Source: Cyanobium sp. ATX 6F1 (GTDB lineage Bacteria; Cyanobacteriota; Cyanobacteriia; PCC-6307; Cyanobiaceae). Taken from it: a DNA stretch of 64,000 nucleotides. Positions 1-64,000 of the stretch are shown here, piece by piece; within the stretch, counting starts at the first letter, position 1, and each line of letters starts with the position of its first letter. The stretch is from contig NZ_JAGQCS010000002.1 in assembly GCF_024346315.1 (NCBI RefSeq), forward strand, positions 310,001 through 374,000, read 5' to 3'. The notes beneath the pieces were generated by a model. It did no database searches and had not been told where the DNA came from. It saw nothing but the letters and a program-made list of their open reading frames with translations. The position numbers were made by a program, and so were the translations under genes.

Positions 1-149
1 CCGCCGGCCAACCGCTCCCCCAGGCCGACCAGTGGCTGGCGATCGAGGGGGTGATGGCTCTCGACACGACATCCAATCCACCCCGCAGTCTGGTGATCCC
101 AGGCCGCATCACGCCGATCCAGCGCCCCCGCAGGCCCTTCGAACCATGA
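1..149 (+). CDS. C-terminal end of a TIGR03943/DUF1980-like protein (partial)
   Basis: An open frame enters from the left edge (codons in the frame of position 3) and stops at TGA 147-149. The visible residues include DQWLAIEGVMAL and a tail with RITPIQRP...PFEP. This tail resembles the end of TIGR03943/DUF1980 two-domain membrane proteins, which often lie near metal transporters; that match is from memory and weak. The stop overlaps the ATG of the next gene as ATGA, which supports both the reading frame and translational coupling. Confidence 0.55.
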   Translation, partial: AGQPLPQADQWLAIEGVMALDTTSNPPRSLVIPGRITPIQRPRRPFEP

Positions 150-1471
150 CGCCCTGGGCACTGGCACTGACCACAGGACTGGCGCTGGCCGTCCTGCAGC
201 AACAGCTGCTGCTGCGGCATCCACCCCGGCTGCTGGGAATCGAGGCGGCCGACACCAGCTCCGGGCCCGGGACCCTCGATCTGCGTTTCAGCCGCCCAAT
301 GGACCAGGCCAGCGTGGCGGCCGCCAGCCGTCTGACACCGACCTCGGAGCACCAATGGCTGGGGGACGGCAACCGGCAGCGGCTGTTGCTGGCCCCGGGC
401 GTACGGGTGGAACGGCCCCTTCAGGTTGCGGTGGGCGGCCGCGACCAGCGGGGCCTGGCCCTGGCGCCACGGACCTGGCTCTGGGATCCACGCCCCCGGA
501 TCGTGGCGGTGGTGAGCGTGGCGAACGGCGAGCAGCTGCAGCTTCGTGACCACGACGGCCGCTGGCGCGCCATGGGCCCGATCTGGCCATCGATTCCGAT
601 CCTGGAACCCCTGGGGGACGGATCGGGGGTGGCCCTGGTGAGCGCCGATGGGCAAGGACGCCAACGGGTTTGGCGGGTGGACCTGCGCCAGCGCAACCTG
701 GCCCCCCGCAGCACCGGCCTGGCCGCGCCACGGATCGCTCCCCCGACTGGGCTCAGCGACGAACCGTTGGTGTTCGCCTACCTGAGCTCCAACCGGCGCG
801 GGGATCTTCTGGTGCAGGAATCCCGTGAGGCTTCCGGCCAGGGCCACACCGAACTCCACCGGCGCGACGGCAGCACGGTGAGCCTTGATCTCAGGGCCAG
901 TGGCCCGGTGCTGTTGGTGCCCCAGGGGGGCGCGATGGTGGTGCCGGAGGTGGAGGGGCTGAGTCTGATGGGGATGGCGGGGCCGGCGGGGGGGCGCCAG
1001 ATGCTGCCCGGCAGCCGCGATCTGAGCAGTTTCTGCCCGGTGGGGGGCCGCGCCCTGCTGGTGCAGCATCGACCCGACTTCACCCGCGCCCTGGAGATCG
1101 TCGAACCGGGCCAGGCGCCCCGCACCCTCTGGGTCGGTCCCCAGGCCCTGGTGGCCAGCGCCTGCGAGCGCAACGGCTCCCGCGTCTGGGCGCTGACGAT
1201 CGAAGGCCTGGGCCAGCCGCGGCTGACCCTGCTGGCCCTGGACCGCACCGGCAAGCGTCTGGGGCAGCGGGAGCTGACGGGCTGGGAGCTGGAGCCCGGC
1301 ACGGGTCTGGAGTTGGATCCCAGCCGCAACCAACTGCTGCTCACCCTGAGGCCGATGGCGGTGGGCGGCCGCCGCACCCAGGCCATGCCAGCCCTGGTCG
1401 ACGCCACCAGCCTGGAGTTGCGCCTGCTAGATCGGCCGGTGCGCCAGGCCCGCTGGCTGGTGCCGGGCTGA
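146..1471 (+). CDS. membrane-anchored protein with SbsA-type Ig-like domain and probable beta-propeller
   Basis: A 441-residue protein starting at the ATG that overlaps the upstream stop (ATGA). Residues 3-20 are a hydrophobic signal or anchor segment. Residues about 32-110 contain the motif LDLRFSRPMDQASV, typical of bacterial Ig-like (SbsA/Big_5) domains. The rest is a series of short beta-rich blocks with WRVDL, LVSADG and RLTLLALD motifs, like a TolB/WD-type propeller. It is convergent with the znu operon and sits right after the DUF1980-like gene, so a role at the envelope near metal uptake is possible but unproven. The frame can be extended upstream to a GTG at 32, but the overlap and the hydrophobic N-terminus favour 146. 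Confidence 0.7.
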   Translation: MTPWALALTTGLALAVLQQQLLLRHPPRLLGIEAADTSSGPGTLDLRFSRPMDQASVAAASRLTPTSEHQWLGDGNRQRLLLAPGVRVERPLQVAVGGRDQRGLALAPRTWLWDPRPRIVAVVSVANGEQLQLRDHDGRWRAMGPIWPSIPILEPLGDGSGVALVSADGQGRQRVWRVDLRQRNLAPRSTGLAAPRIAPPTGLSDEPLVFAYLSSNRRGDLLVQESREASGQGHTELHRRDGSTVSLDLRASGPVLLVPQGGAMVVPEVEGLSLMGMAGPAGGRQMLPGSRDLSSFCPVGGRALLVQHRPDFTRALEIVEPGQAPRTLWVGPQALVASACERNGSRVWALTIEGLGQPRLTLLALDRTGKRLGQRELTGWELEPGTGLELDPSRNQLLLTLRPMAVGGRRTQAMPALVDATSLELRLLDRPVRQARWLVPG

Positions 1472-1477
1472 GCAGGT

Positions 1478-2314
1478 TCAGGCCCTGGCGACGGACATGC
1501 GCAGGGAGGAGACCCCCAGGGCCACCAGAAATCCCAGCAGTTGAACAATCACCACGCAGGGACCTGAGGGCAGATCGAAGCTGCCCGAGAGCAGCAGGCC
1601 GAGCACCGCGCAGACGGCGCCCAGCCCGGAGGCCAGCAGCACATAGCCGTTGAAGTGACGGCTCACCAGCCGCGAAGCGCAGGCGGGAATGACCACGAAG
1701 GCACTGATCAGCAGCACCCCCACCGCCTTGATCGAGATCGCCACCACCACCGCCAGCAGCACGATGAACAACAGCCGGTGCAGGGGCACCGCCACCCCAC
1801 GGGAAAGGGCCAGGGGCTCATCGAGGGTGAGCAGGATCTGATCGCGGCGGGTGAGCGCCAGATAGCCCAGGGCCACGGCGAGCAGCCCTGAGATCAGCCC
1901 CACATCCAGCCAGGAGACCCCGAGGATGTCGCCGAACAGCAGCTGGTGGATGCCGCCCCTGTAGCTGCGCACGAAGCTCAGGGCCACCACTGCCAGGGCC
2001 AGCGATGAGGAATAGACGATGTTCAGCAGTGCATCGGTGGGCAGGGGGCTGCGCGCCACCAGGTGGTTCACCACCAGGGCGAAGACCACCGCGAACGGAA
2101 TCAGCACCAGGGTGGGGTTCAGCCCCAGCAGGATGCCCAGGGTGATGCCGAGCAGGGCGGAGTGGCCCAGGGCGTCACTGAAGAAGGAGAGCTGGCGCAG
2201 GACCGCGAAGCTGCCCAGCAGGCCGCCGAGGGCGCCGGTCAGAAGACCGCCCAGCAGGGCCCGCTGCATGAACGGCAGTTGCAGCAGATCGCTGAGCAAG
2301 GGCCCCTCCGTCAT
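1478..2314 (-). CDS. znuB: zinc ABC transporter permease ZnuB
   Basis: An ABC-3 family inner-membrane permease of 278 residues with about eight hydrophobic helices. The signature FFSDALGHSALLGITLG near residue 45 and a second conserved stretch with SIKAVGVLLISAFVVIPA are characteristic of manganese/zinc/iron permeases. The start at 2314 overlaps the znuC stop as ATGA, so the 42 extra N-terminal codons available in the frame are rejected. With ZnuC and ZnuA it forms the high-affinity Zn2+ importer of the plasma membrane. The direction and spacing show one transcript znuA-znuC-znuB. Mn2+ specificity cannot be excluded by the permease alone, but the adjacent zur gene and His-rich ZnuA favour zinc. 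Confidence 0.93.
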   Translation of the reverse strand: MTEGPLLSDLLQLPFMQRALLGGLLTGALGGLLGSFAVLRQLSFFSDALGHSALLGITLGILLGLNPTLVLIPFAVVFALVVNHLVARSPLPTDALLNIVYSSSLALAVVALSFVRSYRGGIHQLLFGDILGVSWLDVGLISGLLAVALGYLALTRRDQILLTLDEPLALSRGVAVPLHRLLFIVLLAVVVAISIKAVGVLLISAFVVIPACASRLVSRHFNGYVLLASGLGAVCAVLGLLLSGSFDLPSGPCVVIVQLLGFLVALGVSSLRMSVARA

Positions 2315-3093
2315 GGGCTGGAAGCGTGCTGGTGCTGGTGGTGGTAGGGCACGTAACCGCGCCCGTAGACCCCCTCCAGCTGGGCCGGGCTGAGGGCATG
2401 GTCGGGGTGGCCAGCACAGCGCAGGTTGCGGTTGAGGCAAAGCACCCCATCGCAGGTGCGGCGCACCATGTCGAGGTCATGGGAAACCTGCAGGATCGTC
2501 CAGCCCTCGGTGCGGCGCAGCTGGAAGAGCAAATCGTGGAACTGCTCGGCGGCCTGGGCATCCAGCCCCGACTGGGCCTCATCGAGCACCAACAGGCGCC
2601 GGGGGCGCACCACGCAGAAGGCGAGCAGCACACGCTTGGTCTGGCCGCCGGAGAGCTCGCTGATCAGCCGATCAGCCAGATCCAGGCAGCTTGTTTTGCG
2701 CAGGGCCGCGGTCACCGCCTGCCGCCGCCGCTCGCTGCCGCTCCAGGGCAGCCGCGGGCCGGCAGGGTCCCAGCCCAGAGCCACGAATTCGGCCACCGTG
2801 AGCGGGCAGCGGTTGCGCACCGCGAAGCTCTGGGGCAGGTAGGCCACCTGGGCGCGCACGGAGGCCGGCAGCTGGCCCTGGCGGCCCATGGGCCGGCCCA
2901 GCACGCGGATCTCGCCCTCCTGGCGGGGAATGATCCCGAGCAGGGCCTGCACCAGGGTGCTCTTGCCGGCACCGTTGGGCCCCACCAGGGCCGTGTCGGT
3001 TTCCGGCGCCAGCTCGAAGCTCACGTTCTCGACGGCGCGGACGCCCTCGCGCCGCACCGACAGATTCCTGACTTCGAGAACCATTTCCAGCAT
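2311..3093 (-). CDS. znuC: zinc ABC transporter ATP-binding protein ZnuC
   Basis: A 260-residue ABC ATPase. Walker A is GPNGAGKST at 38-46, the signature is LSGGQTKR, Walker B is RRLLVLDE, and the H-loop is VSHD. After the catalytic Glu the usual Pro is replaced (LDEAQSGLD instead of LDEPxxxLD), a mild departure outside the catalytic residues. The C-terminus is His-rich (YHHQHQH), which fits a metal-handling protein. The ATG at 3093 and an ATG three codons later are both possible. It energises the ZnuB permease and lies 30 bp downstream of znuA. Confidence 0.94.
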   Translation of the reverse strand: MLEMVLEVRNLSVRREGVRAVENVSFELAPETDTALVGPNGAGKSTLVQALLGIIPRQEGEIRVLGRPMGRQGQLPASVRAQVAYLPQSFAVRNRCPLTVAEFVALGWDPAGPRLPWSGSERRRQAVTAALRKTSCLDLADRLISELSGGQTKRVLLAFCVVRPRRLLVLDEAQSGLDAQAAEQFHDLLFQLRRTEGWTILQVSHDLDMVRRTCDGVLCLNRNLRCAGHPDHALSPAQLEGVYGRGYVPYHHQHQHASSP

Positions 3094-3123
3094 CCCTTCA
3101 GCCTACCGGCGGGAACGGCGCCC

Positions 3124-4122
3124 TCAGCCTCCGAGGGCCTTGACCAGATTCGCGGCGTTGCCGCGCAGGGTTCTGGCGTAGGTGCCCGGTGCCGCCGCCG
3201 AATCGGGGCCCGTCTCGAGCGAATCGAACGCAATCACCTTCACCCCAAGATCGTTCGCCAGCGCCTGGAAGGATCCGCTGCCCTCCTGGGGCTCGCTGAG
3301 CAGGGCCTTGAGCTGGGTAGCCTGGGCCAGGCGCGCCACCCGCCTGAGGTCGGCCGGGGTGGGGTTCTCCTCGGGCACATTGACCACGAAGCTGGCCTTC
3401 AGCCCATAACGCTCAGCGAAGTAGGGAGCGAAGTCGTGGAAGGCCACGAAGGTCTTGCCGGCATAGGGCTTGAGCTGGGCCGCCAGGTCGGTGTTCAGAC
3501 GCTCCAGCTCGGCCGTGAAGCGGGCCGCGTTCGTGGTGAAGGTGGCCTTGCAGGCGGGCCTGGCGGCGATCAGGCCATCGCGGATGCTGGTCACCTGCTG
3601 CGCAGCCCGCAGGGGATCCAGCCAGATGTGGGGGTTGATCTCGCCGTGGTCATGGCCTTTGGCCTCGATCTGGTCCGCACCATGGTGATGGCCGCCGCCC
3701 GCCCCAGGGAGGCTCAGCGTGCTGATGCCCTGGCTGGTGTCGATCACCCGCAGGCGCGGGTTTTCAGCGCCGGCGATGAGCTTGTCGAGGAAACCCTCGA
3801 GGCCCAGTCCGTTCTTGACGAGCACATCGGCCTGGCGAAGGCGGGCCAGATCGGTGGGCGTGGCCTGGAAATCATGGGGGCCCACTTTGGTGGGGATCAG
3901 GGCGTTCACGGTGGCACAGTCGCCCGCCACAGCCCGGGTGAATTCGGTGATCGGCAGGAAGGTGGTGACCACGGCCAGGGGCTTCTCTGTTTTTGAGGCG
4001 GTGGCCTTGGGCTGACATCCCGCCAGCAGGCTGGCCGTCGCCAGCAGCCCCGCGATGAACCGGGCGCGAGCACGGATCCAGGCCTGGGGCGGCGCTTGCG
4101 GTGTGCGGCTCAGGTGGGGCAT
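3124..4122 (-). CDS. znuA: zinc ABC transporter substrate-binding lipoprotein ZnuA
   Basis: A 332-residue cluster A-I solute-binding protein. A basic N-terminus and hydrophobic segment end in the lipobox LLAGC, so it should be lipid-anchored facing the periplasm. The first metal-ligand His lies in VGPHDFQATP. A His/Asp-rich loop with GGGHHHGAD and GHDHG follows, then INPHIWLDP, then HDFAPYFAERYG. The His-rich loop is the hallmark of ZnuA rather than Mn-specific relatives. The ATG at 4122 is preferred over one ten codons upstream because it gives a normal signal peptide. The Zur-box palindrome at 4171-4185 lies 49 bp before this start. Confidence 0.94.
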   Translation of the reverse strand: MPHLSRTPQAPPQAWIRARARFIAGLLATASLLAGCQPKATASKTEKPLAVVTTFLPITEFTRAVAGDCATVNALIPTKVGPHDFQATPTDLARLRQADVLVKNGLGLEGFLDKLIAGAENPRLRVIDTSQGISTLSLPGAGGGHHHGADQIEAKGHDHGEINPHIWLDPLRAAQQVTSIRDGLIAARPACKATFTTNAARFTAELERLNTDLAAQLKPYAGKTFVAFHDFAPYFAERYGLKASFVVNVPEENPTPADLRRVARLAQATQLKALLSEPQEGSGSFQALANDLGVKVIAFDSLETGPDSAAAPGTYARTLRGNAANLVKALGG

Positions 4123-4170
4123 GACGGCCTGACGTTTCGGCAGTGCGCCCAACCGGAAGCCAGCGCTGTT

Positions 4171-4185
4171 TGAGAACGATACTCA
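4171..4185. promoter_or_regulatory. putative Zur operator between znuA and zur
   Basis: TGAGAACGATACTCA is an imperfect palindrome (TGAG..CTCA with a GAACGATAC core) in the divergent promoter region of znuACB and zur. A near-identical site lies at 4658-4670 before the porin gene. Shared sequence and placement beside a Fur-family gene support a Zur site; binding is inferred. Confidence 0.65.
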
Positions 4186-4246
4186 GTCCAGCCTGAGCCT
4201 CACGCTCCTGGGCCGCCGGTCTCACCTCGCTCCATAGGATTCCCCC

Positions 4247-4651
4247 ATGGAGGCCTCCCGTCCCGCCACCCTCAACGGCAAGCAGCAGCACCTGCTGGAG
4301 CAACTGCGCCTGGCCAGCAGCGAGCTCTCCGGGCAGGACCTCCACGCCCAACTGCGCAGCACTCCGCAGTCCATGGGCCTGGCCACGGTCTACCGGCACC
4401 TGCGCCAGCTGCAGCAACAGGGCCTCGTGCGCTGCCGCCACCTGCCCAGCGGCGAGGCCCTGTTCGCCCCCACCGAACGCGACGAGCACCATCTCACCTG
4501 CGTCGACTGCGGCCGCACCGTGCCCTTGCCCGCCTGCCCGATGCACGGCGACGATCTCAGCCCCCAGCAGCTGGACGGCTTCCAACTGCTGTTCCACACC
4601 CTGGAGTTTTTTGGGCTCTGCCCGCTCTGCCAGGAACGCCAGCCGGGCTGA
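4247..4651 (+). CDS. zur: zinc uptake regulator Zur (Fur family)
   Basis: A 134-residue Fur-superfamily repressor. The winged-helix part has the recognition-helix region MGLATVYRHLRQLQQQGLV. The dimerisation part holds HHLTCVDCGR and a C-terminal CPLCQE, which give the four Cys of the structural zinc site. It is divergent from znuACB with a palindrome in the shared spacer, and a matching palindrome follows immediately downstream before a porin. This context separates it from the second Fur-family gene of the window (13915-14388), which lies beside iron genes. With zinc bound it would repress uptake; some cyanobacterial Zur proteins also activate genes. Confidence 0.9.
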   Translation: MEASRPATLNGKQQHLLEQLRLASSELSGQDLHAQLRSTPQSMGLATVYRHLRQLQQQGLVRCRHLPSGEALFAPTERDEHHLTCVDCGRTVPLPACPMHGDDLSPQQLDGFQLLFHTLEFFGLCPLCQERQPG

Positions 4652-4657
4652 GGCTGC

Positions 4658-4670
4658 GAGAACGATTCTC
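4658..4670. promoter_or_regulatory. putative Zur operator before the porin gene
   Basis: GAGAACGATTCTC is a perfect palindrome (GAGAA-N3-TTCTC) only 6 bp past the zur stop and 136 bp before the porin ATG. It shares GAGAACGAT and CTCA with the site at 4171-4185, so the porin is a likely Zur-regulon member. Confidence 0.65.
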
Positions 4671-4806
4671 AATCCATGGGCTAGGTTGGCCGTGGCCATC
4701 GCCCGAGTGCCCGATGGCACCCCGTGAGGTGCTGGTTGAGCGCGCAACAGCTGCCAACGCCCTCACACTCGCTTCAGCTCACACCGCCGCGCCGCCGCCT
4801 GCATTC

Positions 4807-6426
4807 ATGACGCTTCCCAGCTGCTCGCGCTCGCCCCTGCTGCCCGCGGCCCCATGGGGCCTGCTCGGCGCCCTGGCCCCCTTGGCCTTCGGGGCGGCCC
4901 CCTTGGCCCTCGGCGCAAACCAGGCCCAGGCCGCCGAGCTGAACCTCAGCGACCTCAAGCGCTATGGCGGCCCCATCGAAGCGCGGGAGCAAGTCACCAG
5001 CCTCACTCAATTCTCCGACGTTCAGCCCACCTCCTGGGCCTATCAGGCGCTCTCGAACCTGGTCGAGCGCTACGGCTGCGTCGCCGGCTACCCCAACGGC
5101 AGCTTCAAGGGCGCCCAGGCCCTGACCCGCTGGGAAGCCGCCGCCCTGCTCCATGCCTGCCTCGATCGGATCACTGAAGTGACCGACGAGCTCAAGAAGC
5201 TCATGGCTGAATTCCAGAAGGAGCTCGCCGTGCTGCGCGGCCGCGTCGATGGCCTCGAAGCCAAGGTTGGTGAGCTGGAGGCCACCCAGTTCTCCACCAC
5301 CACCAAGCTCTCAGGCCTGGCCACCTTTGTGGTGGGGGCCAATGCCTTCGGCGGCAGCGATAGCGCTGCTGTGGATGCCGCCCGCGCCGAGGTGGGGGCG
5401 ACCACCCTCACCTACGACCTGCAGCTGAGCTTCGACACCAGCTTCAGCGGTAAAGACCTGCTGCGCACGATCCTGCGGGCGGGCAATTTCGCGGCCTCCG
5501 CCTTCGGTGGCGCCGGCCCCACCGGCATCCTCTCCAGCCTGGAGGTGGCCTTCGAGGAGGACGCCGGCCCCGATGTGCTGGGGATCGACAAGCTCTATTA
5601 CCAGTTCCCGATCGGCCGCTCCTTCACCGCCACCGCCGGCGGCCGGGTGGGGCAGGAGGACATGCTGGCCCTCTGGCCGAGCGTGTACCCGAGCGACACG
5701 ATCCTGAACGTGCTGACCCTCAACGGCGCACCGGCGGCCTACAACAAGAACCTCGGTCCCGGCGCCGGCCTCTGGTGGCAGAACGGCGGCGTCAGCGTCA
5801 GCGCCAGCTACGTAGCCGACAACGGTGCCATTGGCGATCCCTCGCTGGGGGGCATCGGCAGCCGAGCCTCCGCCGGCACCGGCACGGTGCAGCTGGGCTA
5901 CGCCCAACCGCAGTGGGCCCTGGCCGCCATCTACTCCTACGTGCAGTCGGGGGTGGAGGTGCCGGGGACCACGCCACTCACCGCCACCGCCTTCGCCGAC
6001 CCCGCCAGCCGCACCCTTGCCTTCGGCCTGGGCGGCTATTGGCAGCCCAAACAGAGCGGTTGGTTTCCCTCGATCAGTGCCGGCTGGGGGGTGAACAGCA
6101 CCTCCTACGACACCCGCCCAATCGATGGGGCGCCGAGCACCAGCCAGTCGTGGCTGGTGGGCCTGAACTGGAGCGATGCCTTCGCCAAGGGCAACGCCGC
6201 CGGGGTGGCGGTGGGTCAACCGGTGTTCGCCACGGCGCTCACGGGCGGCGACAGCCCGGCCGATGGCAACTACGTCTGGGAGGCCTGGTACAAGGTTCAG
6301 GTGAGCGACGCGATCTCGATCACGCCGGCCCTCTTTTACCTGAGCCGGCCCCTGGGCCAGACCACCGCCCCCGGGGCGAGCTTCCACCAGCTGGGCGGGC
6401 TGATCAAGACCAGCTTCAACTTCTGA
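4807..6426 (+). CDS. SLH-domain outer-membrane porin (SOM/OprB type)
   Basis: A 539-residue outer-membrane porin. It has an N-terminal signal peptide and then an SLH domain at about 65-130 with the FSDVQPTSWAYQAL and YPNGSFKGAQALTRWEAAALL motifs, which anchors cyanobacterial porins to peptidoglycan. A short coiled coil follows (ITEVTDELKKLMAEFQKE), then an OprB-type beta-barrel ending in Phe (KTSFNF). The ATG at 4807 is chosen because the signal peptide starts there; an ATG at 4714 would add 31 non-signal residues. The preceding Zur palindrome suggests a zinc-responsive outer-membrane channel supplying ZnuABC. Confidence 0.9.
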   Translation: MTLPSCSRSPLLPAAPWGLLGALAPLAFGAAPLALGANQAQAAELNLSDLKRYGGPIEAREQVTSLTQFSDVQPTSWAYQALSNLVERYGCVAGYPNGSFKGAQALTRWEAAALLHACLDRITEVTDELKKLMAEFQKELAVLRGRVDGLEAKVGELEATQFSTTTKLSGLATFVVGANAFGGSDSAAVDAARAEVGATTLTYDLQLSFDTSFSGKDLLRTILRAGNFAASAFGGAGPTGILSSLEVAFEEDAGPDVLGIDKLYYQFPIGRSFTATAGGRVGQEDMLALWPSVYPSDTILNVLTLNGAPAAYNKNLGPGAGLWWQNGGVSVSASYVADNGAIGDPSLGGIGSRASAGTGTVQLGYAQPQWALAAIYSYVQSGVEVPGTTPLTATAFADPASRTLAFGLGGYWQPKQSGWFPSISAGWGVNSTSYDTRPIDGAPSTSQSWLVGLNWSDAFAKGNAAGVAVGQPVFATALTGGDSPADGNYVWEAWYKVQVSDAISITPALFYLSRPLGQTTAPGASFHQLGGLIKTSFNF

Positions 6427-6465
6427 GCCCCACCGGCGCCCCCTGGGCTGATCGCTCAGGGCTCA
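6424..6465. terminator. hairpin between convergent genes
   Basis: TGAGCCC (6424-6430) and GGGCTCA (6459-6465) form a perfect 7 bp inverted repeat that contains both stop codons of the convergent porin and small hypothetical gene. An inner CCTG/CAGG pairing extends it. There is no T-run, so it may act as a bidirectional mRNA-end hairpin rather than a strict intrinsic terminator. Confidence 0.4.
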
Positions 6466-6705
6466 GTCCCAATCAAAGGTCACCAGGCGCTGGCCGGGCA
6501 GCAGTTGTTCGCTCTCGGCCCGCAGCTCCCGCAGCAGCTCGACGCTGATGTCCGGGTGCTGGCGGATCTCCTTCACCAGACGCTGCACGTCGTCGGAGGT
6601 GAGGCCGACGCTGGCGACCCGCTCCTGCAGGCGGGCGCGGAACTGCTCGAGCAGGGCCAGCTGCTCGGGCCCCAGGGGCTTGGCACCTGGATGGTCGATC
6701 TCCAT
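6463..6705 (-). CDS. small conserved-looking hypothetical protein
   Basis: An 80-residue soluble, mostly helical protein rich in Glu, Arg and Leu, with a polar C-terminus ending in TFDWD. It has a proper ATG and lies alone between the convergent porin and the divergent CobW gene. I do not recognise the family. Its spacing from cobW (85 bp between starts) means both promoters share the short region that holds the palindrome at 6758-6774. Confidence 0.6.
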   Translation of the reverse strand: MEIDHPGAKPLGPEQLALLEQFRARLQERVASVGLTSDDVQRLVKEIRQHPDISVELLRELRAESEQLLPGQRLVTFDWD

Positions 6706-6757
6706 GGCACTCGGTGACGGTTGGTCGGACCCTAACCCGAGTCCTCCGTGGCACCCA

Positions 6758-6774
6758 GGCGCCAGACTGGCGCC
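6758..6774. promoter_or_regulatory. perfect palindrome before the CobW gene
   Basis: GGCGCCA-GAC-TGGCGCC is a perfect 7+3+7 palindrome ending 15 bp before the ATG at 6790. It could be an operator or a hairpin that masks the ribosome-binding region. It does not match the Zur boxes seen elsewhere in the window. Confidence 0.4.
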
Positions 6775-6789
6775 AACGATCCGGTCTCG

Positions 6790-7920
6790 ATGAGCACCAG
6801 CACCGCCCCCCAGAGCAGCGCTCTCCCTTTTTCAGGCGAGAAGCCACTCCCCGGCCCCCTGCCGGTGACGATCCTCACGGGTTTTCTGGGGGCCGGCAAG
6901 ACCACCCTGCTCAACCACATCCTCAGCAACCAGGAGGGGGTCAGAACCGCCGTGCTCGTCAACGAGTTCGGTGAGATCGGCATCGACAACGAGTTGATCA
7001 TCGCCACGGGCGAAGACACGGTGGAGCTGAGCAACGGCTGCATCTGCTGCACCATCAACGGTGAACTGCTGGGCGCCGTCGAGCGGATCCTGCAGCGCCC
7101 CGATCCGGTGGACTACCTGGTGGTGGAGACCACCGGCCTGGCGGACCCCCTGCCAGTGGCGATGACCTTCCTGGGCAGCGACCTGCGGGATTCCACCCGC
7201 CTGGATTCGATCATCACTCTGATCGACGCCGAGAACGTCGACGACACGCTGCTGGAGGGCGAGGTGGGCCGGGCCCAGGTGGTCTACGGCGACATCCTGA
7301 TGCTCAACAAATGCGACCTGGTGAGCGAGGAGCGGCTGGCGGAGCTGGAGGCCAAGCTGCGCGCCATCAAGACCGATGCCCGCATCCTGCGCTCGGTGAA
7401 GGGGGAGGTGCCCCTGCCACTGCTGCTGAGCGTGGGGCTGTTCGAATCGGATCGGGTGGTGGCCGAGCAGCAGGCGCCCGCCACAGCTCACGATCACGCT
7501 GATCACGACCACGGGCACGGCCACGATCACAGCCACGGGCACGGCCACGGGCACAGCCACGGCCATGACCATGACCACAGCCATGGCAGCCCAGCTACCG
7601 CCGATCACCTGGCGATCGCGGGCTACACCTCCCTGTCGTTCAGCTCCGAAGGCCCCTTCGCCCTGCGCAAGTTCCAGAACTTCCTCGACAACCAGCTGCC
7701 CGGATCGGTCTTCCGCGCCAAAGGGGTGCTCTGGTTCAACGAGAGCGAGCGGCGCCATGTGTTCCACCTGGCCGGCAAGCGTTTCTCGATCGATGACTCC
7801 GACTGGCCGGGTGAGCGCAAGAACCAGCTGGTGCTGATCGGCCAAGACCTCGACCACGCCAAACTGCGCCAGCAGCTCCAGGCCTGCGTGGCCAAAGATG
7901 CGGGCAAAGGATTCGGCTGA
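6790..7920 (+). CDS. CobW/COG0523 GTPase, putative zinc metallochaperone
   Basis: A 376-residue G3E-family GTPase. Walker A is GFLGAGKTT at 31-39. The metal-binding CxCC motif is in NGCICCT, Walker B is VVETTGLADP, and the base-recognition motif is NKCD. A very His-rich stretch of alternating HD/HG residues (roughly 235-265) precedes the CobW C-terminal domain (YTSLSFSSEGPFALRKFQNFL). Such proteins load zinc onto client proteins under limitation (ZagA/ZigA type); a cobalamin role is unlikely here given the zinc neighbours. The ATG at 6790 is preferred over a GTG at 6748. Confidence 0.9.
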   Translation: MSTSTAPQSSALPFSGEKPLPGPLPVTILTGFLGAGKTTLLNHILSNQEGVRTAVLVNEFGEIGIDNELIIATGEDTVELSNGCICCTINGELLGAVERILQRPDPVDYLVVETTGLADPLPVAMTFLGSDLRDSTRLDSIITLIDAENVDDTLLEGEVGRAQVVYGDILMLNKCDLVSEERLAELEAKLRAIKTDARILRSVKGEVPLPLLLSVGLFESDRVVAEQQAPATAHDHADHDHGHGHDHSHGHGHGHSHGHDHDHSHGSPATADHLAIAGYTSLSFSSEGPFALRKFQNFLDNQLPGSVFRAKGVLWFNESERRHVFHLAGKRFSIDDSDWPGERKNQLVLIGQDLDHAKLRQQLQACVAKDAGKGFG

Positions 7921-7997
7921 GGGGCCCCGAACAGCCACGCACGACACAACAGAGCCTGTCGATCTGGTTAGTGTTGGGCCACTGCGCGCCGGGGTCC

Positions 7998-8153
7998 ATG
8001 GCTGAACTGCTGCTCTTCACCGGTGTGATCGCCCTGTTCGTGCTGGCGTTCTGGCTCACCATCGACTCCGACGACGACAACGGCGGTGGTGGCCTGATGC
8101 AACCGGCGCTGGTGCCGATTCCCGTGCGGATCAGCCGCAACAGCCGCGGCTGA
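7998..8153 (+). CDS. small single-span membrane protein
   Basis: A 51-residue protein with one transmembrane helix (LLLFTGVIALFVLAFWLTI), an acidic cluster (DSDDDN), Gly4 and a basic tail. The ATG at 7998 gives the compact helix-first form; an upstream GTG at 7971 would add nine polar residues. It sits 77 bp after cobW. Small proteins of this layout are common in picocyanobacteria; the function is unknown. Confidence 0.5.
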   Translation: MAELLLFTGVIALFVLAFWLTIDSDDDNGGGGLMQPALVPIPVRISRNSRG

Positions 8154-8191
8154 TCCGCTGGGGCGAACCTACGGCCACCTCCTCTTACGAG

Positions 8192-8205
8192 GTAACAATT
8201 GCTAC
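8192..8205. promoter_or_regulatory. Crp/NtcA-type palindrome GTA-N8-TAC upstream of futA
   Basis: GTAACAATTGCTAC fits GTA-N8-TAC exactly, the form of NtcA sites and close to sites of other Crp-family regulators. It lies 86 bp before the futA start. Because an IdiB-like Crp-family gene lies nearby and IdiB is known to activate idiA/futA in Synechococcus elongatus, either IdiB or NtcA could bind here. Confidence 0.4.
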
Positions 8206-8211
8206 GCGCTT

Positions 8212-8258
8212 TTGAAGCATCGCTGCGACCACTCGATCGGTCGCGTTTTTAGCTTCAA
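8212..8258 (+). terminator. nested hairpin with T-run ahead of futA
   Basis: Inner stem GCGACC (8225-8230) pairs with GGTCGC (8239-8244) and is followed by GTTTTT, an intrinsic-terminator layout. An outer arm TTGAAGC (8212-8218) pairs with GCTTCAA (8252-8258). It may end the upstream small-gene transcript or, since it lies between the Crp-type site and futA, act in the futA leader. A further GGGCC-CTTC-GGCCC hairpin follows at 8269-8282, and no Shine-Dalgarno sequence is visible before the ATG. Confidence 0.5.
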
Positions 8259-8291
8259 GGCCGTGATCGGGCCCTTCGGCCCCCTGCCTGA

Positions 8292-9368
8292 ATGCTCCCT
8301 CCGCTGACTCCGCTGCGACCTGACTCCAGCGCTCGCAATCGGCTTCTGATCAGTCTTGCCCTGGTGGGAGCAGCCCTCGCCGGTGGCTTAGCAGTTCAGG
8401 CTCAGCAAGCGAGCGGCGGCGCCCCAGCCGCCGAGATCGGCGTCTACTCCGGCCGCCACTACAACACCGACAAAGAGCTCTACCGCCAGTTCACCGCACG
8501 CACCGGCATCAAGGTCAATCTGCTGGAGGCCAAGGATGACGCCCTGATCGAGCGCCTCAGGAGCGAGGGCAAGAACAGCCCCGCCGACGTGCTCGTGCTC
8601 GTGGATGCCGCCCGCCTGGAGAAGGCCACCTCCCTGGGGCTGTTCCAGAGCGCCCGCTCCGCCGCCCTGCTCAAAGACGTGCCCCTCAACCTGCGCGATT
8701 CCAAGGGCCGCTGGTATGGGCTCACCCGCCGGGTGCGCCTGGTGGTGGTCAACCCCAAGCAAGTGAAACCCGGAGCCATCCGCACCTACGCCGATCTGGC
8801 CAGCCCCGCCCTCAAGGGCAAGCTCTGCCTGCGCGATCGCAGGAGCGTCTACAACCAGTCGTTGGTGGCCGATCAACTGATCCAGCGCGGTGAGGCCGCC
8901 ACCCGGCAGTGGATCAAGGCTCTGACGGCCAACGTCAGCCAGCCCTTCTTCAGCTCCGACACACCCCTGGCCCGGGCCGTGGCCAGCGGGGAGTGCGGCG
9001 TGGGAGTGGTGAACTCCTATTACGTCGCCCGGATGCTCACCGGCCAGGGTGGCGCCAGCGACCAGGCCCTGGCCCGCAACCTCAAGGTGGTCTTCCCCAC
9101 CCCCGCCCACGTCAACATCAGCGGCGCCGGCGTCACCCGCCACGCCCGCAACCCCCAGGGGGCGATCCGGCTGATCGAATTCCTGGCCTCCCCCAGCGGC
9201 GGCAAGGGCTACGCCGAAGCCAACAACGAATACCCGCTCAAGGGCTATGGCAACAACGCCACCTTGAAGAGCTTTGGCCCCTTCAAGGCCGATGCCGTCA
9301 CCGTGGAGCAGATGGGGGCGAAGAACCGCGCCGCCGTCGAGCTGATGGAGGCGGGGGGCTGGAAGTAG
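8292..9368 (+). CDS. futA: iron(III) ABC transporter substrate-binding protein FutA/IdiA
   Basis: A 358-residue periplasmic ferric-binding protein with a signal peptide (RNRLLISLALVGAALAGG). The mature start IGVYSGRHYNTDKELY carries the family's YSGRHY motif, and the later VVNSYYVARM supplies the paired Tyr ligands of FutA/IdiA-type proteins. The length matches the family. It is 31 bp upstream of the permease futB. FutC, the ATPase, is not in the window; it is commonly encoded elsewhere in picocyanobacteria. The region just upstream has a Crp-type palindrome and a structured leader. Confidence 0.93.
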   Translation: MLPPLTPLRPDSSARNRLLISLALVGAALAGGLAVQAQQASGGAPAAEIGVYSGRHYNTDKELYRQFTARTGIKVNLLEAKDDALIERLRSEGKNSPADVLVLVDAARLEKATSLGLFQSARSAALLKDVPLNLRDSKGRWYGLTRRVRLVVVNPKQVKPGAIRTYADLASPALKGKLCLRDRRSVYNQSLVADQLIQRGEAATRQWIKALTANVSQPFFSSDTPLARAVASGECGVGVVNSYYVARMLTGQGGASDQALARNLKVVFPTPAHVNISGAGVTRHARNPQGAIRLIEFLASPSGGKGYAEANNEYPLKGYGNNATLKSFGPFKADAVTVEQMGAKNRAAVELMEAGGWK

Positions 9369-9399
9369 GGCTCCTAAACTGAGCTTTACCTCAGTGTCC

Positions 9400-10962
9400 A
9401 TGGCAGCCGCTGGCAAGGCTCTAGCAGGGGTCGAACCCAGCCGGGAGAGGCCCAGCCGGGGGGTGCTGGCCGGGGGCGTTCTGTTGATCTGCGGCCTGGC
9501 CCTGGCCCCGATCGCGATGCTGATCGGCTTCACCGCCCTGGGCTCCGGGCCCGCCGCCCTGGCCCTGGGGGCCGATGGCCGCGAGCAGCTGCTCAACACC
9601 GTGGCCCTGGTGGCGGCCGTTGGTGCCCTGGGCGCCCTGCTCGGCACCGCCAATGGCTGGCTCACCGCCTGCTGCCGGTTTCCCGGGCGCCGCTGGCTGC
9701 GGATCGCCCAACTGCTGCCGCTGGCCACCCCCGGTTACCTGCTGGCCGCCACCTTGATCGACCTGGGCAGCCAATGGCAGCTGCGCGTCCACGGGCTGGG
9801 TTGGACCGTGCTGGTGCTGACCCTGACCACCTACAGCTACGTGTTTCTGCTGGCAACCGAGAGCTTTTCGGCGAGCGGCCAGCGCCAACTGGAGGCCTGC
9901 CGCAGCCTCGGGGTGGGCCCCTGGGGCAGCTTCGCCCGGGTGGCCCTGCCGATGGCGCTGCCCTCGATCGGGGCGGGGATCGCCCTGGCCGGCATGGAGG
10001 TGGTGAATGAGCTGGGGGCCGTGGAACTGCTGGGGGTGCCGACCCTCTCGAGCGGCATCCTGCAGCGCTGGCAGGGGGAAGAGGATCCGCGTGGCGCCGT
10101 GGGCCTGGCCCTGTTTGCCCTGGTGATTGTCAGCCTGCTGGTGGGGGCTGAACGCCAGCTGCGCGGCCGCAGCCGCCGCTGGGCCCTGGCCCACGGGGGC
10201 GATGCCCCCCAGCGCTGGCCCCTGGGGGGTTGGCGCACCCTGGCGGCCCAGACCCTGACCCTGCTGCCCCCGCTGGCCACCCTGGGGCTCCCCCTGCTCT
10301 GGGCCGCCCTGAGCTGGGACCAACTCCAGGGGGAATCGGCCGCTGAGCTGCTGGGGCTGAGCCTGCGCAGCCTGGGGCTGGCCCTGGCGGCCGCGGGGAT
10401 CACCGTGGGCAGCGCGCTGCTGCTGTCGATCGCCCGCCGCTGGCTGCCCTCGCCGCTGCTGCAGCGGCTCAGCTTTGCCGCCGGCATGGGCTATGCGGTG
10501 CCGGGCACCGTGCTGGCCCTGGCTCTGATGCTGATCGGCGGGCCGCTGGCCCTGAGCCCCCTGCTGCTGCTGCTCTGGGGCTATGGCGACCGCTTTCTGG
10601 CGGTGGCCAAGGGCGGGCTCGATGCGGCCCTCGAGCGCCTTCCTCCCAGCGTCGATGAAGCCGCCACCGGCCTGGGCTGCAGCTGGCCCCAGGTGTTGGC
10701 CCGGGTGCACCTGCCGCTGTTGAAGGAGCCCCTGCTGGTGGCGGGCCTGCTGGTGTTCGTCGACACGGTCAAGGAGCTGCCGCTCACCTTCGCCCTGCGC
10801 CCCTTCGACTTCGACACCCTGGCGGTGCGGGTGTTCCAGTACGCCAGTGATGAGCGTGTGGGGGCGGCGCTGCTGCCGGCGCTGCTGATCCTGCTGCTGG
10901 GGCTGGCGGCCTCGCTGGCGCTGGTGCCCAGCCTGGAATCAGGCCGCCGCCAGGGGGGCTGA
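9400..10962 (+). CDS. futB: iron(III) ABC transporter permease FutB
   Basis: A 520-residue inner-membrane permease with about twelve hydrophobic helices in two repeated halves. Each half has a binding-protein-dependent transport motif with EAA-loop character: EACRSLGVGPWGSFARVALP in the first, DEAATGLGCSWPQVLARVHL in the second. This duplicated FbpB/SfuB layout is typical of ferric permeases. The ATG at 9400 is preferred over a GTG two codons upstream. The 3' end overlaps a 24-codon remnant of an IdiB-like gene on the opposite strand, and the last codons are part of a direct repeat found again 2050 bp downstream. Confidence 0.9.
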   Translation: MAAAGKALAGVEPSRERPSRGVLAGGVLLICGLALAPIAMLIGFTALGSGPAALALGADGREQLLNTVALVAAVGALGALLGTANGWLTACCRFPGRRWLRIAQLLPLATPGYLLAATLIDLGSQWQLRVHGLGWTVLVLTLTTYSYVFLLATESFSASGQRQLEACRSLGVGPWGSFARVALPMALPSIGAGIALAGMEVVNELGAVELLGVPTLSSGILQRWQGEEDPRGAVGLALFALVIVSLLVGAERQLRGRSRRWALAHGGDAPQRWPLGGWRTLAAQTLTLLPPLATLGLPLLWAALSWDQLQGESAAELLGLSLRSLGLALAAAGITVGSALLLSIARRWLPSPLLQRLSFAAGMGYAVPGTVLALALMLIGGPLALSPLLLLLWGYGDRFLAVAKGGLDAALERLPPSVDEAATGLGCSWPQVLARVHLPLLKEPLLVAGLLVFVDTVKELPLTFALRPFDFDTLAVRVFQYASDERVGAALLPALLILLLGLAASLALVPSLESGRRQGG

Positions 10963-11010
10963 GACCACCAGTTCCGGGGCCAACCGCAGGCCGCTCTCAC
11001 CCGCGGGGGC
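10939..11010 (-). pseudogene. 3' fragment of an idiB-like regulator gene
   Basis: The minus strand encodes 23 residues (APAGESGLRLAPELVV... then a stop at 10939-10941) that match the C-terminus of the IdiB-like protein at 12989-13585 with few changes. Homology ends abruptly at about 11011. It overlaps the end of futB tail to tail. The likely ancestral order was futB directly convergent with idiB, later separated by an insertion. Confidence 0.75.
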
Positions 11011-11011
11011 C
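10947..11011. repeat. left copy of a 65 bp direct repeat flanking the methyltransferase islet
   Basis: Aligned base by base with 12997-13061 (offset 2050), 60 of 65 positions match. It covers the end of futB and the idiB-like C-terminal codons. Confidence 0.8.
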
Positions 11012-11079
11012 GACCTGCTGGCTCCCCCCTTCTGAAGGCGGAAGCGTTCATGATCAACCACTCAACGCCCGGGAGGCTG

Positions 11080-11361
11080 TTATGAAGCAGGGTTCATTGA
11101 ACGTCCACTCAGCTCTTCTTGCTGGGGTTCATTCCCGATCGATGAGTGCATCCGGCTGATGTTGTCAGCCATGGCCATCAAGCCGGCTCGGATCGACTGA
11201 ATATCATGACCCCGCATCAGTTTGAGAGTCAGGGTCCGCAACAGGGCAAGTACCTGGATCAATACGCCGTCGCGCTTCAGAATTCCGTTTCTGATCAGCG
11301 ATCTGAACAAGCGCCCACCGCCGGAGTGGGGCTTGTATATATTTGAAACGATGGCCTCCAA
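11080..11361 (-). CDS. uncertain small ORF in the islet
   Basis: A 93-codon frame that opens only with TTG and has an in-frame stop ten codons upstream. It encodes a basic, leucine-rich sequence (VLALLRTLTLKLMRG, then a helical MAMADNISRMH tail). Base use is close to the neighbouring AT-richer islet. It could be a remnant of a larger gene or a short hypothetical protein; I do not recognise it. Confidence 0.3.
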   Translation of the reverse strand: MEAIVSNIYKPHSGGGRLFRSLIRNGILKRDGVLIQVLALLRTLTLKLMRGHDIQSIRAGLMAMADNISRMHSSIGNEPQQEELSGRSMNPAS

Positions 11362-11482
11362 CTTATTGCATTTGCTGTCAAGTTATCCTATCGATCCAGT
11401 AGAGAATGGGCCCCGCTGAACCGTCCCTCTCTACTTATTTCTTTTCAAGTCGGCCCAACTTGATCCCATCGCAGCTCCCTCC

Positions 11483-12688
11483 ATGCAGCCAACAAACATG
11501 GTTGATCTCAGTTTAAAAGTTCATGGGCAGCGGACCCCAGAAACTGATCAAACGAAATCAGGCGCTGTCGAAACGGGCCTGCAGCGCTACCTACCTTTGG
11601 TAGGAGATGTGACCCGCAAGCACCCTATCGCCTATCACGCCACACGAGCTGCCACCCGTGTTGTGAATGCCGTACAAATGGCCGTGGGCGAATCCTACGC
11701 GAACGGACTGGAACTTCCCGATCCAGTCCTGAAGGCACTGTTTGATACAAGCATGCCGTTCTTCTTTAAGTATGTGCCTGCTCTACTTGCCCCCTATGAG
11801 TGGGTGTTGCAGGAAACCGACCAAGTGGCGGAAGGCTCGAAGGATCTGATGAAGATCCAATATGACCTACCACAGGGAATGCTCAATACAATGCTAGGCA
11901 ACGGCAAAGTGATTTATCCCAAATACAGCATGGGCCTTTGGGACAAAGGGGCCGCTGATCTCGAGCAATCTCAGATACAGATGATTGATGACATCATAGA
12001 AAAATTAGATATCAAAGATGGCGATAACATTCTCGACTTTGGCTGTGGCTGGGGATGCATCCCTAATTATATCCTATCAAAGTTTCCCAATGTCAGAATG
12101 ACCGGGATTAATCTCAGCCATCATCAGTGCGAGTTTATACGTCAACGCATGCAGGATCCGCAAAGTCATCTGGCATCGGGTCGCTTCACCCTCGTCGAAG
12201 GCGACCTGAATGATCCATACTTTGAAGAGAAGTTTGATAATATTCTTTCCATTGGCGTTTTTTGCCATGTTGGCAACCTCACCAATGCCTTTGCGAAGCT
12301 GGCTTCCTTCTTAAAGCCAGGTGGCAAGTTCTTCCTTCATATCATCACCGTACGCACACCGAATAACATTTCCAGCGCCTTTACGCACAAGTATATTTTC
12401 CCCCACGGGCGCTACTGGAATTACGATGCCGTTCCAAGCCACAACAGAAATCTGAAGACTGTCCAGCGCTGGTACATGAATGGTAATAATTACTCGCGTA
12501 CATTTGCAGAGTGGTTGAAGAATTTTGACGCCCACATTGAAACCAACAAAGATTTAAACTATGGCGCCATGGACTTCTCCCGATTCCGGCGTATTTGGCG
12601 TTTTTATCTAATCTGGTTTGTTTCAAACTTTGCCAGCTGTGATGGCGAGATCAATGGCAACGGCCAATTTCTCTTGACCCATAACTAG
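11483..12688 (+). CDS. cyclopropane-fatty-acid-synthase-like SAM methyltransferase
   Basis: A 401-residue class I methyltransferase related to cyclopropane fatty acid synthases and coclaurine-N-methyltransferase-like enzymes. The N-terminal 110 residues are a helical region. Then come YPKYSMGLWDKGAADLEQSQ (the family's YSxGxW...LExAQ block), SAM motif I ILDFGCGWGCIPNYI near 190, and GINLSHHQCEFIRQRM (post-I). FDNILSIGVFCHVG and a FLKPGGKFFLHII strand follow. Codon use is clearly AT-richer than the surrounding genes, and no Shine-Dalgarno sequence is visible. It sits inside the 65 bp direct repeats, so recent acquisition is likely. The substrate (lipid or small amine) cannot be set from sequence. 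Confidence 0.85.
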   Translation: MQPTNMVDLSLKVHGQRTPETDQTKSGAVETGLQRYLPLVGDVTRKHPIAYHATRAATRVVNAVQMAVGESYANGLELPDPVLKALFDTSMPFFFKYVPALLAPYEWVLQETDQVAEGSKDLMKIQYDLPQGMLNTMLGNGKVIYPKYSMGLWDKGAADLEQSQIQMIDDIIEKLDIKDGDNILDFGCGWGCIPNYILSKFPNVRMTGINLSHHQCEFIRQRMQDPQSHLASGRFTLVEGDLNDPYFEEKFDNILSIGVFCHVGNLTNAFAKLASFLKPGGKFFLHIITVRTPNNISSAFTHKYIFPHGRYWNYDAVPSHNRNLKTVQRWYMNGNNYSRTFAEWLKNFDAHIETNKDLNYGAMDFSRFRRIWRFYLIWFVSNFASCDGEINGNGQFLLTHN

Positions 12689-12751
12689 GGCTTGATAAAA
12701 ATCCCAAAAGCTATCCAAGTAGCCATGTGCTTGGAAGAAACTGTCTCGCTG

Positions 12752-12886
12752 TCAAAGCTGCAAACGCGCAAGATTGGCCTCGGACTGGCATATTAAATAA
12801 TCAATATCCAGCCTGCCCTCTTCAGTGGCTTGAGCAGCAACAGCAGGAAATAATCCAGGCAAAGAGAGAATAACCCAGCCAAACAT
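12752..12886 (-). CDS. possible truncated secreted-protein ORF
   Basis: A 44-codon ATG frame on the minus strand. It has a signal-peptide-like start (MFGWVILSLPGLFPAVAAQA) followed by only 24 residues with one Cys. No clear ribosome-binding site is seen. It resembles the first part of the small secreted proteins that are frequent at 20-40 kb, so it may be a truncated gene. The rest of 12689-12988 shows nothing else. Confidence 0.3.
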   Translation of the reverse strand: MFGWVILSLPGLFPAVAAQATEEGRLDIDYLICQSEANLARLQL

Positions 12887-12988
12887 AACCAAGAGTCTTT
12901 CCGACACTTGTCACATAAAGAGCCATTGAGATCACGCCTTCAGTGTCTCAATCAGTTTCGTGATGATCTGACTATCACCTGACTCCGC

Positions 12989-13585
12989 TCAGCCGACCGC
13001 CAGGGGGGCTGAGGCCACCAGTTCCGGGGCCAGCCGCAGGCCGTTCTCTCCGGCGGGGGCCTCCAGCAACCTGGCCTGGCGGATCTTCGAAATCAGCCGG
13101 GTGCTGGTGACCCGGGTGGTGCCGATCAGTTCACCGATGCGCTCGTGGGTGAGTCGGAACGGCAACTCGCACCAGACGCCGCAGCGGCGCCCGAGCCGGC
13201 GCACCAACAGGGAGAGCAGGGCATGGAGCCGCTGATCGGCGGAGCCCAGGTGACGGATGCGCAGCAGTTGCAGGGTCCACTCGTTGACCGGATCGAAGCC
13301 GTCTGAGGCCAGGGGCTCGGCATCGCTGCGAAAGACCAGGGGCGTGAGCGCTTCGACGCAGACGCCTTCACTGCAAAGACGATCGGTGCGCAGCTGGTCG
13401 CCCGGCTGCAGGAAGGCCAGGGTCATGCCCTCGGTTTCCTCGCAGGGGCAATAGACCCGGGCCACCCCTTCGAGCACCTCGATGCAGCTGCCGGAAGGCC
13501 GCAGGGCGGGATCCAGCAGCACGGTCTGGCCGACGGGCATGCGTACGGCAGGGGCGGGTTGATCGGGCAGGAAACGGAAGCTCAT
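12989..13585 (-). CDS. Crp/Fnr-family regulator, IdiB-like
   Basis: A 198-residue Crp/Fnr-type regulator. An N-terminal cupin-like cNMP-fold region (about 1-100) precedes a C-terminal winged helix with LTHERIGELIGTTRVTSTRL near 145-165. In Synechococcus elongatus IdiB, a protein of this family, is encoded next to idiA and activates it under iron limitation. The same proximity to futA/futB and fur here supports an IdiB-like role, by context rather than residue-level proof. Two tandem Fur-like boxes lie 33-87 bp upstream of the start. Its last codons are duplicated next to futB at 10939-11011. Confidence 0.75.
   Translation of the reverse strand: MSFRFLPDQPAPAVRMPVGQTVLLDPALRPSGSCIEVLEGVARVYCPCEETEGMTLAFLQPGDQLRTDRLCSEGVCVEALTPLVFRSDAEPLASDGFDPVNEWTLQLLRIRHLGSADQRLHALLSLLVRRLGRRCGVWCELPFRLTHERIGELIGTTRVTSTRLISKIRQARLLEAPAGENGLRLAPELVASAPLAVG
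12997..13061. repeat. right copy of the 65 bp direct repeat flanking the islet
   Basis: Matches 10947-11011 at 60 of 65 positions. This copy is the intact 3' end of the IdiB-like gene, so the left copy is the fragment. Confidence 0.8.
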
Positions 13586-13617
13586 CGGTGGGGACGGGCA
13601 GGCCCCAATGGGCCCTG

Positions 13618-13672
13618 TTGCGAATGACTCTCAACCTAAACAAGTATGGAGCGCTTTGCAAGCGATTCTCAA
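13618..13672. promoter_or_regulatory. tandem Fur-like boxes upstream of the IdiB-like gene
   Basis: TTGCGAATGACTCTCAA (13618-13634) and TTGCAAGCGATTCTCAA (13656-13672) match at 13 of 17 positions and are spaced 38 bp apart. The second shares GATTCTCAA with the Zur box at 4658-4670. Their position upstream of an iron-linked regulator and near fur suggests Fur binding; binding is inferred. Confidence 0.5.
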
Positions 13673-13772
13673 TAGCAAGATTGGATCGCCTCAGCGGGGC
13701 CGCCTGTGATCCAAGGACCGAGGGGCTGTGCGATCGGATGCACGCTTCCGTGTGATCCGTCGGGGCCTCGCC

Positions 13773-13964
13773 ATGGGAACCCCCCAGGCTGAACCCACGT
13801 TCTTCCAAAACAGCATGGTTCGCCTGCACGGAGACCGCTCCAGCCTTCTGGCCGCCCTCGCCGCCGAATGGGCCGATCAGCAGCTGCAGCTGCCAGGCTC
13901 CCGCTGGCCTGAGCTCAGACCTGCTCCGCCGCGGCGCAGGGGGGACAGAGCCCCCGCACGTTGA
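13773..13964 (+). CDS. uncertain small ORF overlapping fur
   Basis: A 63-codon ATG frame whose last 50 bp overlap the fur 3' end on the other strand. The N-terminal part (GTPQAEPTFFQNSMVRLHGD) looks more protein-like than the Arg/Pro-rich tail, which mirrors fur. It could be a small regulator-region protein or chance; I do not recognise it. Confidence 0.25.
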   Translation: MGTPQAEPTFFQNSMVRLHGDRSSLLAALAAEWADQQLQLPGSRWPELRPAPPRRRGDRAPAR

Positions 13965-14388
13965 GCACGCATTCCAGCAACCGGAAGCCATGGCCGGCGG
14001 CCGCCTGCTCGCCGGCGCTGAGCACCGCGGGGCTCTCGAATTCCTCGGTGCGGCCGCAGCGCACGCAGACCAGGTGGTGGTGGTTGCGGTGGGTGTCGCT
14101 TGCCAGCTCGAAGCGCCGGCCCCCTTCTGGCAGCTCCAGCTCCTGCAGCAGTCCGAAGGAACTGAGCAGCCGCAAGGTGCGGTAGACGGTCGCCAAAGAG
14201 ACGCGCCCGTCGGAGCGAATCAGACGCTGGTGAACCTCCTCGGCGCTCAGATGGCTGCCTTCGCCGATGCGCTCGAACAGTTCCAGCACCCGTTGACGCT
14301 GGGGGGTGAGCCGCCGTCCACGGTCATGCAGGTTGGTGCGCAGGGCGTGGTCCGGCGGTGGGGGGCCGGCGCCGGGGATGGCAGACAT
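13915..14388 (-). CDS. fur: ferric uptake regulator Fur
   Basis: A 157-residue Fur-family repressor. The DNA-binding half has LTPQRQRVLELF and VSLATVYRTLRLLSSFGLLQ. The metal-binding half has the HRNHHHLVCVRCGRTEEF block and the C-terminal LCPPC. Both Cys pairs of the structural zinc site are present. It is the last gene of a minus-strand series, 15 bp after the UPF0104 gene, and is followed 330 bp later by the IdiB-like gene. Its place beside futAB and IdiB points to iron; PerR-type peroxide sensing cannot be excluded from sequence alone. Confidence 0.9.
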   Translation of the reverse strand: MSAIPGAGPPPPDHALRTNLHDRGRRLTPQRQRVLELFERIGEGSHLSAEEVHQRLIRSDGRVSLATVYRTLRLLSSFGLLQELELPEGGRRFELASDTHRNHHHLVCVRCGRTEEFESPAVLSAGEQAAAGHGFRLLECVLNVRGLCPPCAAAEQV

Positions 14389-14403
14389 TTCTCAAGAGTA
14401 GGC

Positions 14404-15507
14404 CTAATTGCGATTAAGCGGCCAACCCGGCGCAGGGGTCTGGGCCATCCAGCGCTGGTCGAGCTGGGCCGTGCCCGCCGCCAGCAGATCCGCCACCACG
14501 GTCACCAGCCGGTAGCTGAGGGCGACCGCCAGCAGGGGTCCTTCGGGCAGCTCAAGCCCCAGGCGCAGCAGCAGGGTGGCTTCGAACACCCCGAGCCCCC
14601 CCGGCGCCCCGGGCACCACCAGTCCGGCGGTCCAGGCCAGGGCAAAGCCCGCCAACCAGTGGCCCCAACCCAGGGAAAGCTGTTGATCAAAAGCCAGCAC
14701 ACAGCAGGCGAAGCCTCCGAAGCGCAGCAACACGAACACCAGCTCCGCCAGCAGAGGCGCGAGGGGATAGCCGCGCAGGGCTGGCGCGGTTGCCTCAGCC
14801 CCCTGCTGGTTCGCCAGCTCCAGCTTCAGGGCCCCATCCTCCGGAAACCGGGCGCTCAGCTGGGCCAGGCGCCGCCGCTCCAGGGCCCCCAGCAGGGGCC
14901 GGAACCAGCGGGGCGCCAGGGCCAGCAGCGGCAGCAGGGCCAGCAGCGCCAGCCGATCCGCCCCCTGCAAGGGCCACAGGCCCAGGGGCACCAGGGCCAG
15001 GGCCGCCGCCGCCATCAGCACCGGATCGAGCAGCACCGCCAGCACCGCTCGATGGGCGGGCAGGGGGCTGGCGGTGACGACGCCACCGCCGCGCAGGGCC
15101 TGGATCCGCTGCACCAGGTGCCAGATGCCGCCGGGCAGGTATTTGCGCAGGTTGCTGGTCAGAAACAGCAGCACCGTCGCCCCCCAGGCGGGGGTCAACC
15201 CCAGCCAGCGCAGGCAGATCCCCCAGGCCAGCCCATTGGCCACCAGGCTCAGCAGGCTCACCCCAACCCCCAGCAGCAGCCAGGCCCAGCCCTGGCCATC
15301 GAGGGAGAGCTGGGCCAATTGGCGGCCGTTGTTGAGCAGCGCCGCGAGCACGAAGCCCAGGCTCGCCAGCGCCACCCAGAGGCGGGATCCGCCCGGCAGA
15401 GGCGGAAGCTTCGGCAAGTGTGGCTGGAACAGCCAGTGGCGCTCCCTTAGCCAGCGGCGAAGGCTTTGCCAGCGGCGCTGGATCAACCCGATGGCAGGGC
15501 CCGTCAT
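14404..15507 (-). CDS. UPF0104/YbhN-family membrane protein (LPG synthase TM-like)
   Basis: A 367-residue integral membrane protein with about eight helices. The family motifs SNLRKYLPGGIWHLVQR and PGAPGGLGVFEATLLLRLGL mark the lysylphosphatidylglycerol-synthase transmembrane superfamily. The C-terminal aminoacyl-transfer domain of MprF is absent, so it is the flippase-like part only. It overlaps the larC stop/start as ATGA. A role in lipid handling or export is inferred. Confidence 0.85.
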   Translation of the reverse strand: MTGPAIGLIQRRWQSLRRWLRERHWLFQPHLPKLPPLPGGSRLWVALASLGFVLAALLNNGRQLAQLSLDGQGWAWLLLGVGVSLLSLVANGLAWGICLRWLGLTPAWGATVLLFLTSNLRKYLPGGIWHLVQRIQALRGGGVVTASPLPAHRAVLAVLLDPVLMAAAALALVPLGLWPLQGADRLALLALLPLLALAPRWFRPLLGALERRRLAQLSARFPEDGALKLELANQQGAEATAPALRGYPLAPLLAELVFVLLRFGGFACCVLAFDQQLSLGWGHWLAGFALAWTAGLVVPGAPGGLGVFEATLLLRLGLELPEGPLLAVALSYRLVTVVADLLAAGTAQLDQRWMAQTPAPGWPLNRN

Positions 15508-16721
15508 GACCTCTCCTCGCTGGCCCAGGCCGCCTGCACCGCCGCGCGCAGCTGCTGCAGCGAAAGGCCGTGGCGGCGGGCCAGCTGCGCGAGATCCTCA
15601 TACTCCGGCTTCATCGAGCGGCGCCCCTGGGGGCTGAGCGCCTCCTTGATCCGCACCGGGCCCCAGGCGGTGGCCAGGCTGCGGCTGCGGCGGGGCAGGC
15701 TCCAGCGCTGCTGGAGCTGTTCGCGCACCCCCAGGCTGCTGCCGTGGGCCCACCAGACCTTGCGCAGAGCCCCGGCGCGATCGGGCGGCACCAGCACGCT
15801 GATCAGCGCCGCCGGGCGCCCCTTTTTCATCGCGATCGGCTGGCTGAACACCTCCAGGGCCCCAGCACCACGAAGCTCCTCGATCAAGAAGGCCAGATCC
15901 TCGGGGCTGGCGTCATCCACCTGGGCCTGCTGCAGAACCAGGGGCTGGAGGATCTCGCCGCCACCCGGCCCAGGGCTTGAAAGAGCGGGGCTGGGCTCGG
16001 CCAGCCAGAGGCGCAGCAGGTTGGGGCGATCGAGGCGGCGGCTGCCCAGACCAATGCCCACCCGCAGGGGCACCAGGGCCGGAGGCGCCGCGAAGCGACT
16101 CGCCCAGGTGGCCATCAGGGCCAGGCCCGTGGGGGTGGTGAGCTCTCCGGCGGGGAACCCTTCGCTGCTGGCCAGGGGCACGGCGGCGCGGGCCGCCAGC
16201 TCCAGCACCGCCGGGGCGGGCAAAGGCAGCACCCCGTGGGCGGTGCGCACGGTTCCATGGCCGGCCGGCGGCGGCGCGCAGATCAGCTCGTCAACGCCGA
16301 AGTGCAGCAAGCCGGCACAGACCCCGACCACATCGACGAGGGCATCGATGGCACCCACCTCATGGAAATGCACCTGCTCGGGCCGGTGGCCGTGCACCGC
16401 CCCCTCCGCCTCCGCCAACCGGGTGAACACCGCCAGCACCCGAGCGCGCAGGTTGCCGTCCAGGGGGCTCGCCTCCAGCAGGGCCTTCAGTTCACCCCAG
16501 TGGCGATGGGGTGGCTGCGCCTCCAGGGCCTCCACGGTCAGCGCCAGGCCCCGCAGCCCGCCGCTGGAGCCCTCCTGCCACTGCAGCCCGTAGGCCCCCG
16601 CCAGACCCAGCTGGGCCAGGGGCTCCTCCACCCGCTCCCGGGGCAGGCCCAGGTCGAAGAGGGCCGCCAGCAGCATGTCCCCCGCCAGGCCGGTGGGGCA
16701 ATCGACGTAAGCCAGGGTCAT
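15504..16721 (-). CDS. larC: LarC-like pyridinium dithiocarboxylate nickel-insertion protein
   Basis: A 405-residue protein of the DUF111/LarC family. The N-terminal motif is YVDCPTGLAGDMLLAAL, then HFHEVGAIDALVDVVG, then a block with FPAGELTTPTGLALM. LarC inserts Ni into the nickel-pincer cofactor of lactate racemase (LarA). Some lactobacilli need a programmed frameshift to make full-length LarC; here it is one uninterrupted frame. No larA, larB or larE is visible in the window. It lies 10 bp after the M41-like gene and overlaps the UPF0104 gene. Confidence 0.88.
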   Translation of the reverse strand: MTLAYVDCPTGLAGDMLLAALFDLGLPRERVEEPLAQLGLAGAYGLQWQEGSSGGLRGLALTVEALEAQPPHRHWGELKALLEASPLDGNLRARVLAVFTRLAEAEGAVHGHRPEQVHFHEVGAIDALVDVVGVCAGLLHFGVDELICAPPPAGHGTVRTAHGVLPLPAPAVLELAARAAVPLASSEGFPAGELTTPTGLALMATWASRFAAPPALVPLRVGIGLGSRRLDRPNLLRLWLAEPSPALSSPGPGGGEILQPLVLQQAQVDDASPEDLAFLIEELRGAGALEVFSQPIAMKKGRPAALISVLVPPDRAGALRKVWWAHGSSLGVREQLQQRWSLPRRSRSLATAWGPVRIKEALSPQGRRSMKPEYEDLAQLARRHGLSLQQLRAAVQAAWASEERS

Positions 16722-16731
16722 GGGGCCAGCC

Positions 16732-17433
16732 TCATGGCGCCAGGGCCGCGGGCCTCAGCACGGTGGGGGCACCCGCCAGCAGCCGCTCGGCCTCCGCCTC
16801 CAGCCGGCCCGCCTCCCGCCGCAGCCACTGCTCCACCTCCCGCCGGGCCCGGCGCTGCTCCATCTGGGCCGTGGCCACGTCGTAGCCGGAAAGCCCCCAG
16901 AGGCGCCCGAGCAGCGCCCGGTCATCGGCGCCACCCCGGGCGCTGCCGTAGTGCAGTTCCTCGGCCACCATGCCGGCCTGGAGCATGCGGCTCCAGCGGC
17001 GCAGATCCTCAGCGGGCAACTTGGCCGCCGCCGGGAGTTCGAAGGCGGTGCTGCCATTGCAACGCAATCCGGCCCGTAGGCAGGCCAGGCTGCCCACCAG
17101 CACCTGAACCACCGTGAGGCCGTTCTCGGCCGCCACCAGGGCATGGGCCGCTTCATGCAGGGCGATGCGCCGCAGGCGGGCGCGGCCGCCGGGCAGGGCT
17201 TCCGCCAGCAGGTGGCCGCCCAGGCCCCCGAAGCGGGCGGCGTCGAGGCTGAGGGCCCCCAGGGCGGCGGCCGCCCCCAGGGCGATCGGCGCTGGGCCCA
17301 GCCCCACCAGGGGCCCCAGCAACGCCGCGAGGGTGAAGCCCCCCACCGCCAGACCCGCCCGCAGGGGAAGACCGTCATCGCCCAAGGCAGAAACCCCCTG
17401 CGCCGCCGGGCTGATGGGATCGGGGCCGTTCAT
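16732..17433 (-). CDS. stand-alone M41-like membrane metallopeptidase
   Basis: A 233-residue protein with two N-terminal hydrophobic segments and the zinc site HEAAHALVAAENG near 98-110, the HExxH form of FtsH (M41). A later block with AGMVAEELHYGSARGGADD matches the FtsH protease core, where the third ligand Asp/Glu lies. There is no AAA+ ATPase domain, so it cannot unfold substrates by itself. Such FtsH-protease-like proteins are known in cyanobacteria and plastids. The start overlaps the DUF554 stop as ATGA. Confidence 0.75.
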   Translation of the reverse strand: MNGPDPISPAAQGVSALGDDGLPLRAGLAVGGFTLAALLGPLVGLGPAPIALGAAAALGALSLDAARFGGLGGHLLAEALPGGRARLRRIALHEAAHALVAAENGLTVVQVLVGSLACLRAGLRCNGSTAFELPAAAKLPAEDLRRWSRMLQAGMVAEELHYGSARGGADDRALLGRLWGLSGYDVATAQMEQRRARREVEQWLRREAGRLEAEAERLLAGAPTVLRPAALAP

Positions 17434-18152
17434 GTGAGCGCGGCCCCCACCAGGGGCGCCAGGACCAGCGCCGGCAGGGCCTCGGTGACGCTCGGATGGG
17501 GCAGTTCGAGCAGATCGAGGGCCAGGGCCAGCACCAGCAGCCCCCCCACCGCCGCCGTGAACAGCACCGGCGGTGCGGTGGCCGGATCCGGCAGGCGCGC
17601 GGCCAGCAGCGCCCCCACCCCGGAAAGGGAGAGCTGCACCACCAGCAACGGCAGCACCACCCAGGCCAGGGCCACCCCGGCGCTGGTGGCCAGCACGGCG
17701 GCGCTGATGCCATCGAGGGCCGCCTTGACCAGCAGCAGGTCGGGATCGCCGAGGGCCCCGTTGCGCAGGCAGCCCACCACGGTCATCGGTCCGACGCAGA
17801 AGAGCACGAAGGCCCCGCCCACCAGCTCTGGATCACCAGGGCCGCTCGCCTGCGGGCGCCCGTTCAGCAACCGCGCCAGGCGCCGGTCCAATCCCAGGGC
17901 AGCCCCCAGGGCCGAGGCCAGCACCAGCACCAGCAACGCCGGCGCCAGGGCCGGCAGGGGCCCGAGCCGCAGATGAAACAGGGGCTGAACCATCTGCAGG
18001 CCCAGCACCAGGGTCACCACACCAATCCAACGGCGCCAGTGGCGGCGCAAGCCCTCGCCGAGGGATCGGCCCAGACGGGCGCCCAGGAGGGAGCCCAGCA
18101 GAACGGTGAGCCCATTGATCCAGGTGCCGCTGGTGGCTGCCCAGAGCCCCAT
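17430..18152 (-). CDS. DUF554-family membrane protein
   Basis: A 240-residue integral membrane protein with six to seven helices. Family features are the N-terminal TWINGLTVLLGSLLGARLG, then FVLFCVGPMTVVGCLRNG, then LLVKAALDGISAAVLA. DUF554 proteins are possible transporters of unknown substrate. The ATG at 18152 is preferred over one 19 codons upstream because the upstream gene stops at 18154 and the family N-terminus begins here. It overlaps the M41-like gene by four bases. Confidence 0.85.
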   Translation of the reverse strand: MGLWAATSGTWINGLTVLLGSLLGARLGRSLGEGLRRHWRRWIGVVTLVLGLQMVQPLFHLRLGPLPALAPALLVLVLASALGAALGLDRRLARLLNGRPQASGPGDPELVGGAFVLFCVGPMTVVGCLRNGALGDPDLLLVKAALDGISAAVLATSAGVALAWVVLPLLVVQLSLSGVGALLAARLPDPATAPPVLFTAAVGGLLVLALALDLLELPHPSVTEALPALVLAPLVGAALT

Positions 18153-18153
18153 C

Positions 18154-18870
18154 TCAGCGGCCCGGCCGGCTGATCGCGTTGCGGTGGGGACCACTGCGGG
18201 AGCCGTCACGGGCGGGGCCCCGGTCGCCCTTGCCCTTCGCCTTGCCGCCCCGGTTACCCCGCTGGGGCATGGGGGCGATCACCTCGCAATGCTCCAGGTG
18301 CAGCTGCTGGCCCTGGCGGCGCAGGTCGAGGGCGACGAAGTGGCGCAGGTGCTCCATGGGCACCGTCCCCTTGAGCTGGAGCTTGAAGGGGGTGGGGCGG
18401 CTGCCGTCGGGGCGGGGCATCTGGCGCACCTTGATCACCAGATCGGAGCTTTCCGGGCGGGTGTAGATCAGTTCCCCGCGCACCGAGAAGTAGTCATCGC
18501 CCTCGGGCAGGGCATCGGTTGCCGTGGCTGCCGTTGCGGTGGCGTCGGTTGCGGGGACCTCAGTTGCTGCCGCCTCTGCCGCCGCCAGGGTGCTCGGTTC
18601 CCACACCCCCACCATCTGCAGGTGGAGAAAGTCGGCTTCGCGAAAACGGGGGTACACCACCCAGAGGTGGGGCTGCCCCAGATCCAGGTGACGCCGCATC
18701 AGGTTCAGCACCCGCCCCAGCACCACCGCTTCGATCCGAGCGCCGTCGTCGGTGTGGATGTGGCCCCGGGTGAGCTGCTCGGCGTCATCGGGGACATAGC
18801 GCCCCCGGACCACGCCGATGGCCCGGTACTGCAGCGGTTCGGTGACCGGGGAAATCGGATGGTGACGCAT
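18154..18870 (-). CDS. conserved cyanobacterial protein with RNA-binding-like basic tail
   Basis: A 238-residue soluble protein. A conserved N-terminal block (LQYRAIGVVRGRYVPDD, then VLGRVLNLMRRHLDL, HLWVVYPRF) is followed by an Ala/Thr-rich linker at about 110-130. A second block begins DDYFSVRGELIY and continues with FKLQLKGTVPMEHLRHFVAL. The C-terminus is strongly basic (RGNRGGKAKGKGDRG). I recognise the overall pattern as widespread in cyanobacteria but know no function. It heads the minus-strand operon with DUF554, M41-like, larC, UPF0104 and fur. Confidence 0.8.
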   Translation of the reverse strand: MRHHPISPVTEPLQYRAIGVVRGRYVPDDAEQLTRGHIHTDDGARIEAVVLGRVLNLMRRHLDLGQPHLWVVYPRFREADFLHLQMVGVWEPSTLAAAEAAATEVPATDATATAATATDALPEGDDYFSVRGELIYTRPESSDLVIKVRQMPRPDGSRPTPFKLQLKGTVPMEHLRHFVALDLRRQGQQLHLEHCEVIAPMPQRGNRGGKAKGKGDRGPARDGSRSGPHRNAISRPGR

Positions 18871-18953
18871 GGTCTCTGGGGGCAACCCTTGGCCCAGGGG
18901 TCAATGTAGTCCCGCTCCCTTGCCCCAGACTGGCCCCCAACCACACCCAGGCC

Positions 18954-19817
18954 ATGGCCCCGCGCACGCCCCCCGGCTCCGGCACCGGACCGCGACTCAG
19001 CCTGAGTCTGGGGGTGCTGATCGTGGCCCTCGCTGGGATCTGCCTGGCCGGAGGCTGGTGGCTGGGCCAGCGCTCGGCGGGTGCCAGGGGGCCCTTGCCC
19101 ACCCAGATCGCCCTGCAGCACCAGGCCCGGCAACTGCAGCGCTCCATCGACCAGGGCCGGGCCAGCGAAGCGGAAAAGGAACGGCTGCTGCAGATCCTGC
19201 TGGCCCTCGAGCAGAAGCCCGAGGCCACCAAATTGCTGGAGCGGCTGGCGGACCAGAACCCGGAGCGCTGGCCGCTGCGGTTGTTGCTGGCAGAGCTGCG
19301 CCGCGATCAGAACGACCGCGCCGGGGCCGAGCGGGAGGTGCGCCAGATCCTCAACCTCTCCCCCGGCCGCATGGAGGCCCTGCAACTGCGCACCTTGCTG
19401 CAGCTGGAGCAGGGACGCGGCGGCGAGGCCCAGGCCCAGCTCCAGGCGGCCTTCCTCAAGGCCAACACCGCCCCGGTCTCGGCGAATGCATTGCCGCTGG
19501 GATTGCTGCTGGCCGACCTGCTCCAGCGCCAGAAGCAGGGGGGCGCCGCCGAAGCGCTCTACCGCAAGCTGGCGGCGGACCACCCCAGGGACCCGAGGCC
19601 ACTGCTGGCGATGGCCTTGCTCAAGCAGGAGGCCGGCGACACCAAGGGGGCCCAGAACTTCCTGGCCCAGGCGCGGGAGCGCAGCCCTGACAAGGACGAC
19701 CCACGGCTGGATCAGGTGGCCACCGACTGGGGTCTGGCGCCCCTGCGGGCCCTTAAGGTCCCTTCAGCTTTGTCCCCGAAGCCGAAGCCGGCGGATTCTG
19801 GGCCTCCAAAGCCCTGA
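18954..19817 (+). CDS. membrane-anchored TPR-type protein
   Basis: A 287-residue protein with an N-terminal transmembrane segment (SLGVLIVALAGICLAGGWWLG) and then TPR/helical repeats over about 55-255. Visible repeat elements are EKERLLQILLALEQKPEATK, GAEREVRQILNLSPGRMEAL and PLLAMALLKQEAGDTKGA. Tetratricopeptide proteins act as scaffolds, here probably facing the periplasm. The last 65 bp overlap the convergent secreted-protein gene, with both frames open. Confidence 0.75.
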   Translation: MAPRTPPGSGTGPRLSLSLGVLIVALAGICLAGGWWLGQRSAGARGPLPTQIALQHQARQLQRSIDQGRASEAEKERLLQILLALEQKPEATKLLERLADQNPERWPLRLLLAELRRDQNDRAGAEREVRQILNLSPGRMEALQLRTLLQLEQGRGGEAQAQLQAAFLKANTAPVSANALPLGLLLADLLQRQKQGGAAEALYRKLAADHPRDPRPLLAMALLKQEAGDTKGAQNFLAQARERSPDKDDPRLDQVATDWGLAPLRALKVPSALSPKPKPADSGPPKP

Positions 19818-20091
19818 GGGCCTGGTCCACCGCGTCCCCGGGAGGGGTGGCATCGTCCATGGCCGCCCCCTTGCGCAGGGTGTTGATCAGGTCGCCGGGG
19901 TTCTTGGCATCAAAGATGGTTTTTGGCTTGCCGTTGCCGGGGCCGTAATCCAGGAACTGCTCCTCCTGCGTCGATTTGCCGCCGTAGGGATTGTTGGCCT
20001 GGGCCAGCGCCGCCGTGGTGGACACCGCCATGGCCAGGGAAGCCATGAGGGTGGCCCCGCCCATCGCGAGAACTGTTCGGTTGCGCCCCAT
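19753..20091 (-). CDS. small secreted protein, convergent overlap with the TPR gene
   Basis: A 112-residue protein with a clear signal peptide (MASLAMAVSTTAALAQA). The polar mature part has NNPYGGKSTQEEQFLDYGPG and NPGDLINTLRKG. I do not recognise the family. Its C-terminal 22 codons overlap the end of the TPR gene. Its start is 61 bp from the divergent xth start. Confidence 0.7.
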   Translation of the reverse strand: MGRNRTVLAMGGATLMASLAMAVSTTAALAQANNPYGGKSTQEEQFLDYGPGNGKPKTIFDAKNPGDLINTLRKGAAMDDATPPGDAVDQALRALEAQNPPASASGTKLKGP

Positions 20092-20152
20092 CGCCCTTAA
20101 TGCCGAGATGGAACGATGCTAGGTGGCTCCAACCGAGAAGCGGTCGAAGCGC

Positions 20153-20989
20153 ATGCGCATCGCCACCTGGAACGTGAACTCGGTGCGCAGCCGCCTTGAT
20201 CAGCTGGTGGAGTGGCTTCAGCAGGAGCGCCCCGATGTGGTCTGCCTGCAGGAGACCAAGGTCGAAGACGGCAGCTTCCCTGCCGAGAGCTTCACCGCCC
20301 TGGGCTACGAGGTCGTGATCAGCGGCCAGAAGGCCTACAACGGCGTCGCGATCCTCAGCCTGCACCCGCTCGAAGACGTGCGCATCGGCTTTGCCGCCCT
20401 GTTGCCAGGTGACGACGAAGCCGAAGCTCTCGGGGAGCAGAAGCGCGTGATCAGTGCCCGCATCGAAGGGGTGCGCGTGCTCAACCTCTACGTGCCCAAC
20501 GGCTCCGCGTTGAGTTCAGAGAAGTACGTCTACAAGCTCCGCTGGCTGAACTGCCTGGGGCGCTACCTGAACGCCCTGGAGCAGGAGGGCGATCCCCTCT
20601 GCATGGTGGGGGACTTCAACATCGCCCTGGAGGATCGCGACCTCCATGACCCGAAGCGGCTCACGGGCGGGATCATGGCCAGCGAGGCCGAACGCGCGGC
20701 GTTGACGGGCGCCCTGAACGGGCGCTTGAGCGATGTGTTCCGTGTCTTCGAACCAGCGAGCGGCCACTGGAGCTGGTGGGACTACCGCAGTGGCGCCTGG
20801 GACCGGGACCGGGGCTGGCGCATCGATCACATTTACCTCTCGGAAGACCTGTTGGTGTGGGCCACGGGCTGTGTGATCCACAAGGCCGTGCGCGGCAACG
20901 ACAAGCCCAGCGACCATGCCCCGGTGGTGGTGAACCTGCAGCTCCCCGAAGAGGAGGAACATGAGGAGGGTGGCTACGGAGGCTATTGA
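20153..20989 (+). CDS. xth: exodeoxyribonuclease III
   Basis: A 278-residue member of the exonuclease/endonuclease/phosphatase superfamily. Motifs in order are IATWNVNSVRSR, VCLQETKV (catalytic Glu), YNGVAIL, VGDFNIALEDRD (Asp/Asn), WWDYRSGAWDRDRGWRIDHI and the terminal SDHAPVVV (catalytic His). It cleaves at abasic sites and trims 3' ends in base-excision repair. The ATG at 20153 starts directly at the conserved MRIATWN; the ten upstream codons are not part of the family. Confidence 0.95.
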   Translation: MRIATWNVNSVRSRLDQLVEWLQQERPDVVCLQETKVEDGSFPAESFTALGYEVVISGQKAYNGVAILSLHPLEDVRIGFAALLPGDDEAEALGEQKRVISARIEGVRVLNLYVPNGSALSSEKYVYKLRWLNCLGRYLNALEQEGDPLCMVGDFNIALEDRDLHDPKRLTGGIMASEAERAALTGALNGRLSDVFRVFEPASGHWSWWDYRSGAWDRDRGWRIDHIYLSEDLLVWATGCVIHKAVRGNDKPSDHAPVVVNLQLPEEEEHEEGGYGGY

Positions 20990-21040
20990 CCGGGGCTGGG
21001 GTCTATCCGCCATAGGGTGCACCCACCGGAGCCACGCAGC

Positions 21041-21529
21041 ATGACCACATCAACGAACCAACGGACAGGGGCGGGCCGCAGGGGAGTGGCTGGTCTGATC
21101 GCAGCCATCGCTCTGGGCACCGCCCTCCCCGCCCAGGCCCAGACCTGCACCTTCCTCCAACCACTGGGCGGCGGCCCGGATCCCGTGGTCGCCAAACAGG
21201 TGGGCCCCGGCCGGCTGCTGGGACGCACCAACTGGAACACCGATTTCGTCGTTGATCGGCCGTTCAGCAGCTACCGCTTCTTCTTCACGGCCACCTCCAC
21301 CGACAAGGCCACCTATCCGGTCCAGGGATTCATGATCTTCACCGACCGGGACAGCCTGCGCCTGTTCAATGTCAACCTGACGCCCCCGCAGGGCACCGGG
21401 CGGATGTTCGGCCCCTTCCCCTCAATCCCCGGGCGGCGCACGAGCCTGATGAACTTCAAGATCGGTGCCAGCACCCAGCCCGGCGCCCTCGGCTTCAGTT
21501 ACCGGATTTCGGTGCAGGGTTGCAACTGA
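21041..21529 (+). CDS. small secreted protein of unknown function
   Basis: A 162-residue protein with a signal peptide (GVAGLIAAIALGTALPAQAQ). The mature beta-rich domain has two Cys near its ends (QTCTFLQPLGG and SVQGCN), which could form a disulfide joining the termini. Internal motifs are NTDFVVDRPFSSYRFFFTAT and GFMIFTDRDSLRLFN. I do not recognise the family. It starts 51 bp after xth. Confidence 0.7.
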   Translation: MTTSTNQRTGAGRRGVAGLIAAIALGTALPAQAQTCTFLQPLGGGPDPVVAKQVGPGRLLGRTNWNTDFVVDRPFSSYRFFFTATSTDKATYPVQGFMIFTDRDSLRLFNVNLTPPQGTGRMFGPFPSIPGRRTSLMNFKIGASTQPGALGFSYRISVQGCN

Positions 21530-21690
21530 AGCCCAGTTGCTTAAGGCCGTCTGCCAGTTGGCCTACGGCGCAGCATCCTGAACGGAAGCAAACCTCGGCC
21601 CATCGAAAGCCATGCGCCCCCTCTGGCAACGGCTGCTCGGGGCAAAGGCTCTCAGCATCCGGCGAACTTCAGCTCAGACCATGCCCTTGC

Positions 21691-21703
21691 GGGGGGGGGG
21701 GGG
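21691..21703 (+). repeat. 13-base G homopolymer
   Basis: An uninterrupted run of thirteen G in the 218 bp spacer between two secreted-protein genes. Nothing else is recognised in this spacer. Its length is unusual for the window and may be slippage-prone or an assembly weak point. Confidence 0.9.
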
Positions 21704-21747
21704 ATTTGCGTCGGAAAAAACAGGCTCAGGATCTGCGCAACCGAGTC

Positions 21748-22140
21748 CTAATCGTCATGCTTTTCGTAATGCTTGTTGCCGTAGGATCGGTTCTGCCCCT
21801 TGTACTTGCGGTAGGCGGGCACATAGGTCCGTTCATACCAATTGTTGTTCACAAAATAAACAGGCCGGTTGCACAATCCGTAGTTTGAGCAATACCCCGA
21901 CCAGTTTCGAGCCTGCCATGGAGGCACATTCACATACACAGGCTGGGCGCCATAGCCATAGGCCGGCGAGCGCTCGATGATCACAGGCTGCTGGTACAGC
22001 ACCACCGGACGGGGGTAGTAGTCACCCATCTCCACCCTTCCGTAATAGTCGGGCTGGCCGAAATTGAGCGAGAAATTGACCTGGGCGACCGCAGGAGCCA
22101 TCAGCAACGCTGGCCACGCGGCGAGCCATCGAATGTTCAT
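21748..22140 (-). CDS. secreted Tyr/Asn/Pro-rich protein
   Basis: A 130-residue protein with a signal peptide (MNIRWLAAWPALLMAPAVAQ). The mature domain has FGQPDYYGRVEMGDYYP, VYVNVPPWQARNWSGYC and PVYFVNNNWYERTYVPAY, and two Cys lie in CSNYGLC. The pattern recalls small secreted proteins of betaproteobacteria that carry a PxYxxVPPxxxxNW...PVYFVxxxWY core; that comparison is from memory. The ATG at 22140 is chosen because it begins the signal peptide. It could have been acquired laterally. Confidence 0.7.
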   Translation of the reverse strand: MNIRWLAAWPALLMAPAVAQVNFSLNFGQPDYYGRVEMGDYYPRPVVLYQQPVIIERSPAYGYGAQPVYVNVPPWQARNWSGYCSNYGLCNRPVYFVNNNWYERTYVPAYRKYKGQNRSYGNKHYEKHDD

Positions 22141-22509
22141 GCGATTTCTCCTGAATCCGGGCCTGAGCAGGCCATGCCGCCCCAAGCCCTGAGCGATCCA
22201 AGCGTAGGAAGGTCCCCCAGCGCCGGCCCTGTCACCAGCGCCCGAAGCAATGACCAGATGTGTTCAGGAGCTTCCAGGAAGCTGGCGCCACCGGGCGGAA
22301 CCCGTGCTGGGCCCTGCCCAAGTCCGGGCTCTGGGCTTCCCGTGCCCCCGGCCGGGTGGGGCGGCGGTTGTCGGTGGCGGCGCCGATGCGGTAGATGACT
22401 GCGGGAATCAGGAGTGACGGTGCGGCGGCCGGTGCTTTTCTGCGCGAAACAGAACTCCCTCCGTCAATTTTCAGGGCCTTTGGTACGGGCACCCGACGAA
22501 GCAGAACAA

Positions 22510-23499
22510 ATGTTGGGCTCCCAAGGCCCTGCTGATCGGTGCAGCCGTAGGCACATGGGCTCTGTTGGCGATGGCGCCGGTCTCTTCGGCACAGCCGGCC
22601 AGGAAGTCCCAAAAACCGAAGATTCAACGGCCCCCGCAGCAGCTGCTCCCACCGCGGCCTCCCCCTGGGCGGGAACGACCGAGCTCTACGGCTTTTTACC
22701 GCTTCGCACCACCGGGACCACCACCGTCAGAGGCTTCAGCACCGACCTGGATCTGGACCTCGGTCAGGTGCTGAGGCCCCTGACGGGAGCGGCCTACTTC
22801 CGGGGCAGCCTTGAACATGGCCGCCTCGGACTGCTCACCGACATCAGCTACGTCTCGGTCAAGAGTCAAGAGGGCACGCTGCGGAACATCAAGACGCGCA
22901 GCATCGAAGGCGCTCTCGGTCAGCGCAGCCTCACCCTCACCCCTGACTGTCAGGCCAGCCTGAACGCCAGTGTCGGAAACATCCAGGGCATCTACGACCT
23001 GGCCCTGCGCTACCGCTTCGGAGACCGCGAAACGGCCGTGGCCCGCGCCGGCAGTTTCAGCGTCATCCCCTACGCGGGTCTGCGGATCGTCAACATGCAA
23101 TACGACCTGGAGCTGGAAGCCCAGGGACCTGGCCGGACCCTGACGTTTAAGGGGCCGAGCCTGGAGAAGTCCGTGACGCTGCAGGGGTTGAATCTTCAGC
23201 GGCAACAGTCCTTCGGCGGCACCGTGGTCCAACCCCTGATCGGCACCCAGGCGATGGTGTTTCTCTCTCCCCGTCTGAGGCTCTTCGCCCGCGGCGACCT
23301 CGGCGGCTTCGGTGTGAACAATGCCGATGAATACTCCTGGAACACCCAGGTGGGCGTTGGCTATGCGCTCGGGAACTCCACCCAGATGAATCTCTCCTGG
23401 CGCTACATGCACCTGGGCGGCACCAATGGGGCCACCCCCGAAAATGCCTACAGCGTCAACCAAAATGGCATCGAAGCCGGGGTGAAGTTCTTCTTCTGA
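22510..23499 (+). CDS. outer-membrane beta-barrel protein with displaced signal peptide
   Basis: The frame encodes a beta-barrel of about 270 residues beginning at GTTELYGFLPLRTTG. It has alternating strands (YFRGSLEHGRLGLLTDISYV, VIPYAGLRIVNMQYDLELEA, YSWNTQVGVGYALG) and ends in GVKFFF with the terminal Phe of outer-membrane proteins. The annotated frame has no signal peptide. A good one (ALLIGAAVGTWALLAMAPVS...) lies at about 22527-22590 in another frame, without a start codon of its own. Two compensating indels, or sequence errors, near 22525 and 22600-22645 would join ATG 22510, the signal and the barrel. A longer GTG start at 22414 is also open. Confidence 0.6.
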   Translation: MLGSQGPADRCSRRHMGSVGDGAGLFGTAGQEVPKTEDSTAPAAAAPTAASPWAGTTELYGFLPLRTTGTTTVRGFSTDLDLDLGQVLRPLTGAAYFRGSLEHGRLGLLTDISYVSVKSQEGTLRNIKTRSIEGALGQRSLTLTPDCQASLNASVGNIQGIYDLALRYRFGDRETAVARAGSFSVIPYAGLRIVNMQYDLELEAQGPGRTLTFKGPSLEKSVTLQGLNLQRQQSFGGTVVQPLIGTQAMVFLSPRLRLFARGDLGGFGVNNADEYSWNTQVGVGYALGNSTQMNLSWRYMHLGGTNGATPENAYSVNQNGIEAGVKFFF

Positions 23500-23511
23500 A
23501 TCGGTCCTTGA

Positions 23512-23611
23512 TTACGGGCGACGGATCGGGCCGGTGGTTTGAGGGTCAGAATTGAACCAGCTGATCTCATTCGTGAGGCGAGGATCGCCTTGAAGTGATG
23601 ACCCCGTTACG
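23512..23611 (-). pseudogene. 3' remnant of a paralogue of the secreted gene at 25452-25907
   Basis: The minus strand encodes GDPRLTNEISW...TTGPIRRP and a stop at 23512-23514. This matches the intact gene's C-terminus (GDPRVVNESSW...TTGPIRRQ). DNA similarity extends with a small deletion to about 23611, inside the start region of the LprI-like gene. It is a decayed copy left by duplication. Confidence 0.7.
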
Positions 23612-24080
23612 CCCACCGGCACGGACGCCGCTGCAACAAGCCTTCTGGTCCATGGGCAGGTGGCCGCTGCCAGTTCTGCCGCTGCTTTTGGCAGGGGTCT
23701 TCAGCACTCTCGGCGCCCAGGCGATACCTCCGCCACCGGAGTCCTTCGATGGGGAGACGATCCGCTGTCAGCGCGCGGGCAGCGCCGCCACGGTGCTGAT
23801 CTGTCGGGATGCCGAACTGACGGCCATCGACGCGCAGCTGCGCCAGGCCTTTCGCCACCTGCGGGACGATGCTTCCCTCAAGCAGCCAGAGCGCGAGGCC
23901 CTGATGGAGGATCAGCGCCGCTGGGTGGAAACCATGGACCAATGCTGGAGGGCTCAGGAGAACATGCGGTCCTGTGTGAAGGCCAGCCAGCAGCAACGGT
24001 TGCGTCAGTTGGAGTCGTTGGCGATGCAACGGCGGTTGATGCCAGGAACCAATGATGGAGGCAAGGGGTGTCATGGGTGA
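23598..24080 (+). CDS. LprI/DUF1311-family secreted protein
   Basis: A 160-residue protein with an N-terminal signal segment (PVLPLLLAGVFSTLGAQA). The mature domain has IRCQRAGSAATVLICRDAEL, IDAQLRQAFRHL, LMEDQRRWVETMDQCW and a final CVKASQQQRLRQLE. The four Cys and the DQRRWxxxxDxC block match the lysozyme-inhibitor LprI N-terminal/DUF1311 family. A role at the cell surface is likely; lysozyme inhibition is only a family-level possibility. The first codons overlap the pseudogene remnant on the other strand. Confidence 0.75.
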   Translation: MTPLRPPARTPLQQAFWSMGRWPLPVLPLLLAGVFSTLGAQAIPPPPESFDGETIRCQRAGSAATVLICRDAELTAIDAQLRQAFRHLRDDASLKQPEREALMEDQRRWVETMDQCWRAQENMRSCVKASQQQRLRQLESLAMQRRLMPGTNDGGKGCHG

Positions 24081-24450
24081 CCAGGCCACCAGAGTGGTCT
24101 GCGCGTTTGCCGCCATCACGAGCCTGATCATCGTCTGTGCTCGCTCGCCCGGATTGCAAGGCATCGATCTTCCCTTTCTGGCCTTGGTTGTTGCACCCTT
24201 TCTGCTGCTTGGCTTGATGGCTGGAAGCGTTCGTGAGCGCAGCTCGGACGCAAGAGTTCTTTTCATCCTCACACTGTTTCTTGCGCTGGGGGGTACGTTC
24301 CTTCTGGCTCTCCATGCCCCAATCCCAAACACAGGGCCCGAGCCTGGGCTAGCGCAAAGCGTGGTAATGATTGGCGTACCGTTGCTGCAGTTGATCGCCG
24401 TGATCCTGCTAGGTTTGATCCTCCGCTTGAGGAGAATGTTGGCTTCATAA
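24073..24450 (+). CDS. small four-helix membrane protein
   Basis: A 125-residue hydrophobic protein with about four transmembrane helices: VVCAFAAITSLIIVCA, LALVVAPFLLLGLMAG, VLFILTLFLALGGTFLLAL and VPLLQLIAVILLGLIL. The ATG at 24073 overlaps the end of the LprI-like gene by 8 bp, which suggests translational coupling. I do not recognise the family. A nine-T run follows its stop at 24462-24470. Confidence 0.65.
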   Translation: MGDQATRVVCAFAAITSLIIVCARSPGLQGIDLPFLALVVAPFLLLGLMAGSVRERSSDARVLFILTLFLALGGTFLLALHAPIPNTGPEPGLAQSVVMIGVPLLQLIAVILLGLILRLRRMLAS

Positions 24451-24652
24451 AATGGCTTTCATTTTTTTTTGCGTCAGAATGTTGAGAGGTGAGTTCATTC
24501 CGAAGTGATTCAGTCATTGCCCGGACAACTTCGTCTCGTCGGGAGGGCTCATTGACCATCAGCCAAGGAGATGTACCAGTTCCACAACCGAGAACCGGAC
24601 CGAAACCAAGAAGGGGTACGATGCAAAAATAATGTCAATACAAAGAGTGTTG

Positions 24653-25234
24653 ATGAAACGACTCCAGACCCTCACTGCCTCTCTGCTGAGTCTTGCTTCT
24701 GTGGCCCTCGCTGCACCAGCGCTGGCCGACACTGTCGATGCTCGCTGCGATGTTTTTCCCGCAGGTGACGACAAGGCCACCTCCTCGGGGCTGTGTACCT
24801 TTTCCCAGCGCCAGGGCTTCGTGAGCATTCAGCTCAAGGGCGGCCAGACGATCGAGCTCAAGCCCAACGAGAGCACGCCCAACGCCTTCTTTGATGAGCG
24901 TGGTGAGCCTGCCAAGCGCGAGATGCTGGAGGCCAATCGCGGACAGGTTTACCGGCTGGAAAAACAGTCGATCTTCGTCTTCTGGGATACGGCCCCCTAC
25001 TCCAAGGGCGCCCCCAGCGGCAGCTCCGCTCCCGTCAGCGGGGCCTCCATGGCAAAACCGCCCGAGATTGTCACCCTCCTGTTGGGCATCCGTCAGGTGA
25101 AATTTGACGGCGCCTGTCGGGTCAATTTCAACAAGGCCGGGAAGACCTTCAGCAAAACCTCTGCCTGTGACGCGGCCCAGGTGGGTGTCGCGGAGGACGC
25201 CATTCGGCGCTATTTCCGTGAACAGGGGCTCTGA
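24653..25234 (+). CDS. secreted protein of unknown function
   Basis: A 193-residue protein with a signal peptide (LTASLLSLASVALAAPALA). The mature domain has paired Cys in VDARCDVFPAG and SSGLCTFSQRQGFVSIQL, and LLLGIRQVKFDGACRVNFN later. A Ser/Pro/Gly-rich linker lies near residues 130-145. The first half resembles short beta-sandwich periplasmic proteins, but I do not recognise a family. The ATG at 24653 is preferred over one seven codons upstream. Confidence 0.7.
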   Translation: MKRLQTLTASLLSLASVALAAPALADTVDARCDVFPAGDDKATSSGLCTFSQRQGFVSIQLKGGQTIELKPNESTPNAFFDERGEPAKREMLEANRGQVYRLEKQSIFVFWDTAPYSKGAPSGSSAPVSGASMAKPPEIVTLLLGIRQVKFDGACRVNFNKAGKTFSKTSACDAAQVGVAEDAIRRYFREQGL

Positions 25235-25407
25235 AGCTCTGACCCATTGATGATGAGCTCAGCCGCGACCATATCAGGACCGTTCAACGGGCCAGGGTTC
25301 GTTTCGCCGTTCTGAAAGCTCTTACAAATTGGGAACTTCCTTTCGCTCCGAACCGTGTTCAGACGGTGGCCCAAAAGATCAGCTGACGACTGGAATGAGC
25401 ACGGAGA

Positions 25408-25430
25408 CAGCAGGAGCCAAGCCCCTGCTG
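25408..25430. terminator. hairpin between convergent secreted-protein genes
   Basis: CAGCAGG (25408-25414) and CCTGCTG (25424-25430) form a 7 bp stem with a 9-base loop in the 217 bp spacer between the 24653-25234 and 25452-25907 genes. No T-run follows. The rest of the spacer shows nothing recognisable. Confidence 0.35.
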
Positions 25431-25451
25431 ATCATTGGAATCAACCCTTGA

Positions 25452-25907
25452 TCACTGGCGTCGAATAGGGCCGGTGGTTTTTGCGTCAAAATCAGTCCAA
25501 CTGCTCTCATTCACGACGCGGGGATCGCCTTGAATCGAATACGTGATGAAGCCCGTTTTGAACACCAGGGCACCATCACTGAGCTTACTGGCCACAGACT
25601 TGCCGTTCACCGTTACCTTGTTCTTGTTGTCGATGCGAATTGTGGCCACGGTCAGTCCTTCGCTGCTTTTGGCGATCCATTTGCCGGCGTAGGTGGAAGT
25701 GGCCGTGGTGGTGGTGCCAAATCCAGCTCTGGCGTTTTCGGCTTTGGTCTTGTTGATATCGCAGCCCTTCAGTTCGGTGACTTGCGTGCAGCCAGAGCGA
25801 TCAAGCTTCTTGGCATAGGCGGGATCAATGGCCTGGGAGGAAAGCGGCCACATCAACAGGATCGTGGTGGCGGCTGTGGCGGCAATAACGTGCTTGCTCT
25901 GCTTCAC
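25452..25907 (-). CDS. small secreted protein with a decayed paralogue nearby
   Basis: A 151-residue protein. The GTG at 25907 is chosen because AAAGGAG lies 8 bases upstream and a signal peptide follows (VIAATAATTILLMWPLSSQA). Mature motifs are CTQVTELKGCDINKTK, with two Cys, and a beta-rich C-terminal domain with STYAGKWIAKSSEGLTVATI and GFITYSIQGDPRVVN. The last domain looks like a small barrel that reports a substrate change (KVTVNGKSVASKL), but the function is unknown. A 100 bp remnant of a paralogue lies at 23512-23611. Confidence 0.75.
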   Translation of the reverse strand: MKQSKHVIAATAATTILLMWPLSSQAIDPAYAKKLDRSGCTQVTELKGCDINKTKAENARAGFGTTTTATSTYAGKWIAKSSEGLTVATIRIDNKNKVTVNGKSVASKLSDGALVFKTGFITYSIQGDPRVVNESSWTDFDAKTTGPIRRQ

Positions 25908-26117
25908 TTTGAACACTCCTTTGGGTTGTTGAAAGAAATTGAACTGAGGCCACAGAAAGTCTAGCCAACTTCCTGCGGCAAGGCGCCACATGAGCCCTGC
26001 CAACAGGTCTAAAGTTTAGCCTTTATTCGGCCACCATCTAGTTGCAGCGGCTCGGCCGCGAACCAGACCTTGGCCATCGCGATGGCCACCTACTGATGAT
26101 TGAGAAGCCATCAATCC

Positions 26118-26903
26118 ATGCGCCTCGACCGACGCAGCGATACCTCCGCAACCCAGAACTTCCCTACGATTGCTGTGAATAGAGAGCATCGTCTTTTGGC
26201 AAGCCCCAATCCTTCATGGATCTCCCCCCTGCCGCTCGTGTTGGTCCCCCTGGCCATCTGGGGAACCATGGGCCTCTCACAAGGCCCCGCCTGGAGCGCA
26301 ACGGAGAAACCTCCACAACCGGTGCTCCTGAACTCACGGCCGCCCCTGCTCGTTCCTGATCCCCGCCTGGAAGCGGCCTTACGCCGTGAGCTGTTTCCGG
26401 TGCGCGTGGAGGATGGACAAGGGCACGGACCCGATCCAGGTTCAAGTGAGTGGAAGCAGGCAGAGGCTTTTAAGCAGAGCAGGGCATGTGCGCAGGTGGG
26501 CTCCCTTCGCTATGCCTACGATCGCGTGGATCTCAATGGTGACGGCAGCCCGGAGATCGTGGCCACCGTTCAAGGCCCCTACACCTGCGGCACCGGTGGC
26601 TGCAACTTCTATGTCTTTCGCAATGGGCTGAAGGGCCCCACCTTGGTCTCGCGAATGACCCTGTTCAGGCCACCCCTGATCGTGAGTGAACAGAAGCATC
26701 ACGGCTGGAAGGATTTGATCGTGAACGTGCGTCAGGATGCCGGCCATGGCGGCTATGCCGTTCTCTCGTTTGATGGCAGGGGCTATCCCAGCAATCCGAG
26801 TGCGCCCCCAGCCCAACCCCTGCGTCATCCCCTCAAAGGAACGGCGCTGCTGGTGATGAAGCCCGAACCGGATCAGGGACTTCCTTTGCCCTGTGCTCCT
26901 TAG
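26118..26903 (+). CDS. secreted protein with FG-GAP-like calcium-binding motif
   Basis: A 261-residue protein with an N-terminal membrane or signal segment (PLPLVLVPLAIWGTMGLSQG). The C-terminal domain begins YDRVDLNGDGSPEIVATVQG, a DxNxDG calcium-loop motif as in FG-GAP repeats. It continues with PYTCGTGGCNFYVF, a Cys pair. Similar DLNGDG...GPYxCGTGGCN proteins occur as secreted proteins in other bacteria. Its end overlaps the stop of the convergent glycosyltransferase by 4 bp. An ATG and a TTG further upstream are open alternatives. Confidence 0.7.
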   Translation: MRLDRRSDTSATQNFPTIAVNREHRLLASPNPSWISPLPLVLVPLAIWGTMGLSQGPAWSATEKPPQPVLLNSRPPLLVPDPRLEAALRRELFPVRVEDGQGHGPDPGSSEWKQAEAFKQSRACAQVGSLRYAYDRVDLNGDGSPEIVATVQGPYTCGTGGCNFYVFRNGLKGPTLVSRMTLFRPPLIVSEQKHHGWKDLIVNVRQDAGHGGYAVLSFDGRGYPSNPSAPPAQPLRHPLKGTALLVMKPEPDQGLPLPCAP

Positions 26904-28525
26904 GTTTTTTTGGGGCGGCTCAGAAGGCAGCGCTGGAGCCTCCCATGGATCTCCTCATCGTCGGGCGTCTGCTCCAGCACCCGGCTCAGCCAGCGCACGG
27001 CCTCAGCCCACTGTCCGGCTTCTTCAGACAGTTCTGCCAGCCCCTGCCAACAAAACCTGTCGGCCCCGGGCCAGTAAAGGTGCCGGAGATAGGGCTGCTG
27101 GCAGGCAGGATGCCAGGCTCCCAGCGGACCCGGCCCCGTGGTCGCGCGGTGCTGGTCCACCAGGTTGACTCCATGGGTGAGCCAGTGCCGGGCCCCCTCG
27201 GGCCTGTTCAGCCTGCGCAGACCGATGGCCAGCATGCAGATCGAAGGCAGGTGGTTCGGTTCGATGGAGAGCAATTCCAACAGAAGGGCCGCCACGCTGG
27301 GGAAATGGCCGAGCTCGTAGTGCCGACTTGCCTCCCGATACAGCCGCGCCGTTCGGTAATGATCGGCGTCAGGCTGGTGAAGGGACGCGATCTCCCGCGG
27401 TAACTGTTGGATCACCTCCAGCGCCTGCTGCGAATCTCCCATTGCCGTGCTGGCGTGGAGGAGAGCCTCATCAAGCATCGGCAACATCGGCCGAAACTTC
27501 TGACAGAACGCTTCGAGACGCTGATCTCTCTGGGATGGATTCAATCCCGCTTGGGCGAGCAGCGCATCAAGTTGTGGCTGCTCCTGTTGGAGCAAGGCCA
27601 ACGCTCGTGTGCCCAACTCCGCCCCATAGTCAAAGCTGAGTTGTTCGAGGCTCTGCTGGAACCGCTCCCCATCGTAGAGAAGGTAACTGCAGCGCAGGCT
27701 GTTCATCAGCATGGGTGGCGGCGGGTCACCATCCGCCGCGGGCACAAAGGGGGCAGCGTTCAACACCAGACCATCGGCGGGCAGGGGGTCGGAGCAACTG
27801 GTGGGAGGGTCGCCGTTGCCTGGATCTTCGAAGACGTCCTTGTAGCGATGCCCCACCTGAAGGCTCTGATCCAGCCGGCATTCGAAACCTGCCAGACCCG
27901 CCAGCATCGACAGGAAGCGATCTTCATGCCCCCAGCCCTGCAGAAAATCCGGGAACCCGCCCAACTGCTCATACACGCTGCGGCGAATCGCAAAGAATCC
28001 GCCGTTGACGAAGGGCACAACCCAGTTCACCAGGGGGTCGCTCTGAATCGGCATCCAGGCCGGTTGCTGATGACAGAGTCGACGACTGGTGTAGACGGAA
28101 CCGGCGGTGGTGTTGCCGTTACGGCTGTCATAGCAATCGATGCTGAGCAGATGGCAACCGGGGTCCGTGAAATGGCGCTCCATCTGGATCCAGAGATCGC
28201 TCTGGGGAAAGTCCAGATGCGCATCGATGAAGACCAGCACCTCGCCGCGGCAACCCACGGAGGCGAACCTTCGCCCCCTCGACACCCCCAAACTATGGTT
28301 GAGTCGCCTCAGGCGGATGATTCCCTGCTGCCGCAGCTCTAGCCAGGGCCCGGCATCGAGAAAGGCACTGCTGGAGTCGTTGGATCCGTCATCCAGCAAG
28401 GAGCACTCCAGACCACCCGTTGGTGGTGTGAGCGCCATCAATTGTTCGAGGGTGCTCTGAAGCTGGGATCCCTCGTTACGACTGCCGATCACCACACTGA
28501 TGAGCGGCTTGGTGGAGGGATCCAT
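26900..28525 (-). CDS. GT2 glycosyltransferase with GalNAc-T-like core and helical-repeat tail
   Basis: A 541-residue cytosolic protein without signal or membrane segment. The GT-A core starts LISVVIGSRNEG, has LLDDGSNDSS and the metal-binding region VLVFIDAHLDF (DxH). The block FVNGGFFAIRRSVYEQLGGF, then GWGHEDRFLSML and LQVGHRYKD, resemble the GGLFAI, WGGEN and VGHxFR motifs of polypeptide GalNAc-transferases and Glyco_transf_7C. From about residue 270 it is helical with TPR-like pairs (RTARLYREASRHYELGHF, WQGLAELSEEAGQWAEAVRW). It starts 5 bp after the tpsA stop, so tpsA is its most likely substrate; this is inference from order and repeat chemistry. Confidence 0.8.
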   Translation of the reverse strand: MDPSTKPLISVVIGSRNEGSQLQSTLEQLMALTPPTGGLECSLLDDGSNDSSSAFLDAGPWLELRQQGIIRLRRLNHSLGVSRGRRFASVGCRGEVLVFIDAHLDFPQSDLWIQMERHFTDPGCHLLSIDCYDSRNGNTTAGSVYTSRRLCHQQPAWMPIQSDPLVNWVVPFVNGGFFAIRRSVYEQLGGFPDFLQGWGHEDRFLSMLAGLAGFECRLDQSLQVGHRYKDVFEDPGNGDPPTSCSDPLPADGLVLNAAPFVPAADGDPPPPMLMNSLRCSYLLYDGERFQQSLEQLSFDYGAELGTRALALLQQEQPQLDALLAQAGLNPSQRDQRLEAFCQKFRPMLPMLDEALLHASTAMGDSQQALEVIQQLPREIASLHQPDADHYRTARLYREASRHYELGHFPSVAALLLELLSIEPNHLPSICMLAIGLRRLNRPEGARHWLTHGVNLVDQHRATTGPGPLGAWHPACQQPYLRHLYWPGADRFCWQGLAELSEEAGQWAEAVRWLSRVLEQTPDDEEIHGRLQRCLLSRPKKT

Positions 28526-28530
28526 CGGCT

Positions 28531-31500
28531 CTAGGGCTGTCCCACCGTGAGCACCACCGAAGCACGGCCGCCGTTGGCGGTGGGGACAGAGAGACGTACA
28601 TCCAGAGGCAGCGACACCCGCCTCAGATCACTGATTGAAATCGTCGCGCTTCGGGGCACATAGCTCACCCCTGGGGGTAAGGGAGCGCCATCGGCCAGTG
28701 TGAGGCGACCCTGAATCAGCGCCGGCTGCGGTCCCAGCTTCGCCAGAATGTGGGCGGGAATTCTGTAACTGAGCGGCACGTTCAACCCGGTGGGTTTGGC
28801 CTGATTGAGGGCGGCCTGCACATTGATCGGCTGCAGGATCGGCTTGCTATCGAGCGCACTGCCGGCGCTGCCTGGCACGCGGATCGGCGCGAGCGTTGGG
28901 GCCGGTGTCAGCTGGGGGGCGGCTGTCGGCGCTGGTGTCGGCTGCGCCTGGGGCACCCGGATCGGAGCGAGCGTTGGGGCCGGTGTCAGCTGGGGAGCGG
29001 CCGTCGGCGCCGGCGTCGGCTGCGCCTGCGGCACCCGGATCGGAGCCAGCGTTGGCGCTGGCGTCAGCTGGGGGGCGGCTGTCGGCGCTGGTGTCGGCTG
29101 CGCCTGAGGCACCCGGATCGGTGCCAGCGTTGGGGCCGGTGTCAGCTGGGGGGCGGCTGTCGGCGCTGGTGTCGGCTGCGCCTGGGGCACCCGGATCGGT
29201 GCCAGCGTTGGGGCCGGTGTCAGCTGGGGAGCGGCCGTCGGCGCCGGCGTCGGCTGCGCCTGCGGCACCCGGATCGGAGCCAGCGTTGGCGCTGGCGTCA
29301 GCTGGGGGGCCGCCGTCGGCGCTGGTGTCGGCTGCGCCTGGGGCACCCGGATCGGAGCGAGCGTTGGGACCGGTTTCAGCTGAGGCGAGGCCGTCGGTGC
29401 CGCCGTGGGCTGGGCCTGCGGCACGCGGATCGGTGCCAGCGTTGGGGCCGGTGTCAGCTGGGGGGCGGCTGTCGGTGCTGGTGTCGGCTGCGCCTGGGGC
29501 ACCCGGATCGGAGCCAGCGTTGGGGCCGGGGTCAGCTGGGGGGCGGCTGTCGGCGCTGGTGTCGGCTGCGCCTGAGGCACCCGGATCGGCGCGAGCGTTG
29601 GCGCTGGTGTCAGCTGGGGGGCGGCTGTCGGCGCTGGTGTCGGCTGCGCCTGGGGCACCCGGATCGGAGCCAGCGTTGGGGCCGTTGGCAGCTTGGGAGC
29701 AGCCGTCGGGGCGGACGTTCGTTGCGGCGCCGCCGTCGGAGGCAGAGTCGGGGCGGCCGTCGGCGTGGCGACCATCCGCGGCGGCACCGCGGTCGGCTGG
29801 AGCTGACCATTGGGCGCCAGGGTCGGGACGGCCGTCGGGGCCGCCGTTCGCTGCGGCGCCGCCGTCGGAGGCAGGGTCGGTGCGGCCGTCGGGGTGATGA
29901 CCGTCCGCGGCGGCACCGCGGTCGGCTGGAGCTGACCATTGGGCGCCAGGGTCGGCGCGGCCGTCGGGGCCGCCGTTCGCTGCGGCGCCGCCGTTGGAGG
30001 CAGGGTCGGTGCGGCCGTCGGGGTGATGACCGTCCGCGGCGGCACCGCGGTCGGCTGGAGCTGACCATTGGGCGCCAGGGTCGGCACCGCCGTCGGGGCG
30101 GACGTTCGCTGCGGCGCCGCCGTCGGAGGCAGAGTCGGGGCGGCCGTGGGCGTGACGACCATCCGCGGCGGCACCGCGGTCGGCTGGAGCTGACCCTTGG
30201 GCGCCAGCGTCGGGGCCGCCGTCGGGGCGGACGTTCGCTGCGGCGCCGCCGTCGGAGGCAGAGTCGGGGCGGCCGTGGGCGTGACGACCATCCGCGGCGG
30301 CACCGCGGTCGGCTGGAGCTGACCATTGGGCGCCAGGGTCGGCGCCGCCGTCGGGGCGGTCGTTCGCTGCGGCGCCGCCGTTGGAGGCAGAGTCGGGGCG
30401 GCCGTCGGCGTGATGACCGTCCGCGGCGGCACCGCGGTCGGCTGGAGCTGACCATTGGGCACCAGCGTCGGGGCCGCCGTCGGGGCGGTCGTTCGCTGCG
30501 GCGCCGCCGTTGGAGGCAGGGTCGGTGCGGCCGTCGGCGTGATGACCGACCGCGGCGGCACCGCGGTCGGCTGGAGCTGACCACTGGGCGCCAGGGTCGG
30601 CGCCGCCGTCGGGGCGGACGTTCGCTGCGGCGCCGCCGTCGGAGGCAGGGTCGGGGCGGCCGTCGGCGTGATGACCGTCCGCGGCGGCACCGCGGTCGGC
30701 TGGAGCTGACCATTGGGCGCCAGCGTCGGGGCCGCCGTCGGGGCGGTCGTCGGCGCTGGTGTCGGCTGCGCCTGAGGCACCCGGATCGGCGCCAGCGTTG
30801 GGGCCGGTGTCAGCTGGGGGGCGGCTGTCGGCGCTGGTGTCGGCTGCGCCTGGGGCACCCGGATCGGAGCCAGCGTTGGGGCCGGGGTCAGCTGGGGGGC
30901 CGCCGTCGGTGCTGGCGTCGGCTGCGCCTGGGGCACCCGGATCGGAGCCAGCGTTGGGGCCGGGGTCAGCTGGGGGGCCGCCGTCGGCGCTGGTGTCGGC
31001 TGCGCCTGGGGCACCCGGATCGGAGCGAGCGTTGGGGCTGGTGTCAGCTGGGGTGCGGCCGTCGGCGCTGGCGTCGGCTGGACTGGCGGCACGCGGATCG
31101 GTGCCAGCGTCGGGGCCGGTGTCAGCTGGGGGGCCGCCGTCGGCGCTGGCGTCGGCTGCGCCTGGGGCACCCGGATCGGAGCCAGCGTTGGGGCCGGGGT
31201 CAGCTGGGGGGCCGCCGTCGGCGCTGGTGTCGGCTGCGCCTGGGGCACCCGGATCGGAGCAAGCGTTGGCGCTGGTGTCAGCTGGGGGGCGGCTGTGGGT
31301 GCTGGTGTCGGCTGCGCCTGCGGCACCAGGATCGGTGCCAGCGTTGGCGCCGGTGTCAGCTGAGGTGCGGCTGTCGGGGCCGCCGTCGGCTGGGCTTGCG
31401 GAACGCGGATCGGCGCCAAGGTGGGTACCAAGGGGGCCGTTGGCCGTGTCCAGGTGGAGGTCGCCGAACCCTGAGGGATCGTGGCCTGACCACTCAGGGG

Positions 31501-33291
31501 GAGGACCTGTTGGAACTGCTGCTGGGTCGGAATTCCAGGCCTGGTGACCTGTTGATAAAGGGTCGGACTGACGACCTGAGTCGGCGGGTTCTTGGGTGTG
31601 GTCTGGGGATTGAAACCCGAGGCCGATGTGACGTAATACTGACCACCCACCATGTAAACAACATGGGTATCTGGCACGCCCCCCGAAGTCGTGAATTGAG
31701 GATGGCCTTGACTATCGGTGGTGAAGTGGCCTCTCCAGTAGGTCACCTGGCCTGTTACTGGATTGACGTAGCGACAGCCAGGGCATGGAGATGATCCAGC
31801 ATATGAACCATTGCTTCCATGATAATAATAGCCTTCTTTCACTTCAAATGACTGAGTGATTCCAGGGTCTGGCGGCCTTGTGAACCCAGGATTTGTCTGC
31901 CCTTGATTGATCGTAATTCCTCCAGGAATCGCCACCGTCTCAGTAACGGAAGTTCCCGGAATCGTCCTGGACCAAGCGATGACACCTGATTGCGGATCGT
32001 AGGCAGCCTTGACTCCATTGCTGCCCACAACCGACGAGCCACCAGTACCGATCGCGACCTTGAGGGGGCCGCTGCCGAACTGGTCAGTGAAATCTGGATT
32101 GGCCAGGGCAGCGGTGCTCGGCTGAATGGTGAGCGTTCCAGCTGTGATCTTTCCCGAAACCTGATCGACTTGAACACCCTCGGCGTTCATCAAGGCAGCT
32201 CCGGCCGGGAGCTGCAGTCCCAACACGTCCGACTCCAGCATCTCCTGATCAGAAGCCTGGCCTTTGGCGTTGAATGTGCGTAGCAACCGCTTGAGTGGTC
32301 CGCCGTTGGTGGCCAACCTGTGTCCTTCCTCCACCGCCTCGATGCCGTCATAGACGTAGAAGTCGGAGGCCCGGAAGGAGGGCGAGAAGAACAAGCCGTC
32401 AAATTGGCCTGCCCGGGCACCGGCGGTGCCGATCACGAACCGCTCCAGGTCGTAGGAGGCCTGGAGGGCAAGCGAAGCCGATTGCGGTGAGGGTTGGCCG
32501 CTGATCTGGGCAAAGCCAAAGCCCGTGGGCAGGCCCGCACCTGCGGTGAAGGGATTAATCGGTAGGCCCGTGGTGCCGATCCAGAGGGTGCCCTCGGGTT
32601 CAATGCCGTTGTAGGGGAGATTCACCCCGTCCGTGCCGGTGCTGGCCGATCGGAAACCGCGGCTGAAGAGGCTGGCGCTGGGAGCGATGGTCACCGAGGG
32701 GGCCACCAGGCCGATGCCACCCCCGTTGGTGGATTCGATCCGCCCTTCAACAAGGATCGGACCATCTCCGTTGCTCATCTGAATGCTGATCAGCGGCGCA
32801 TTCAATCCATTGCCGTAACTGACTCCAGCCATGAACTTGTCCAGGCTGTCCGGGAGCAGCGAACCGGTGCTCAGCAGAAGGCTCGGTACCGAGATCAACG
32901 CCGTGCGACCCACGCTGATGCCTTGATTGTTGAGCAGAACCAGTGGGTTGGTGGCCCGCAGGATGCCGTTGATCTGGCTGGCTATTCCTCCGGAGCGCAC
33001 GTAGTTGAGCACCGCTCCGCCATTGCGGAAGTCGACGGTGTCGCCCTGGCCAATGTTGAACGTGCCCCAGCTGAAGACGGCCCGCCCTGGGGTGGTGACG
33101 GTCAAGGTGCGGCCCGTCTGATTCACCGTTCCGGCAGCTCCTCGCTCCTGCAATGCACCCGTGGGCAATTGCTGGGCTGTGGCCGCCTGCAGCAGCGGAT
33201 TGCCCTGGGCCAGGGCGAGCAGAATCAGGCCAGATTTCGAGTGCCGCAGCAGCAGCTGTCTCAGGTTGGCAGAGGAGGTGGGATTTCTCAT
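28531..33291 (-). CDS. TpsA-type exoprotein with mucin-like Pro/Thr/Ala repeats
   Basis: A 1586-residue two-partner-secretion exoprotein. After a signal peptide (GLILLALAQGNPLLQAATAQ) comes a TPS/FHA-type domain at about 45-260, with SWGTFNIGQGDTVDF, NYVRSGGIASQINGIL and LVLLNNQGISVG. Residues 260-620 are a further beta-rich region with a CPGC motif. Residues about 624-1470 are repeats in three blocks: 26-residue units, eight 43-residue units, then 26-residue units again, all Pro/Thr/Ala-rich. A 115-residue beta-like C-terminal domain (LSYRIPAHILAKLGPQP) closes it. It lies 18 bp after tpsB, its expected outer-membrane pore, and 5 bp before a GT2 gene. Confidence 0.88.
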   Translation of the reverse strand: MRNPTSSANLRQLLLRHSKSGLILLALAQGNPLLQAATAQQLPTGALQERGAAGTVNQTGRTLTVTTPGRAVFSWGTFNIGQGDTVDFRNGGAVLNYVRSGGIASQINGILRATNPLVLLNNQGISVGRTALISVPSLLLSTGSLLPDSLDKFMAGVSYGNGLNAPLISIQMSNGDGPILVEGRIESTNGGGIGLVAPSVTIAPSASLFSRGFRSASTGTDGVNLPYNGIEPEGTLWIGTTGLPINPFTAGAGLPTGFGFAQISGQPSPQSASLALQASYDLERFVIGTAGARAGQFDGLFFSPSFRASDFYVYDGIEAVEEGHRLATNGGPLKRLLRTFNAKGQASDQEMLESDVLGLQLPAGAALMNAEGVQVDQVSGKITAGTLTIQPSTAALANPDFTDQFGSGPLKVAIGTGGSSVVGSNGVKAAYDPQSGVIAWSRTIPGTSVTETVAIPGGITINQGQTNPGFTRPPDPGITQSFEVKEGYYYHGSNGSYAGSSPCPGCRYVNPVTGQVTYWRGHFTTDSQGHPQFTTSGGVPDTHVVYMVGGQYYVTSASGFNPQTTPKNPPTQVVSPTLYQQVTRPGIPTQQQFQQVLPLSGQATIPQGSATSTWTRPTAPLVPTLAPIRVPQAQPTAAPTAAPQLTPAPTLAPILVPQAQPTPAPTAAPQLTPAPTLAPIRVPQAQPTPAPTAAPQLTPAPTLAPIRVPQAQPTPAPTAAPQLTPAPTLAPIRVPPVQPTPAPTAAPQLTPAPTLAPIRVPQAQPTPAPTAAPQLTPAPTLAPIRVPQAQPTPAPTAAPQLTPAPTLAPIRVPQAQPTPAPTAAPQLTPAPTLAPIRVPQAQPTPAPTTAPTAAPTLAPNGQLQPTAVPPRTVITPTAAPTLPPTAAPQRTSAPTAAPTLAPSGQLQPTAVPPRSVITPTAAPTLPPTAAPQRTTAPTAAPTLVPNGQLQPTAVPPRTVITPTAAPTLPPTAAPQRTTAPTAAPTLAPNGQLQPTAVPPRMVVTPTAAPTLPPTAAPQRTSAPTAAPTLAPKGQLQPTAVPPRMVVTPTAAPTLPPTAAPQRTSAPTAVPTLAPNGQLQPTAVPPRTVITPTAAPTLPPTAAPQRTAAPTAAPTLAPNGQLQPTAVPPRTVITPTAAPTLPPTAAPQRTAAPTAVPTLAPNGQLQPTAVPPRMVATPTAAPTLPPTAAPQRTSAPTAAPKLPTAPTLAPIRVPQAQPTPAPTAAPQLTPAPTLAPIRVPQAQPTPAPTAAPQLTPAPTLAPIRVPQAQPTPAPTAAPQLTPAPTLAPIRVPQAQPTAAPTASPQLKPVPTLAPIRVPQAQPTPAPTAAPQLTPAPTLAPIRVPQAQPTPAPTAAPQLTPAPTLAPIRVPQAQPTPAPTAAPQLTPAPTLAPIRVPQAQPTPAPTAAPQLTPAPTLAPIRVPQAQPTPAPTAAPQLTPAPTLAPIRVPQAQPTPAPTAAPQLTPAPTLAPIRVPGSAGSALDSKPILQPINVQAALNQAKPTGLNVPLSYRIPAHILAKLGPQPALIQGRLTLADGAPLPPGVSYVPRSATISISDLRRVSLPLDVRLSVPTANGGRASVVLTVGQP
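28879..29690. repeat. tandem 78 bp repeats, distal block of tpsA
   Basis: About ten and a half copies of a 78 bp unit encode 26-residue units with core APIRVPQAQPTPAPTAAP. One unit near 29365-29440 is divergent (PTASPQLKPVP). Copies differ mainly at synonymous positions. Confidence 0.9.
29690..30745. repeat. tandem 129 bp repeats, central block of tpsA
   Basis: Eight copies of a 129 bp unit encode 43-residue units with the core LAPNGQLQPTAVPPR and LPPTAAPQRT. Phase is constant; the marker CGCGGCGGCACCGCGGTCGG recurs every 129 bp. Substitutions at the N/S/K and T/S/M positions distinguish units. Confidence 0.9.
30745..31422. repeat. tandem 78 bp repeats, proximal block of tpsA
   Basis: Nine copies of the same 26-residue unit as the distal block (eight full, the last truncated into the 43-residue block). 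Variants include APILVP and RVPPVQ. The identical unit on both sides of the 129 bp block gives an A-B-A design. Confidence 0.9.
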
Positions 33292-33309
33292 GGTTGCTTG
33301 ATCAGTTCC

Positions 33310-35064
33310 TCAGAACCAGAGCCGCAAAGAGCCCCAGACCCTCAGCGACTTGTTGAATCCGTCGGCATCGGTGTCGTTGAGCGATGCGGGGTTGTTGCCG
33401 ATGGGGAAGGCAAGCTTGAGCGAGGCCAGCCATTCACCGGGGGTGCCCAGGTCGGCGCCGATGCCGGTGCCAGCCAGCCCATAGGAATTCGGCTGAAGGG
33501 CCCCGGGGAAGGGGTCGTTCCAGCGCCAGATGTAGCCCCCATCGAGGAAGGCCACGAAAGACAATTGGCTTGTGGCCTTGTAGATGAGCTCCAGCTGACC
33601 ACTGAAGCCGCTGTCGCCAGGGGCTTCGCCTGGGGGATAGGCGCGAACGCCGTTCGGGTAACCCAGGGACATTTTCTCGGCACCATCGAGGTTGTTGAAG
33701 CCCTTCTGGGCCTGAACGAACAGCTTGCCTTGCCAACGGGGGGAGAACACCTGATAGCGGCTGTACACCAGCAAGACCTTGTTGAACACACCATCGGTGC
33801 CGGCAGTGAATTGGTCGAGCAGAAAGTCATCGCTGTTGCCGGAGCGATCTAAATTGCCGAAGCTGTATTGCAGGAAGGCGGTATTGAGGCCCGTGCCCAG
33901 GATGGAATCCTGCTTCTGGGCAATCAATGACAGCCGGCCGACCTGACTGTCTTTATTGCGGATCTCCACTTCCTGAACCTTGTCGACATAGGTATTGGCT
34001 TCTGCGCTCAAGCCAACCCAAAGGGATTGCATTGGCCGGCGCCAGAGGGGTTGCTGCAGTCCGATGCGCAGGTTTGCGGTGTAACCATTGATGTCGGAGC
34101 TGTAGAGCTCATCAAGCAACCTGTAGTTGTTGTAGTTTCCAAAGGCATTGAGTTGCAGGCCATCTGGAGAGATCGGTGCCTGAAAGGCGAGGGAACCCAC
34201 GAGATTGCCCGTGTTGTAACTATTCAGCCACCACTGGCCATTGGCTGTGAGTTGGTCTCCTCGGCCCATCCAGTTGGCCGCGGTGAGGGTGAGATCGACA
34301 TTGGTTGAGCCCAGGAATCGGTTAATTTCATTGCCCACATGGAGCTCACCACTGCTGCGATCGCCGTCCTCAATGCTCAGCAGCACATCGGTGAGGCCGG
34401 CGCCGGTTCCCTTGCGCAGGGTGGAGCGCACCCTCACCCCTGCCATGTCGTTGAGCTTGAGCAGGGCGGAGGTCAGCTTGTCGATGCGAAACAGGGAGCC
34501 CTTCGGCAGGCTGGCCCGCACCATGGCCTCAGCGATGCCGTTCTTGAGGTGATGGCGCAGGTTGCCGTCCACGGAAACCTCGCCCATGTGGGCCTCCACC
34601 ACCGTGATCACCAGCAAGCCGTCACCACCAGCGGAAGGGTTGATCGTGACGAGCGCCAGCAGGCTGTGGCGCCGGTAGGTGTCGCGAATCGAGGCGCGCA
34701 GCTGTTCAAGGTCATCGAGGCTGATCGACCGGTTCAAGTAGGTGGCCGCCAGGCTCTCCAGCTCGCTCTTCCAGGGCACCGTCACCCCATCGAGGCGCAC
34801 GGCGCTGTAGCGCCACTGGGCCTGCTGGTCGGTGGGTGCGACCACAGGCTCCTGGGGAACCGTCGGTTGTTTCTCCTGTTGCCTCAGGCGCTCGAGCTGC
34901 TGGCGGTTCTGCTCATCCAGCTGCTGGCGGAGGCGTTGGTCGCGCTCATAACGCTGAATCCCCCCGGAGGGCAGGGATTGGGCGGTGGCAGGGCCCATGC
35001 CGCTCAGGGCTGCGATGGTGATCGCGCAACCAATGGGCAGTGCAAAGAGAGGCGTGCGCAGCAA
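33310..35064 (-). CDS. TpsB/ShlB-type two-partner-secretion outer-membrane transporter
   Basis: A 584-residue Omp85-superfamily pore. A signal peptide is followed by a Gln/Arg-rich helix at about 35-70, as in FhaC/ShlB. A POTRA region lies at about 85-235 (VRLDGVTVPW, RRHSLLALVTINPSAGGDGL, VRVRSTLRKGTGAGLTDVLL). A beta-barrel follows with the conserved loop-6 region NGVRAYPPGEAPGDSG (VRxYP in place of VRGY) and a C-terminal Phe (LRLWF). The start is TTG; no better start is seen. It should export the TpsA protein encoded 18 bp downstream. Confidence 0.9.
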   Translation of the reverse strand: MLRTPLFALPIGCAITIAALSGMGPATAQSLPSGGIQRYERDQRLRQQLDEQNRQQLERLRQQEKQPTVPQEPVVAPTDQQAQWRYSAVRLDGVTVPWKSELESLAATYLNRSISLDDLEQLRASIRDTYRRHSLLALVTINPSAGGDGLLVITVVEAHMGEVSVDGNLRHHLKNGIAEAMVRASLPKGSLFRIDKLTSALLKLNDMAGVRVRSTLRKGTGAGLTDVLLSIEDGDRSSGELHVGNEINRFLGSTNVDLTLTAANWMGRGDQLTANGQWWLNSYNTGNLVGSLAFQAPISPDGLQLNAFGNYNNYRLLDELYSSDINGYTANLRIGLQQPLWRRPMQSLWVGLSAEANTYVDKVQEVEIRNKDSQVGRLSLIAQKQDSILGTGLNTAFLQYSFGNLDRSGNSDDFLLDQFTAGTDGVFNKVLLVYSRYQVFSPRWQGKLFVQAQKGFNNLDGAEKMSLGYPNGVRAYPPGEAPGDSGFSGQLELIYKATSQLSFVAFLDGGYIWRWNDPFPGALQPNSYGLAGTGIGADLGTPGEWLASLKLAFPIGNNPASLNDTDADGFNKSLRVWGSLRLWF

Positions 35065-35139
35065 AACTTAAACTTTGAGTCGGTCAAGAGTAACAGAGCT
35101 CTTAGCTGTGACTTGCCATCAGTGCTGTCGTCTAGGACG

Positions 35140-35436
35140 TCAGTTCTCGAGCACCCGCAGCTCCTGCACCTTTCCGGAATTGAACACCAGGCAGCGCAAT
35201 TTCTCATTGGTGGAGCCGCCACGCAAGCCGATCGCCTTGACGATCACCTCGGAGTTGGCCTGTGAGAATTCGCTGCGAACCACCTTGAGGTCGCGCACAT
35301 TGCCGCCGTATTGACTATTGATCGCCATCATGCAGGCCGATTTGGCCGTGCTGGATACTTCCGCTGCCCAGCCGTCTGGGGTGTAAAGGGCAAGGCCCAT
35401 ACCAGCAAGCAAAGCAAGGCCGAGACTGGCTTTCAT
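35140..35436 (-). CDS. small secreted protein, Cys-pair domain family
   Basis: A 98-residue protein with a signal peptide (MKASLGLALLAGMGLALYTP). The mature domain is ACMMAINSQYGGNVRDLKVV...ANSEVIVKAIGL, then KLRCLVFNSGKVQEL. The ACxxAV...VxVxV...WxC-like pattern resembles the C-terminal domain of the protein at 38021-38782 (ACLAAVAKTTG, then WTCTSD). It lies 75 bp upstream of tpsB in the same direction and might be the first gene of that transcript. Confidence 0.7.
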   Translation of the reverse strand: MKASLGLALLAGMGLALYTPDGWAAEVSSTAKSACMMAINSQYGGNVRDLKVVRSEFSQANSEVIVKAIGLRGGSTNEKLRCLVFNSGKVQELRVLEN

Positions 35437-36122
35437 GTTGACGCCAAGCTGGAGGGGCTCACCGTACTAAGCGGAGGAGGGGTGGGCAGCAAGGGAGTGT
35501 CAGTTCATCGCTGCAACTCCGGCGACGCCGGCGCTGGCGGTGACTCGCTCAGATCCGTTGCCAAGGAATGGGTGGTCGGATCTGCGACGCTGGCCTCAGA
35601 ACCACCGGCCAACCGAGAGCCGAGTGGGGTTGGTGGCCTCAAGATGAAGGAAAGAAGCGAACCCGCACCGTGGGGGCGCCATTGCCGAGAGCGAGCTGAA
35701 CTCGCAAGGGCTACACCTATGGGGTGGCGACCAGATCGGAGACAGTTCCTTCCCCTACCGGCAGCAGCCCCGCACCAACAGCCGCGGGGCTGTGCGCACC
35801 TCAGGTGGGCGCGATCAATCGATCACCGACGCCGACCCGAGGAAGTAGTTGTGATCGGCTCAATAGATGGCCGTTGAACGCCCGAGCCGCCGGTTCTCCG
35901 GTCGTCGGCCTTGAGCCTGGCTTGACAACCACCAGCGCAATTCGCGCAGCCACAGGCATGATTGCCCCCATTTGGGCAGCTTTCCTGGCAGAGGATGTGG
36001 GTGACAGACGGGCATTGGGGCATATATGCATCGGGTCTGAGATCTGGGGCTGCTGGGTCGCACCTCAACCCTGTCGAACTCAGACCCCAATGCCCGCCGG
36101 AAGAACCTGGTGGCAGTCACAA
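35437..36122. other. 686 bp without a convincing gene
   Basis: No frame here has coding character throughout. A 66-codon stretch without a start, 35648-35848 on the plus strand, ends ...SGGRDQSITDADPRK and includes SQGLHLWGGDQIGDSSFPYR; it could be a gene fragment. CAGCCCCGC (35765-35773) and GCGGGGCTG (35784-35792) form a perfect 9 bp hairpin inside it. Confidence 0.5.
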
Positions 36123-36893
36123 CTAAACAGGTTGTCCGTTGTCCAGCTGCTTAACCCTGCGAAGAAGATAGAGTCCATAGAAGAATCCAGGTGCAGCGAG
36201 GAGTAGGGGAGCAAGAATGCTCAGACCTACGGAAGACTGCGCTCCAGTGCCTGCGGCCTTGTGCCCTGAGGATATCACCATGAAAACGGCAAAGTCCCAT
36301 AGGGCGTGCGTAAGGATCACCGGGTAGAGCGATTGAGTACGCACACGGATGGCAGCGAACAGAATCCCACTGAAGCTCGCTGCGGCTGCTTGGATCAAGC
36401 CTGCCTGAAGTTCACCGGTGACAAAAACATTCAGCGCGTGAACCCCACCGAACACCAATGACGAGAACCAGACGGCTTTCCATACAGAGAAACGGTCTGT
36501 CAAGCCTTTGAAGATGATTCCACGGAACATCCATTCCTCAGAAATGCCAACCAGCAAGGTGTTCAGCGCTACCCAGAATGTCGTGACCAGACCCGGAAGT
36601 CCAAGCACGAGGGCAAGGGAGAAGAAGAGCACAATCATCAGGCCAGGCAACCACAGGATCCGCAAGGCGAATCCCCAATCCGGGGTACGGAACCCAATCT
36701 CTTTCAGGCCAAAGATCACCGTGACCAGACAAAGAAACCCGATAGCGGCAACGAATTGCCAGGCCAATCCGCGACTGACCATGTCGTTCAAGGAGGAGCT
36801 GCCTCCACCGCGACTGGCACCACCTCCGATGGTGACCATCAGCCATCCAACAAAGACTGCCAACGCGATCCAGAGAGTCTTAGTGTTTTTCAT
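36123..36893 (-). CDS. CPBP-family intramembrane metalloprotease
   Basis: A 256-residue membrane protein of the CPBP/Abi family with about seven helices. The motifs are ISEEWMFRGIIFKG (EExxxR), FGGVHALNVF (His in the second motif) and LTHALWDFAVF (third motif). These residues form the glutamate protease site of CAAX-protease-like enzymes. In cyanobacteria and plastids such proteins act in membrane-protein processing or stress. Codon use is less GC-rich than in the neighbouring core genes. It has no operon partner here. Confidence 0.85.
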   Translation of the reverse strand: MKNTKTLWIALAVFVGWLMVTIGGGASRGGGSSSLNDMVSRGLAWQFVAAIGFLCLVTVIFGLKEIGFRTPDWGFALRILWLPGLMIVLFFSLALVLGLPGLVTTFWVALNTLLVGISEEWMFRGIIFKGLTDRFSVWKAVWFSSLVFGGVHALNVFVTGELQAGLIQAAAASFSGILFAAIRVRTQSLYPVILTHALWDFAVFMVISSGHKAAGTGAQSSVGLSILAPLLLAAPGFFYGLYLLRRVKQLDNGQPV

Positions 36894-37476
36894 TCCAGGT
36901 CATTGAGGTGATTGTGTCGTGGTTTGCCATCAAGCCCCATAGCGCACTTGCGGCGATCATGGGATGGCAGCAAGGCCGTCAGCATGTTGCCACTACATTC
37001 ATCCACCATTCAAGCAGTACAGCGTCATGCAACAGCAAAGTTCGCTCTATTCGGCGAGCCTTGATGTCGATGCGACAACCCATGGCTGAGCATCAAGGGG
37101 TCATTCCTGCTCCGCCCAATAGTGGCATCGAGACCATGAACGAGGGGGTGGATCCTTGCGCTGATGGCATCTATACTTCAGCCACTACGCATCGTTGCGC
37201 CATCCAGGAGCAGCCAGGAATTTGGCCGCCCAATGGAGGAGGCGACTATGGTGAGGCTGTGCCACGGAGAGAGCTGCACCCTGGTGAGACCGGAGAAGTA
37301 TTGGGACTCAGAAGTAATCGTATAATTGAATCCTTCCTCTGTTTGGGCGTGTGATTGAATGACCCACTCCCAGGCTTTCAAGGCTACGCCAAGGCCCCAC
37401 TCCGATTGCGCCATCCTTGCAGATGCAAGCGACTCTTTGATCAATTAATGCTAAACTCCTGCACTACCTTTTGACT
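36894..37476. other. 583 bp without a convincing gene
   Basis: An AT-richer spacer. Two open frames, plus 36908-37354 and minus 37178-37444, have no recognisable domain, signal or ribosome-binding site, so they are left out. No repeat or tRNA is seen. Confidence 0.5.
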
Positions 37477-37938
37477 ATGCAAGCAAGCAACAAAGTCTTC
37501 AAGTCGTTGGCGATGCTTTCACTGGCATGCCTCGCCGGTGTTGTCCCATCTGCCATGGCGGCCCCCCAGAAGATCCAGCAATCTCAAGAAGTCAAGATGC
37601 CCTGCACCCTGAGCTGGGGCCCAAAGGATCGAAACGTCCTGGAGGCGGAGTGCAAAATCTACTGGACAAAGGGTCAGGGCACCTCGATTATTGTTTCTGG
37701 AACAGTAATCAAGTATCCTTCGCCAACGGCCATGCGCAAGGATCTTTACTTTGGCATTCTGATCTTCCCCGACACCAAAACAGCACTGATGACGTCGATG
37801 GGTATCTTTGAGCTGGAAGATGGGCCTGTTGAGCTTGCTGACAATCCGCTTGATCTTCAGAAGCTCAAGGATCGTCAGTACGTTCGCTGGACCAATGGCA
37901 AGCATCGCCTTGTTCTTCACCCACGCCCTGCTTCCTGA
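37477..37938 (+). CDS. small secreted protein of unknown function
   Basis: A 153-residue protein with a signal peptide (SLAMLSLACLAGVVPSAMA). The mature beta-rich domain has MPCTLSWGPKDRNVLEAECK with a Cys pair and LYFGILIFPDTKTAL. The ATG at 37477 is preferred over a TTG two codons upstream. I do not recognise the family. It lies 82 bp upstream of another secreted-protein gene in the same direction and may be co-transcribed. Confidence 0.7.
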   Translation: MQASNKVFKSLAMLSLACLAGVVPSAMAAPQKIQQSQEVKMPCTLSWGPKDRNVLEAECKIYWTKGQGTSIIVSGTVIKYPSPTAMRKDLYFGILIFPDTKTALMTSMGIFELEDGPVELADNPLDLQKLKDRQYVRWTNGKHRLVLHPRPAS

Positions 37939-38020
37939 TTTTTTGGCTTCACTTGCTTTACAGCCGCTTCCCTTGCCATACTCCTCTCATCTATTCACCA
38001 TCTGATTTCCGGCTCCAAAA

Positions 38021-38782
38021 ATGAACCTCTCAGTATCGTTTCGTCGTAGCCTTGCAATGGCCGGCATTCTCTTCATGGGCAGCCTGGGAATGGCAGCCGG
38101 GAATGCTTTCGCCAAGGTTCCTCAATTCCACTATGTCTGCCCTGGCGGGATTGATGTGCACGCCGATCGTGGTGGGCCCGTTTGGATCAATGGCAGAGAG
38201 GCCATGGTTCAGGAGTTCAGTCCTACCTATTACGAAGCCAAGGGCCCGGGCACCACGATTTCAATCAGCAAGAATTCCGGTGATTCCCTCTATGTCTCTT
38301 ACACCCGTTCCAATGGAGCCCATGGGATCTGCAGCGCCGTTCCAGGCTCTGGGATGAGCTCATCCCCTTCCAGCTCAGGACAGTCCGCCAAAGTTGCTCG
38401 GCTTTCGGATGGCACCTATCAGGTGCATGTTGGCGGGAGTTGCCGAGTGTACTACAACGCCATGGGACGCCGCACCATCCAAACACCGGCCTGTACCCCG
38501 AGCCTCGTCCAGCAGGCCGATGATTCCATGGCTCAGAACCGGCCTCCATCGTCACAACCAACGATGTCGACCGTCGCCGCGGAAGATGCCTGTCTGGCAG
38601 CCGTCGCCAAGACGACGGGAGTGTCGCAGAACCGTCTCAGCATCCTCGATGTGATGACTGCCGAAGCCGGTATCGGCGTGAAGATTCGGGTACCAGGCGC
38701 CCAGGCCCCCTGGACCTGCACCAGCGATCCCAGAGGTCGGGTACAGGGTGTGATGTACACCGGCTCGGAGGGAAGACTCTGA
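38021..38782 (+). CDS. secreted multi-domain protein with Cys-pair C-terminal domain
   Basis: A 253-residue protein with a signal peptide (SLAMAGILFMGSLGMAAGNA). Three parts are visible. The N-terminal domain runs to about 110 with FHYVCPGGIDVHADRGGPVW. A Ser/Pro linker and a short middle domain follow (LSDGTYQVHVGGSCRVYYN). The C-terminal domain, about 188-253, has EDACLAAVAKTTGVSQNRL and APWTCTSDPRGRVQGVMY. The last domain resembles the small protein at 35140-35436. Such ACxxAV/WxC domains occur in secreted proteins of other bacteria. The function is unknown. Confidence 0.7.
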   Translation: MNLSVSFRRSLAMAGILFMGSLGMAAGNAFAKVPQFHYVCPGGIDVHADRGGPVWINGREAMVQEFSPTYYEAKGPGTTISISKNSGDSLYVSYTRSNGAHGICSAVPGSGMSSSPSSSGQSAKVARLSDGTYQVHVGGSCRVYYNAMGRRTIQTPACTPSLVQQADDSMAQNRPPSSQPTMSTVAAEDACLAAVAKTTGVSQNRLSILDVMTAEAGIGVKIRVPGAQAPWTCTSDPRGRVQGVMYTGSEGRL

Positions 38783-38881
38783 CTGATCATCCACCCATGA
38801 GCTGATCACAAACGAGCACTTGAATTTTGCTGGTATGCCGGCAGTTGATCAAGCGCTCTGCAGGATTGGCCATGGCAGCAA

Positions 38882-39094
38882 TCAACGGCGCTTGTCGTCC
38901 TTACGCCACAACAGCCCCGCGATCCCCGTCACCACGCCCGCTCCACCCAGAAAGAAACCGATCGGGATCAGAGGAAAAGCCTCCCGGACGATGCCATCGG
39001 CATCGACCCGGACCCCGATCAGTCGGTAGGCCACGGCACAGGCCAAGGCACCAACAATCAGCAGTAAGGAGAGGCGAATGAAGGTTCGCTTCAT
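38882..39094 (-). CDS. DUF3955-like small membrane protein
   Basis: A 70-residue protein with two transmembrane helices (LSLLLIVGALACAVAYRLI and PIGFFLGGAGVVTGIAGLL) separated by VRVDADGIVREAFPLI. The helix-VDxDGxxxExFxLIP-helix layout is typical of the DUF3955 family. It ends in a basic tail, WRKDDKRR. It stands alone between two secreted-protein genes of opposite orientation. Confidence 0.65.
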   Translation of the reverse strand: MKRTFIRLSLLLIVGALACAVAYRLIGVRVDADGIVREAFPLIPIGFFLGGAGVVTGIAGLLWRKDDKRR

Positions 39095-39223
39095 GACGAT
39101 CCAGCCAATTCAGATCCAGAGCCTACTGTCTCGTACGGAACGCAACCACAAAAAGCGGCTTTACATTGGCCGGATTCCTGGGAGGCTGGTCGTCATGTTC
39201 CGATCAGCCTCGAACCTGCTCCT

Positions 39224-39781
39224 TCAAATCTTCTTGACGCCCTTGAACACACCATTGGAATTAAAGGTGCAAGTGAAGACTTGAGTGAAGGTGCTTGATA
39301 CGTTGTACTGCCCGTACACCATGTAGGTGCCATTGGACTGACGACTGGGTTTGTTGCTGGTGATGTAGCGAGGGCTCTGGTTGAACTTTTCGGCCGCCAT
39401 ACCTGTGCAATAACGTGACATGTTCTCCACCTCTACACTCTCCCTAGCGGAACCACCACTACTGGAAGAACGCTTGTCACTGGTCATCTTGACCCCGTCG
39501 AACTCGCGATATTGGTTGTACTGACAATAGAAAAACAACGCGTTGTCACCCTCGGCGGGGGTCTGTCCATAGACAAGGTACTTACCGTTCTTGCGCTCGA
39601 CTGGCAGGGTGGAGATGTCGCGAGGGCTCACGCTGTATTTAGCCGCCACTTCACCTTGGCAGAAGCGCATCATGTTCGATTCGTCGATATTTGGGCGGTT
39701 CTGCTTGGCCTCAGCTGAAACCCCAAGCCCAGAAGTGGTGAGAAGAACAGCGGAAGCGATCAGGAGGGCAGATTGACGCAT
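39224..39781 (-). CDS. secreted protein with two tandem copies of a Cys-pair domain
   Basis: A 185-residue protein with a signal peptide (SALLIASAVLLTTSGLGVSA). Two homologous domains follow. Domain 1 has MMRFCQGEVAAKYSVSPRDI, NGKYLVYGQ and FYCQYNQYREFDGVK. Domain 2 has MSRYCTGMAAEKFNQSPRYI, NGTYMVYGQ and FTCTFNSNGVFKGVK. Each has one N-terminal and one C-terminal Cys, so an internal disulfide is likely. A Ser/Gly linker joins them. The ATG at 39781 begins the signal peptide; 45 upstream codons are rejected. The function is unknown. Confidence 0.75.
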   Translation of the reverse strand: MRQSALLIASAVLLTTSGLGVSAEAKQNRPNIDESNMMRFCQGEVAAKYSVSPRDISTLPVERKNGKYLVYGQTPAEGDNALFFYCQYNQYREFDGVKMTSDKRSSSSGGSARESVEVENMSRYCTGMAAEKFNQSPRYITSNKPSRQSNGTYMVYGQYNVSSTFTQVFTCTFNSNGVFKGVKKI

Positions 39782-39895
39782 GTGTGAACTTATGGGGGAG
39801 TTGAGGATACCGAAGAGGCAAGCACAATGGTTGCCTATCGAGTGGCGGCCTTTTACCAGCCACCAGCCTAGGCTCCGAGCCGCTTCCCCACCCCG

Positions 39896-40510
39896 ATGCT
39901 GCACCGGGTTCGGCATGAACTGCTCAGAGCCGCGCCGCTGGCGCTGGTGATCGGTGGCGTGATCGGCGCCGGGCTCACCCGCGGGCTGATGGAGCCCCTG
40001 CGCCAGGGCAGCACCTTCGCCCTGGAAACCACCAGCTTCGTCACCGCCCAGATCTTCTCACCGCTGGTGGTGAACCTGGTCTGGATCGGCTGCTGCGTTC
40101 CGGCCAGGGTGGAACTGGCCAGCCGGATTCAGGCCAGGCCAGGCGCCCACATCCTCGGGCCTCGCCTGGCCACGGCGATGCTGGCGGCCCTGCTGCTGCT
40201 TCCCTATTTCATCCTGGCTGCGTTCACCGCCAGCGTGCTCGCTTCCCCCCGGCCCGATCTCACCGAGCAACTGCCCCTGTTCCTCGGATCGCTGACTCCA
40301 TGGGTGGTGAGCAGCGCCGTGCTGCGCACCCTGCTGATGGCGGCGGCATCGGCCAGCCTCTGCCACATCATCGGCAAACGCTGCCGCCAGCATCCGGAGG
40401 AACTGGCCGCCCTGATCAGCACATCGATCGTGAACTGCGCTCTTTCGGTGGTGTTGCTGGAGGTGTTCTGGCTCGCCGTCGTTCCTCCCAGCTTCAACGG
40501 AAGGCCATGA
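39896..40510 (+). CDS. divergent MlaE-like permease
   Basis: A 204-residue membrane protein with about five helices. It lies directly before and overlaps (ATGA) an MCE-domain gene, the arrangement of MlaE and MlaD. The central TTSFVTAQIFSPLVVNLVWI region, then PARVELASRIQARPG and PRLATAMLAALLLLPYFI, resemble the MlaE core (ELGPVLTALLVAGR...RVLAGVIMLPLL) but with low identity. MlaE is usually about 250 residues, so this one is shorter and divergent. It would pass lipids across the inner membrane with an ATPase that is not encoded here. Confidence 0.6.
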   Translation: MLHRVRHELLRAAPLALVIGGVIGAGLTRGLMEPLRQGSTFALETTSFVTAQIFSPLVVNLVWIGCCVPARVELASRIQARPGAHILGPRLATAMLAALLLLPYFILAAFTASVLASPRPDLTEQLPLFLGSLTPWVVSSAVLRTLLMAAASASLCHIIGKRCRQHPEELAALISTSIVNCALSVVLLEVFWLAVVPPSFNGRP

Positions 40511-41412
40511 ACGAACCCCGTCCGACTTCAAGGCCCGCCTGGCTGCCGCGCTGGTCGGTGGAGGCGGTGGGCACGGGTCTGAGCTGGGCGGTGCCGGTTG
40601 GCGCCCTGCTGCTGGGTGTCTGGATGCTGAACGCCACCTGGCAGCAGCAGAGCTGGGTGGCCCGCAGTTTTGCCGTGCGTTTTCGCACCACCGATGCCAG
40701 CGGCATCTGGCCGGGCGTGAACGTCACTCTCTCCGGCTTCCGGGTGGGGCGGGTGGAGAAGGTGACGTTGGGCATGGACGGGAAGGTGGCGGTGGATCTG
40801 CGTATCGCCGAGACGTACCGCCGCCTGATCGGTCCTGCCAGCCGTGCCGAGCGTTACCAGGAGGGGCTGATCGGCGCCAGCCAGATCGCCCTCACCCCGG
40901 ATGTACTGCCGCCTGGGAAGGAACCACCCCGCAGCGGTCTGCTGATTCCTTTTGAGCAGGGGCCCGACCTCGCCCAGCTGCTCGAAGAGATCGCCGCCAC
41001 CCGGCTCAAGCTCAACCGCACCCTGGAGGGCACGGCCTCGGTCGCCGAGCGCGATGTGCCCCGGGCGATCAACAGTTTCCAGTCAACGATGCAGGACCTC
41101 AGGCGTCTCAGCAGCCGTCTGGAGCTGGAAACCGGCCGTACCGCCGCCACCACCCGTCAGACGCTGCAGGTGTACGAAGGCACCGCCCAACGGATCGACA
41201 ACACCGGCGCTGCCGCCCGCAAGGCCACCGAAGAAGCTCTGGCGCTGATGCGTGAGGCCCACCCGCCACTGGTGGACACCCTGCGCGAGGTGAGAGCCCT
41301 GTCCCGTCGCCTCAATCTGCTGCTGGAGTCGTTCGGGGTGAAGGATGAATCTCCGCAGCTCTCGCCATCCGGACCCCGTTCAGGTGGGAGCGCCGGTGGT
41401 GGGAAAGAATGA
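40507..41412 (+). CDS. MCE/MlaD-family lipid-transport substrate-binding protein
   Basis: A 301-residue protein. The ATG at 40507 overlaps the upstream stop, and an N-terminal transmembrane segment follows (VGALLLGVWMLNATWQ). The MCE domain at about 50-130 begins SFAVRFRTTDASGIWPGVNV and continues GFRVGRVEKVTLGMDGK. A long helical region at about 150-275 is the coiled-coil stem of MlaD-like proteins. The 3' 241 bp are duplicated, with a stop codon inside, at 43870-44110. It likely carries lipids between the membranes. Confidence 0.85.
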   Translation: MNEPRPTSRPAWLPRWSVEAVGTGLSWAVPVGALLLGVWMLNATWQQQSWVARSFAVRFRTTDASGIWPGVNVTLSGFRVGRVEKVTLGMDGKVAVDLRIAETYRRLIGPASRAERYQEGLIGASQIALTPDVLPPGKEPPRSGLLIPFEQGPDLAQLLEEIAATRLKLNRTLEGTASVAERDVPRAINSFQSTMQDLRRLSSRLELETGRTAATTRQTLQVYEGTAQRIDNTGAAARKATEEALALMREAHPPLVDTLREVRALSRRLNLLLESFGVKDESPQLSPSGPRSGGSAGGGKE

Positions 41413-41416
41413 GCTC
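41172..41416. repeat. left copy of a 245 bp direct repeat (MCE 3' end)
   Basis: Aligned with 43870-44114 (offset 2698), about 87 percent of bases match by eye. It spans the end of the MCE gene and TGAGCTC after it. The two copies bracket 2.45 kb of mixed gene debris. Confidence 0.8.
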
Positions 41417-41581
41417 GATGACCCCGACAGGCAGAAGGTGTCAGCGGCCCTCGTGCGGGCTGGTCAGCGGGCCAGGGAATTGGCCCTCCAGACGGGGACA
41501 GGGGTGGCGGTGCGGATCAATGGGGAGCTGAGGGTGCTGCGCGGCGACGACCTCAAGCCGAAGGATCAAGCGGAGGCATGA
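41345..41581 (+). CDS. small antitoxin-like hypothetical protein
   Basis: A 78-codon frame whose first 68 bp overlap the MCE 3' end. The later part (ALVRAGQRARELALQTGTGV, then VRINGELRVLRGDDLKP) resembles short antitoxin-like or accessory proteins that end in a strand pair. GTG codons at 41387 or 41399 would give a 60-65-residue protein free of most of the overlap. No partner toxin is adjacent, and the family is not recognised. Confidence 0.4.
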   Translation: MNLRSSRHPDPVQVGAPVVGKNELDDPDRQKVSAALVRAGQRARELALQTGTGVAVRINGELRVLRGDDLKPKDQAEA

Positions 41582-41779
41582 GCGTTCAACTCATGGCACA
41601 GGGCATCAAGCGCTTTCACTGCGGCGTCACGGGTGATCGTCGCCGGTGCCGCTCCTGAAGCAAAGGACAGCGACCTCCTGGTCGCTCCCATCAAGTGAAG
41701 CGACCGGGTTAGATGCCCACAACTGGGACAACGAACGCGCCCAAGCAGCCCGGCTAGCCATACCAGTACGCGTGTACCC

Positions 41780-42079
41780 ATGGGTCAGGGCATGGGTTTC
41801 CGTCTGCGCCGCTCCTCCCAAGAGGCTGACGGTTCGTTGGAGCTGTCTATCGAGGAGTGGCCCTATCTCGATGAGGCTGTGCTGCGCCCCAGCCGCAGCC
41901 GCAAGGTCTGCATGACCTGCCACTTCTTTCGCCACCACACCGGGGTGAACTGCATCCCCCTGCTCACCTGTCAGTTGCACCAGGGACTGCTGACCCAGGG
42001 GGAGCACCTCACCCATCGCTGTCAGGGCTGGACCGACGACATGACGCGCCAGCGGGGCTGGTGCCCGGAGGTGGCCTGA
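41780..42079 (+). CDS. small Cys-rich protein
   Basis: A 99-residue protein. Its C-terminal 55 residues hold seven Cys/His-type ligands in RKVCMTCHFFRHHTGVNCIP, LLTCQLHQGLL, THRCQGW and RGWCPE, a pattern suited to zinc binding. An ATG four codons in (41792) is an alternative start. It is 6 bp upstream of the DUF1651 gene. I recognise the pattern as picocyanobacterial but know no function. Confidence 0.65.
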   Translation: MGQGMGFRLRRSSQEADGSLELSIEEWPYLDEAVLRPSRSRKVCMTCHFFRHHTGVNCIPLLTCQLHQGLLTQGEHLTHRCQGWTDDMTRQRGWCPEVA

Positions 42080-42085
42080 TCAGGC

Positions 42086-42337
42086 ATGGCCATCAGCAAG
42101 GGACCACCCCTGTCGCCCAAAGACGGGTGGCTCAGCGACGGCCGCCAGGTGCTGCGCTTTCGCCCAACCCGCTGGCGGCGCACCTACCAACGGCTGGAGA
42201 TCACCAAGGGAGAGTTACTCCCCGGCGAACCGGTGCCGTTGCTCAAGAACCGCCGGGAGATCAGCCGGGATGACGCCCTCAAGCTGTGGGCCGCCAAGCG
42301 CCAGGAGGGCTGGAGCCCCTGCGAGCCCCAGTGGTGA
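42086..42337 (+). CDS. DUF1651-family protein
   Basis: An 83-residue protein. GWLSDGRQVLRFRPTRWRRT, then PLLKNRREISRDDALKLW and the C-terminal KRQEGWSPCEPQW match the cyanobacterial DUF1651 family, whose hallmark is the terminal GWxPCxPQW. The function is unknown. It lies 6 bp after the Cys-rich gene, and the pair may be one transcript ending at the hairpin 42454-42480. Confidence 0.75.
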   Translation: MAISKGPPLSPKDGWLSDGRQVLRFRPTRWRRTYQRLEITKGELLPGEPVPLLKNRREISRDDALKLWAAKRQEGWSPCEPQW

Positions 42338-42453
42338 TGGGGTGGGGCCCAGGAGTGAGGTTTGCCGTACTGACACCACGGCCAAACGGATCTATCAATG
42401 AATCAGAGGCCTCGACCAGGGCGGTTCCAACCAGTTCCCTGCAACCGGCCCGA

Positions 42454-42480
42454 GGGCGCCCGACACGGGGCGCCCTTCTC
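42454..42480 (+). terminator. GC-rich hairpin before the toxin-antitoxin pair
   Basis: GGGCGCCC (42454-42461) and GGGCGCCC (42468-42475), self-complementary, form an 8 bp stem with loop GACACG, followed by TTCTCATT. This is a plausible intrinsic terminator after the DUF1651 gene; 42338-42570 contains nothing else recognised. Confidence 0.5.
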
Positions 42481-42570
42481 ATTGGAACTGAGTTCGGCCC
42501 TGACAAGGCCACGAGTAGACGTGCCGAGCTGAGCTGTCTCTCTTAGGCTGACCACGGCTTCTGAGTTGCC

Positions 42571-42858
42571 ATGCGCCTCGACGACCTGCTGGCCCAGGCT
42601 CCAAGGATCAGGGAGATCGCGACTGCGCACGGCGCAAGCAATGTGGCGGCGTTTGGCTCGGTGGCCCGTGATCAAGCTGGAGCCGACAGTGACCTGGATC
42701 TCCTGGTGGATCTGCCTGCACGCACGGGTCTGCTCGAGCGCATCGCCCTGAAGTTGGCTTTGGAAGACACGTTGCACTGCCGCGTGGATTTGATTCGCCG
42801 ACGCAATCTCAAGCCAGCCGTCCTGGCTTCTGCCGAGCGGGACGCCATTCCCCTGTGA
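42571..42858 (+). CDS. mntA: MntA-like nucleotidyltransferase antitoxin
   Basis: A 95-residue minimal nucleotidyltransferase. The motif GSVARDQAGADSDLD is GSx10DxD, the active site of MNT antitoxins, followed by LLVDLP and VDLIRRRNL with the third acidic residue. In the Shewanella HepT/MntA pair MntA adds AMP to a Tyr of the toxin. The stop overlaps the GTG of the HEPN gene as GTGA, so the two are translated together. Confidence 0.88.
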   Translation: MRLDDLLAQAPRIREIATAHGASNVAAFGSVARDQAGADSDLDLLVDLPARTGLLERIALKLALEDTLHCRVDLIRRRNLKPAVLASAERDAIPL

Positions 42859-43190
42859 TCGAGCCGAGGGACCGCGATGCCCTGGGCGACATTCTGACCG
42901 CGATCCGGCGGGTTCAAGGATTCCCCATCCCCGATCGAGAGACGTTTCTGGCCAGCGACCTTTTACAGGACGCGGTGGTGCGCAATCTTGAGATCATTGG
43001 AGAAGCCACAAAGCGCCTGAGCGACTCCTGCCGTCAGAACCACCCGCAGATTCCCTGGCGGGAGATGGCGGGGATGCGGGATGTGCTGATCCATGCCTAC
43101 GACCGCGTGGACCTCGAAGAAGTGTGGATCACGTTGAGCGAGCAATTGCCAGCGCTGCTGGAGCAGATCGAGCCTGTGCTCAGCCTTTGA
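42855..43190 (+). CDS. hepT: HepT-like HEPN ribonuclease toxin (DUF86)
   Basis: A 111-residue HEPN protein with four helices. The active motif RDVLIHAY is Rx4HxY, matching HepT toxins in which the Tyr is AMPylated by MntA. NLEIIGEATKRLS and IPWREMAGMRDVLIHAYD are the DUF86 signatures. The start is GTG, overlapping mntA. The catalytic Arg and His are intact, so the toxin should be functional. Its stop overlaps a TTG that opens the thermonuclease remnant. Confidence 0.88.
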   Translation: MIEPRDRDALGDILTAIRRVQGFPIPDRETFLASDLLQDAVVRNLEIIGEATKRLSDSCRQNHPQIPWREMAGMRDVLIHAYDRVDLEEVWITLSEQLPALLEQIEPVLSL

Positions 43191-43538
43191 ACCGGTGGCT
43201 GCTGATCGGTGCCGCTGCGTTCATCGCTGGGTGGGGCAACGTTTTCTCCGCCGACACCGCGCAGGCCAACCAACAGGCTTCCGCCACGGTGCGGCCATGC
43301 TGCACGCGGATGGTGTCGCCGTCACCGATCGAGAGCACCGTGGCCGAGGTGATCAGTGGTGTGAACATCAACCTGGCCCTGGTGGAAGACGGCATGGCCT
43401 TTGCCAACCGGAAATACCTGGGCCAGTGCAACGCCAAGGAGTATCTGGAGGCCGAGGACCGGGCTTCCCGCAGCCGCTATGGCGTGTGGCAGGTGCCCGG
43501 CGGCATCACCCGCCCCTGGGACTTCCGCCGTGGCCGAA
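43187..43538 (+). pseudogene. broken thermonuclease (SNase-like) gene with an inverted segment
   Basis: The frame begins with TTG and a signal-like segment (WLLIGAAAFIAGWGNVFSA). It ends in the SNase C-terminal core: VNINLALVEDGMAF, RKYLGQCNAKEYLEAED, YGVWQVPGGITRPWDF. The catalytic N-terminal motif ATVLSIGDGDTIRV is absent from this frame but is present on the minus strand at 43283-43344, between 10 bp inverted repeats. Undoing the inversion restores ATVLSIGDGDTIRVQHGRTV in frame. About 45-50 residues of the middle, with catalytic Arg and Glu, are also missing. Confidence 0.75.
43283..43344. repeat. inverted repeats flanking a 42 bp inverted segment in the SNase remnant
   Basis: GCCACGGTGC (43283-43292) and GCACCGTGGC (43335-43344) are perfect inverses. 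The 42 bases between them read as SNase sequence only on the minus strand, so the segment has been flipped relative to the gene. Either orientation keeps the frame open. Confidence 0.8.
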
Positions 43539-43818
43539 CAGCAGGGCGATCAGCAAGAACGACAGAGTCGATTCCTGGTGGCTGGAGGGTGAGGGCATCG
43601 AGGAGAAACACCATCGGCTGGCCAGAAGTGGTCGCCCCGCCAGCCAGCAGATCGTCGGTGCTGACCCCGGCGTCTTCTGCCCGGCCCAGAAACGCCACCT
43701 GAGACTGAAAGCCGTCCACCGGTCTGCGGATGGCCATCTGCAGCGCCTGCCAGGCCGTTTCGTCGCCGAACGCGGTGCGCAGCACCAGGGGCTCATCGCT
43801 TCTGGGCAAGGAATTCAT
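43477..43818 (-). pseudogene. truncated DUF6924-like gene
   Basis: The minus frame starts at ATG 43818 and encodes SDEPLVLRTAFGDETAWQAL, QMAIRRPVDGFQSQVAFLG and QPMVFLLDALTLQPPG, the N-terminal half of DUF6924-type proteins. After about residue 85 it runs antisense to the SNase remnant and loses family character. It is a 3'-truncated copy facing the broken nuclease gene. Confidence 0.6.
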
Positions 43819-43869
43819 CAGGGCTGGCTCGTGGGGATCGGAGCGCCCCCTCAACCAGATTGTCGTGGA

Positions 43870-44110
43870 ACACGAAGGCACCGCCCAACGGATCGACAAC
43901 GCCGGTGCCGCCGCCCGCAAGGCCACCTAAGAAGCTCTGGCGCTGATGCTTGAGGCCCATCCACCACTGTTGGACACCCTGCGGGAGGTGCGGGTGCTGT
44001 CGCGTCGCATCAATCGACTGCTGGAGTCGTTTGGGGTGAGCGATGAACCTCCGCAGCTCTCCCCGCCTGGAACCCGTTCAGGTGGGAGCGCCGGTGGTGG
44101 CCAAGAGTGA
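43870..44110 (+). pseudogene. duplicated 3' fragment of the MCE gene with a nonsense codon
   Basis: Encodes GTAQRIDNAGAAARKAT, then a TAA at 43927-43929, then LEAHPPLLDTLREVRVLSR and GGSAGGGQE with a stop at 44108-44110. It matches 41172-41412 of the intact gene codon for codon. It is the right end of the debris islet and abuts glcD. Confidence 0.85.
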
Positions 44111-44119
44111 GCTCAACGC

Positions 44120-45595
44120 TCAGAACACCTCCAGCACCGGCCGCCCCGTAGCTGGCACCTCCAGCCTGATCGTCTCGGCCCGGCGGGACGACTCGCCGCA
44201 GCTCTTCGGGGTGGGGAAGATCTTGCCCGGGTTGGCGCGGCCCTCGGGGTCGAAGGCGCGGCGCACCAGCTGCATGGTGGCCAGATCGTCGGGGGCGAAC
44301 ATCCAGTCGAGGTAGCAGCGCTTGTCGGAGCCCACGCCGTGCTCGCCGGTGATGCTGCCGCCGGCCTGCACGCACAGCCGCAGAATCTCTCCCCCCAGCT
44401 CCTGCACCTTCGCCTCCACCCCCAGCTCGTGGCGGTCGTAGAGGATCAGCGGGTGCAGGTTGCCGTCGCCGGCGTGGAACACGTTGGCCACCCGCAGGCC
44501 ATAGGCGGCACTGAGCGCATCGATCGCCGCCAGCACCGAAGGCAGGGCGCTGCGGGGCACGACGCCGTCCTGCACGTAGTAAGTGGGGGTGATGCGGCCC
44601 ACGGCCGCGAAGGCCGACTTGCGGCCCTTCCAGAGCAGGGCCCGATCGGCCGCATCCACCGCCTGGCGGATTGAGCGCGCCCCCGAGCGGAGGCAGAGGT
44701 CGCGGGTCAGGGCGGCCGCCGCGGCCACCTCCTGGGCCTGGCCGTCGAGCTCGATCAGCAGCACCGCCGCCGCATCACGCGGGTATTCGTCGGCGCCGAA
44801 CAGGTCATCGACGGCGTTGAGCGTGAAGTTGTCCATGATCTCCATCCCCGCCGGCAGCACCCCCGCGGCCGTGACCGCCCGCACCGCCTCGCCGGCCGCC
44901 TCCATCGAGACGAAATCCGCCAGCAGCACCTCCACCGACTGGGGCGCCCGCAGCAGCCGCAGGGTGATCGCCGTGGCAATGCCCAGGGTGCCCTCGCTGC
45001 CGATGAACACCCCGCGCAGGTCGAGGCCGGGCATCTCCGCCAGCGGCCCGCCCAGGCGGGTGACCGTGCCGTCGGGGAGCACCACCTCGAGCTCCAGCAC
45101 ATGGTTGCTGGTGACCCCGTACTTGAGGCAGTGCACGCCGCCGGAGTTCTCGGCCACGTTGCCGCCGATGGAGCACACCACCTGGCTGGAGGGATCGGGG
45201 GCGTAGTAGTAGCCCTCGCCGGCCACGGCCCGGGTGACCCAGCTGTTGATCACCCCGGGCTCGACGGTGATCCGCTGGTTGGCCAGATCCACCTGCAGCA
45301 CCCTGCGCATGCGGCTGGTGACCACCACCACCGCCCCCTGCTCGTCCACGGCCCCGCCCGAGAGGCCGGTGCCGCTGCCCCGGGCCACGAACGGCACCGC
45401 CAGCTCATGACAGGCGCGCAACACGGCCGCCACCTGTTCGGTGCTCTCGGGCAGCACCACCAGCGGCGGCGCCTGGCGGTGCAGGCTGAGTCCATCGCTG
45501 TCGTAGGTGAGCAGCTCCTGGGGCTTGGCCACCACGGCCCGCTCCGGCAGAACGTTCCTCAGCCGCCGTTCAAGGCGGGGCCAATCCGGGGTCAC
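44120..45595 (-). CDS. glcD: glycolate dehydrogenase subunit GlcD, FAD-binding
   Basis: A 491-residue FAD-linked oxidase. The FAD-binding (PCMH) half has [35 protein letters not shown] and [20 protein letters not shown]. The C-terminal half has the His-rich [17 protein letters not shown] and [12 protein letters not shown] motifs of glycolate/D-lactate dehydrogenases. It oxidises glycolate from photorespiration. The gene ends 9 bp from the MCE remnant on the other strand, which marks the edge of the core genome. Confidence 0.93.
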
Positions 45596-45672
45596 GGGCG
45601 CGGCACGGGGTAACGGAGGAATCCGGTGGGTACTGTTTTAGGTCAAGATGGCTTTCGGCCTGTCACCACCCG

Positions 45673-47025
45673 GTGGCCCAGCCCCCCCAATCGTCTGCGG
45701 AACACGCCTTGACTACGGCCCCTGCGACTGCTCCTGCCTTGAACACAACGCGTTCGCAGGAACTCTTCAGTGCCGCCCAGACCCTGATGCCGGGGGGTGT
45801 CAGTTCCCCCGTCCGCGCCTTCAAGTCCGTGGGCGGCCAGCCGATCGTGTTCGATCACGTCAAGGGCGCCTACGCCTGGGACGTGGACGGGAACCGCTAC
45901 ATCGATTACATCGGCAGCTGGGGGCCGGCGATCTGCGGCCATGCCCACCCGAAGGTGATCGGCGCCCTGCGCAACGCCCTCGGCAAAGGCACCAGTTTCG
46001 GCGCCCCCTGCGCCCTGGAGAACCAGCTGGCCGAGATGGTGATCGACGCCGTCCCCAGCGTGGAGATGGTGCGCTTCGTGAACTCCGGCACCGAAGCCTG
46101 CATGTCGGTCTTGCGGCTGATGCGCGCCTTCACCGGGCGCGAAAAGCTGATCAAGTTCGAGGGCTGCTACCACGGCCACGCCGACATGTTCCTGGTCAAG
46201 GCGGGCTCGGGCGTGGCCACCCTCGGCCTGCCCGATTCCCCCGGCGTGCCCCGCAGCACCACCGCTTCCACCCTCACCGCCCCCTACAACGACCTGGAGG
46301 CCGTCAAGCGTCTGTTCGCCGAAAACCCAGGCGAAATCGCCGGCGTGATCCTCGAGCCGGTGGTGGGCAATGCCGGCTTCATCACGCCCGAGCCGGGTTT
46401 CCTGGAGGGCCTGCGCGAGATCACCACGGAAAACGGCGCCCTGCTCACCTTCGATGAGGTGATGACCGGCTTCCGCATCGCCTACGGCGGCGCCCAGGGC
46501 AAGTTCGGCATCACCCCCGACCTCACCACCCTCGGCAAGGTGATCGGCGGCGGCCTGCCCGTGGGGGCCTACGGCGGTCGGGCCGAGATCATGGCGATGG
46601 TGGCCCCGGCCGGCCCGATGTACCAGGCGGGCACCTTGAGTGGCAATCCCCTGGCGATGACCGCCGGCATCCACACCCTGGAGCTGCTGAAGGTGCCCGG
46701 CACCTACGAACGCCTCGAAGCGATCACCAGCCGGCTGATCGCTGGCATCCTGGCGGCCGCCGGCGAGGTGGGTCTGCCGATCTGCGGCGGTTCGATCAGC
46801 GCCATGTTCGGCTTCTTCCTCTGCAAGGGGCCCGTGCGCAACTTCGAAGCGGCCAAGGCCGCCGATACCGTGCGCTTCGGTCAGCTGCACCGCGCCATGC
46901 TCGAGCGTGGCGTCTACCTGGCGCCGAGCGCCTTCGAGGCGGGCTTCACCTCCCTGGCCCACAGCGACGACGACATCGACGCCACCCTGGACGCCTTCCG
47001 CTCCAGCTTCGCCCAGATCGCGTGA
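45673..47025 (+). CDS. hemL: glutamate-1-semialdehyde 2,1-aminomutase
   Basis: A 450-residue PLP enzyme of tetrapyrrole synthesis that converts glutamate-1-semialdehyde to 5-aminolevulinate. Motifs are [80 protein letters not shown] and the PLP lysine in [18 protein letters not shown]. The start is GTG, with TTG 12 codons later as an alternative; the family core begins after both. The stop overlaps the livK GTG start, which couples heme/chlorophyll synthesis to an amino-acid transporter transcript. Confidence 0.96.
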
Positions 47026-48200
47026 GCGGGGCTCGCGCTCTGGGCCTGGTGGCCCTGCTGGCGGCGCTCACGGGCTGCGGCCCGGGAGCTGACACCAAGC
47101 CCCTGAACCTCAGCGCCGGCCTGCCCGTGGGGGCGGCCCTGGCGCTGACCGGCAACGCCAATGTCTACGGCCAGGACCAGCAGATCGGCTTGCAGCTGGC
47201 CCAGGAGAGCATCAAGGGACCGGGCGGCAAGCCCGTGGCCCTGCGCCTCGAAGACGGCGGCAGCGACGAGCAGAGCGCCACGACGGCCTTCAACCTGCTG
47301 ATCGAGGGCGGCGCCATCGCCCTGATCGGCCCCACCCTCTCCCAGCAGGCCTTCGCCGCCGATCCGATCGCCCAGCGCCGGGGCGTGCCCGTGGTGGCCC
47401 CCTCCAACACCGCCAGCGGCATCCCCGAGATCGGCCACTTCATCAGCCGCGTCTCGGCCCAGAGCTCGGTGATCGCGCCGCTTTCGATCGCCAAAGCGCT
47501 CGAACTCCACCCGGGAATCAAGCGGGCGGCGGTGTTCTACGCCCACGACGACGCCTACAGCACCTCGGAAACCACCATCTTCCAGAAGGCCCTGAGCGCC
47601 AAGGGGCTGCCTCCGGTGACGGTGCAGCGCACCCAGCTCAACGACCAGGACTTCCAGAACCAGATCACCGCCGCCCTGCGCCTGAAGCCCGACCTGATCG
47701 TGCTCTCGCTGCAGGCCGTGGACGGGGGCAACCTGATCCGCCAGCTCAGGGAGCTGGGCTACCGGGGCGTAATCGTGGTCGGTAACGGCATGAACACCCC
47801 GAACATCTACCCGATCTGCCAGAAGCACTGCGATGGCATCCTGATCGCCCAGGCCTACAGCCCCGAACTCGATACCCCCGCGAACAAGGAGTTCGTGCGT
47901 CGTTTCAAGGCGGCCAAGGGCGGGGCGATCCCGCCCCAGCTCACGGCCCAGGCCTTCACCGCCCTGCAGGTGATCACCGAGGCGGCCGATCGCCTCGATC
48001 GCCGCCAGCCCCTGGCCAAGCTCAGCCTCAAGGCCGCGCGCGCCGCCCTCAACAGCGAACTGCTCTCGGGCCGCTACCAGACCCCGCTGGGGGAGATCGG
48101 TTTCACCGCCAACGGTGAGGTGGTGCAGAAGCAGTTCTTCGTCGCCCAGGTGCGCATGGAGCCGGGGGGCCGCACGGGCCGCTTCGCCCTGCTGAACTGA
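47022..48200 (+). CDS. branched-chain amino acid ABC transporter substrate-binding lipoprotein
   Basis: A 392-residue type I periplasmic binding protein. The lipobox LTGC ends at residue 19, so it is lipid-anchored. Family motifs are [33 protein letters not shown] and [15 protein letters not shown], then [11 protein letters not shown]. It overlaps the hemL stop as GTGA. With the four genes that follow it forms a complete LivKHMGF-type importer of neutral or branched-chain amino acids; cyanobacterial relatives include the Nat-type carriers and the urea transporter, so the substrate is not fixed. Confidence 0.9.
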
Positions 48201-48213
48201 CGGGGGGAGGCAC

Positions 48214-49146
48214 TTGGACCACCTGCTGCAGCTGCTGGTCAACGGTCTCTCCAGCGGCGCCGTCTACGCCCTGTTCGCCCTCGGGTACACCCTGGTGTTC
48301 TCGGTGCTGGGGGTGATCAACTTCGCCCATGGGGCGGTGTTCACCCTCGGGGCCTACTTCACCTACCTGCTGATCGGCGGGGCCGTGGGCGCCAACGGCC
48401 TGCTGGCGGGCCTGCAACTGCCCTTCGCCCTGCCCTTTCCGCTGGCGCTGTTGCTCGCCGGCGTCGGGGCCGCCGCGGTGAGCCTGCTGGTGGAGGCGGC
48501 CGCCTTCCGGCCCCTGCGCCGGCGGGGCGCCGACCCGCTGCTGGCGTTGATCTCCAGCCTCGGGGCCGGGGTGATCCTGGTGAACCTGCTGCAACTGCTG
48601 GTGGGGGCCGAGAGCTATGCGATCCCCACCTCCGCCCTCGGGACCCTGCCGGCGGCGGTGAGCCTGGGGGGGGCGCAGGTGCGCACGGTGCAGCTGCTGT
48701 TGATGGCGATCGCGGCGCTGGTGGTGGTGGCGCTCACCCTCTGGCTGGAGCGCAGCCGCGGCGGCAAGGCCCTGCAGGCGGTGGCGGAAGATCCCACCAC
48801 CGCCCGGCTGCTCGGCATCAACAGCGATCGCATGGTGCAGCTGGCCTTTGGTGTGAGTGGCTTCCTGGCCGGGGTGGCCGGCGGGCTGGTGGGGTTGAGC
48901 GTCAGCATCGCCGGGCCCTACTTCGGCATCGGCTACGGCCTCAAGGGCCTCGGGGTGCTGGTGCTCGGCGGGCTGGGCAGCGTGCCGGGGGCGGTGCTCG
49001 GCGGCCTGATCGTGGGGCTGGCCGAGGCCCTGGTGCCGGCGGACTATTCAGGCTTCAAGGACGCCGTGGCCTACGCCTTCCTGTTCGCCGTGCTGCTGCT
49101 GCGGCCCCGGGGGCTGCTGGGGCGTCCCACGATCACCAAGGTCTGA
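48214..49146 (+). CDS. branched-chain amino acid ABC transporter permease, LivH type
   Basis: A 310-residue permease with about eight helices. The N-terminal LLQLLVNGLSSGAVYALFAL and LGVINFAHGAVFTLGAY motifs are diagnostic of LivH. GSVPGAVLGGLIVGLAEAL near the C-terminus is the EAA-like loop. The start is TTG with a strong GGGGGGAGG ribosome-binding site. It lies 13 bp after the binding-protein gene. Confidence 0.92.
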   Translation: MDHLLQLLVNGLSSGAVYALFALGYTLVFSVLGVINFAHGAVFTLGAYFTYLLIGGAVGANGLLAGLQLPFALPFPLALLLAGVGAAAVSLLVEAAAFRPLRRRGADPLLALISSLGAGVILVNLLQLLVGAESYAIPTSALGTLPAAVSLGGAQVRTVQLLLMAIAALVVVALTLWLERSRGGKALQAVAEDPTTARLLGINSDRMVQLAFGVSGFLAGVAGGLVGLSVSIAGPYFGIGYGLKGLGVLVLGGLGSVPGAVLGGLIVGLAEALVPADYSGFKDAVAYAFLFAVLLLRPRGLLGRPTITKV

Positions 49147-49157
49147 GCGAAGCGCCC

Positions 49158-50063
49158 ATGCCCCTCGATGCTTCGCTGTTGGTGCAGATGCTGCTGGGGG
49201 CACTGCTGGGGCTCTCGGTGTACCTGCCCCTGCGCAGCGGCCAGCTCTCGCTGGCGACCCCCGGGTTCTACGCGATCGGCGGCTACACCGCCGCCCTGCT
49301 CTCCACCCGCTTCCCGGCCCTCGCCGGGGATGGGGCGCTCTATCCGCTGCCCTCGCTGCTGCTGGAGCTGGTGCTGGCGGCCCTGCTCGCCGGGGCGCTG
49401 GCCCTGGCGATCGGCGGGCCGGTGCTGAAGCTCAAGGGCATTTACCTGGCGATCGCCACCATCGCCCTGGTGGAGATCCTGCGGGTGCTCAACCTCAACC
49501 TGGGGTTCACCGGCGGCGCCACCGGCATCTTCGCCATCCCGCAGCCCTTCGAGGGCCCGCTGGGCTATCTGCTGCTCACCCTGGCGGTGCTGGCCCTGGT
49601 CTGCTGGCTCTGCGCCCGCCTGGAGCGGCTGCGGCTGGGGCGGGCGATGGAGGCGATCCACGAAGACGAGCTCGCCGCCGACTGCATGGGCATTGACACC
49701 GCCCGGGTGAAGCTGCTCAGCTTCCTGTTCAGCGCCCTGGTGGCGGCGGTGGCGGGGGTGATCAGCGCCCACTTCCTGAACACCTGGAATGCGCGTCAGG
49801 GCAGCTTCGACGCCAGCATCACCACCCTCGCCTTCGTGGTCTTCGGCGGCTCGCGCACCTGGCTGGGGCCAGTGGTGGGCGGGCTGGCGCTCACCGCCCT
49901 GCCCGAGCTGCTGCGCCCCGTGGGCGACCTGCGGCTGGTGGTCTACGGGCTGGTGATTCTGCTGGGACCGATCCTGTTTCCCCAGGGCCTGATCACACCG
50001 GAGCTGCTGCGCAGGCTGCGTTGGCCGTTCCGGCAGACACGCGCAGAGGCCCCCGGGCCATGA
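49158..50063 (+). CDS. branched-chain amino acid ABC transporter permease, LivM type
   Basis: A 301-residue permease with about nine helices. The motifs LSLATPGFYAIGGYTAALLS and LNLGFTGGATGIFAIP are typical of LivM, and the cytoplasmic loop GSRTWLGPVVGGLALTALPE is near the end. It lies 11 bp after the LivH-type gene, and its stop overlaps the ATG of the ATPase gene as ATGA. Confidence 0.92.
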   Translation: MPLDASLLVQMLLGALLGLSVYLPLRSGQLSLATPGFYAIGGYTAALLSTRFPALAGDGALYPLPSLLLELVLAALLAGALALAIGGPVLKLKGIYLAIATIALVEILRVLNLNLGFTGGATGIFAIPQPFEGPLGYLLLTLAVLALVCWLCARLERLRLGRAMEAIHEDELAADCMGIDTARVKLLSFLFSALVAAVAGVISAHFLNTWNARQGSFDASITTLAFVVFGGSRTWLGPVVGGLALTALPELLRPVGDLRLVVYGLVILLGPILFPQGLITPELLRRLRWPFRQTRAEAPGP

Positions 50064-50856
50064 ACCAGGCCCACCTTGAAGACGCTCCCCTGCTGGAGTT
50101 GCAGGCGCTGAGCTGCCGCTTCGGCGGCCTGCGTGCCCTCGATCGGGTGAGCCTGGCGGTGAAGCGCGGCGAGATCTTCGGGCTGATCGGCCCCAACGGC
50201 GCCGGCAAGACCACCCTGTTCAACCTGATCTCCGGCCTCACCGCCGCCAGCGGCGGCCGCATCCTCTGGCGCGGCCAGCCGATCACCGGCCTGCGTCCCG
50301 ACCGCATCGCCCGCCTGGGGCTCGCGCGCACCTTCCAGAACCTGCGCCTGTTCGCCCCCTTGAGCGCCCTGGAGAACGTGCTGGTGGGGCTCCATGGCAG
50401 CGCCCGCACCCCCCTGGTGGCGGGGCTCCTGGGCACCGCCAGCTTCCGGCGCCGCCAACGGGAGCTGGAGGCGCAGGCCTTCGAACTGCTGGAGCTGCTG
50501 GAGCTGGCACCCCTGGCCCAGCAGCGCGCCGCCAGCCTCTCCTACGGCAACCAGCGGCGCCTGGAGATCGCCCGGGCCCTGGCCACCGGCCCCCGCTTGC
50601 TGCTGCTCGATGAACCGGCCGCCGGCCTGAACCCGGCTGAAAAAAGCGAGCTCAGCGCCCTGATCCGCCGCCTGCGAGAGCGGTTCTCACTCACGGTGCT
50701 GATCATCGAGCACCATGTGCCGCTGATGATGGACCTCTGCGACCGCCTGGCGGTGCTCAATTTCGGCGAACGCATCGCCCTGGACACGCCGGAGCTGGTG
50801 CGCCGCGATCCGGCCGTGATCGAGGCCTACCTGGGGGGCGCCGTGGAAGAGGAGCC

Positions 50857-50860
<4 letters not shown>
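50060..50860 (+). CDS. branched-chain amino acid ABC transporter ATPase, LivG type
   Basis: A 266-residue ABC ATPase. Walker A is GPNGAGKTT, the Q-loop region has ARTFQNLRLF, the signature is LSYGNQRRLEIARAL, Walker B is RLLLLDEPAAGLNP and the H-loop is IIEHHVPLMM. LSYGNQR and the AGLNP sequence are typical of LivG. The ATG at 50060 overlaps the permease stop; 13 upstream codons are rejected. Its stop overlaps the next ATG as ATGA. Confidence 0.94.
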
Positions 50861-51603
<743 letters not shown>

Positions 51604-51625
51604 GGGGCTGATCGGCCCGCGTCAA

Positions 51626-52711
51626 TCAGCCGCTGACCAATCGGCGCTTGCGCCACTGCAGCGCACCCCAGGTGATGAACAGCAGCGCCGCCGGCAACAC
51701 CGCCACCAGCACCACCAGACGGAATTCATCGAGGGCGCCTGGAACGGTGTTGAACAGAATCTGCTCCAGCAGATAGCAGCCGTAGAGCCCCAGCAACAGC
51801 CAGCCCTCGGAGCGGGTGATCACCCCACCGCTCCAGAAGATCGGCAGGCAGGCCAGGGTTGTGATCACCATGATCGGGAAATCGCGAGTGATCATCACCT
51901 GCTCCACCCCAAGGCCCCGACCGCCGGAGACCGTGGCGCAGAGGCCGAGGATCACCAGCTGGTTGAGCAGGTTGCTGCCCACCACGTTGCCGATCGCCAG
52001 ATCGCCCTTGCCCCGGTAGGCCGCCACCACCGAGGTGACCAGCTCCGGCATCGAGGTGCCGGCGGCAACGATCGTCAGACCGATCACCGTTTCGCTCACC
52101 CCCAGCCCCAGGGCCGCGGCCGTCGCCCCTTTCACCAGCAACTGGGAGCCGATCACCAGCAGCACCAGGCCACCCGCCAGCTTGGCCGCGGCCACCGGGG
52201 CGGGTGCCGCACCATCGCCATCGAAATCATCGGCCGCTCCAGCAGGCTCCTCGCGCGCTGAGACGATCTCCCAGATCAGGTTGATCACCGTGCCCGTGAG
52301 CAGCGCCAGCCCGGCGATCCAGGTGAGCCGTCCGCCCGAGGCCATGCCCCAGGTCGCCATCGAGACACCGAACAGCAGCGGCACATCGCGGCGCACCAGC
52401 CGGCTGTTGACCCGCAGGGGCATGACCACGGCGCTGGCGCCGAGCACCACCAGCACGTTGAAGATGTTGGAGCCCACGATGTTGCTCACCGCGAGGGCAT
52501 CGCCGCCGCTGCCGCCCTGGGTGGTGGCCAGCAGGCTCACGAACAATTCAGGGGCGCTGGTGCCCAGGGACACCACCGTGAGGCCGATCACCAGCTGGGG
52601 GATCCCCAGCAGCAGCGAGAGGGCCACCGAACCGGCGACGAACAGTTCCCCGCCGCCGAACAGCAGCAGGATCCCCACCACGATTTCCAAGACAATGAGG
52701 GAATAGGCCAT
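51626..52711 (-). CDS. Na+/Ca2+ antiporter-family protein (CaCA, YrbG type)
   Basis: A 361-residue membrane protein with ten to eleven helices and two alpha-repeats. The first has VSLGTSAPELFVSLLAT and VSNIVGSNIFNVLVVLG; the second has AAGTSMPELVTSVVAAYRG and IGNVVGSNLLNQLVILG. These are the ion-binding motifs of the K+-independent CaCA family. An acidic loop (DDFDGDG) lies between the halves. The ATG at 52711 is preferred over a TTG one codon upstream. It likely exports Ca2+ in exchange for Na+ or H+. Confidence 0.9.
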   Translation of the reverse strand: MAYSLIVLEIVVGILLLFGGGELFVAGSVALSLLLGIPQLVIGLTVVSLGTSAPELFVSLLATTQGGSGGDALAVSNIVGSNIFNVLVVLGASAVVMPLRVNSRLVRRDVPLLFGVSMATWGMASGGRLTWIAGLALLTGTVINLIWEIVSAREEPAGAADDFDGDGAAPAPVAAAKLAGGLVLLVIGSQLLVKGATAAALGLGVSETVIGLTIVAAGTSMPELVTSVVAAYRGKGDLAIGNVVGSNLLNQLVILGLCATVSGGRGLGVEQVMITRDFPIMVITTLACLPIFWSGGVITRSEGWLLLGLYGCYLLEQILFNTVPGALDEFRLVVLVAVLPAALLFITWGALQWRKRRLVSG

Positions 52712-52829
52712 CAAACCTGTGCCGTGAGGGCCTGCATGTGTCGGCTCAGGTTATGGGGCGATCGGCCGGGGCAGGCTTCCCAAGGCACGTTTCGCGCATC
52801 AACTCAGCGAAAGGCCCCAGCGAAAAGGC

Positions 52830-53900
52830 TCAGCGAAAGGGCGGTGAGTAGAGCAGCCCGCCATCGCGCCAGAGGCGGTTGGGGCCGCGCTCCAGCCCCA
52901 GGGGCGAGCCCTGGCCCAGGGTGCGCTCGAACAGCTCGCCGTAGTTGCCCACCGCCGCCACGGCCCTGGCGGCGAAGTCGGCGGGCAGGCCCAGTTGACG
53001 GCCCAGGTCGCCCTCGAGGCCCAGAAAACGACGCAGCTGGCTCTGGCGGGGATCGGCCCTGGCCGTTGCGGTGCGCGCGGCCAGGTTGGCGCGGCTCAGC
53101 CCCAGCTCCTCCGCCTCGATCAGGGCGCGCACACTCCAGCGCACGGCATCGGCCCAGACTGGATCCGCCTGGCCGCTGGCGGGGGCCATCGGCTCCTTAC
53201 TGAGGATGCCAGGGAGCAGGCGGTGGGCGGCGGGATCGGGGAACAGGGTGCGGCGGGCCGCCAGGCCGGAGCGGTCGCTGGTGACGGCCTCGCAGCGGCC
53301 CGAGAGGTAGGCACTAAAAGTCTCGTCGGCGTTGCGGTAGCGGATCGGCACATAGGCGAGCCCCAGGCTGCCCATGCGATCAGCAAGCACGCCCTCGTTG
53401 GTGGAGCCGCTCACCACACAGACCGTGCGCCCGGCCAGGTCCGCCAACCGCGTGATGCCGCTGGAAACCGGCGCCAGCACACCGCCGCCGTCGTAGTAGA
53501 CGATCGGCGCAAACGAGAGGGCGTTGCCGCCGGGGGCATCGCGGCTGAGGTTGAGCGTGGTGTTGCGAGAGAGCAGATCGACATCGCCACTGGCGACGGC
53601 GGCGAAGCGATCGTTGCTGCTGAGCAACTTGAGATCGAGCTTGGATGGATCCCCCAGCACGGCGGCGGCCACGGCGCGGCAGATCTCCACATCGAGGCCC
53701 TGGAAGCGGCCATCGGCGCCCACGCTGCTGAAGCCTGGCAACTGGCCGTTGATGCCGCAGATCAGGTGGCCCCGCTGCTGGATCAGGCCCAGGCGGCCAG
53801 CCGCCAGCGGGCCAGAGGAATCACCGGAGCAGCCGGCCACAAGCGTCAGCGCCGCCAGCAGGGGCGCCGCCAGGGTCGACAGCCTGAACCTAGGTTCCAT
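52830..53900 (-). CDS. polar amino-acid-binding lipoprotein (AapJ-type)
   Basis: A 356-residue type II solute-binding protein. The lipobox LVAGC ends at residue 24. The family stretch GHLICGINGQLPGFSSVGAD, LDVEICRAVAAAVLGD and VDLLSRNTTLNLSRD is typical of AapJ/general L-amino-acid-binding proteins. The ATG at 53900 overlaps the oxoprolinase 3' end by 11 bp, so the two are co-translated. No permease or ATPase for it is adjacent, so it must use one encoded elsewhere. The neighbour suggests 5-oxoproline or a related amino acid as ligand, but this is inference. Confidence 0.82.
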   Translation of the reverse strand: MEPRFRLSTLAAPLLAALTLVAGCSGDSSGPLAAGRLGLIQQRGHLICGINGQLPGFSSVGADGRFQGLDVEICRAVAAAVLGDPSKLDLKLLSSNDRFAAVASGDVDLLSRNTTLNLSRDAPGGNALSFAPIVYYDGGGVLAPVSSGITRLADLAGRTVCVVSGSTNEGVLADRMGSLGLAYVPIRYRNADETFSAYLSGRCEAVTSDRSGLAARRTLFPDPAAHRLLPGILSKEPMAPASGQADPVWADAVRWSVRALIEAEELGLSRANLAARTATARADPRQSQLRRFLGLEGDLGRQLGLPADFAARAVAAVGNYGELFERTLGQGSPLGLERGPNRLWRDGGLLYSPPFR

Positions 53901-56900
53901 AGCCGCCGCCTCCGGGGGTGGCGATCTCCAGCAGATCACCGGGTTGAACCTCCAGCTCAACGCTGCCCGCCAGGGCTTCGATCGACCCATCGGCGCGCTC
54001 GAGGCGGTTGCGGCCGAGCGCCCCCGGCCCACCACCCGCCAGGCCGAACGGGGGCACCCGGCGGGAGCCCGAGAGGATCGACACCGTCAGCGGCTCCAGG
54101 AAGCGCAGCCGCCGCACCACCCCATCGCCCCCCCGGTGGCGGCCCAGGCCACCACTGCCGCGCCGGATGGCGAACGACTCCAGCCGCACCGGGAAACGGC
54201 TTTCGAGCACCTCCGGGTCGCTGAGGCGTGAGTTGGTCATGTGGCTCTGGATGGCGTCAGCCCCCGCGAACGTGGCACCGGCGCCGCTGCCGCCGCAGAT
54301 CGTCTCGTAGTACTGGCAGTGGCCATTGCCAAAACTGAGGTTGTTCATCGTGCCCTGGGCCGCCGCCATCACCCCCAGGGCGCCAAAGAGAGCATTGGCG
54401 ATCGCCTGGGAGGTTTCCACATTGCCGGCCACCACGGCGGCGGGGTGCCGGGGCCGCAGCAGGCAGCCCTCCGGCACCACCAGATCGATGGGCCGGAAGC
54501 AGCCGGCATTGAGGGGGATCGCTTCCCCCACCAGGGTGCGGAACACATAGAGCACCACCGCCTTGGTGATCGCCAGGGGGGCGTTGAGATTCCCCGGGTG
54601 CTGGGGGGAGGTGCCGCTGAAATCAACCGTGGCCCGGCGCGCGGCCCGATCAATCCGCACCGCCACGGCGATGGCGGCCCCGTCATCGAGCTCCACCCGG
54701 AAGGCCCCATCCTCCAGGCGATCGATCACCCGGCGCACGGCCTCGGCGGCGTTGTCCTGCCCATGGCCCATGTAGGCCAGCACCCGCTCGCACCCCTCCT
54801 GGGCCACCAGGCGCTCCAGCTCGGCCGCCCCCAGGCGATTGGCCGCCACCTGGGCCTGGAGATCGGCGAGGAGCTGGTCGGGATTGCGCACTGGCCAGGC
54901 TCCGGCAGCGAGCCGTTGGCGCCAGGATGCCTCAGAGAACTCGCCTTGCTCCAGGAACGGCACGTTGTCGAGCAGCAGACCCTCCTCCTCGATGCTGGAG
55001 CTGTTGGGGGGCATTGAACCGGGGGTGAGGCCACCCACATCGGCGTGGTGGCCACGGCTGGCCACGAAGAACGACGGCTCACCGGCAGCGGCGAACACCG
55101 GCGTGATCACGGTCAGATCCGGCAGGTGGGTGCCGCCGTTGTAGGGATCGTTGGAGACCACCGCATCCCCGGGGGCCAGGGGCGGGCGCTCCCCGCGGGC
55201 GACGGCCGCCAGCAGGCTGGCGACACTTTCGCCCATGGAGCCCAGGTGCACCGGAATGTGGGGGGCGTTGGCGACCAGATTGCCGCGGCGATCGAACAGG
55301 GCGCAGGAGAAATCCAGCCGCTCGCGGATGTTCACCGAGGTGCTGGTGAGGCGCAGACGTTCGCCCATCTGCTCGGCGATGGCGGTGAAACGGTAGTGAA
55401 ACAGCTCCAGCAGCACCGGATCCACTGCCTCCGGATCCACGGGAGCCGCCGGATCGTCCGAGCGGGTACCGAGCTCATGGGTCCCGGCGCGGCCAGGGCC
55501 AGAGGGGGCATGACGCAGCATCAACTCCCCCCCCGCCAGCACCTGGAGGTCCCAGCGTGGCGCCACCAGCACGGTGCCGGTGGACTCGGTGATCAGGGCT
55601 GGCCCCCTGAGCCGATCACCCGGCCTCAGGCGCCCCCGGGAGAGCAGCGACGCTGGCTGCCAGGCCCCATCGATGAACAGGGATGCCGTGGCGGGGCTGT
55701 CCTCCGGGTCCTGGGGATCGCCGCCGGGCTGTTGCGCGCGATCCGCCAGGGGAGCGCCGGCCGCCACCCGCTCCACACTCAGCCATTCCACCTCCAGAGC
55801 CACAGGCGTGCCGCCCACTCCAGCGGGGGAGTAGCCGTAGCGCTGCTGATGGCTCTCGAGAAAGCTGCGCGTCATCGCCTCCAAGGAGTTCAGGGCTGCC
55901 GGCAGGCTCACCTCAGCGCCCCGAAGCCGCAGCCAGGCGGTCACCCGCCGCGACGAGCCCGGCAGCGGCTCGCCATCGAGGCGCTCCGCCAGCTCATGCA
56001 AGCGCCGCACGCAGGCTGCATCGAGGGGCTCCAGCACACTGCGCTCACGGATCCGCCGCTCCTCGGCCAGACCCATGCCGTAGGCGGAGAGCACCCCAGC
56101 GAGGGGATGGAGCAACACCTGGGCCATGCCCAGGGCCTCCGCCAGGGCACAGGCGTGCTGCCCGCCGGCCCCGCCGTAGCCCACCAGGGCGGCCTGGCGC
56201 AGGTCGTGGCCCCGCTGGATTGAGATCCGCCGGATCGCACCGGCCATGCGCGCCACGGCGATCGCCACCGCCCCCTCCGCCAGACGCTCGATGGGCTGGG
56301 GCGTGGACCCGGGAGCCGTTGGCCAGGCAACCTCCAGTTGCGCCGCCAACGCCTCGAACCGCGCCGCCGATGCTGCGACCTCCAAAGGCTGATCACCGCC
56401 GGGGCCGAACAGCGCCGGAAAGGCCTCGGGCCGCAGGCGCCCCAGCAGCAGGTTGGCATCGGTGACCGTGGCCGGGCCGCCGCGCTGGTAGCAGGCCGGC
56501 CCCGGATCGGCGCCGGCGGAGGCGGGCCCCACCTGCAGTCGCTCGCCATCGACATGCACCACGGAGCCACCACCGGCGGCGACGGTATGGATCGCCAGCA
56601 TCGGCGCCTGCAGGCTGAGGCCGGCGAGTTCCGTTTCGCTGCAGCGCTCCCAGGGCAGCCCAGGCCCGGCCGAATGGAACACATCCGTGGAGGTACCGCC
56701 CATGTCAAAGCCGACGATCGCGCCAAGCCCAGCCGCCGCCGCGATGCGGCAGGCGCCCACCAGGCCCCCGGCCGGGCCGGAGAGAATCGTGTCCTTGGCC
56801 CTCAGCTGCTCCGGCGCGATCAATCCACCACTCGACTGCATCACCCGCAACCCACAATCGGGCCCCAGCTCAGCCTGCAGCTGGCCCAGGTAGGCCCGCA

Positions 56901-57564
56901 GGGGCGGATCCACATAGGCCTCCACCACAGCGGTCTGGGCCCGGGGCACCAGCTTGGTCAGGGGGCTCACCCGGTGGGAGAGGGCCACATGGTTGAACCC
57001 CAGCTGGCGCAGCCACTCCCCGAGGGCGCGCTCATGGCAGGGATGGCGGGCGCCATGGAGCAAAGCAACAGCAACACTTCGGTAGCCATCAGCGTGGGCA
57101 CGGCGCAACTCCACCTCCAGCTCGGCATCCAACCCGAGCGGCTCTAGCTCGCTGCCGTCGGCCGCCAGGCGGCCGCCCACCTCCAGCACCCGGCCAAGGA
57201 GCTGGTCGGGCTTCACGATCCGCAGGGCGAAGAGATCGAGCCGGTGCTGGTCGCCGATCAGCAGGGCATCGGCGAAGCCGCAGCTCACCAGCAGCAGGGT
57301 GGGGGCGCCGGAGCGCTCCAGCAACGCATTGGTGGCCACGGTGGTGCCCAGGCGCACCTCGGCGATGGCTCCTTTGGGCAGGGGTTCCCCAGGGCCCACC
57401 CCCACCAGCTCTCGGATCGCCGCCACCACCGGATCACCGCCGGCCGCCGCCGACAACACCTTGCGCACGACCAGCTCACCGCCTGGGCTGCGGGCCACCA
57501 GGTCGGTGAAGGTGCCACCCCGGTCGATCCAGAAGCGCCAGGCCAACCCCAGGTCGATCATCAA
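53890..57564 (-). CDS. ATP-dependent 5-oxoprolinase, HyuA-HyuB fusion
   Basis: A 1224-residue fused hydantoinase/oxoprolinase. The HyuA half (about 8-690) starts [20 protein letters not shown] and has [27 protein letters not shown] and [20 protein letters not shown]. The HyuB half (about 710-1220) has [60 protein letters not shown] and ends [15 protein letters not shown]. It hydrolyses 5-oxoproline to glutamate using ATP. The fused layout is that of eukaryotic and many bacterial OplA enzymes. The overlap with the amino-acid-binding gene implies a joint uptake-and-use unit. Confidence 0.93.
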
Positions 57565-57622
57565 CGGGAGCCTTAGCCTAGGAAGTCAGCCGCCACCGGC
57601 TCTCAAGGATGGTTCTGTTCAG

Positions 57623-57916
57623 ATGAAACTGATAGCCCTTGCCTTCACCGCCACTGGCTTCACCGCCGCTGCCTTGAGCGCTGGGCTCCTTCCCATGCTG
57701 GGCCTTCCCGCCCGGGCCGCCGATCTCAACGTCGACATCGATGTGATGTGCCAGGGATTCGTCATCCTCAACAAGGACCTGGGGGCCTCGGCGGCCCCCG
57801 GCACACCGGCGGCCGGCAAGATGCAGCAGGAGCTGAAGCTCACGGCGGCCCAGTACGGCGCCCTCTGGTCGCTGATGAAGCTCACCCCCACCGACACCTG
57901 CGTCGGCCTGTACTGA
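57623..57916 (+). CDS. small secreted protein
   Basis: A 97-residue protein. The ATG at 57623 begins a signal peptide (LIALAFTATGFTAAALSAGL...PARA). The mature 62 residues have VDIDVMCQGFVILNKDLG and end TDTCVGLY, with one Cys at each end. The reading frame is open far upstream across the oxoprolinase start, but that part is antisense. The function is unknown. Confidence 0.65.
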   Translation: MKLIALAFTATGFTAAALSAGLLPMLGLPARAADLNVDIDVMCQGFVILNKDLGASAAPGTPAAGKMQQELKLTAAQYGALWSLMKLTPTDTCVGLY

Positions 57917-57923
57917 GCTGAGC

Positions 57924-57947
57924 TCCGGGGAGCCGGCCGGCCCCGGA
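57924..57947. terminator. hairpin between convergent genes
   Basis: TCCGGGG (57924-57930) and CCCCGGA (57941-57947) form a perfect 7 bp stem with a 10-base loop between the small secreted gene and yajQ. No T-run follows; a bidirectional mRNA-end hairpin is likely. Confidence 0.4.
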
Positions 57948-57956
57948 CCAAGCCCA

Positions 57957-58448
57957 TCAGCGGAAGTTCTCGAACTGCAGCGGCAGCTCCAGATCCTCGG
58001 CGCGCAACAGCTGGATCGCCTGTTGCAGGTCGTCCTTGTTCTTGCCGGTGACCCGCAGGCTGTCCCCCTGGATCGCGACGGTCACCTTCTTGAGCTGATC
58101 ACGCACCGTCTTGGAGAGCTTTTTGGCCAGCTCCTGGCTGAGGCCCTTGCGCAGCAGCACTTTCTGCTGCACCCGGTTGCCGCCCACGGGCTCGGGGGTC
58201 TGGAAGTCGAAGATCTTGAGCGACAGCTCCCGTTTGGTGGCCTTCTGGCGCAGCACATCGACCACGGCCTCCAACGTCATGTCGCTGGCGGTGGTGATCG
58301 TGAGGCTGCCCTCCTCCAGCTCGATCTCGGTTTTGGAATCCTTGAGGTCGTAGCGCTGGCCCACCTCGCGGCGCACCTGGTCCACGGCATTGACCAGCTC
58401 CTGGCGATCGAAATCGGAGACCACATCAAAGGAGTAGGTGTCGGCCAT
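57957..58448 (-). CDS. yajQ: YajQ family nucleotide-binding protein
   Basis: A 163-residue protein of the YajQ/DUF520 family. MADTYSFDVVSDFDRQELVN, ELSLKIFDFQTPEPVGGN and a C-terminal QAIQLLRAEDLELPLQFENF block are diagnostic. Members bind nucleotides, including cyclic-di-GMP in Xanthomonas. The ATG at 58448 begins the family N-terminus; over 110 upstream codons in the frame are rejected. Confidence 0.94.
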   Translation of the reverse strand: MADTYSFDVVSDFDRQELVNAVDQVRREVGQRYDLKDSKTEIELEEGSLTITTASDMTLEAVVDVLRQKATKRELSLKIFDFQTPEPVGGNRVQQKVLLRKGLSQELAKKLSKTVRDQLKKVTVAIQGDSLRVTGKNKDDLQQAIQLLRAEDLELPLQFENFR

Positions 58449-58514
58449 CGGACCAGAAGACAGGGGTGAGGGGCTCCAGCCTAGAAAAGGGACCTCGCCC
58501 ACTCCTCTGCTGCC

Positions 58515-58940
58515 ATGCCCCTGACTGCCGCTGCCCCCTTCGCCTGGTCGCTGGTGCTGGCCGGCGCCGTGGTGATCGTGAGCCTGGTGCCGCTGGCCCT
58601 GGGCCGCTCCCGGGCTGATTTCAGCGTCGCCGATCTGGCGGCACCGCGGGCGATGTTCGAGCGGCTGCCGGCCTGGGGGCAGCGGGCCAGCTGGGCCCAC
58701 CAGAACGCCTTCGAGGCGTTCACGCTCCATGCCCCGGCCTGCCTGCTCTGCCTGGTCGCCGGGGTGAACGCGCCGGCGGCGCTGGTGGCCGCCTGGGCCC
58801 ATCCGCTGCTGCGCCTGGCCTACAACGGCGCCTATGTGGCCAACGTGCCTCCCCTGCGCAGCCTCTGCTGGATCGGCGCGCTGCTCGCCACGGCGGTGCT
58901 GTATTCCGAAGGGCTCAAGGCGGTGCTGGCGGCGGCTTGA
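58515..58940 (+). CDS. MAPEG-family membrane protein
   Basis: A 141-residue four-helix membrane protein. The conserved block RASWAHQNAFEAFTLHAPAC, then LRLAYNGAYVANVPPLRSLC, are the MAPEG signatures (ExxxNxxE-like AHQNAFE and RxxYxxxY-like RLAYNGAY). Bacterial MAPEG proteins are often glutathione-dependent or of unknown substrate. It is divergent from yajQ, with 66 bp between the starts. Confidence 0.85.
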   Translation: MPLTAAAPFAWSLVLAGAVVIVSLVPLALGRSRADFSVADLAAPRAMFERLPAWGQRASWAHQNAFEAFTLHAPACLLCLVAGVNAPAALVAAWAHPLLRLAYNGAYVANVPPLRSLCWIGALLATAVLYSEGLKAVLAAA

Positions 58941-58977
58941 ACCAGCTAGCCCGCGGCCACCGAGCGGCGGTCCGCCC

Positions 58978-59889
58978 TCAGCCCTTCTCCTGCAGCCCCC
59001 TGAGAGCGGTGAGCAGGGAGGCGGGACTCTGGGGGTCGACCATCAGCACGCTGCCACCGGGGGTCTTGGCCATCTCCTTGCCCATGGAGGTCCAGTCCAT
59101 GGCCAGCAACAGGCGCAGGCCTTCGGCGCCCGCCGGGTGGGCTTCGATCACACGCGCCAGCTCGGCGGCCGCCTCGGCGCGGGCAATGGCCAACACCTTC
59201 TGCTGCTGGGCCTGGGCTTCGGAACCCAGCAGCAGGGCCTCCTGCTGGGCCTTGGCATCGAGCACCAGGGCCTCGGCCCGCCCCTTGGCCGCATTCACCT
59301 GTGACTCCCGCTCCCCTTCGGAGCGCAGGATCGCGGCGCGCTTCTCGCGCTCGGCGCTCATCTGCATCTCCATCGCCTGCTGCACCCCCGGGGACGGCAC
59401 GATGTCGCGCATCTCCACCCGGGTGACCTTCACGCCCCAGGGATCGGTGGCCTGATCAAGCTCATGGAGCAGCACTTCGTTCACCTCCGAGCGGGTGGAG
59501 AAGGTCTGGTCGAGGTCGAGCTTGCCCATCTCCGAGCGGATCTGGGTGAGCACCAGATTCACCATCGCCGACTGCAGGTTGTCGAGGGCGTAGTAGGCCT
59601 TGGCATGCTCGAGCAGCTGCCAGTAGACCACCGCATCCACCTCGATCGAGACGTTGTCCTTGGTGATGCACTGCTGGGGGGGAATGTCGAGCACCCGCTC
59701 CTTGAGCGACTCGTTGCTGACGACCCGTTCGACCACGGGCAGCACCAGCGACAGGCCCGGCTTGAGTTCCCGGTCGAACTTGCCCAGGCGCTCCACCAGC
59801 ATCGAGCGCCCGCCGTTGGTGATCTTGGCGCTGCCCACTCCCAGAAACCCGAGCAGCACCAGCGCCGGCAGCGAAAACAGCACTTCCAT
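58978..59889 (-). CDS. SPFH/band-7 (stomatin-like, paraslipin-type) protein
   Basis: A 303-residue protein with an N-terminal membrane helix (LFSLPALVLLGFLGVG). The SPFH domain at about 25-190 has VVERVVSNESLKERVLDIPP, CITKDNVSIEVDAVVYWQL and VTRVEMRDIVPSPGVQQAME. A long Ala/Glu/Gln-rich coiled coil at about 185-255 follows. The pattern is that of paraslipins/QmcA. It is divergent from the NfeD gene 86 bp away, a partner pair found in many bacteria. It likely scaffolds membrane microdomains or quality control. Confidence 0.92.
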   Translation of the reverse strand: MEVLFSLPALVLLGFLGVGSAKITNGGRSMLVERLGKFDRELKPGLSLVLPVVERVVSNESLKERVLDIPPQQCITKDNVSIEVDAVVYWQLLEHAKAYYALDNLQSAMVNLVLTQIRSEMGKLDLDQTFSTRSEVNEVLLHELDQATDPWGVKVTRVEMRDIVPSPGVQQAMEMQMSAEREKRAAILRSEGERESQVNAAKGRAEALVLDAKAQQEALLLGSEAQAQQQKVLAIARAEAAAELARVIEAHPAGAEGLRLLLAMDWTSMGKEMAKTPGGSVLMVDPQSPASLLTALRGLQEKG

Positions 59890-59975
59890 GGGAGTCCAGA
59901 TGGGTTGAACCGATCCAGGTTAGGCAGCGCTGCCGTTCAGCCCACAGCAGACTGGCAGGATTCGCCCTTGGCCCG

Positions 59976-60401
59976 ATGGCCCCACTGTTCTGGCTGGCGA
60001 TGGCCGGGGTGCTGTTCCTGATCGAAGTGAGCATCCCCGGGTTCGGGGGCTTCGAGATCGCGGCGGTGGCCGCCCTGCTGGTGTCGGCGCTCACGGCCCT
60101 GGTGGGCCTGCCGGTGTCGATGCAGGTGGTGGTCTTTGCCCTGATCAGCCTGCTGGGCAGCGCGGCGCTGTGGCGCTGGTCGAGCCGGCAGCCCTCGAAG
60201 CTGGAGCGCCTCGCCCCCGCCGACGACCGGGCCGAGGTGATCGCCGCCTTCGACGCCCAGGGGCGCGGCCGGGTGCGCTGGCAGGGCCAGAGCTGGGCCG
60301 CCGAAAGCCTCGATGAACCCAGGCGGCTTGAGCCCGGTGATCAGGTGGTGGTGATGCGTCGGGTGGGCACGCGGCTGGAGGTGATGGCCTCGGAATCCTG
60401 A
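59976..60401 (+). CDS. NfeD-family membrane protein
   Basis: A 141-residue protein with two to three N-terminal helices (LFWLAMAGVLFLIEVSIPGF, VVVFALISLLGSAALW). A C-terminal OB-fold domain begins about residue 78 (DDRAEVIAAFDAQGRGRVRW, ending DQVVVMRRVGTRLEVM). This is the short NfeD1b form without the ClpP-like protease. Its partner SPFH gene is divergent and adjacent. Confidence 0.9.
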   Translation: MAPLFWLAMAGVLFLIEVSIPGFGGFEIAAVAALLVSALTALVGLPVSMQVVVFALISLLGSAALWRWSSRQPSKLERLAPADDRAEVIAAFDAQGRGRVRWQGQSWAAESLDEPRRLEPGDQVVVMRRVGTRLEVMASES

Positions 60402-60433
60402 TCAGAATCCTGAAGGGCCCGGGCCCGGCGACC

Positions 60434-60946
60434 TCAGTCGAAGAACATCAGGCTGACCACCTTGCCCATGTCCTCGGCGGCGTGGCAGCTGGTGAGCAGG
60501 GTCTCGCTGTCGTGGAAGGCGTAACAGATCAGCTGGTCGCAGCGGCCGATGATCTCCTGGTTGCAGAGGCTGCTGGCCATCGGCAGGGGCAGTTCGTCGT
60601 GCTCGGGCTTCTCGACCAGGTGCAGCACCCGCTCCAGCTGGTCGCGGGATTCGCTGGGCTGGCGCTCCAGGCTCTGGGGCAGCAGCACCGTCAGCCGGCT
60701 GGGGTCCACCTCCAGCACACCGCGAATGACGGCGGCGTTCACCCCCAACGAGCCCGAGGTGACCAGATTGTGCCCCTCCTGGGCCAGGGACCGCGCCACC
60801 AGCTCCACCAGGTGGATCGAGACCACCGGCACGTGACGGCTGCCGAGGATGGCGATGCGCCGTTTGCCCGTGTCCTGGAGCATCGCCAGCTCCTGGGCCA
60901 GGGTGTCGATCCGGTCGAGGGCCGGTAGATCAAGGGACCGAGTCAA
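60434..60946 (-). CDS. DprA-like Rossmann-fold protein
   Basis: A 170-residue protein with a Rossmann fold. RRIAILGSRHVPVVSIHLVE, NLVTSGSLGVNAAVIRGVLE and RLTVLLPQSLERQP follow the GSR...TSGxxxGID-like DprA/LOG pattern, though the DprA RRGG motif is replaced. Cyanobacterial members are often named DNA recombination-mediator protein A. DNA binding or competence is not shown by the sequence. It lies 42 bp downstream of the DRTGG-type gene. Confidence 0.75.
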   Translation of the reverse strand: MTRSLDLPALDRIDTLAQELAMLQDTGKRRIAILGSRHVPVVSIHLVELVARSLAQEGHNLVTSGSLGVNAAVIRGVLEVDPSRLTVLLPQSLERQPSESRDQLERVLHLVEKPEHDELPLPMASSLCNQEIIGRCDQLICYAFHDSETLLTSCHAAEDMGKVVSLMFFD

Positions 60947-60988
60947 CGCTTGCCATCTGCCAGCGAGTTGAAATTAGCAGCGCTCTCC

Positions 60989-62080
60989 TCAGGCCCGCTG
61001 GGGCAACCTCAGCCGATCGAACAATCGGTTGAACGAGCAGTGCTCCTGCACCAGCTTGAAGGCGTAGGTGGCCTTGACTGATTCGTGCAGGCGGGCGTGG
61101 CCGAAGGCCCGCTCGACCACCTCCACGGTGGTGAGGGTGTCGTGCTCCACCTTGAGGATCGGCACCTCCAGTTCCTCGGCGCGGTTGATCAGCTGTGGCA
61201 GGGGCTCGCTGGCGCCCGTGAGGATCAGGCACTGGGTGGAGGCCTCGAGGGCCGCCAGCTGGATGTCGGTGCGGTCGGCGCCGGTGACCACGGCCATGTT
61301 GCGGCGGCGGCGGAAGAATTCCATCGCCGAGTTGACGTTCATCGCCCCGATGCTGAGGGTTTCCACCAGCAGATCGAGGCGCTCGCGGCAGCAGAGCACC
61401 CGCGCCCCCAGGCGCCCCGCCAGCTCTTCAACGGTGACGCTGCGCAGCAGCGGGCTGCGCGGCATCACACCGAACACCGGCAGCCCCAGAGCTTCCAGGG
61501 CGGGCACCAGTTCGGCGCGCAGTTCGCCCACCTGGTCAGGGTTGACGGAATTGAGCACCACACCGGCCAGGTGCTCCCCCAGCTGCTGCTGGGCCTCCAG
61601 CAGCGCATCGATGCTGAGGCTGTCCTCCCAGCGGTGCACGAGCACCACAGGGGCCGCGAAGGCCTCGGCCAGGCGGCTGAGGTTGAGGCCATAGAGCAGA
61701 CCTTCACTGAGGGTTCCGGCGGCCTCCAGCAGGGTGACCCCGTCACTGAAGGCCCCCAGCCGCCGCTGCAGCAGCTCGAAGCCCGGCCCGGAGCTGCGGC
61801 GCCCCTCCAGCAGGCGGGCCAGGGCGGTGGCGGGCTCCAGCAGATCGAGGGAGGGCAGCAGCTGCTCGGGAGCCAGGCCAAGGATGCTGCCCACGAAACG
61901 CACGTCGTCGTCGATCAGCTCGATCGACTCCTGATCGGGGTCGGGCGTGCAGCTGGTGGCCAGGGGTTTGCCGAAGCGCAAGGCCAGCCCCTGCTGCACC
62001 AGTTGCCTCCCCAGGCCAAGCACCACAGCCGATTTGCCACTGAACGGGTGACAGGAACCAATCAGAAGCGTGGGGGCCAT
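60989..62080 (-). CDS. phosphotransacetylase-family protein with DRTGG domain
   Basis: A 363-residue protein with a P-loop at the N-terminus (LLIGSCHPFSGKSAVVLGL) like dethiobiotin/cobyrinate synthases. LLEAAGTLSEGLLYGLNL and LAGVVLNSVNPDQVGELRAE follow. A C-terminal DRTGG-type domain has IGAMNVNSAMEFFRRRRNM and VVTGADRTDIQLAAL. This is the Pta N-terminal architecture without the transacetylase. It ends at 60989, and its ATG is directly preceded by the EbsA-like gene stop at 62081, so the two form one unit. The function is uncertain. Confidence 0.8.
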   Translation of the reverse strand: MAPTLLIGSCHPFSGKSAVVLGLGRQLVQQGLALRFGKPLATSCTPDPDQESIELIDDDVRFVGSILGLAPEQLLPSLDLLEPATALARLLEGRRSSGPGFELLQRRLGAFSDGVTLLEAAGTLSEGLLYGLNLSRLAEAFAAPVVLVHRWEDSLSIDALLEAQQQLGEHLAGVVLNSVNPDQVGELRAELVPALEALGLPVFGVMPRSPLLRSVTVEELAGRLGARVLCCRERLDLLVETLSIGAMNVNSAMEFFRRRRNMAVVTGADRTDIQLAALEASTQCLILTGASEPLPQLINRAEELEVPILKVEHDTLTTVEVVERAFGHARLHESVKATYAFKLVQEHCSFNRLFDRLRLPQRA

Positions 62081-62485
62081 CTAGAGCACAGGACTGTGGG
62101 GGATCTCACCGACCAGAAGCCAGCGCCAGAAGTTCTCAGGCAGGTCGGGTTCAGCACCCCCGTCACGGTCCTGGATCAGATCCATCAGCCAGAGCACCAG
62201 CTGGTGGGTGGGAACGGAAAAGCTGTAGAGCACTTCGGGCAGCTGGGGAAAGCTCAGCTGACAGCTGCTGCGTTCCTGGGGGGAGGTGCCGGCTTGCCAG
62301 CGCAGCTCGAACACGTGCGGTGTCCCGAACTTCAGCACCCGTTGGCCGCTCACCCGTCCTTGATCGAGCAGATGGATGGCCTGATCCAGCACCCCCTCCC
62401 GGCTGACCCCACTGCAATAGGGGGCATAGAGCGCCACCTGGGCGGCGTCATGGGAGGCCACATCCGTGGGGTTGTTGGAGGCCAT
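62081..62485 (-). CDS. EbsA-like pilus/biofilm protein
   Basis: A 134-residue soluble protein. VALYAPYCSGVSREGVLDQA, GQRVLKFGTPHVFELRWQAG and CQLSFPQLPEVLYSFSVP resemble cyanobacterial EbsA, which in Synechococcus elongatus is needed for type IV pilus assembly and biofilm self-suppression. The match rests on pattern memory. The ATG at 62485 begins the family region; upstream codons in the frame are rejected. Its stop directly abuts the next gene's ATG. Confidence 0.6.
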   Translation of the reverse strand: MASNNPTDVASHDAAQVALYAPYCSGVSREGVLDQAIHLLDQGRVSGQRVLKFGTPHVFELRWQAGTSPQERSSCQLSFPQLPEVLYSFSVPTHQLVLWLMDLIQDRDGGAEPDLPENFWRWLLVGEIPHSPVL

Positions 62486-62568
62486 CCGTGCGTCGGTCGC
62501 CGCGAGCGCTATAAGAATGCCCCATGCTGCCAGCCTGTGGGGCGTTCGCCCACCGATGGGGCCCAGCG

Positions 62569-63342
62569 ATGAATCTGCTTGAGGCGCTCCTGGGCCGGGC
62601 CCTGCCCCTGGCGGGCCGGCGGGTGGCGGTGAGCGGAGCGGGGGGAAGCCTTGGCCGGGCGCTGCTGCTGGAGCTCCAGCGCCGCGGCGCCACACCGATC
62701 GCCCTCACCAGTTCGGCGGCGCCCCTGGAGCTGCGGGACAGCGAAGGCCAGCTGCTGGCTCTCGAGCAGGTGCCCTGGCGCTGCGGCGAGGAGAGCGCCC
62801 TGGCGCAGCTGCTGGAGGGGGTGGACATCCTGGTGATCAACCACGGCATCAATGTCCATGGGGAGCGCAGCCCCGGGGCGGTGGAGCGCTCCCTGGAAGT
62901 GAATGCCCTGAGCGCCTGGCGACTGCTGGAGCTGTTCGTGGCGACCTGCGAACGCCAGGGCCGGCCCGATCCGGCCGCGCCGATCAAGGAGGTGTGGGTG
63001 AACACCTCGGAGGCGGAGGTGCAGCCGGCGTTGAGTCCGCTCTATGAGCTCAGCAAGCGCCTGCTGGGGGAACTGCTGAGCCTGCGTCAGCTGGATGCCC
63101 CGGGGGCCCCCTGGCGCCTGCGGCGGCTGGTGCTGGGGCCGTTCCGCTCCGCCCTCAACCCGATCGGGGTGATGCCGGCGGGCTTCGTGGCCCGCCAAGT
63201 GCTGGCCCAGGCCAGCTGCGGCCTCGGGCTGATCATCGTCACCCCCAATCTGCTCACCTACCTCACGATGCCCCTGGCTGCGGTGTGGCGGCGGCTTTAC
63301 TTCGGTCTGGTCACCCGGCGCCAAACGGACGCTGGGCCCTAG
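62569..63342 (+). CDS. short-chain dehydrogenase/reductase family protein
   Basis: A 257-residue Rossmann protein. The nucleotide-binding motif is [18 protein letters not shown] (GxGGxxGxA). [20 protein letters not shown] carries the NHG equivalent of NNAG, and the catalytic region has the Tyr/Lys pair in [14 protein letters not shown] (YxxxK). Classical SDRs have Ser, Tyr and Lys; Ser may be in NTSEAEV. The C-terminus has a hydrophobic segment ([20 protein letters not shown]) and may contact the membrane. Similar cyanobacterial proteins are named bifunctional sterol desaturase/SDR. The ATG at 62569 is preferred. Confidence 0.8.
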
Positions 63343-64000
63343 AAATCCCGGTCGGTGAGGATCTCGCAGCCGTCACTGGTGACGGCGATGGTGTGCTCCC
63401 ACTGGGCGGAATAGGAGCCGTCCACGGTGACCACGGTCCAACGGTCCTTGAGGGTGCGGCAGTCCTTGGAACCGGCGTTGAGGATCGGCTCCACCGCCAG
63501 GGTCATGCCGGCGCGCAGCTTCATGTTGGGCAGGTCTTTGGTGCGGAAGTTGAACACCGAAGGCTCTTCGTGCAGGTTGCGGCCGACGCCATGGCCGGTG
63601 TAGTCCTCCACCACGGCATAGCCGTGGGCCTCGACGTGATCCTGAACGGCCCCGGCGATGTCGAGCAAGGTGTTGCCGGCCTTGATCTGGGCCAGACCCT
63701 TCATCAGTGATTCCTGGGCCACACGGCTGAGGCGGCGGGTCTCCTCGCTGATGCCCTCCCCGACGCAGAGGGTGATGCAGCTGTCGCCGTGGTAACCCTC
63801 GAAGTAGGCGCCGGTGTCGATCTTGACCAGATCACCGGCCTTGATCACCCGTTTGGCGCTGGGGATCCCATGCACCACTTCGTTGTTGATCGAGGCGCAG
63901 ATGCTGGCGGGGAAGCCGTGGTAGCCCTTGAAGCTCGGCGTGGCGCCCAGCTCACGGATGCGCTGCTCGGCGTGGCGATCGAGATCGGCGGTGGAGAGGC
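63339..64000 (-). CDS. map: methionine aminopeptidase type I, start beyond the window
   Basis: The frame is open to the right edge, so the start codon lies outside. The visible 220 residues hold the whole catalytic domain: [36 protein letters not shown] (metal-binding Asp pair), [14 protein letters not shown] (His), [10 protein letters not shown] (Glu) and [12 protein letters not shown] (Glu). It removes the N-terminal Met from new proteins. Its stop codon overlaps the convergent SDR stop by 4 bp. Confidence 0.95.

Follow-up and report, generated by a model that had tools for sequence, protein, structure and literature searches.

The junction between futB and an idiB-like regulator gene in Cyanobium sp. 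ATX 6F1 raises the question of how a low-GC islet of about 2 kb with a methyltransferase gene came to lie between two convergent genes of an iron-uptake locus, with the end of one of these genes present on both sides of it. The window, by which we mean the whole stretch of 64,000 nucleotides analysed, is part of a 436-kb contig in a genome of 2.96 Mb. An iron-binding protein gene and futB are oriented rightward, the idiB-like regulator and a Fur-family gene leftward, and the spacing between futB and idiB is 2026 bp with a GC content of 0.50. The features of the locus are as follows:

8292-9368, plus strand: iron-binding protein gene of the futA/idiA type, given for context (top solved match an iron ABC transporter binding protein, E 9.4e-101)
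9394-10962, plus strand: futB, a two-domain ABC permease (Pfam BPD_transp_1; named by context)
10939-11011, minus strand: fossil idiB tip, the last 24 codons and stop (65/73 identity to 12989-13061)
11012-12988, no strand assigned: low-GC islet, without a counterpart here in relatives
11080-11361, minus strand: doubtful ORF of 93 aa, without a family match
11483-12688, plus strand: CFA-synthase-like SAM methyltransferase gene, foreign (Pfam CMAS, tree and AU test, GC3 0.55)
12752-12907, minus strand: doubtful signal-peptide-like ORF of 51 aa, found in its own genome only among 151
12989-13061, minus strand: intact repeat copy, the 3' end of idiB (65/73 identity to 10939-11011)
12989-13585, minus strand: idiB-like Crp-family regulator (Pfam HTH_Crp_2; idiB name from gene context and the earlier note)
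13915-14388, minus strand: Fur-family gene, given for context (NCBIfam Fur models, best 97.7 bits, below cut-off)

Orthologues of futB were present in 181 of the 200 family relatives, and the regulator had a 90% identical protein in the one congener compared, Cyanobium sp. Morenito 9A2 (G001); against the PtrA equivalog (NF053664) the regulator scored 39.6 bits, below the cut-off of 300. The two small ORFs of the islet are putative at best, the 93-aa ORF having no match in Pfam or NCBIfam. That the islet is an insertion is well supported, and we consider it probable, with some reserve, that it was placed together with its foreign methyltransferase after the split from this congener, by one-sided recombination through idiB.

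The direct repeat that borders the islet (10939-11011 and 12989-13061) is 73 nt long, with 65 identical positions (89%), no gaps and a spacing of 2050; elsewhere in the window, on either strand, the next best place for the 73-mer matched at 40/73. Translated, the left copy gives the C-terminus of an idiB product, ending in APELVVSAPLAAA-stop; its first 24 nt are common to the end of futB, with its stop codon 24 nt inside that gene. The two copies cease to be alike at the stop codon of idiB in one direction and at about codon 174 within idiB in the other, with no likeness past 11011 or before 12989. The earlier note had described the last 24 codons of the regulator as present twice (60 of 65 bp) and the left fragment as overlapping the futB end; both observations were borne out, the match now being 65 of 73, and the left fragment consists of those 24 codons only and is not an intact second regulator.

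Outside the overlap with futB, the two tips were each other's closest kin (44/49 nt), the best other match being 41/49 for the left tip and 42/49 for the right, which suggests that the two idiB alleles diverged once the congener had split off, and gives no indication of a donor from outside the lineage for idiB itself. Both tips carry private changes, and synonymous differences account for three of the five sites that distinguish them beyond the overlap, a pattern that would fit two working alleles, although so few sites decide nothing.

Comparison with relatives was based on 48 loci, window included, with pairs of futB and idiB chosen by eye among the matches listed; two divergent loci (L148 and L149) were dropped, leaving 45 convergent relative junctions, two of them supplied by one genome (G144), and the window. 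Among the matches listed, stop-to-stop distances at the 45 junctions ranged from -58 to 13,842 bp, with a gap of zero or less in five and of 60 bp or less in eleven. A direct tail-to-tail arrangement without the islet, which the earlier note had postulated as the former state and had suggested looking for in related genomes, therefore does exist. A clear junction repeat was found in the window only (score 53, against a maximum of 15 at the other 34 junctions of at least 100 bp, among the matches listed), and a comparable fossil was found at none of the other 34 junctions longer than 100 bp among these matches.

The congener provides a further indication of the former state. Its futB product ends in SLESDRRHGG, that of the window in SLESGRRQGG, and the futB tail of Morenito 9A2 matched its own idiB end at 15 of 18 positions, aligned in the register that an idiB shorter by one codon would give. 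Among the matches listed, it ranked second to the window in a comparison of 42 of the 46 junctions, the four with negative gaps having been left out. The congener junction now holds a ferritin gene, and no idiB fragment stood out in it, its repeat score of 13 comparing with up to 11 in shuffled sequences. The idiB-like tail of its futB suggests that the overlap is most likely older than the split of the two species; most likely, then, the futB end overlapped the idiB end in their ancestor and the islet is secondary.

The composition of the islet sets it apart from its surroundings, as the earlier note had said of the DNA between the repeats. GC content was 0.45-0.55 across 11.0-13.0 kb, and the junction as a whole stood at 0.50 against 0.74 in futB. 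By codon position, GC was 0.52/0.36/0.55 in the methyltransferase gene, compared with 0.76/0.53/0.90 in futB and 0.72/0.50/0.84 in idiB, and the GC3 of 0.55 compares with 0.84-0.90 in futA, futB, idiB and fur. Predicted promoters and terminators in the islet numbered three and one, compared with 1.8 and 2.1 in shuffled sequences, and were likewise discarded. A search for an RNA feature gave one sub-threshold match (17.4 bits against 75), and such a feature was rejected.

The methyltransferase gene was found at none of the 45 convergent relative junctions among the matches listed and at none of 80 named idiB loci, so that relatives do not share it in this place. Either this sharing or an intact second regulator on the left would, by the earlier note, have refuted its reading; neither was observed, and that reading is supported. 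Homologues at E 1e-60 or better occurred in 10 of the 200 family relatives (one of them fragmented), with identities of about 62% and always at a location other than the futB junction; in the class as a whole they occurred in 54 of 291 genomes, the present one included, and the best, at 77% identity, belonged to another family. For a tree of 47 proteins we sampled 31 of the 53 class genomes with a match, 9 of the 10 in the family and 6 of 14 more distant ones. The window protein fell within a set of eight, seven of them from other families, with support of 98/95, and forcing it to group with the nine picocyanobacterial proteins cost 99 log-likelihood units (p-AU 1.48e-7) and was rejected. An origin of the methyltransferase outside the picocyanobacteria is thus well supported, and the earlier suggestion that the islet DNA is foreign holds for this gene. 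The eleven best homologues from other families had a coding GC of 0.35-0.48; together with the tree placement and the low GC3, this suggests that the source was most likely a lower-GC, non-picocyanobacterial cyanobacterium, whether directly or through an intermediate.

For the rest of the islet beyond the methyltransferase no source was traced. Its flanks, as the non-coding DNA of a donor, had no match in the loci examined, and against 387 other genomes they gave two weak matches of 30-37 nt, neither beside a methyltransferase gene. No putative donor with the methyltransferase adjacent to idiB was seen in the relatives and named idiB loci searched. An origin from a phage or plasmid was rejected: positions 10963-12988 had no DNA match in phages or plasmids, and the protein matches there were all below 60% identity, with none in viral contigs.

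The mechanism that we infer, a one-sided recombination combined with an illegitimate join, would run as follows. DNA with the methyltransferase gene downstream of an idiB allele would have entered the cell, and idiB would have served as the homologous anchor on one side of the incoming DNA, the other end being joined to the resident idiB, near its codon 174, with no homology involved. The outcome would be a complete idiB ending in incoming sequence, while the resident tip would have stayed on futB. The two borders resemble those of homology-facilitated illegitimate recombination, with the idiB end (65/73) at the anchored border and no homology at the other. The mechanism stays inferential because a mosaic test of idiB against the congener showed no break and no donor was found.

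Several other histories could place an islet between two idiB ends. One is that two idiB copies were once present in the lineage, and that exchange or partial duplication left a tip on futB, the methyltransferase being acquired in a separate event, downstream of one of the copies. It finds some favour in the mutual closeness of the two tips and in three named genomes that hold near-identical idiB pairs, one copy facing futB and the other ferritin; the present genome, however, has no second close idiB among the matches listed, only a 46% paralogue, and the idiB pairs are 97.5-99.6% alike in two of the three genomes with double copies, whereas 8 of 73 positions separate the tips here. We regard this history as possible but unlikely. 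Genomic islands use the 3' ends of genes as attachment sites, and with a direct repeat flanking the islet one might think of a mobile element (an insertion sequence, a transposon or an integrase-borne island), the 73-bp repeat then being a target duplication or an attachment site. Yet no recombinase, integrase or transposase was found among the islet ORFs with Pfam and NCBIfam, the best inverted match at the islet borders (10.5) was at chance level against a direct-repeat null of 8.5-10, and there was no tRNA or tmRNA gene within the window. The repeat is moreover 11% diverged and common to no other junction among the matches listed, and we consider this explanation improbable.

An ancestral islet lost by the relatives would agree with the presence of cargo at most junctions (35 of the 46, window included, exceed 100 bp among the matches listed). 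It is largely contradicted, and very improbable indeed, given that the methyltransferase is missing from every relative junction in the set, that its GC3 is not ameliorated and that the tree places it among foreign proteins. We also considered that the islet had replaced a ferritin gene such as the one in the congener. A ferritin of the congener's type had no match in this genome at E 0.001, the same query finding the congener copy and 14 others in 26 genomes. Such a replacement is not needed, because an idiB tip that lies on futB implies a resident junction free of ferritin.

One-sided recombination through idiB, the reading that we prefer, has parallels in other bacteria. An argument of the same one-sided kind was put forward to account for small variable segments of E. 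coli (PMC2884548) and also to explain how effector ends were displaced in Vibrio (PMC5361080). Homology-facilitated illegitimate recombination, as that first source describes it for three naturally competent species, likewise has one matching anchor end and one homology-free join; here we have a genomic scar alone, and the resident tip was kept rather than deleted. The small variable segments of the same source are likewise short variable stretches between conserved neighbours with no known mobile element, but that class spans 20-500 bp and the present islet is about 2 kb with an intact gene. In the displaced effector and immunity genes of Vibrio cholerae, as the second source presents them, a shared gene likewise serves as anchor and the old 3' part is left downstream; the present case differs in having no toxin or immunity genes, in having a regulator of an iron locus as anchor and in having a single fossil. 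As gene gains go, this one is ordinary in kind and has left an unusually legible scar; it offers a readable case in which a single metabolic gene moved between cyanobacterial groups without a mobile element, the broken end still being present.

With 125.1 bits against Pfam CMAS (cut-off 27), the ORF at 11483-12688 is a member of the CMAS/CFAS superfamily, in agreement with its earlier description as CFA-synthase-like. It did not reach the CFA synthase equivalog NF008686 (159.6 bits, cut-off 400), and the nearest solved structure was the CFA synthase 6bqc (E 2e-25). Four aligned positions, which we take to be the bicarbonate-binding Cys, Glu, His and Tyr of E. coli CFA synthase, are Met150, Cys261, His286 and Tyr337 in the window protein, which thus shares a superfamily with cyclopropane fatty acid synthase but has Met and Cys where that enzyme usually has Cys and Glu. 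Across 41 family members (window 11483-12688, L044-L052, L231-L241 and L252-L271), His and Tyr were invariant, Cys replaced Glu in 36, and Cys never occurred at the first site; six canonical relatives all kept both Cys and Glu. A relative of fatty-acid desaturases lay just upstream in 11 of the 31 other-family loci (0.9-1.5 kb examined), confirmed by Pfam in all four loci checked. Co-transfer with a desaturase is not indicated here, because this genome and the congener both have a 51-52% identical desaturase elsewhere.

The superfamily and the desaturase neighbours elsewhere make a fatty-acyl chain the likeliest substrate, and we therefore suggest that the methyltransferase most likely acts on such chains. 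In cyanobacterial branched alkanes the methyl group comes from SAM, and the methyltransferase was described as not yet identified in the portion of a 2014 survey used here (PMC3903477); the word methyltransferase is absent from the portion used of a 2025 review (PMC12405031). Judged by its sequences, the CFA-like family may be considered a candidate for the SAM methyltransferase of these branched alkanes, and the islet draws attention to an unstudied family that could bear on the branched-alkane methylation treated in that part of the 2014 survey.

The locus also points to variability between iron-uptake genes, at a site that gains and loses iron-storage genes. Among the matches listed, the 46 junctions held ferritin in 15 cases, a phytase-like gene in 12 and the methyltransferase in one, and flavodoxin with a CP43-like protein, an IS481-type transposase, a sigma factor and an ABC ATPase each occurred at one junction. 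When spacing was divided into three classes (below 60, 60-299 and at least 300 bp) and placed on a futB tree built by a quick method with one stop masked as X, seven changes were needed.

Three genomes carry idiB twice (L172/L173, L175/L176 and L180/L205, in each at about 9900-10594). The duplicated unit measures 692-713 bp and ends exactly at the stop codon, and its copies are 95.8-99.6% alike. In Synechococcus sp. BO 8801 the copies are 97.5% alike, against 88-89% when they are compared with the other two genomes; the Cruz CV13-4-11 pair, at 95.7%, shows no greater likeness than is found with the neighbouring species. In at least one genome the double copies look like a product of concerted evolution, and their near-identity hints that recombination through idiB may be common in the relatives. 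On this basis one may tentatively propose, though we hold it doubtful, that idiB in picocyanobacteria acts as a fixed anchor for exchange without an integrase, in which the gene at its 3' end (futB, ferritin, the phytase-like gene or the methyltransferase) is repeatedly swapped, the fossil in the window being a caught intermediate and the homogenised double copies of some relatives a result of the same recombination. That only a single fossil of this kind was seen speaks against a frequent process of exactly such form.

Two further observations concern the gene content around idiB. A small protein, about 100 aa long and carrying a motif similar to LLGSLCREMGRL, adjoins idiB, often between idiB and ferritin (L110:15431-15772); similar ORFs occur in L118, L126, L133, L137 and L147, and the one checked had no Pfam match. 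Genes of an iron-stress type also lie between futB and idiB, namely flavodoxin with a CP43-like protein in L147 (G038) and ferritin in both L147 and L110 (G145).

Follow-up and report, generated by a model that had tools for sequence, protein, structure and literature searches.

Which role does a glycosyltransferase play whose gene lies directly behind a two-partner secretion (TPS) pair, and is the long Pro/Thr repeat domain of the secreted partner its acceptor? The question is raised by an operon of Cyanobium sp. ATX 6F1 (genome of 2.96 Mb) that is located in a stretch of 64,000 nucleotides (contig 2, positions 310001-374000), which is called the window here. The genes tpsB and tpsA and a gene for a GT2 protein with a TPR tail (GT in the following) are arranged head-to-tail on the minus strand with gaps of 18 bp and then 5 bp (Table 1), and this contiguity is as the first-pass annotation had given it. 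A TpsB with POTRA domain and ShlB-type barrel adjoins a TpsA with a TPS domain, as in two-partner secretion (type Vb) systems, and, as in systems of the HMW/Etp type, a glycosyltransferase gene directly adjoins both, in an order that is kept in three other genomes. The TpsB orthologues in three further genomes are 61-67% identical. The GT gene and a convergent gene with a weak FG-GAP match (window 26100-26903) overlap at their ends by 4 bp, and the surroundings of the operon (window 23595-26003 and 35140-39916) encode many small proteins that are predicted to be secreted and have few or no Pfam matches. In addition, an Exo_endo_phos gene (window 20123-20989) is found 6 kb downstream of the GT gene, and Cyanobium T1B-Tous has a 77% identical gene about 5 kb downstream of its own GT gene, hinting at a common insertion neighbourhood.

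Table 1. Features of the tpsB-tpsA-GT operon, with positions in the window.
Feature	Position	Strand	Basis
tpsB, outer-membrane TPS transporter, 584 aa, TTG start	33310..35064	-	POTRA_2 1.5e-7, ShlB 1.1e-12 (Pfam)
tpsA, secreted exoprotein, 1586 aa	28531..33291	-	ORF and Pfam
TPS secretion domain, TpsA residues 39-201	32689..33177	-	PF05860 6.8e-14; adhes_NPXG 3.6e-12
Pro/Thr repeat domain (888 aa; residues 598-1485 of TpsA), proposed as acceptor region	28837..31500	-	composition
Second 78-bp (26-aa) tandem array, ~8.7 copies	30740..31418	-	
129-bp (43-aa) tandem array, ~8.1 copies, between both 78-bp arrays	29702..30750	-	
78-bp (26-aa) tandem array, ~10.7 copies	28874..29709	-	
TpsA C-terminal domain after the repeats, conserved in orthologues	28531..28836	-	
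GT gene, 541 aa, GT-A domain and helical/TPR tail; proposed to O-glycosylate Thr in the repeats of TpsA	26900..28525	-	
GT-A catalytic domain, residues 1-230	27836..28525	-	Pfam, profile, fold search
DxH metal motif D101-A102-H103	28217..28225	-	invariant, six orthologues
xED motif W198-G-H-E-D202	27920..27934	-	D202 invariant, six orthologues; meaning from PMC7185993
C-terminal metal histidine H226 (VGHRYK)	27848..27850	-	GT27-type third ligand by alignment
All-helical tail, residues 271-535, with TPR 492-530	26921..27715	-	Pfam and AlphaFold2

The repeat stretch of TpsA had been estimated at about 850 Pro/Thr/Ala residues; the stretch itself is present and turned out to be slightly longer. 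It contains 248 prolines, 153 threonines, and only 13 serines (fractions: P 0.28, A 0.22, T 0.17, S 0.01). TpsA residues 1-620 have matches in exactly four genomes with a TPS-type GT, including that of the window, among the 400 genomes of the family. The repeat sequences differ between these TPS-type orthologues and are all Pro/Thr-rich. The C-terminal domain has a weak counterpart in TpsA2, a paralogue from this genome (27% over 81 aa, E 1.3e-6), and the structure model of the N-terminal region was too poor for use (pLDDT 56.6). In the deposited draft assemblies of Synechococcus BO 8801 (L042:5129-8860) and Aphanothece saxicola (L066/L043) the repeat arrays contain one frameshift each, while the C-terminal domain is preserved in the other reading frame. 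These frameshifts may be assembly errors or real on/off variation, between which the assemblies do not distinguish. Around the repeat threonines proline favours odd positions and is scarce at -2 and +2. Within the window's repeats, it precedes the threonines at position -1 in 0.63 and follows at +3 in 0.68 of the distinct contexts, compared with 0.28 in shuffled sequences. This spacing matches the acceptor preference of the polypeptide GalNAc-transferases (GalNAc-Ts) for proline at -3, -1, +1, and +3 (PMC4245494), but the match can be suggestive only because alternating prolines are common in Pro/Thr linkers. The repeats of another carrier, G077, have proline at -3 and +1 instead of -1 and +3, and any Pro/Thr repeat will to some extent have proline at alternate positions.

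Among the 400 genomes of the family, five besides that of the window (G245, G257, G220, G199, and G077) encode a GT orthologue that aligns over most or all of the protein. The carriers include Cyanobium sp. T1B-Tous, Synechococcus sp. BO 8801, Aphanothece saxicola, and a Vulcanococcus sp. (MAG); the genome of the window belongs to the same family as T1B-Tous, BO 8801, and the Vulcanococcus MAG. Apart from the window, a sample of 390 genomes of the class contained weaker GT2 matches only, which rules out a wide spread across the Cyanobacteria. A scan of 84,980 species with narrow peptide patterns recovered only four of these same loci, and plasmids and viral contigs contained no GT match, so that carriage by plasmids or viruses is ruled out as well. 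Weak matches with about 25-40% identity (L002, L003, and others) were discarded as ordinary GT2 proteins. The tree of the GT orthologues consists of two clades, and the number of independent associations between GT and repeats can be put at two to three from these sequences.

All six GT orthologues adjoin an exoprotein with Pro/Thr repeats and its exporter, which bears out the expected co-occurrence. The first-pass annotation had paired the enzyme with TPS exoproteins, and this holds for four of the six while the other two are located beside a type I (ABC/HlyD) system. A system restricted to TPS is thereby ruled out. In G245, G257, and G220 the order is tpsB-tpsA-GT, with the TpsA of G220 split across two contig ends. 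In G199, two ABC genes and hlyD are followed by the GT gene, which overlaps hlyD by 29 bp, and a divergent gene encodes a 788-aa protein with a Pro/Thr region of 387 aa. In G077 the GT gene is divergent from the gene for a 3020-aa protein (Pro/Thr region of 993 aa), which is followed by hlyD and two ABC genes. Chance adjacency is ruled out by the kept gene order together with the co-occurrence. A classical autotransporter gene is found a few kb from the type I locus of G199 (L044:13434-16847), and a similar but split one near that of G287 (L112:2293-5425), thus near loci with and without the GT.

The type I loci of G215, G287, G123, and G275 serve as natural controls. Their exporters are 49-52% identical to those of G199, and their giant substrates share the N-terminal motif of the G199 substrate (RLLxLxNLHxGDRE-like), so that exporter and motif are orthologous to those of the GT-linked type I loci. 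They differ in having neither the GT, which was not found in these four genomes in the search of the 400 genomes of the family, nor a long Pro/Thr domain: 0, 0, 105, and 0 residues of their substrates are in Pro/Thr-rich windows, compared with 387 and 993 in the substrates accompanied by the GT. The genome of the window provides a further control with a paralogous TPS pair on contig 3 (L069:6711-11319), whose TpsB is 40% identical and whose TpsA contains Gly/Pro repeats (GEIGLMPTRPSRPGGGPAVIPPGGGG); this pair has no Pro/Thr domain and no GT beside it. Thus, a long Pro/Thr domain is present at six of the six loci with the GT and at none of the five without (Fisher p 0.002, which is descriptive only, given that the loci are related and that the trees support two to three independent changes). 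Among the 353 ORFs of the 26 fetched loci, Pro/Thr segments of at least 198 aa were found only in GT-linked exoproteins; Pro/Thr linkers are also present without the GT, but these are short. Because the exporter varies between TPS and type I and the GT-less loci do not have a long Pro/Thr domain, the GT therefore tracks the repeat domain and not the secretion route.

The same comparison bears on the site of modification. The GT could act elsewhere on the exoprotein, on Asn, on Ser/Thr of a β-helix, or on another residue, and the Pro/Thr domain would then be a plain spacer. HMW1C and EtpC act on Asn and the BAHTs on β-helix loops (PMC8151025), and it is the composition of the repeats, not a mapped site, that marks them as the target. 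However, TPS and type I substrates have unrelated N-terminal regions, which leaves the Pro/Thr domain as the common feature, and the GT-less type I substrates have retained the exporter and the N-terminal motif without that domain. We therefore regard a site outside the repeats as improbable.

Pfam assigns TPR (residues 492-530) and Glycos_transf_2 (residues 10-188) to the GT, the latter at 49.9 bits compared with a curated cut-off of 23.3, and Glycos_transf_2 matches in all six orthologues, which places the enzyme in GT2. With Glycos_transf_2 and a GT-A fold it does not belong with the HMW1C-like GT41 enzymes, which are GT-B. The best solved relatives by sequence are polypeptide GalNAc-Ts (T10, with 5.5e-9 when the GT sequence was used alone and 1.1e-13 with a profile of six sequences). 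The fold comparison leads to the same group: polypeptide GalNAc-Ts account for 50 of the 50 PDB matches listed by Foldseek (best E 2.3e-10), although they are over-represented in the PDB. Over the full length the TM-scores stay low, which is probably due to the model sharing no more than the GT-A domain with the GalNAc-Ts. A polysaccharide-synthase fold as the nearest group is ruled out by the profile search and Foldseek. The AlphaFold2 model (mean pLDDT 79.8, built on five sequences only) describes a soluble, two-part protein and is helical over about residues 271-535, in agreement with the TPR-like tail that had been recognised in the sequence.

The motifs IDAHLDF, NGGFFAIRR, GWGHEDRF, and VGHRYK were found as annotated, and their key residues are invariant across the six orthologues. 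D101-A-H103 and H226 align with the DxH motif and the third metal ligand of the GalNAc-Ts, corresponding in GALNT1 to the metal ligands D209, H211, and H344 (PMC4202792). Both GT27 and GT60 have DxH in place of DxD and act on Ser/Thr of polypeptides (PMC7185993). Among the GT2-type matches of the fetched loci that cover the motif, only this family and two proteins of one other genus have DxH, and the rest have DxD. The metal site and an expected acceptor of Pro-flanked Thr are thus what the GT and the GT27 enzymes would have in common. Unlike these, it is a soluble bacterial protein with a TPR/helical tail in place of the ricin-type lectin domain. In addition, the xED Asp is the base of inverting GT-A enzymes and variable in retaining ones (PMC7185993), and the aligned GalNAc-T2, T12, and T10 have GGEN or GGEQ where the GT has WGHED with D202 invariant in all orthologues, so that the GT has a metal site of the GT27 type together with a base of the inverting type. 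The invariant D202 suggests that the reaction is inverting, while GT27 enzymes are retaining. The likeness to GalNAc-Ts proposed earlier thus applies to the metal site but not to the xED Asp, and because this Asp is present and invariant, GalNAc-T-like should not be equated with alpha-GalNAc transfer. A plain GalNAc-T was set aside given the presence of D202 and the absence of the lectin domain.

These features also bear on whether the acceptor is a protein at all. GT2 is mostly a polysaccharide family, the weak NCBIfam matches of the GT are exopolysaccharide enzymes, and enzymes with the xED Asp (GT7, chondroitin polymerases) use sugar acceptors (PMC7185993). The GT might accordingly make or extend a polysaccharide or a lipid-linked glycan and owe its place beside the exoprotein gene only to the co-regulation of surface genes. 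However, no polysaccharide gene cluster was recognised beside the GT in the six loci, its adjacency to the exoprotein persists across a change of secretion system, the DxH motif and the fold place it with polypeptide transferases, and the model is that of a soluble two-part protein. This makes a sugar acceptor slightly less probable still than a site outside the repeats.

The least probable explanation, which we think very unlikely, is that a single ancient cassette was horizontally transferred in which the GT is nonfunctional or nonessential and merely hitch-hikes. The distribution is indeed patchy (2/42, 1/16, and 1/25 genomes within the genera) with few independent events, and one GT copy, that of the single-contig genome G077, is split by a frameshift near the N-terminus (L045:9180-9290). 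Against this, the GT is found in two different secretion cassettes with different gene orders, and orthologues of 41-58% identity show no change in its catalytic and structural residues, from which it follows that selection has acted on it.

Our main reading is that the GT is a cytosolic O-glycosyltransferase dedicated to the Pro/Thr repeat domains of large exported surface proteins, and we assign it a probability of roughly three in four. It is directly supported by the gene order, the co-occurrence, the likeness in fold and metal site, and the GT-less exporter loci that do not have a long Pro/Thr domain. Catalysis, sugar, modified site, timing, and surface role are what we infer. The GT would modify the repeat threonines of TpsA while this is unfolded in the cytosol, where HMW1C, EtpC, and the BAHT systems also work (PMC8151025, PMC3983070), and the TPR-like tail would probably guide or hold the acceptor. 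The glycosylated TpsA would then use Sec to cross the inner membrane and TpsB to cross the outer one, resulting in a long, stiff, densely O-glycosylated, and protease-resistant stalk or coat, and in the relatives the same type of enzyme would be paired with a type I exporter. A mode of action like that of HMW1C and EtpC, performed by an unrelated GT-A enzyme, seems to be the best explanation. In Streptococcus mutans, a Thr-rich adhesin is guarded from proteolysis by a GT-A enzyme whose gene adjoins its own (PMC5856776), which suggests protease protection as the likely benefit for TpsA.

Compared with known systems, HMW1A/B/C of Haemophilus influenzae and EtpBAC of enterotoxigenic E. coli likewise combine a TPS pair with a co-encoded cytosolic glycosyltransferase, and EtpBAC has the same tpsB-tpsA-GT order. 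Their third partner is a GT-B enzyme of GT41/NGT, whereas here it is a GT-A enzyme (GT2/GT27-like) with a TPR tail, and their acceptor is Asn in NxS/T sequons instead of the repeat Thr expected here. The GT-A gene of the S. mutans cnm-pgfS pair is similarly located directly downstream of, and co-transcribed with, the gene for an adhesin with a Thr-rich region. However, PgfS is membrane-bound, works together with PgfM1/E/M2, and modifies several proteins, and its substrate is anchored to a Gram-positive wall (PMC5856776). The BAHT heptosyltransferases of AIDA-I, Ag43, and TibA are also co-encoded enzymes for cytosolic Ser/Thr O-glycosylation of a type V passenger, but they belong to an unrelated enzyme family, serve classical autotransporters, and modify β-helix loops rather than Pro/Thr repeats. 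A 2021 review names NGTs and BAHTs as the only two mechanisms of type V protein glycosylation (PMC8151025). In the open-access literature we found no description of such a GT with a Pro/Thr exoprotein, and a search for GT2 peptide transferases with TPR (SunS) had no usable result.

The nearest relatives of the GT with DxH outside this group belong to one genus of another cyanobacterial order (G449, L074:7540-10678, and G655, L119:674-3256). In both, the DxH GT2 gene is located directly behind a gene whose product contains (EPSP)n Pro/Ser repeats, and the cluster of G449 also holds Baseplate_J and Tail_P2_I genes of the contractile-injection type. If this pattern is general, DxH GT2 enzymes would follow Pro-rich Ser/Thr domains across several export systems. 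It seems somewhat more probable than its contrary, and less secure than the main reading, that these enzymes form a bacterial GT-A family whose metal site is of the GT27 type and whose base is of the inverting type, and that the family is specialised in repeat domains of Pro/Thr and perhaps also of Pro/Ser. It would be found in TPS and type I loci and possibly in contractile-injection loci. This would be a bacterial equivalent of mucin-type O-glycosylation, tied to the acceptor domain and not to the secretion system, and a third cytosolic mechanism of type V glycosylation beside NGTs and BAHTs, in which the core of the enzyme is closest to the enzymes that initiate mucin glycosylation in animals. 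Bacteria would then have a new way to mucin-like surface proteins via two unrelated secretion routes. It would bear on the origin of the polypeptide GalNAc-transferases and on the split between inverting and retaining enzymes in the clade of GT7, chondroitin polymerases, GT27, and GT60 (PMC7185993). The GT would also be of use for the production of mucin-like polypeptides in bacteria, being soluble and coming with a natural repeat acceptor, and its presence would predict which cyanobacteria bear glycosylated surface stalks.

Follow-up and report, generated by a model that had tools for sequence, protein, structure and literature searches.

A 42-nt spacer inversion between short inverted repeats in a partly deleted thermonuclease gene copy of Cyanobium sp. 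ATX 6F1

We find that a degenerate thermonuclease (SNase) gene in Cyanobium sp. ATX 6F1 carries a 42-nt segment in reversed orientation between two perfect 10-nt inverted repeats, and that the same gene has lost 150 nt in frame. The small inversion is real: its exact limits, the deletion, and the two repeat arms in intact relatives can all be read directly from the aligned DNA. Very probably it arose as a spacer inversion at short inverted repeats, by template switching or through a hairpin, in a degenerate paralog that had probably already undergone the 150-nt deletion. The event belongs to a known class of mutation and involves no new mechanism. The DNA analyzed, hereafter the window, is a 64,000-nt stretch of contig NZ_JAGQCS010000002.1 (positions 310,001 to 374,000, forward strand), and feature coordinates are those of the window.

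Results

A 42-nt block is inverted exactly between two 10-nt arms

The SNase remnant lies directly downstream of genes encoding MntA-like and HepT-like proteins, and comprises the following features:

42571-42858, plus strand: MntA-like nucleotidyltransferase gene (antitoxin-type partner); PF01909, 37.4 bits
42855-43190, plus strand: HepT-like RNase gene; PF01934, 97.8 bits; with a stop codon that overlaps the inferred start of the SNase gene
43187-43702, plus strand: SNase (thermonuclease) remnant open reading frame, with signal region, scrambled 42 nt and C-terminal half; TTG start inferred
43283-43292, plus strand: left inverted-repeat arm (arm 1), GCCACGGTGC, equal to the ATV codons of native genes
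43292-43299, no strand: site where the 150-nt deletion shows in the present orientation, with GGCCAT beside arm 1
43293-43334, minus strand: inverted spacer, 42 nt, with the native SNase reading LSIGDGDTIRVQHG on the minus strand
43335-43344, plus strand: right inverted-repeat arm (arm 2), GCACCGTGGC, equal to the RTVA codons of native genes
43345-43527, plus strand: SNase C-terminal half, collinear with intact genes (90.7% identity to L014 over 43335-43527)

The genome contains an intact paralog at C1:403 kb, and alignment to it defines the rearrangement to the base. The window is collinear with this paralog (G000:C1; L001/L014) over 42313-43292 at 93.5% identity, a match that extends through arm 1 to its final base. 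Beginning with the first base of arm 2, the window again follows the paralog in unchanged direction, as far as 43527. Window positions 43293-43347 match the paralog on the opposite strand only, at 50 of 55 positions, and the 42-nt spacer itself is identical at 38 of 42 positions if inverted versus 10 of 42 as it stands. Relative to its homologs, the spacer is reversed precisely between the arms, as defines an inverted-repeat spacer inversion. An earlier note on this DNA had described a 42-bp segment inverted between 10-bp inverted repeats, an N-terminal motif readable on the minus strand only, and a missing middle catalytic part. The arms and spacer lie exactly where it had placed them, the paralog alignment bears out the minus-strand reading, and the distance between the arms, 192 nt in the paralog versus 42 nt in the window, agrees with the loss of the middle.

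A 10-nt inverted repeat is unremarkable by itself, because perfect 10-mer inverted repeats with a loop of 20-60 nt begin at 12 positions in the window (overlaps counted); the signal beyond chance is the homology to the paralog. The two arms pair as a hairpin stem in a single-strand fold, and this hairpin is no more stable than its composition would predict, with z = -0.30 and folds of equal or greater stability in 71 of 200 shuffles.

The remnant reading frame is open

The frame that begins at TTG 43187 reads through the scrambled block without interruption, enters the C-terminal half of the SNase, and terminates at a stop at 43702. Two points go beyond the earlier note: the frame of the remnant is not closed, and the deletion and the inversion are linked. 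The C-terminal half resembles the Staphylococcal nuclease homologue family (PF00565), scoring 27.7 bits against a curated cut-off of 21 with a match confined to profile positions 51-106 of 107, and the minus strand of the spacer encodes an N-terminal motif of the family. The window copy differs from the family in that its middle catalytic part is missing and its N-terminal block is inverted. A complete, in-frame catalytic N-terminal half is absent from the window SNase, the deletion having taken 150 nt and the inversion having reversed 42 nt. Pairwise dN/dS between the C-terminal half and eight relatives (G146b, whose start pattern is unmatched, and G036 were left out) ranges from 0.14 to 0.34, values that mostly reflect history before decay and decide nothing on selection.

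The arms are ordinary coding sequence in native SNase genes

In the intact same-genome paralog the two arms are ordinary coding sequence, at the ATV and RTVA codons. We compared orientation across 40 distinct SNase copies that have both pieces, drawn from 88 loci in part of the 112 matching genomes described below, after leaving out loci that lack one of the two pieces and repeats of the same DNA. The native orientation is found in 39 of the 40, and the single inverted copy is that of the window. Among the 39 native copies, the arm positions form a perfect 10/10 inverted match in six, including the intact paralog, and match at 8 or more of 10 positions in 26. The start-to-start distance of the arms is 201-204 nt in 36 of these copies, and 169, 67 and 64 nt in the other three. 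Since native copies carry complementary arms, the inverted repeat was latent in the SNase family before the event, with its arms far apart.

A DNA search of 400 genomes of the family returned matches in 112, and by eye none is inverted among the matches listed. One apparently collinear match, in G190:C2, had suggested a second inverted copy; on re-alignment it proved native. An IUPAC scan of genome contigs found no stretch with the inverted form, in a collection from which records of this or a very near genome are possibly absent. The earlier note had preferred a template-switch-type scar in a pseudogene to a switch, a choice supported by arms that pre-exist as coding sequence and by the near-uniform native orientation. 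It had also proposed looking for the inverted repeats in the ancestor, where native copies do carry them, and for related genes coding in the window's orientation, of which there are none among the relatives examined.

The gene has lost 150 nt in frame between the arms

Between the arms, the shortening from 192 to 42 nt amounts to 150 nt (50 codons) lost in frame. The loss took most of the catalytic part, presumably with the catalytic residues Arg35, Asp40 and Glu43 (staphylococcal numbering).

The only same-genus genome found, G001, carries a decayed copy at C4:17 kb that keeps the upstream genes and the signal region, bears a 138-nt deletion, and is in native orientation. By eye, 54 nt instead of 192 separate its arms, in agreement with the 64 nt measured between the starts of its two arms. 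Its deletion ends at the same right-hand base as the window deletion. Because this copy is deleted yet native, the deletion can occur without inversion.

A single deletion common to the window and the G001 copy may be argued from two sides. The shared right-hand breakpoint and the shared genus speak for it, and the site pattern in the upstream 840 nt speaks against it: there the window copy shares nine sites with G106, four with G001 and three with the same-genome copy, and the SNase of G106 is undeleted. This grouping with G106 leaves room for separate deletions in the window and in G001, and the inferred order of events is weaker for it.

Middle deletions of the SNase gene recur, since another and different one is present in G036:C10. 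That remnant (L042 5850-6020) has lost its middle with breakpoints unlike the window's, is in native orientation, and measures 67 nt from arm start to arm start.

The window locus looks like a mosaic

The genome has a second copy of the MntA-HepT-SNase segment found in the window. The MntA-like gene was duplicated along with the SNase gene, as it falls inside the interval collinear with G000:C1 (42313-43292). Local copying of the same-genome paralog is too simple an account: the upstream part of the window segment is nearest to G106 (94.8% identity, versus 93.0% to the same-genome copy). The C-terminal part and the downstream DNA to 43586 have G146 and the G001 copy at C4:89 kb as nearest relatives. 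Judged by these identities, the window locus seems to be a mosaic whose pieces differ in their nearest relatives, which would make the same-genome paralog closely related to the ancestor but not identical with it. The place in G001 orthologous to the window locus lacks the MntA-HepT-SNase segment.

The segment is flanked by direct repeats of about 243 nt derived from the 3' end of a gene encoding an MlaD-domain protein (40300-41412), whose end at 41174-41416 is repeated at 43872-44114 with 88% identity. The MntA-HepT segment nearest to that of the window is L078 2782-3449, in G106. There, HepT lacks about 164 nt and the downstream SNase is undeleted, the reverse of the window state. This genome also holds a further SNase remnant at C1:398 kb (L014, about 3996-4331), which is 81% identical to window 43412-43586, lacks the N-terminal half, and contains a frameshift and a stop. 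Elsewhere in the window, at 28874-31418, extended tandem arrays built of 78-nt and 129-nt units with 88-94% similarity encode a repeat rich in Pro, Thr and Ala; they belong to a minus-strand open reading frame (28531-33291) for a protein of 1586 aa.

Discussion

A reversed spacer between unchanged, perfect arms is the expected product of template switching and of hairpin-linked recombination alike. Of these two routes we infer template switching, and the simplest history would place the deletion first and the inversion second. An in-frame deletion of 150 nt would first have removed most of the catalytic part of the window SNase, leaving two naturally complementary 10-nt coding stretches 42 nt apart. 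Most likely, the nascent strand then changed template during replication, moving to the opposite strand inside one arm, copying the spacer there, and returning inside the other arm. Such a pair of switches would invert the spacer and leave the arms unchanged. The missing middle is linked to the inversion in that the deletion narrowed the natural 192-nt gap between the arms. If the deletion is shared with G001, the order would be the deletion, a further loss of 12 nt, and then the inversion.

It is possible, if rather unlikely, that a single complex event during replication, with at least two template switches, produced both the deletion and the inversion. In favor of this, both changes sit in a single 62-nt block and one deletion breakpoint lies at the inverted block. 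Against it, the G001 copy at C4:17 kb has a deletion with the same right-hand end and no inversion, and by eye, compared with the paralog, the junction beside arm 1 has no evident microhomology of the kind that one step would use.

An assembly, amplification or sequencing chimera over a locus that is truly native is more doubtful still. Strand-displacement amplification is known to produce inverted chimeras that also carry an intervening deletion, and the inverted form is absent from every other genome examined. Yet the assembly is 99.98% complete in 17 contigs, and the spacer differs from the same-genome paralog at 4 of 42 positions, which excludes a rearranged read of that paralog as its source. 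Any artefact must also either have struck a copy already deleted or have made both changes.

We give very little credence to a functional invertible switch, or intragenic inverton, that toggles two reading frames. In its favor, the downstream frame is kept in both orientations and is stop-free in the present one until 43702, and intragenic inversions in bacteria have already been published; DNA inversions of this kind were reportedly described by Chanin and colleagues in 2024. The window resembles such invertons in that short inverted repeats flank a segment inside a gene. It differs in that the block is found once and in one orientation in the assembly, with the inverted form in none of the relatives examined, and in that neither orientation encodes a whole nuclease, the catalytic middle being deleted in both. 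Moreover, a search of this genome (G000) for serine recombinases (PF00239) gave 0 matches, with the control positive in 10 of 14 genomes. Just as improbable is an accidental invertible element, in which recurrent flipping at the close arms would alternate the N-terminus of a small secreted protein encoded 3' of the MntA-HepT pair.

Spacer inversion at short inverted repeats, following the deletion, has counterparts in well-studied systems. In coding genes of S. cerevisiae, the passages of PMC8604942 drawn on here describe spacer inversion by template switching at inverted repeats with arms longer than 9 bp. The likeness extends to perfect arms of about 10 nt that stay unchanged, a reversed spacer, and a position within coding sequence. 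As those passages have it, the yeast spacers change by 2-5 bp between strains, whereas the window spacer is 42 nt; the window case also differs in that the gene is deleted as well, the comparison runs across species, and the organism is a bacterium. In chloroplast genomes, hairpin-linked inversions of 4-50 bp are pervasive, according to the portion of a review that concerns them (PMC12371153). The window inversion shares that size range and the link to a hairpin, and differs in lying inside a (former) coding gene on a bacterial chromosome. Quasipalindrome mutagenesis in E. coli, as outlined in the relevant part of PMC7202029, is the laboratory counterpart of the mechanism proposed here.

Overall, the window provides a clean, polarised bacterial case in which a deletion brought two natural coding stretches near enough for spacer inversion, and the intact paralog and the sister-species copy display the likely steps. 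It also illustrates that an inverted block need not close the frame of a gene remnant, which may then enter annotation as a normal short SNase protein.
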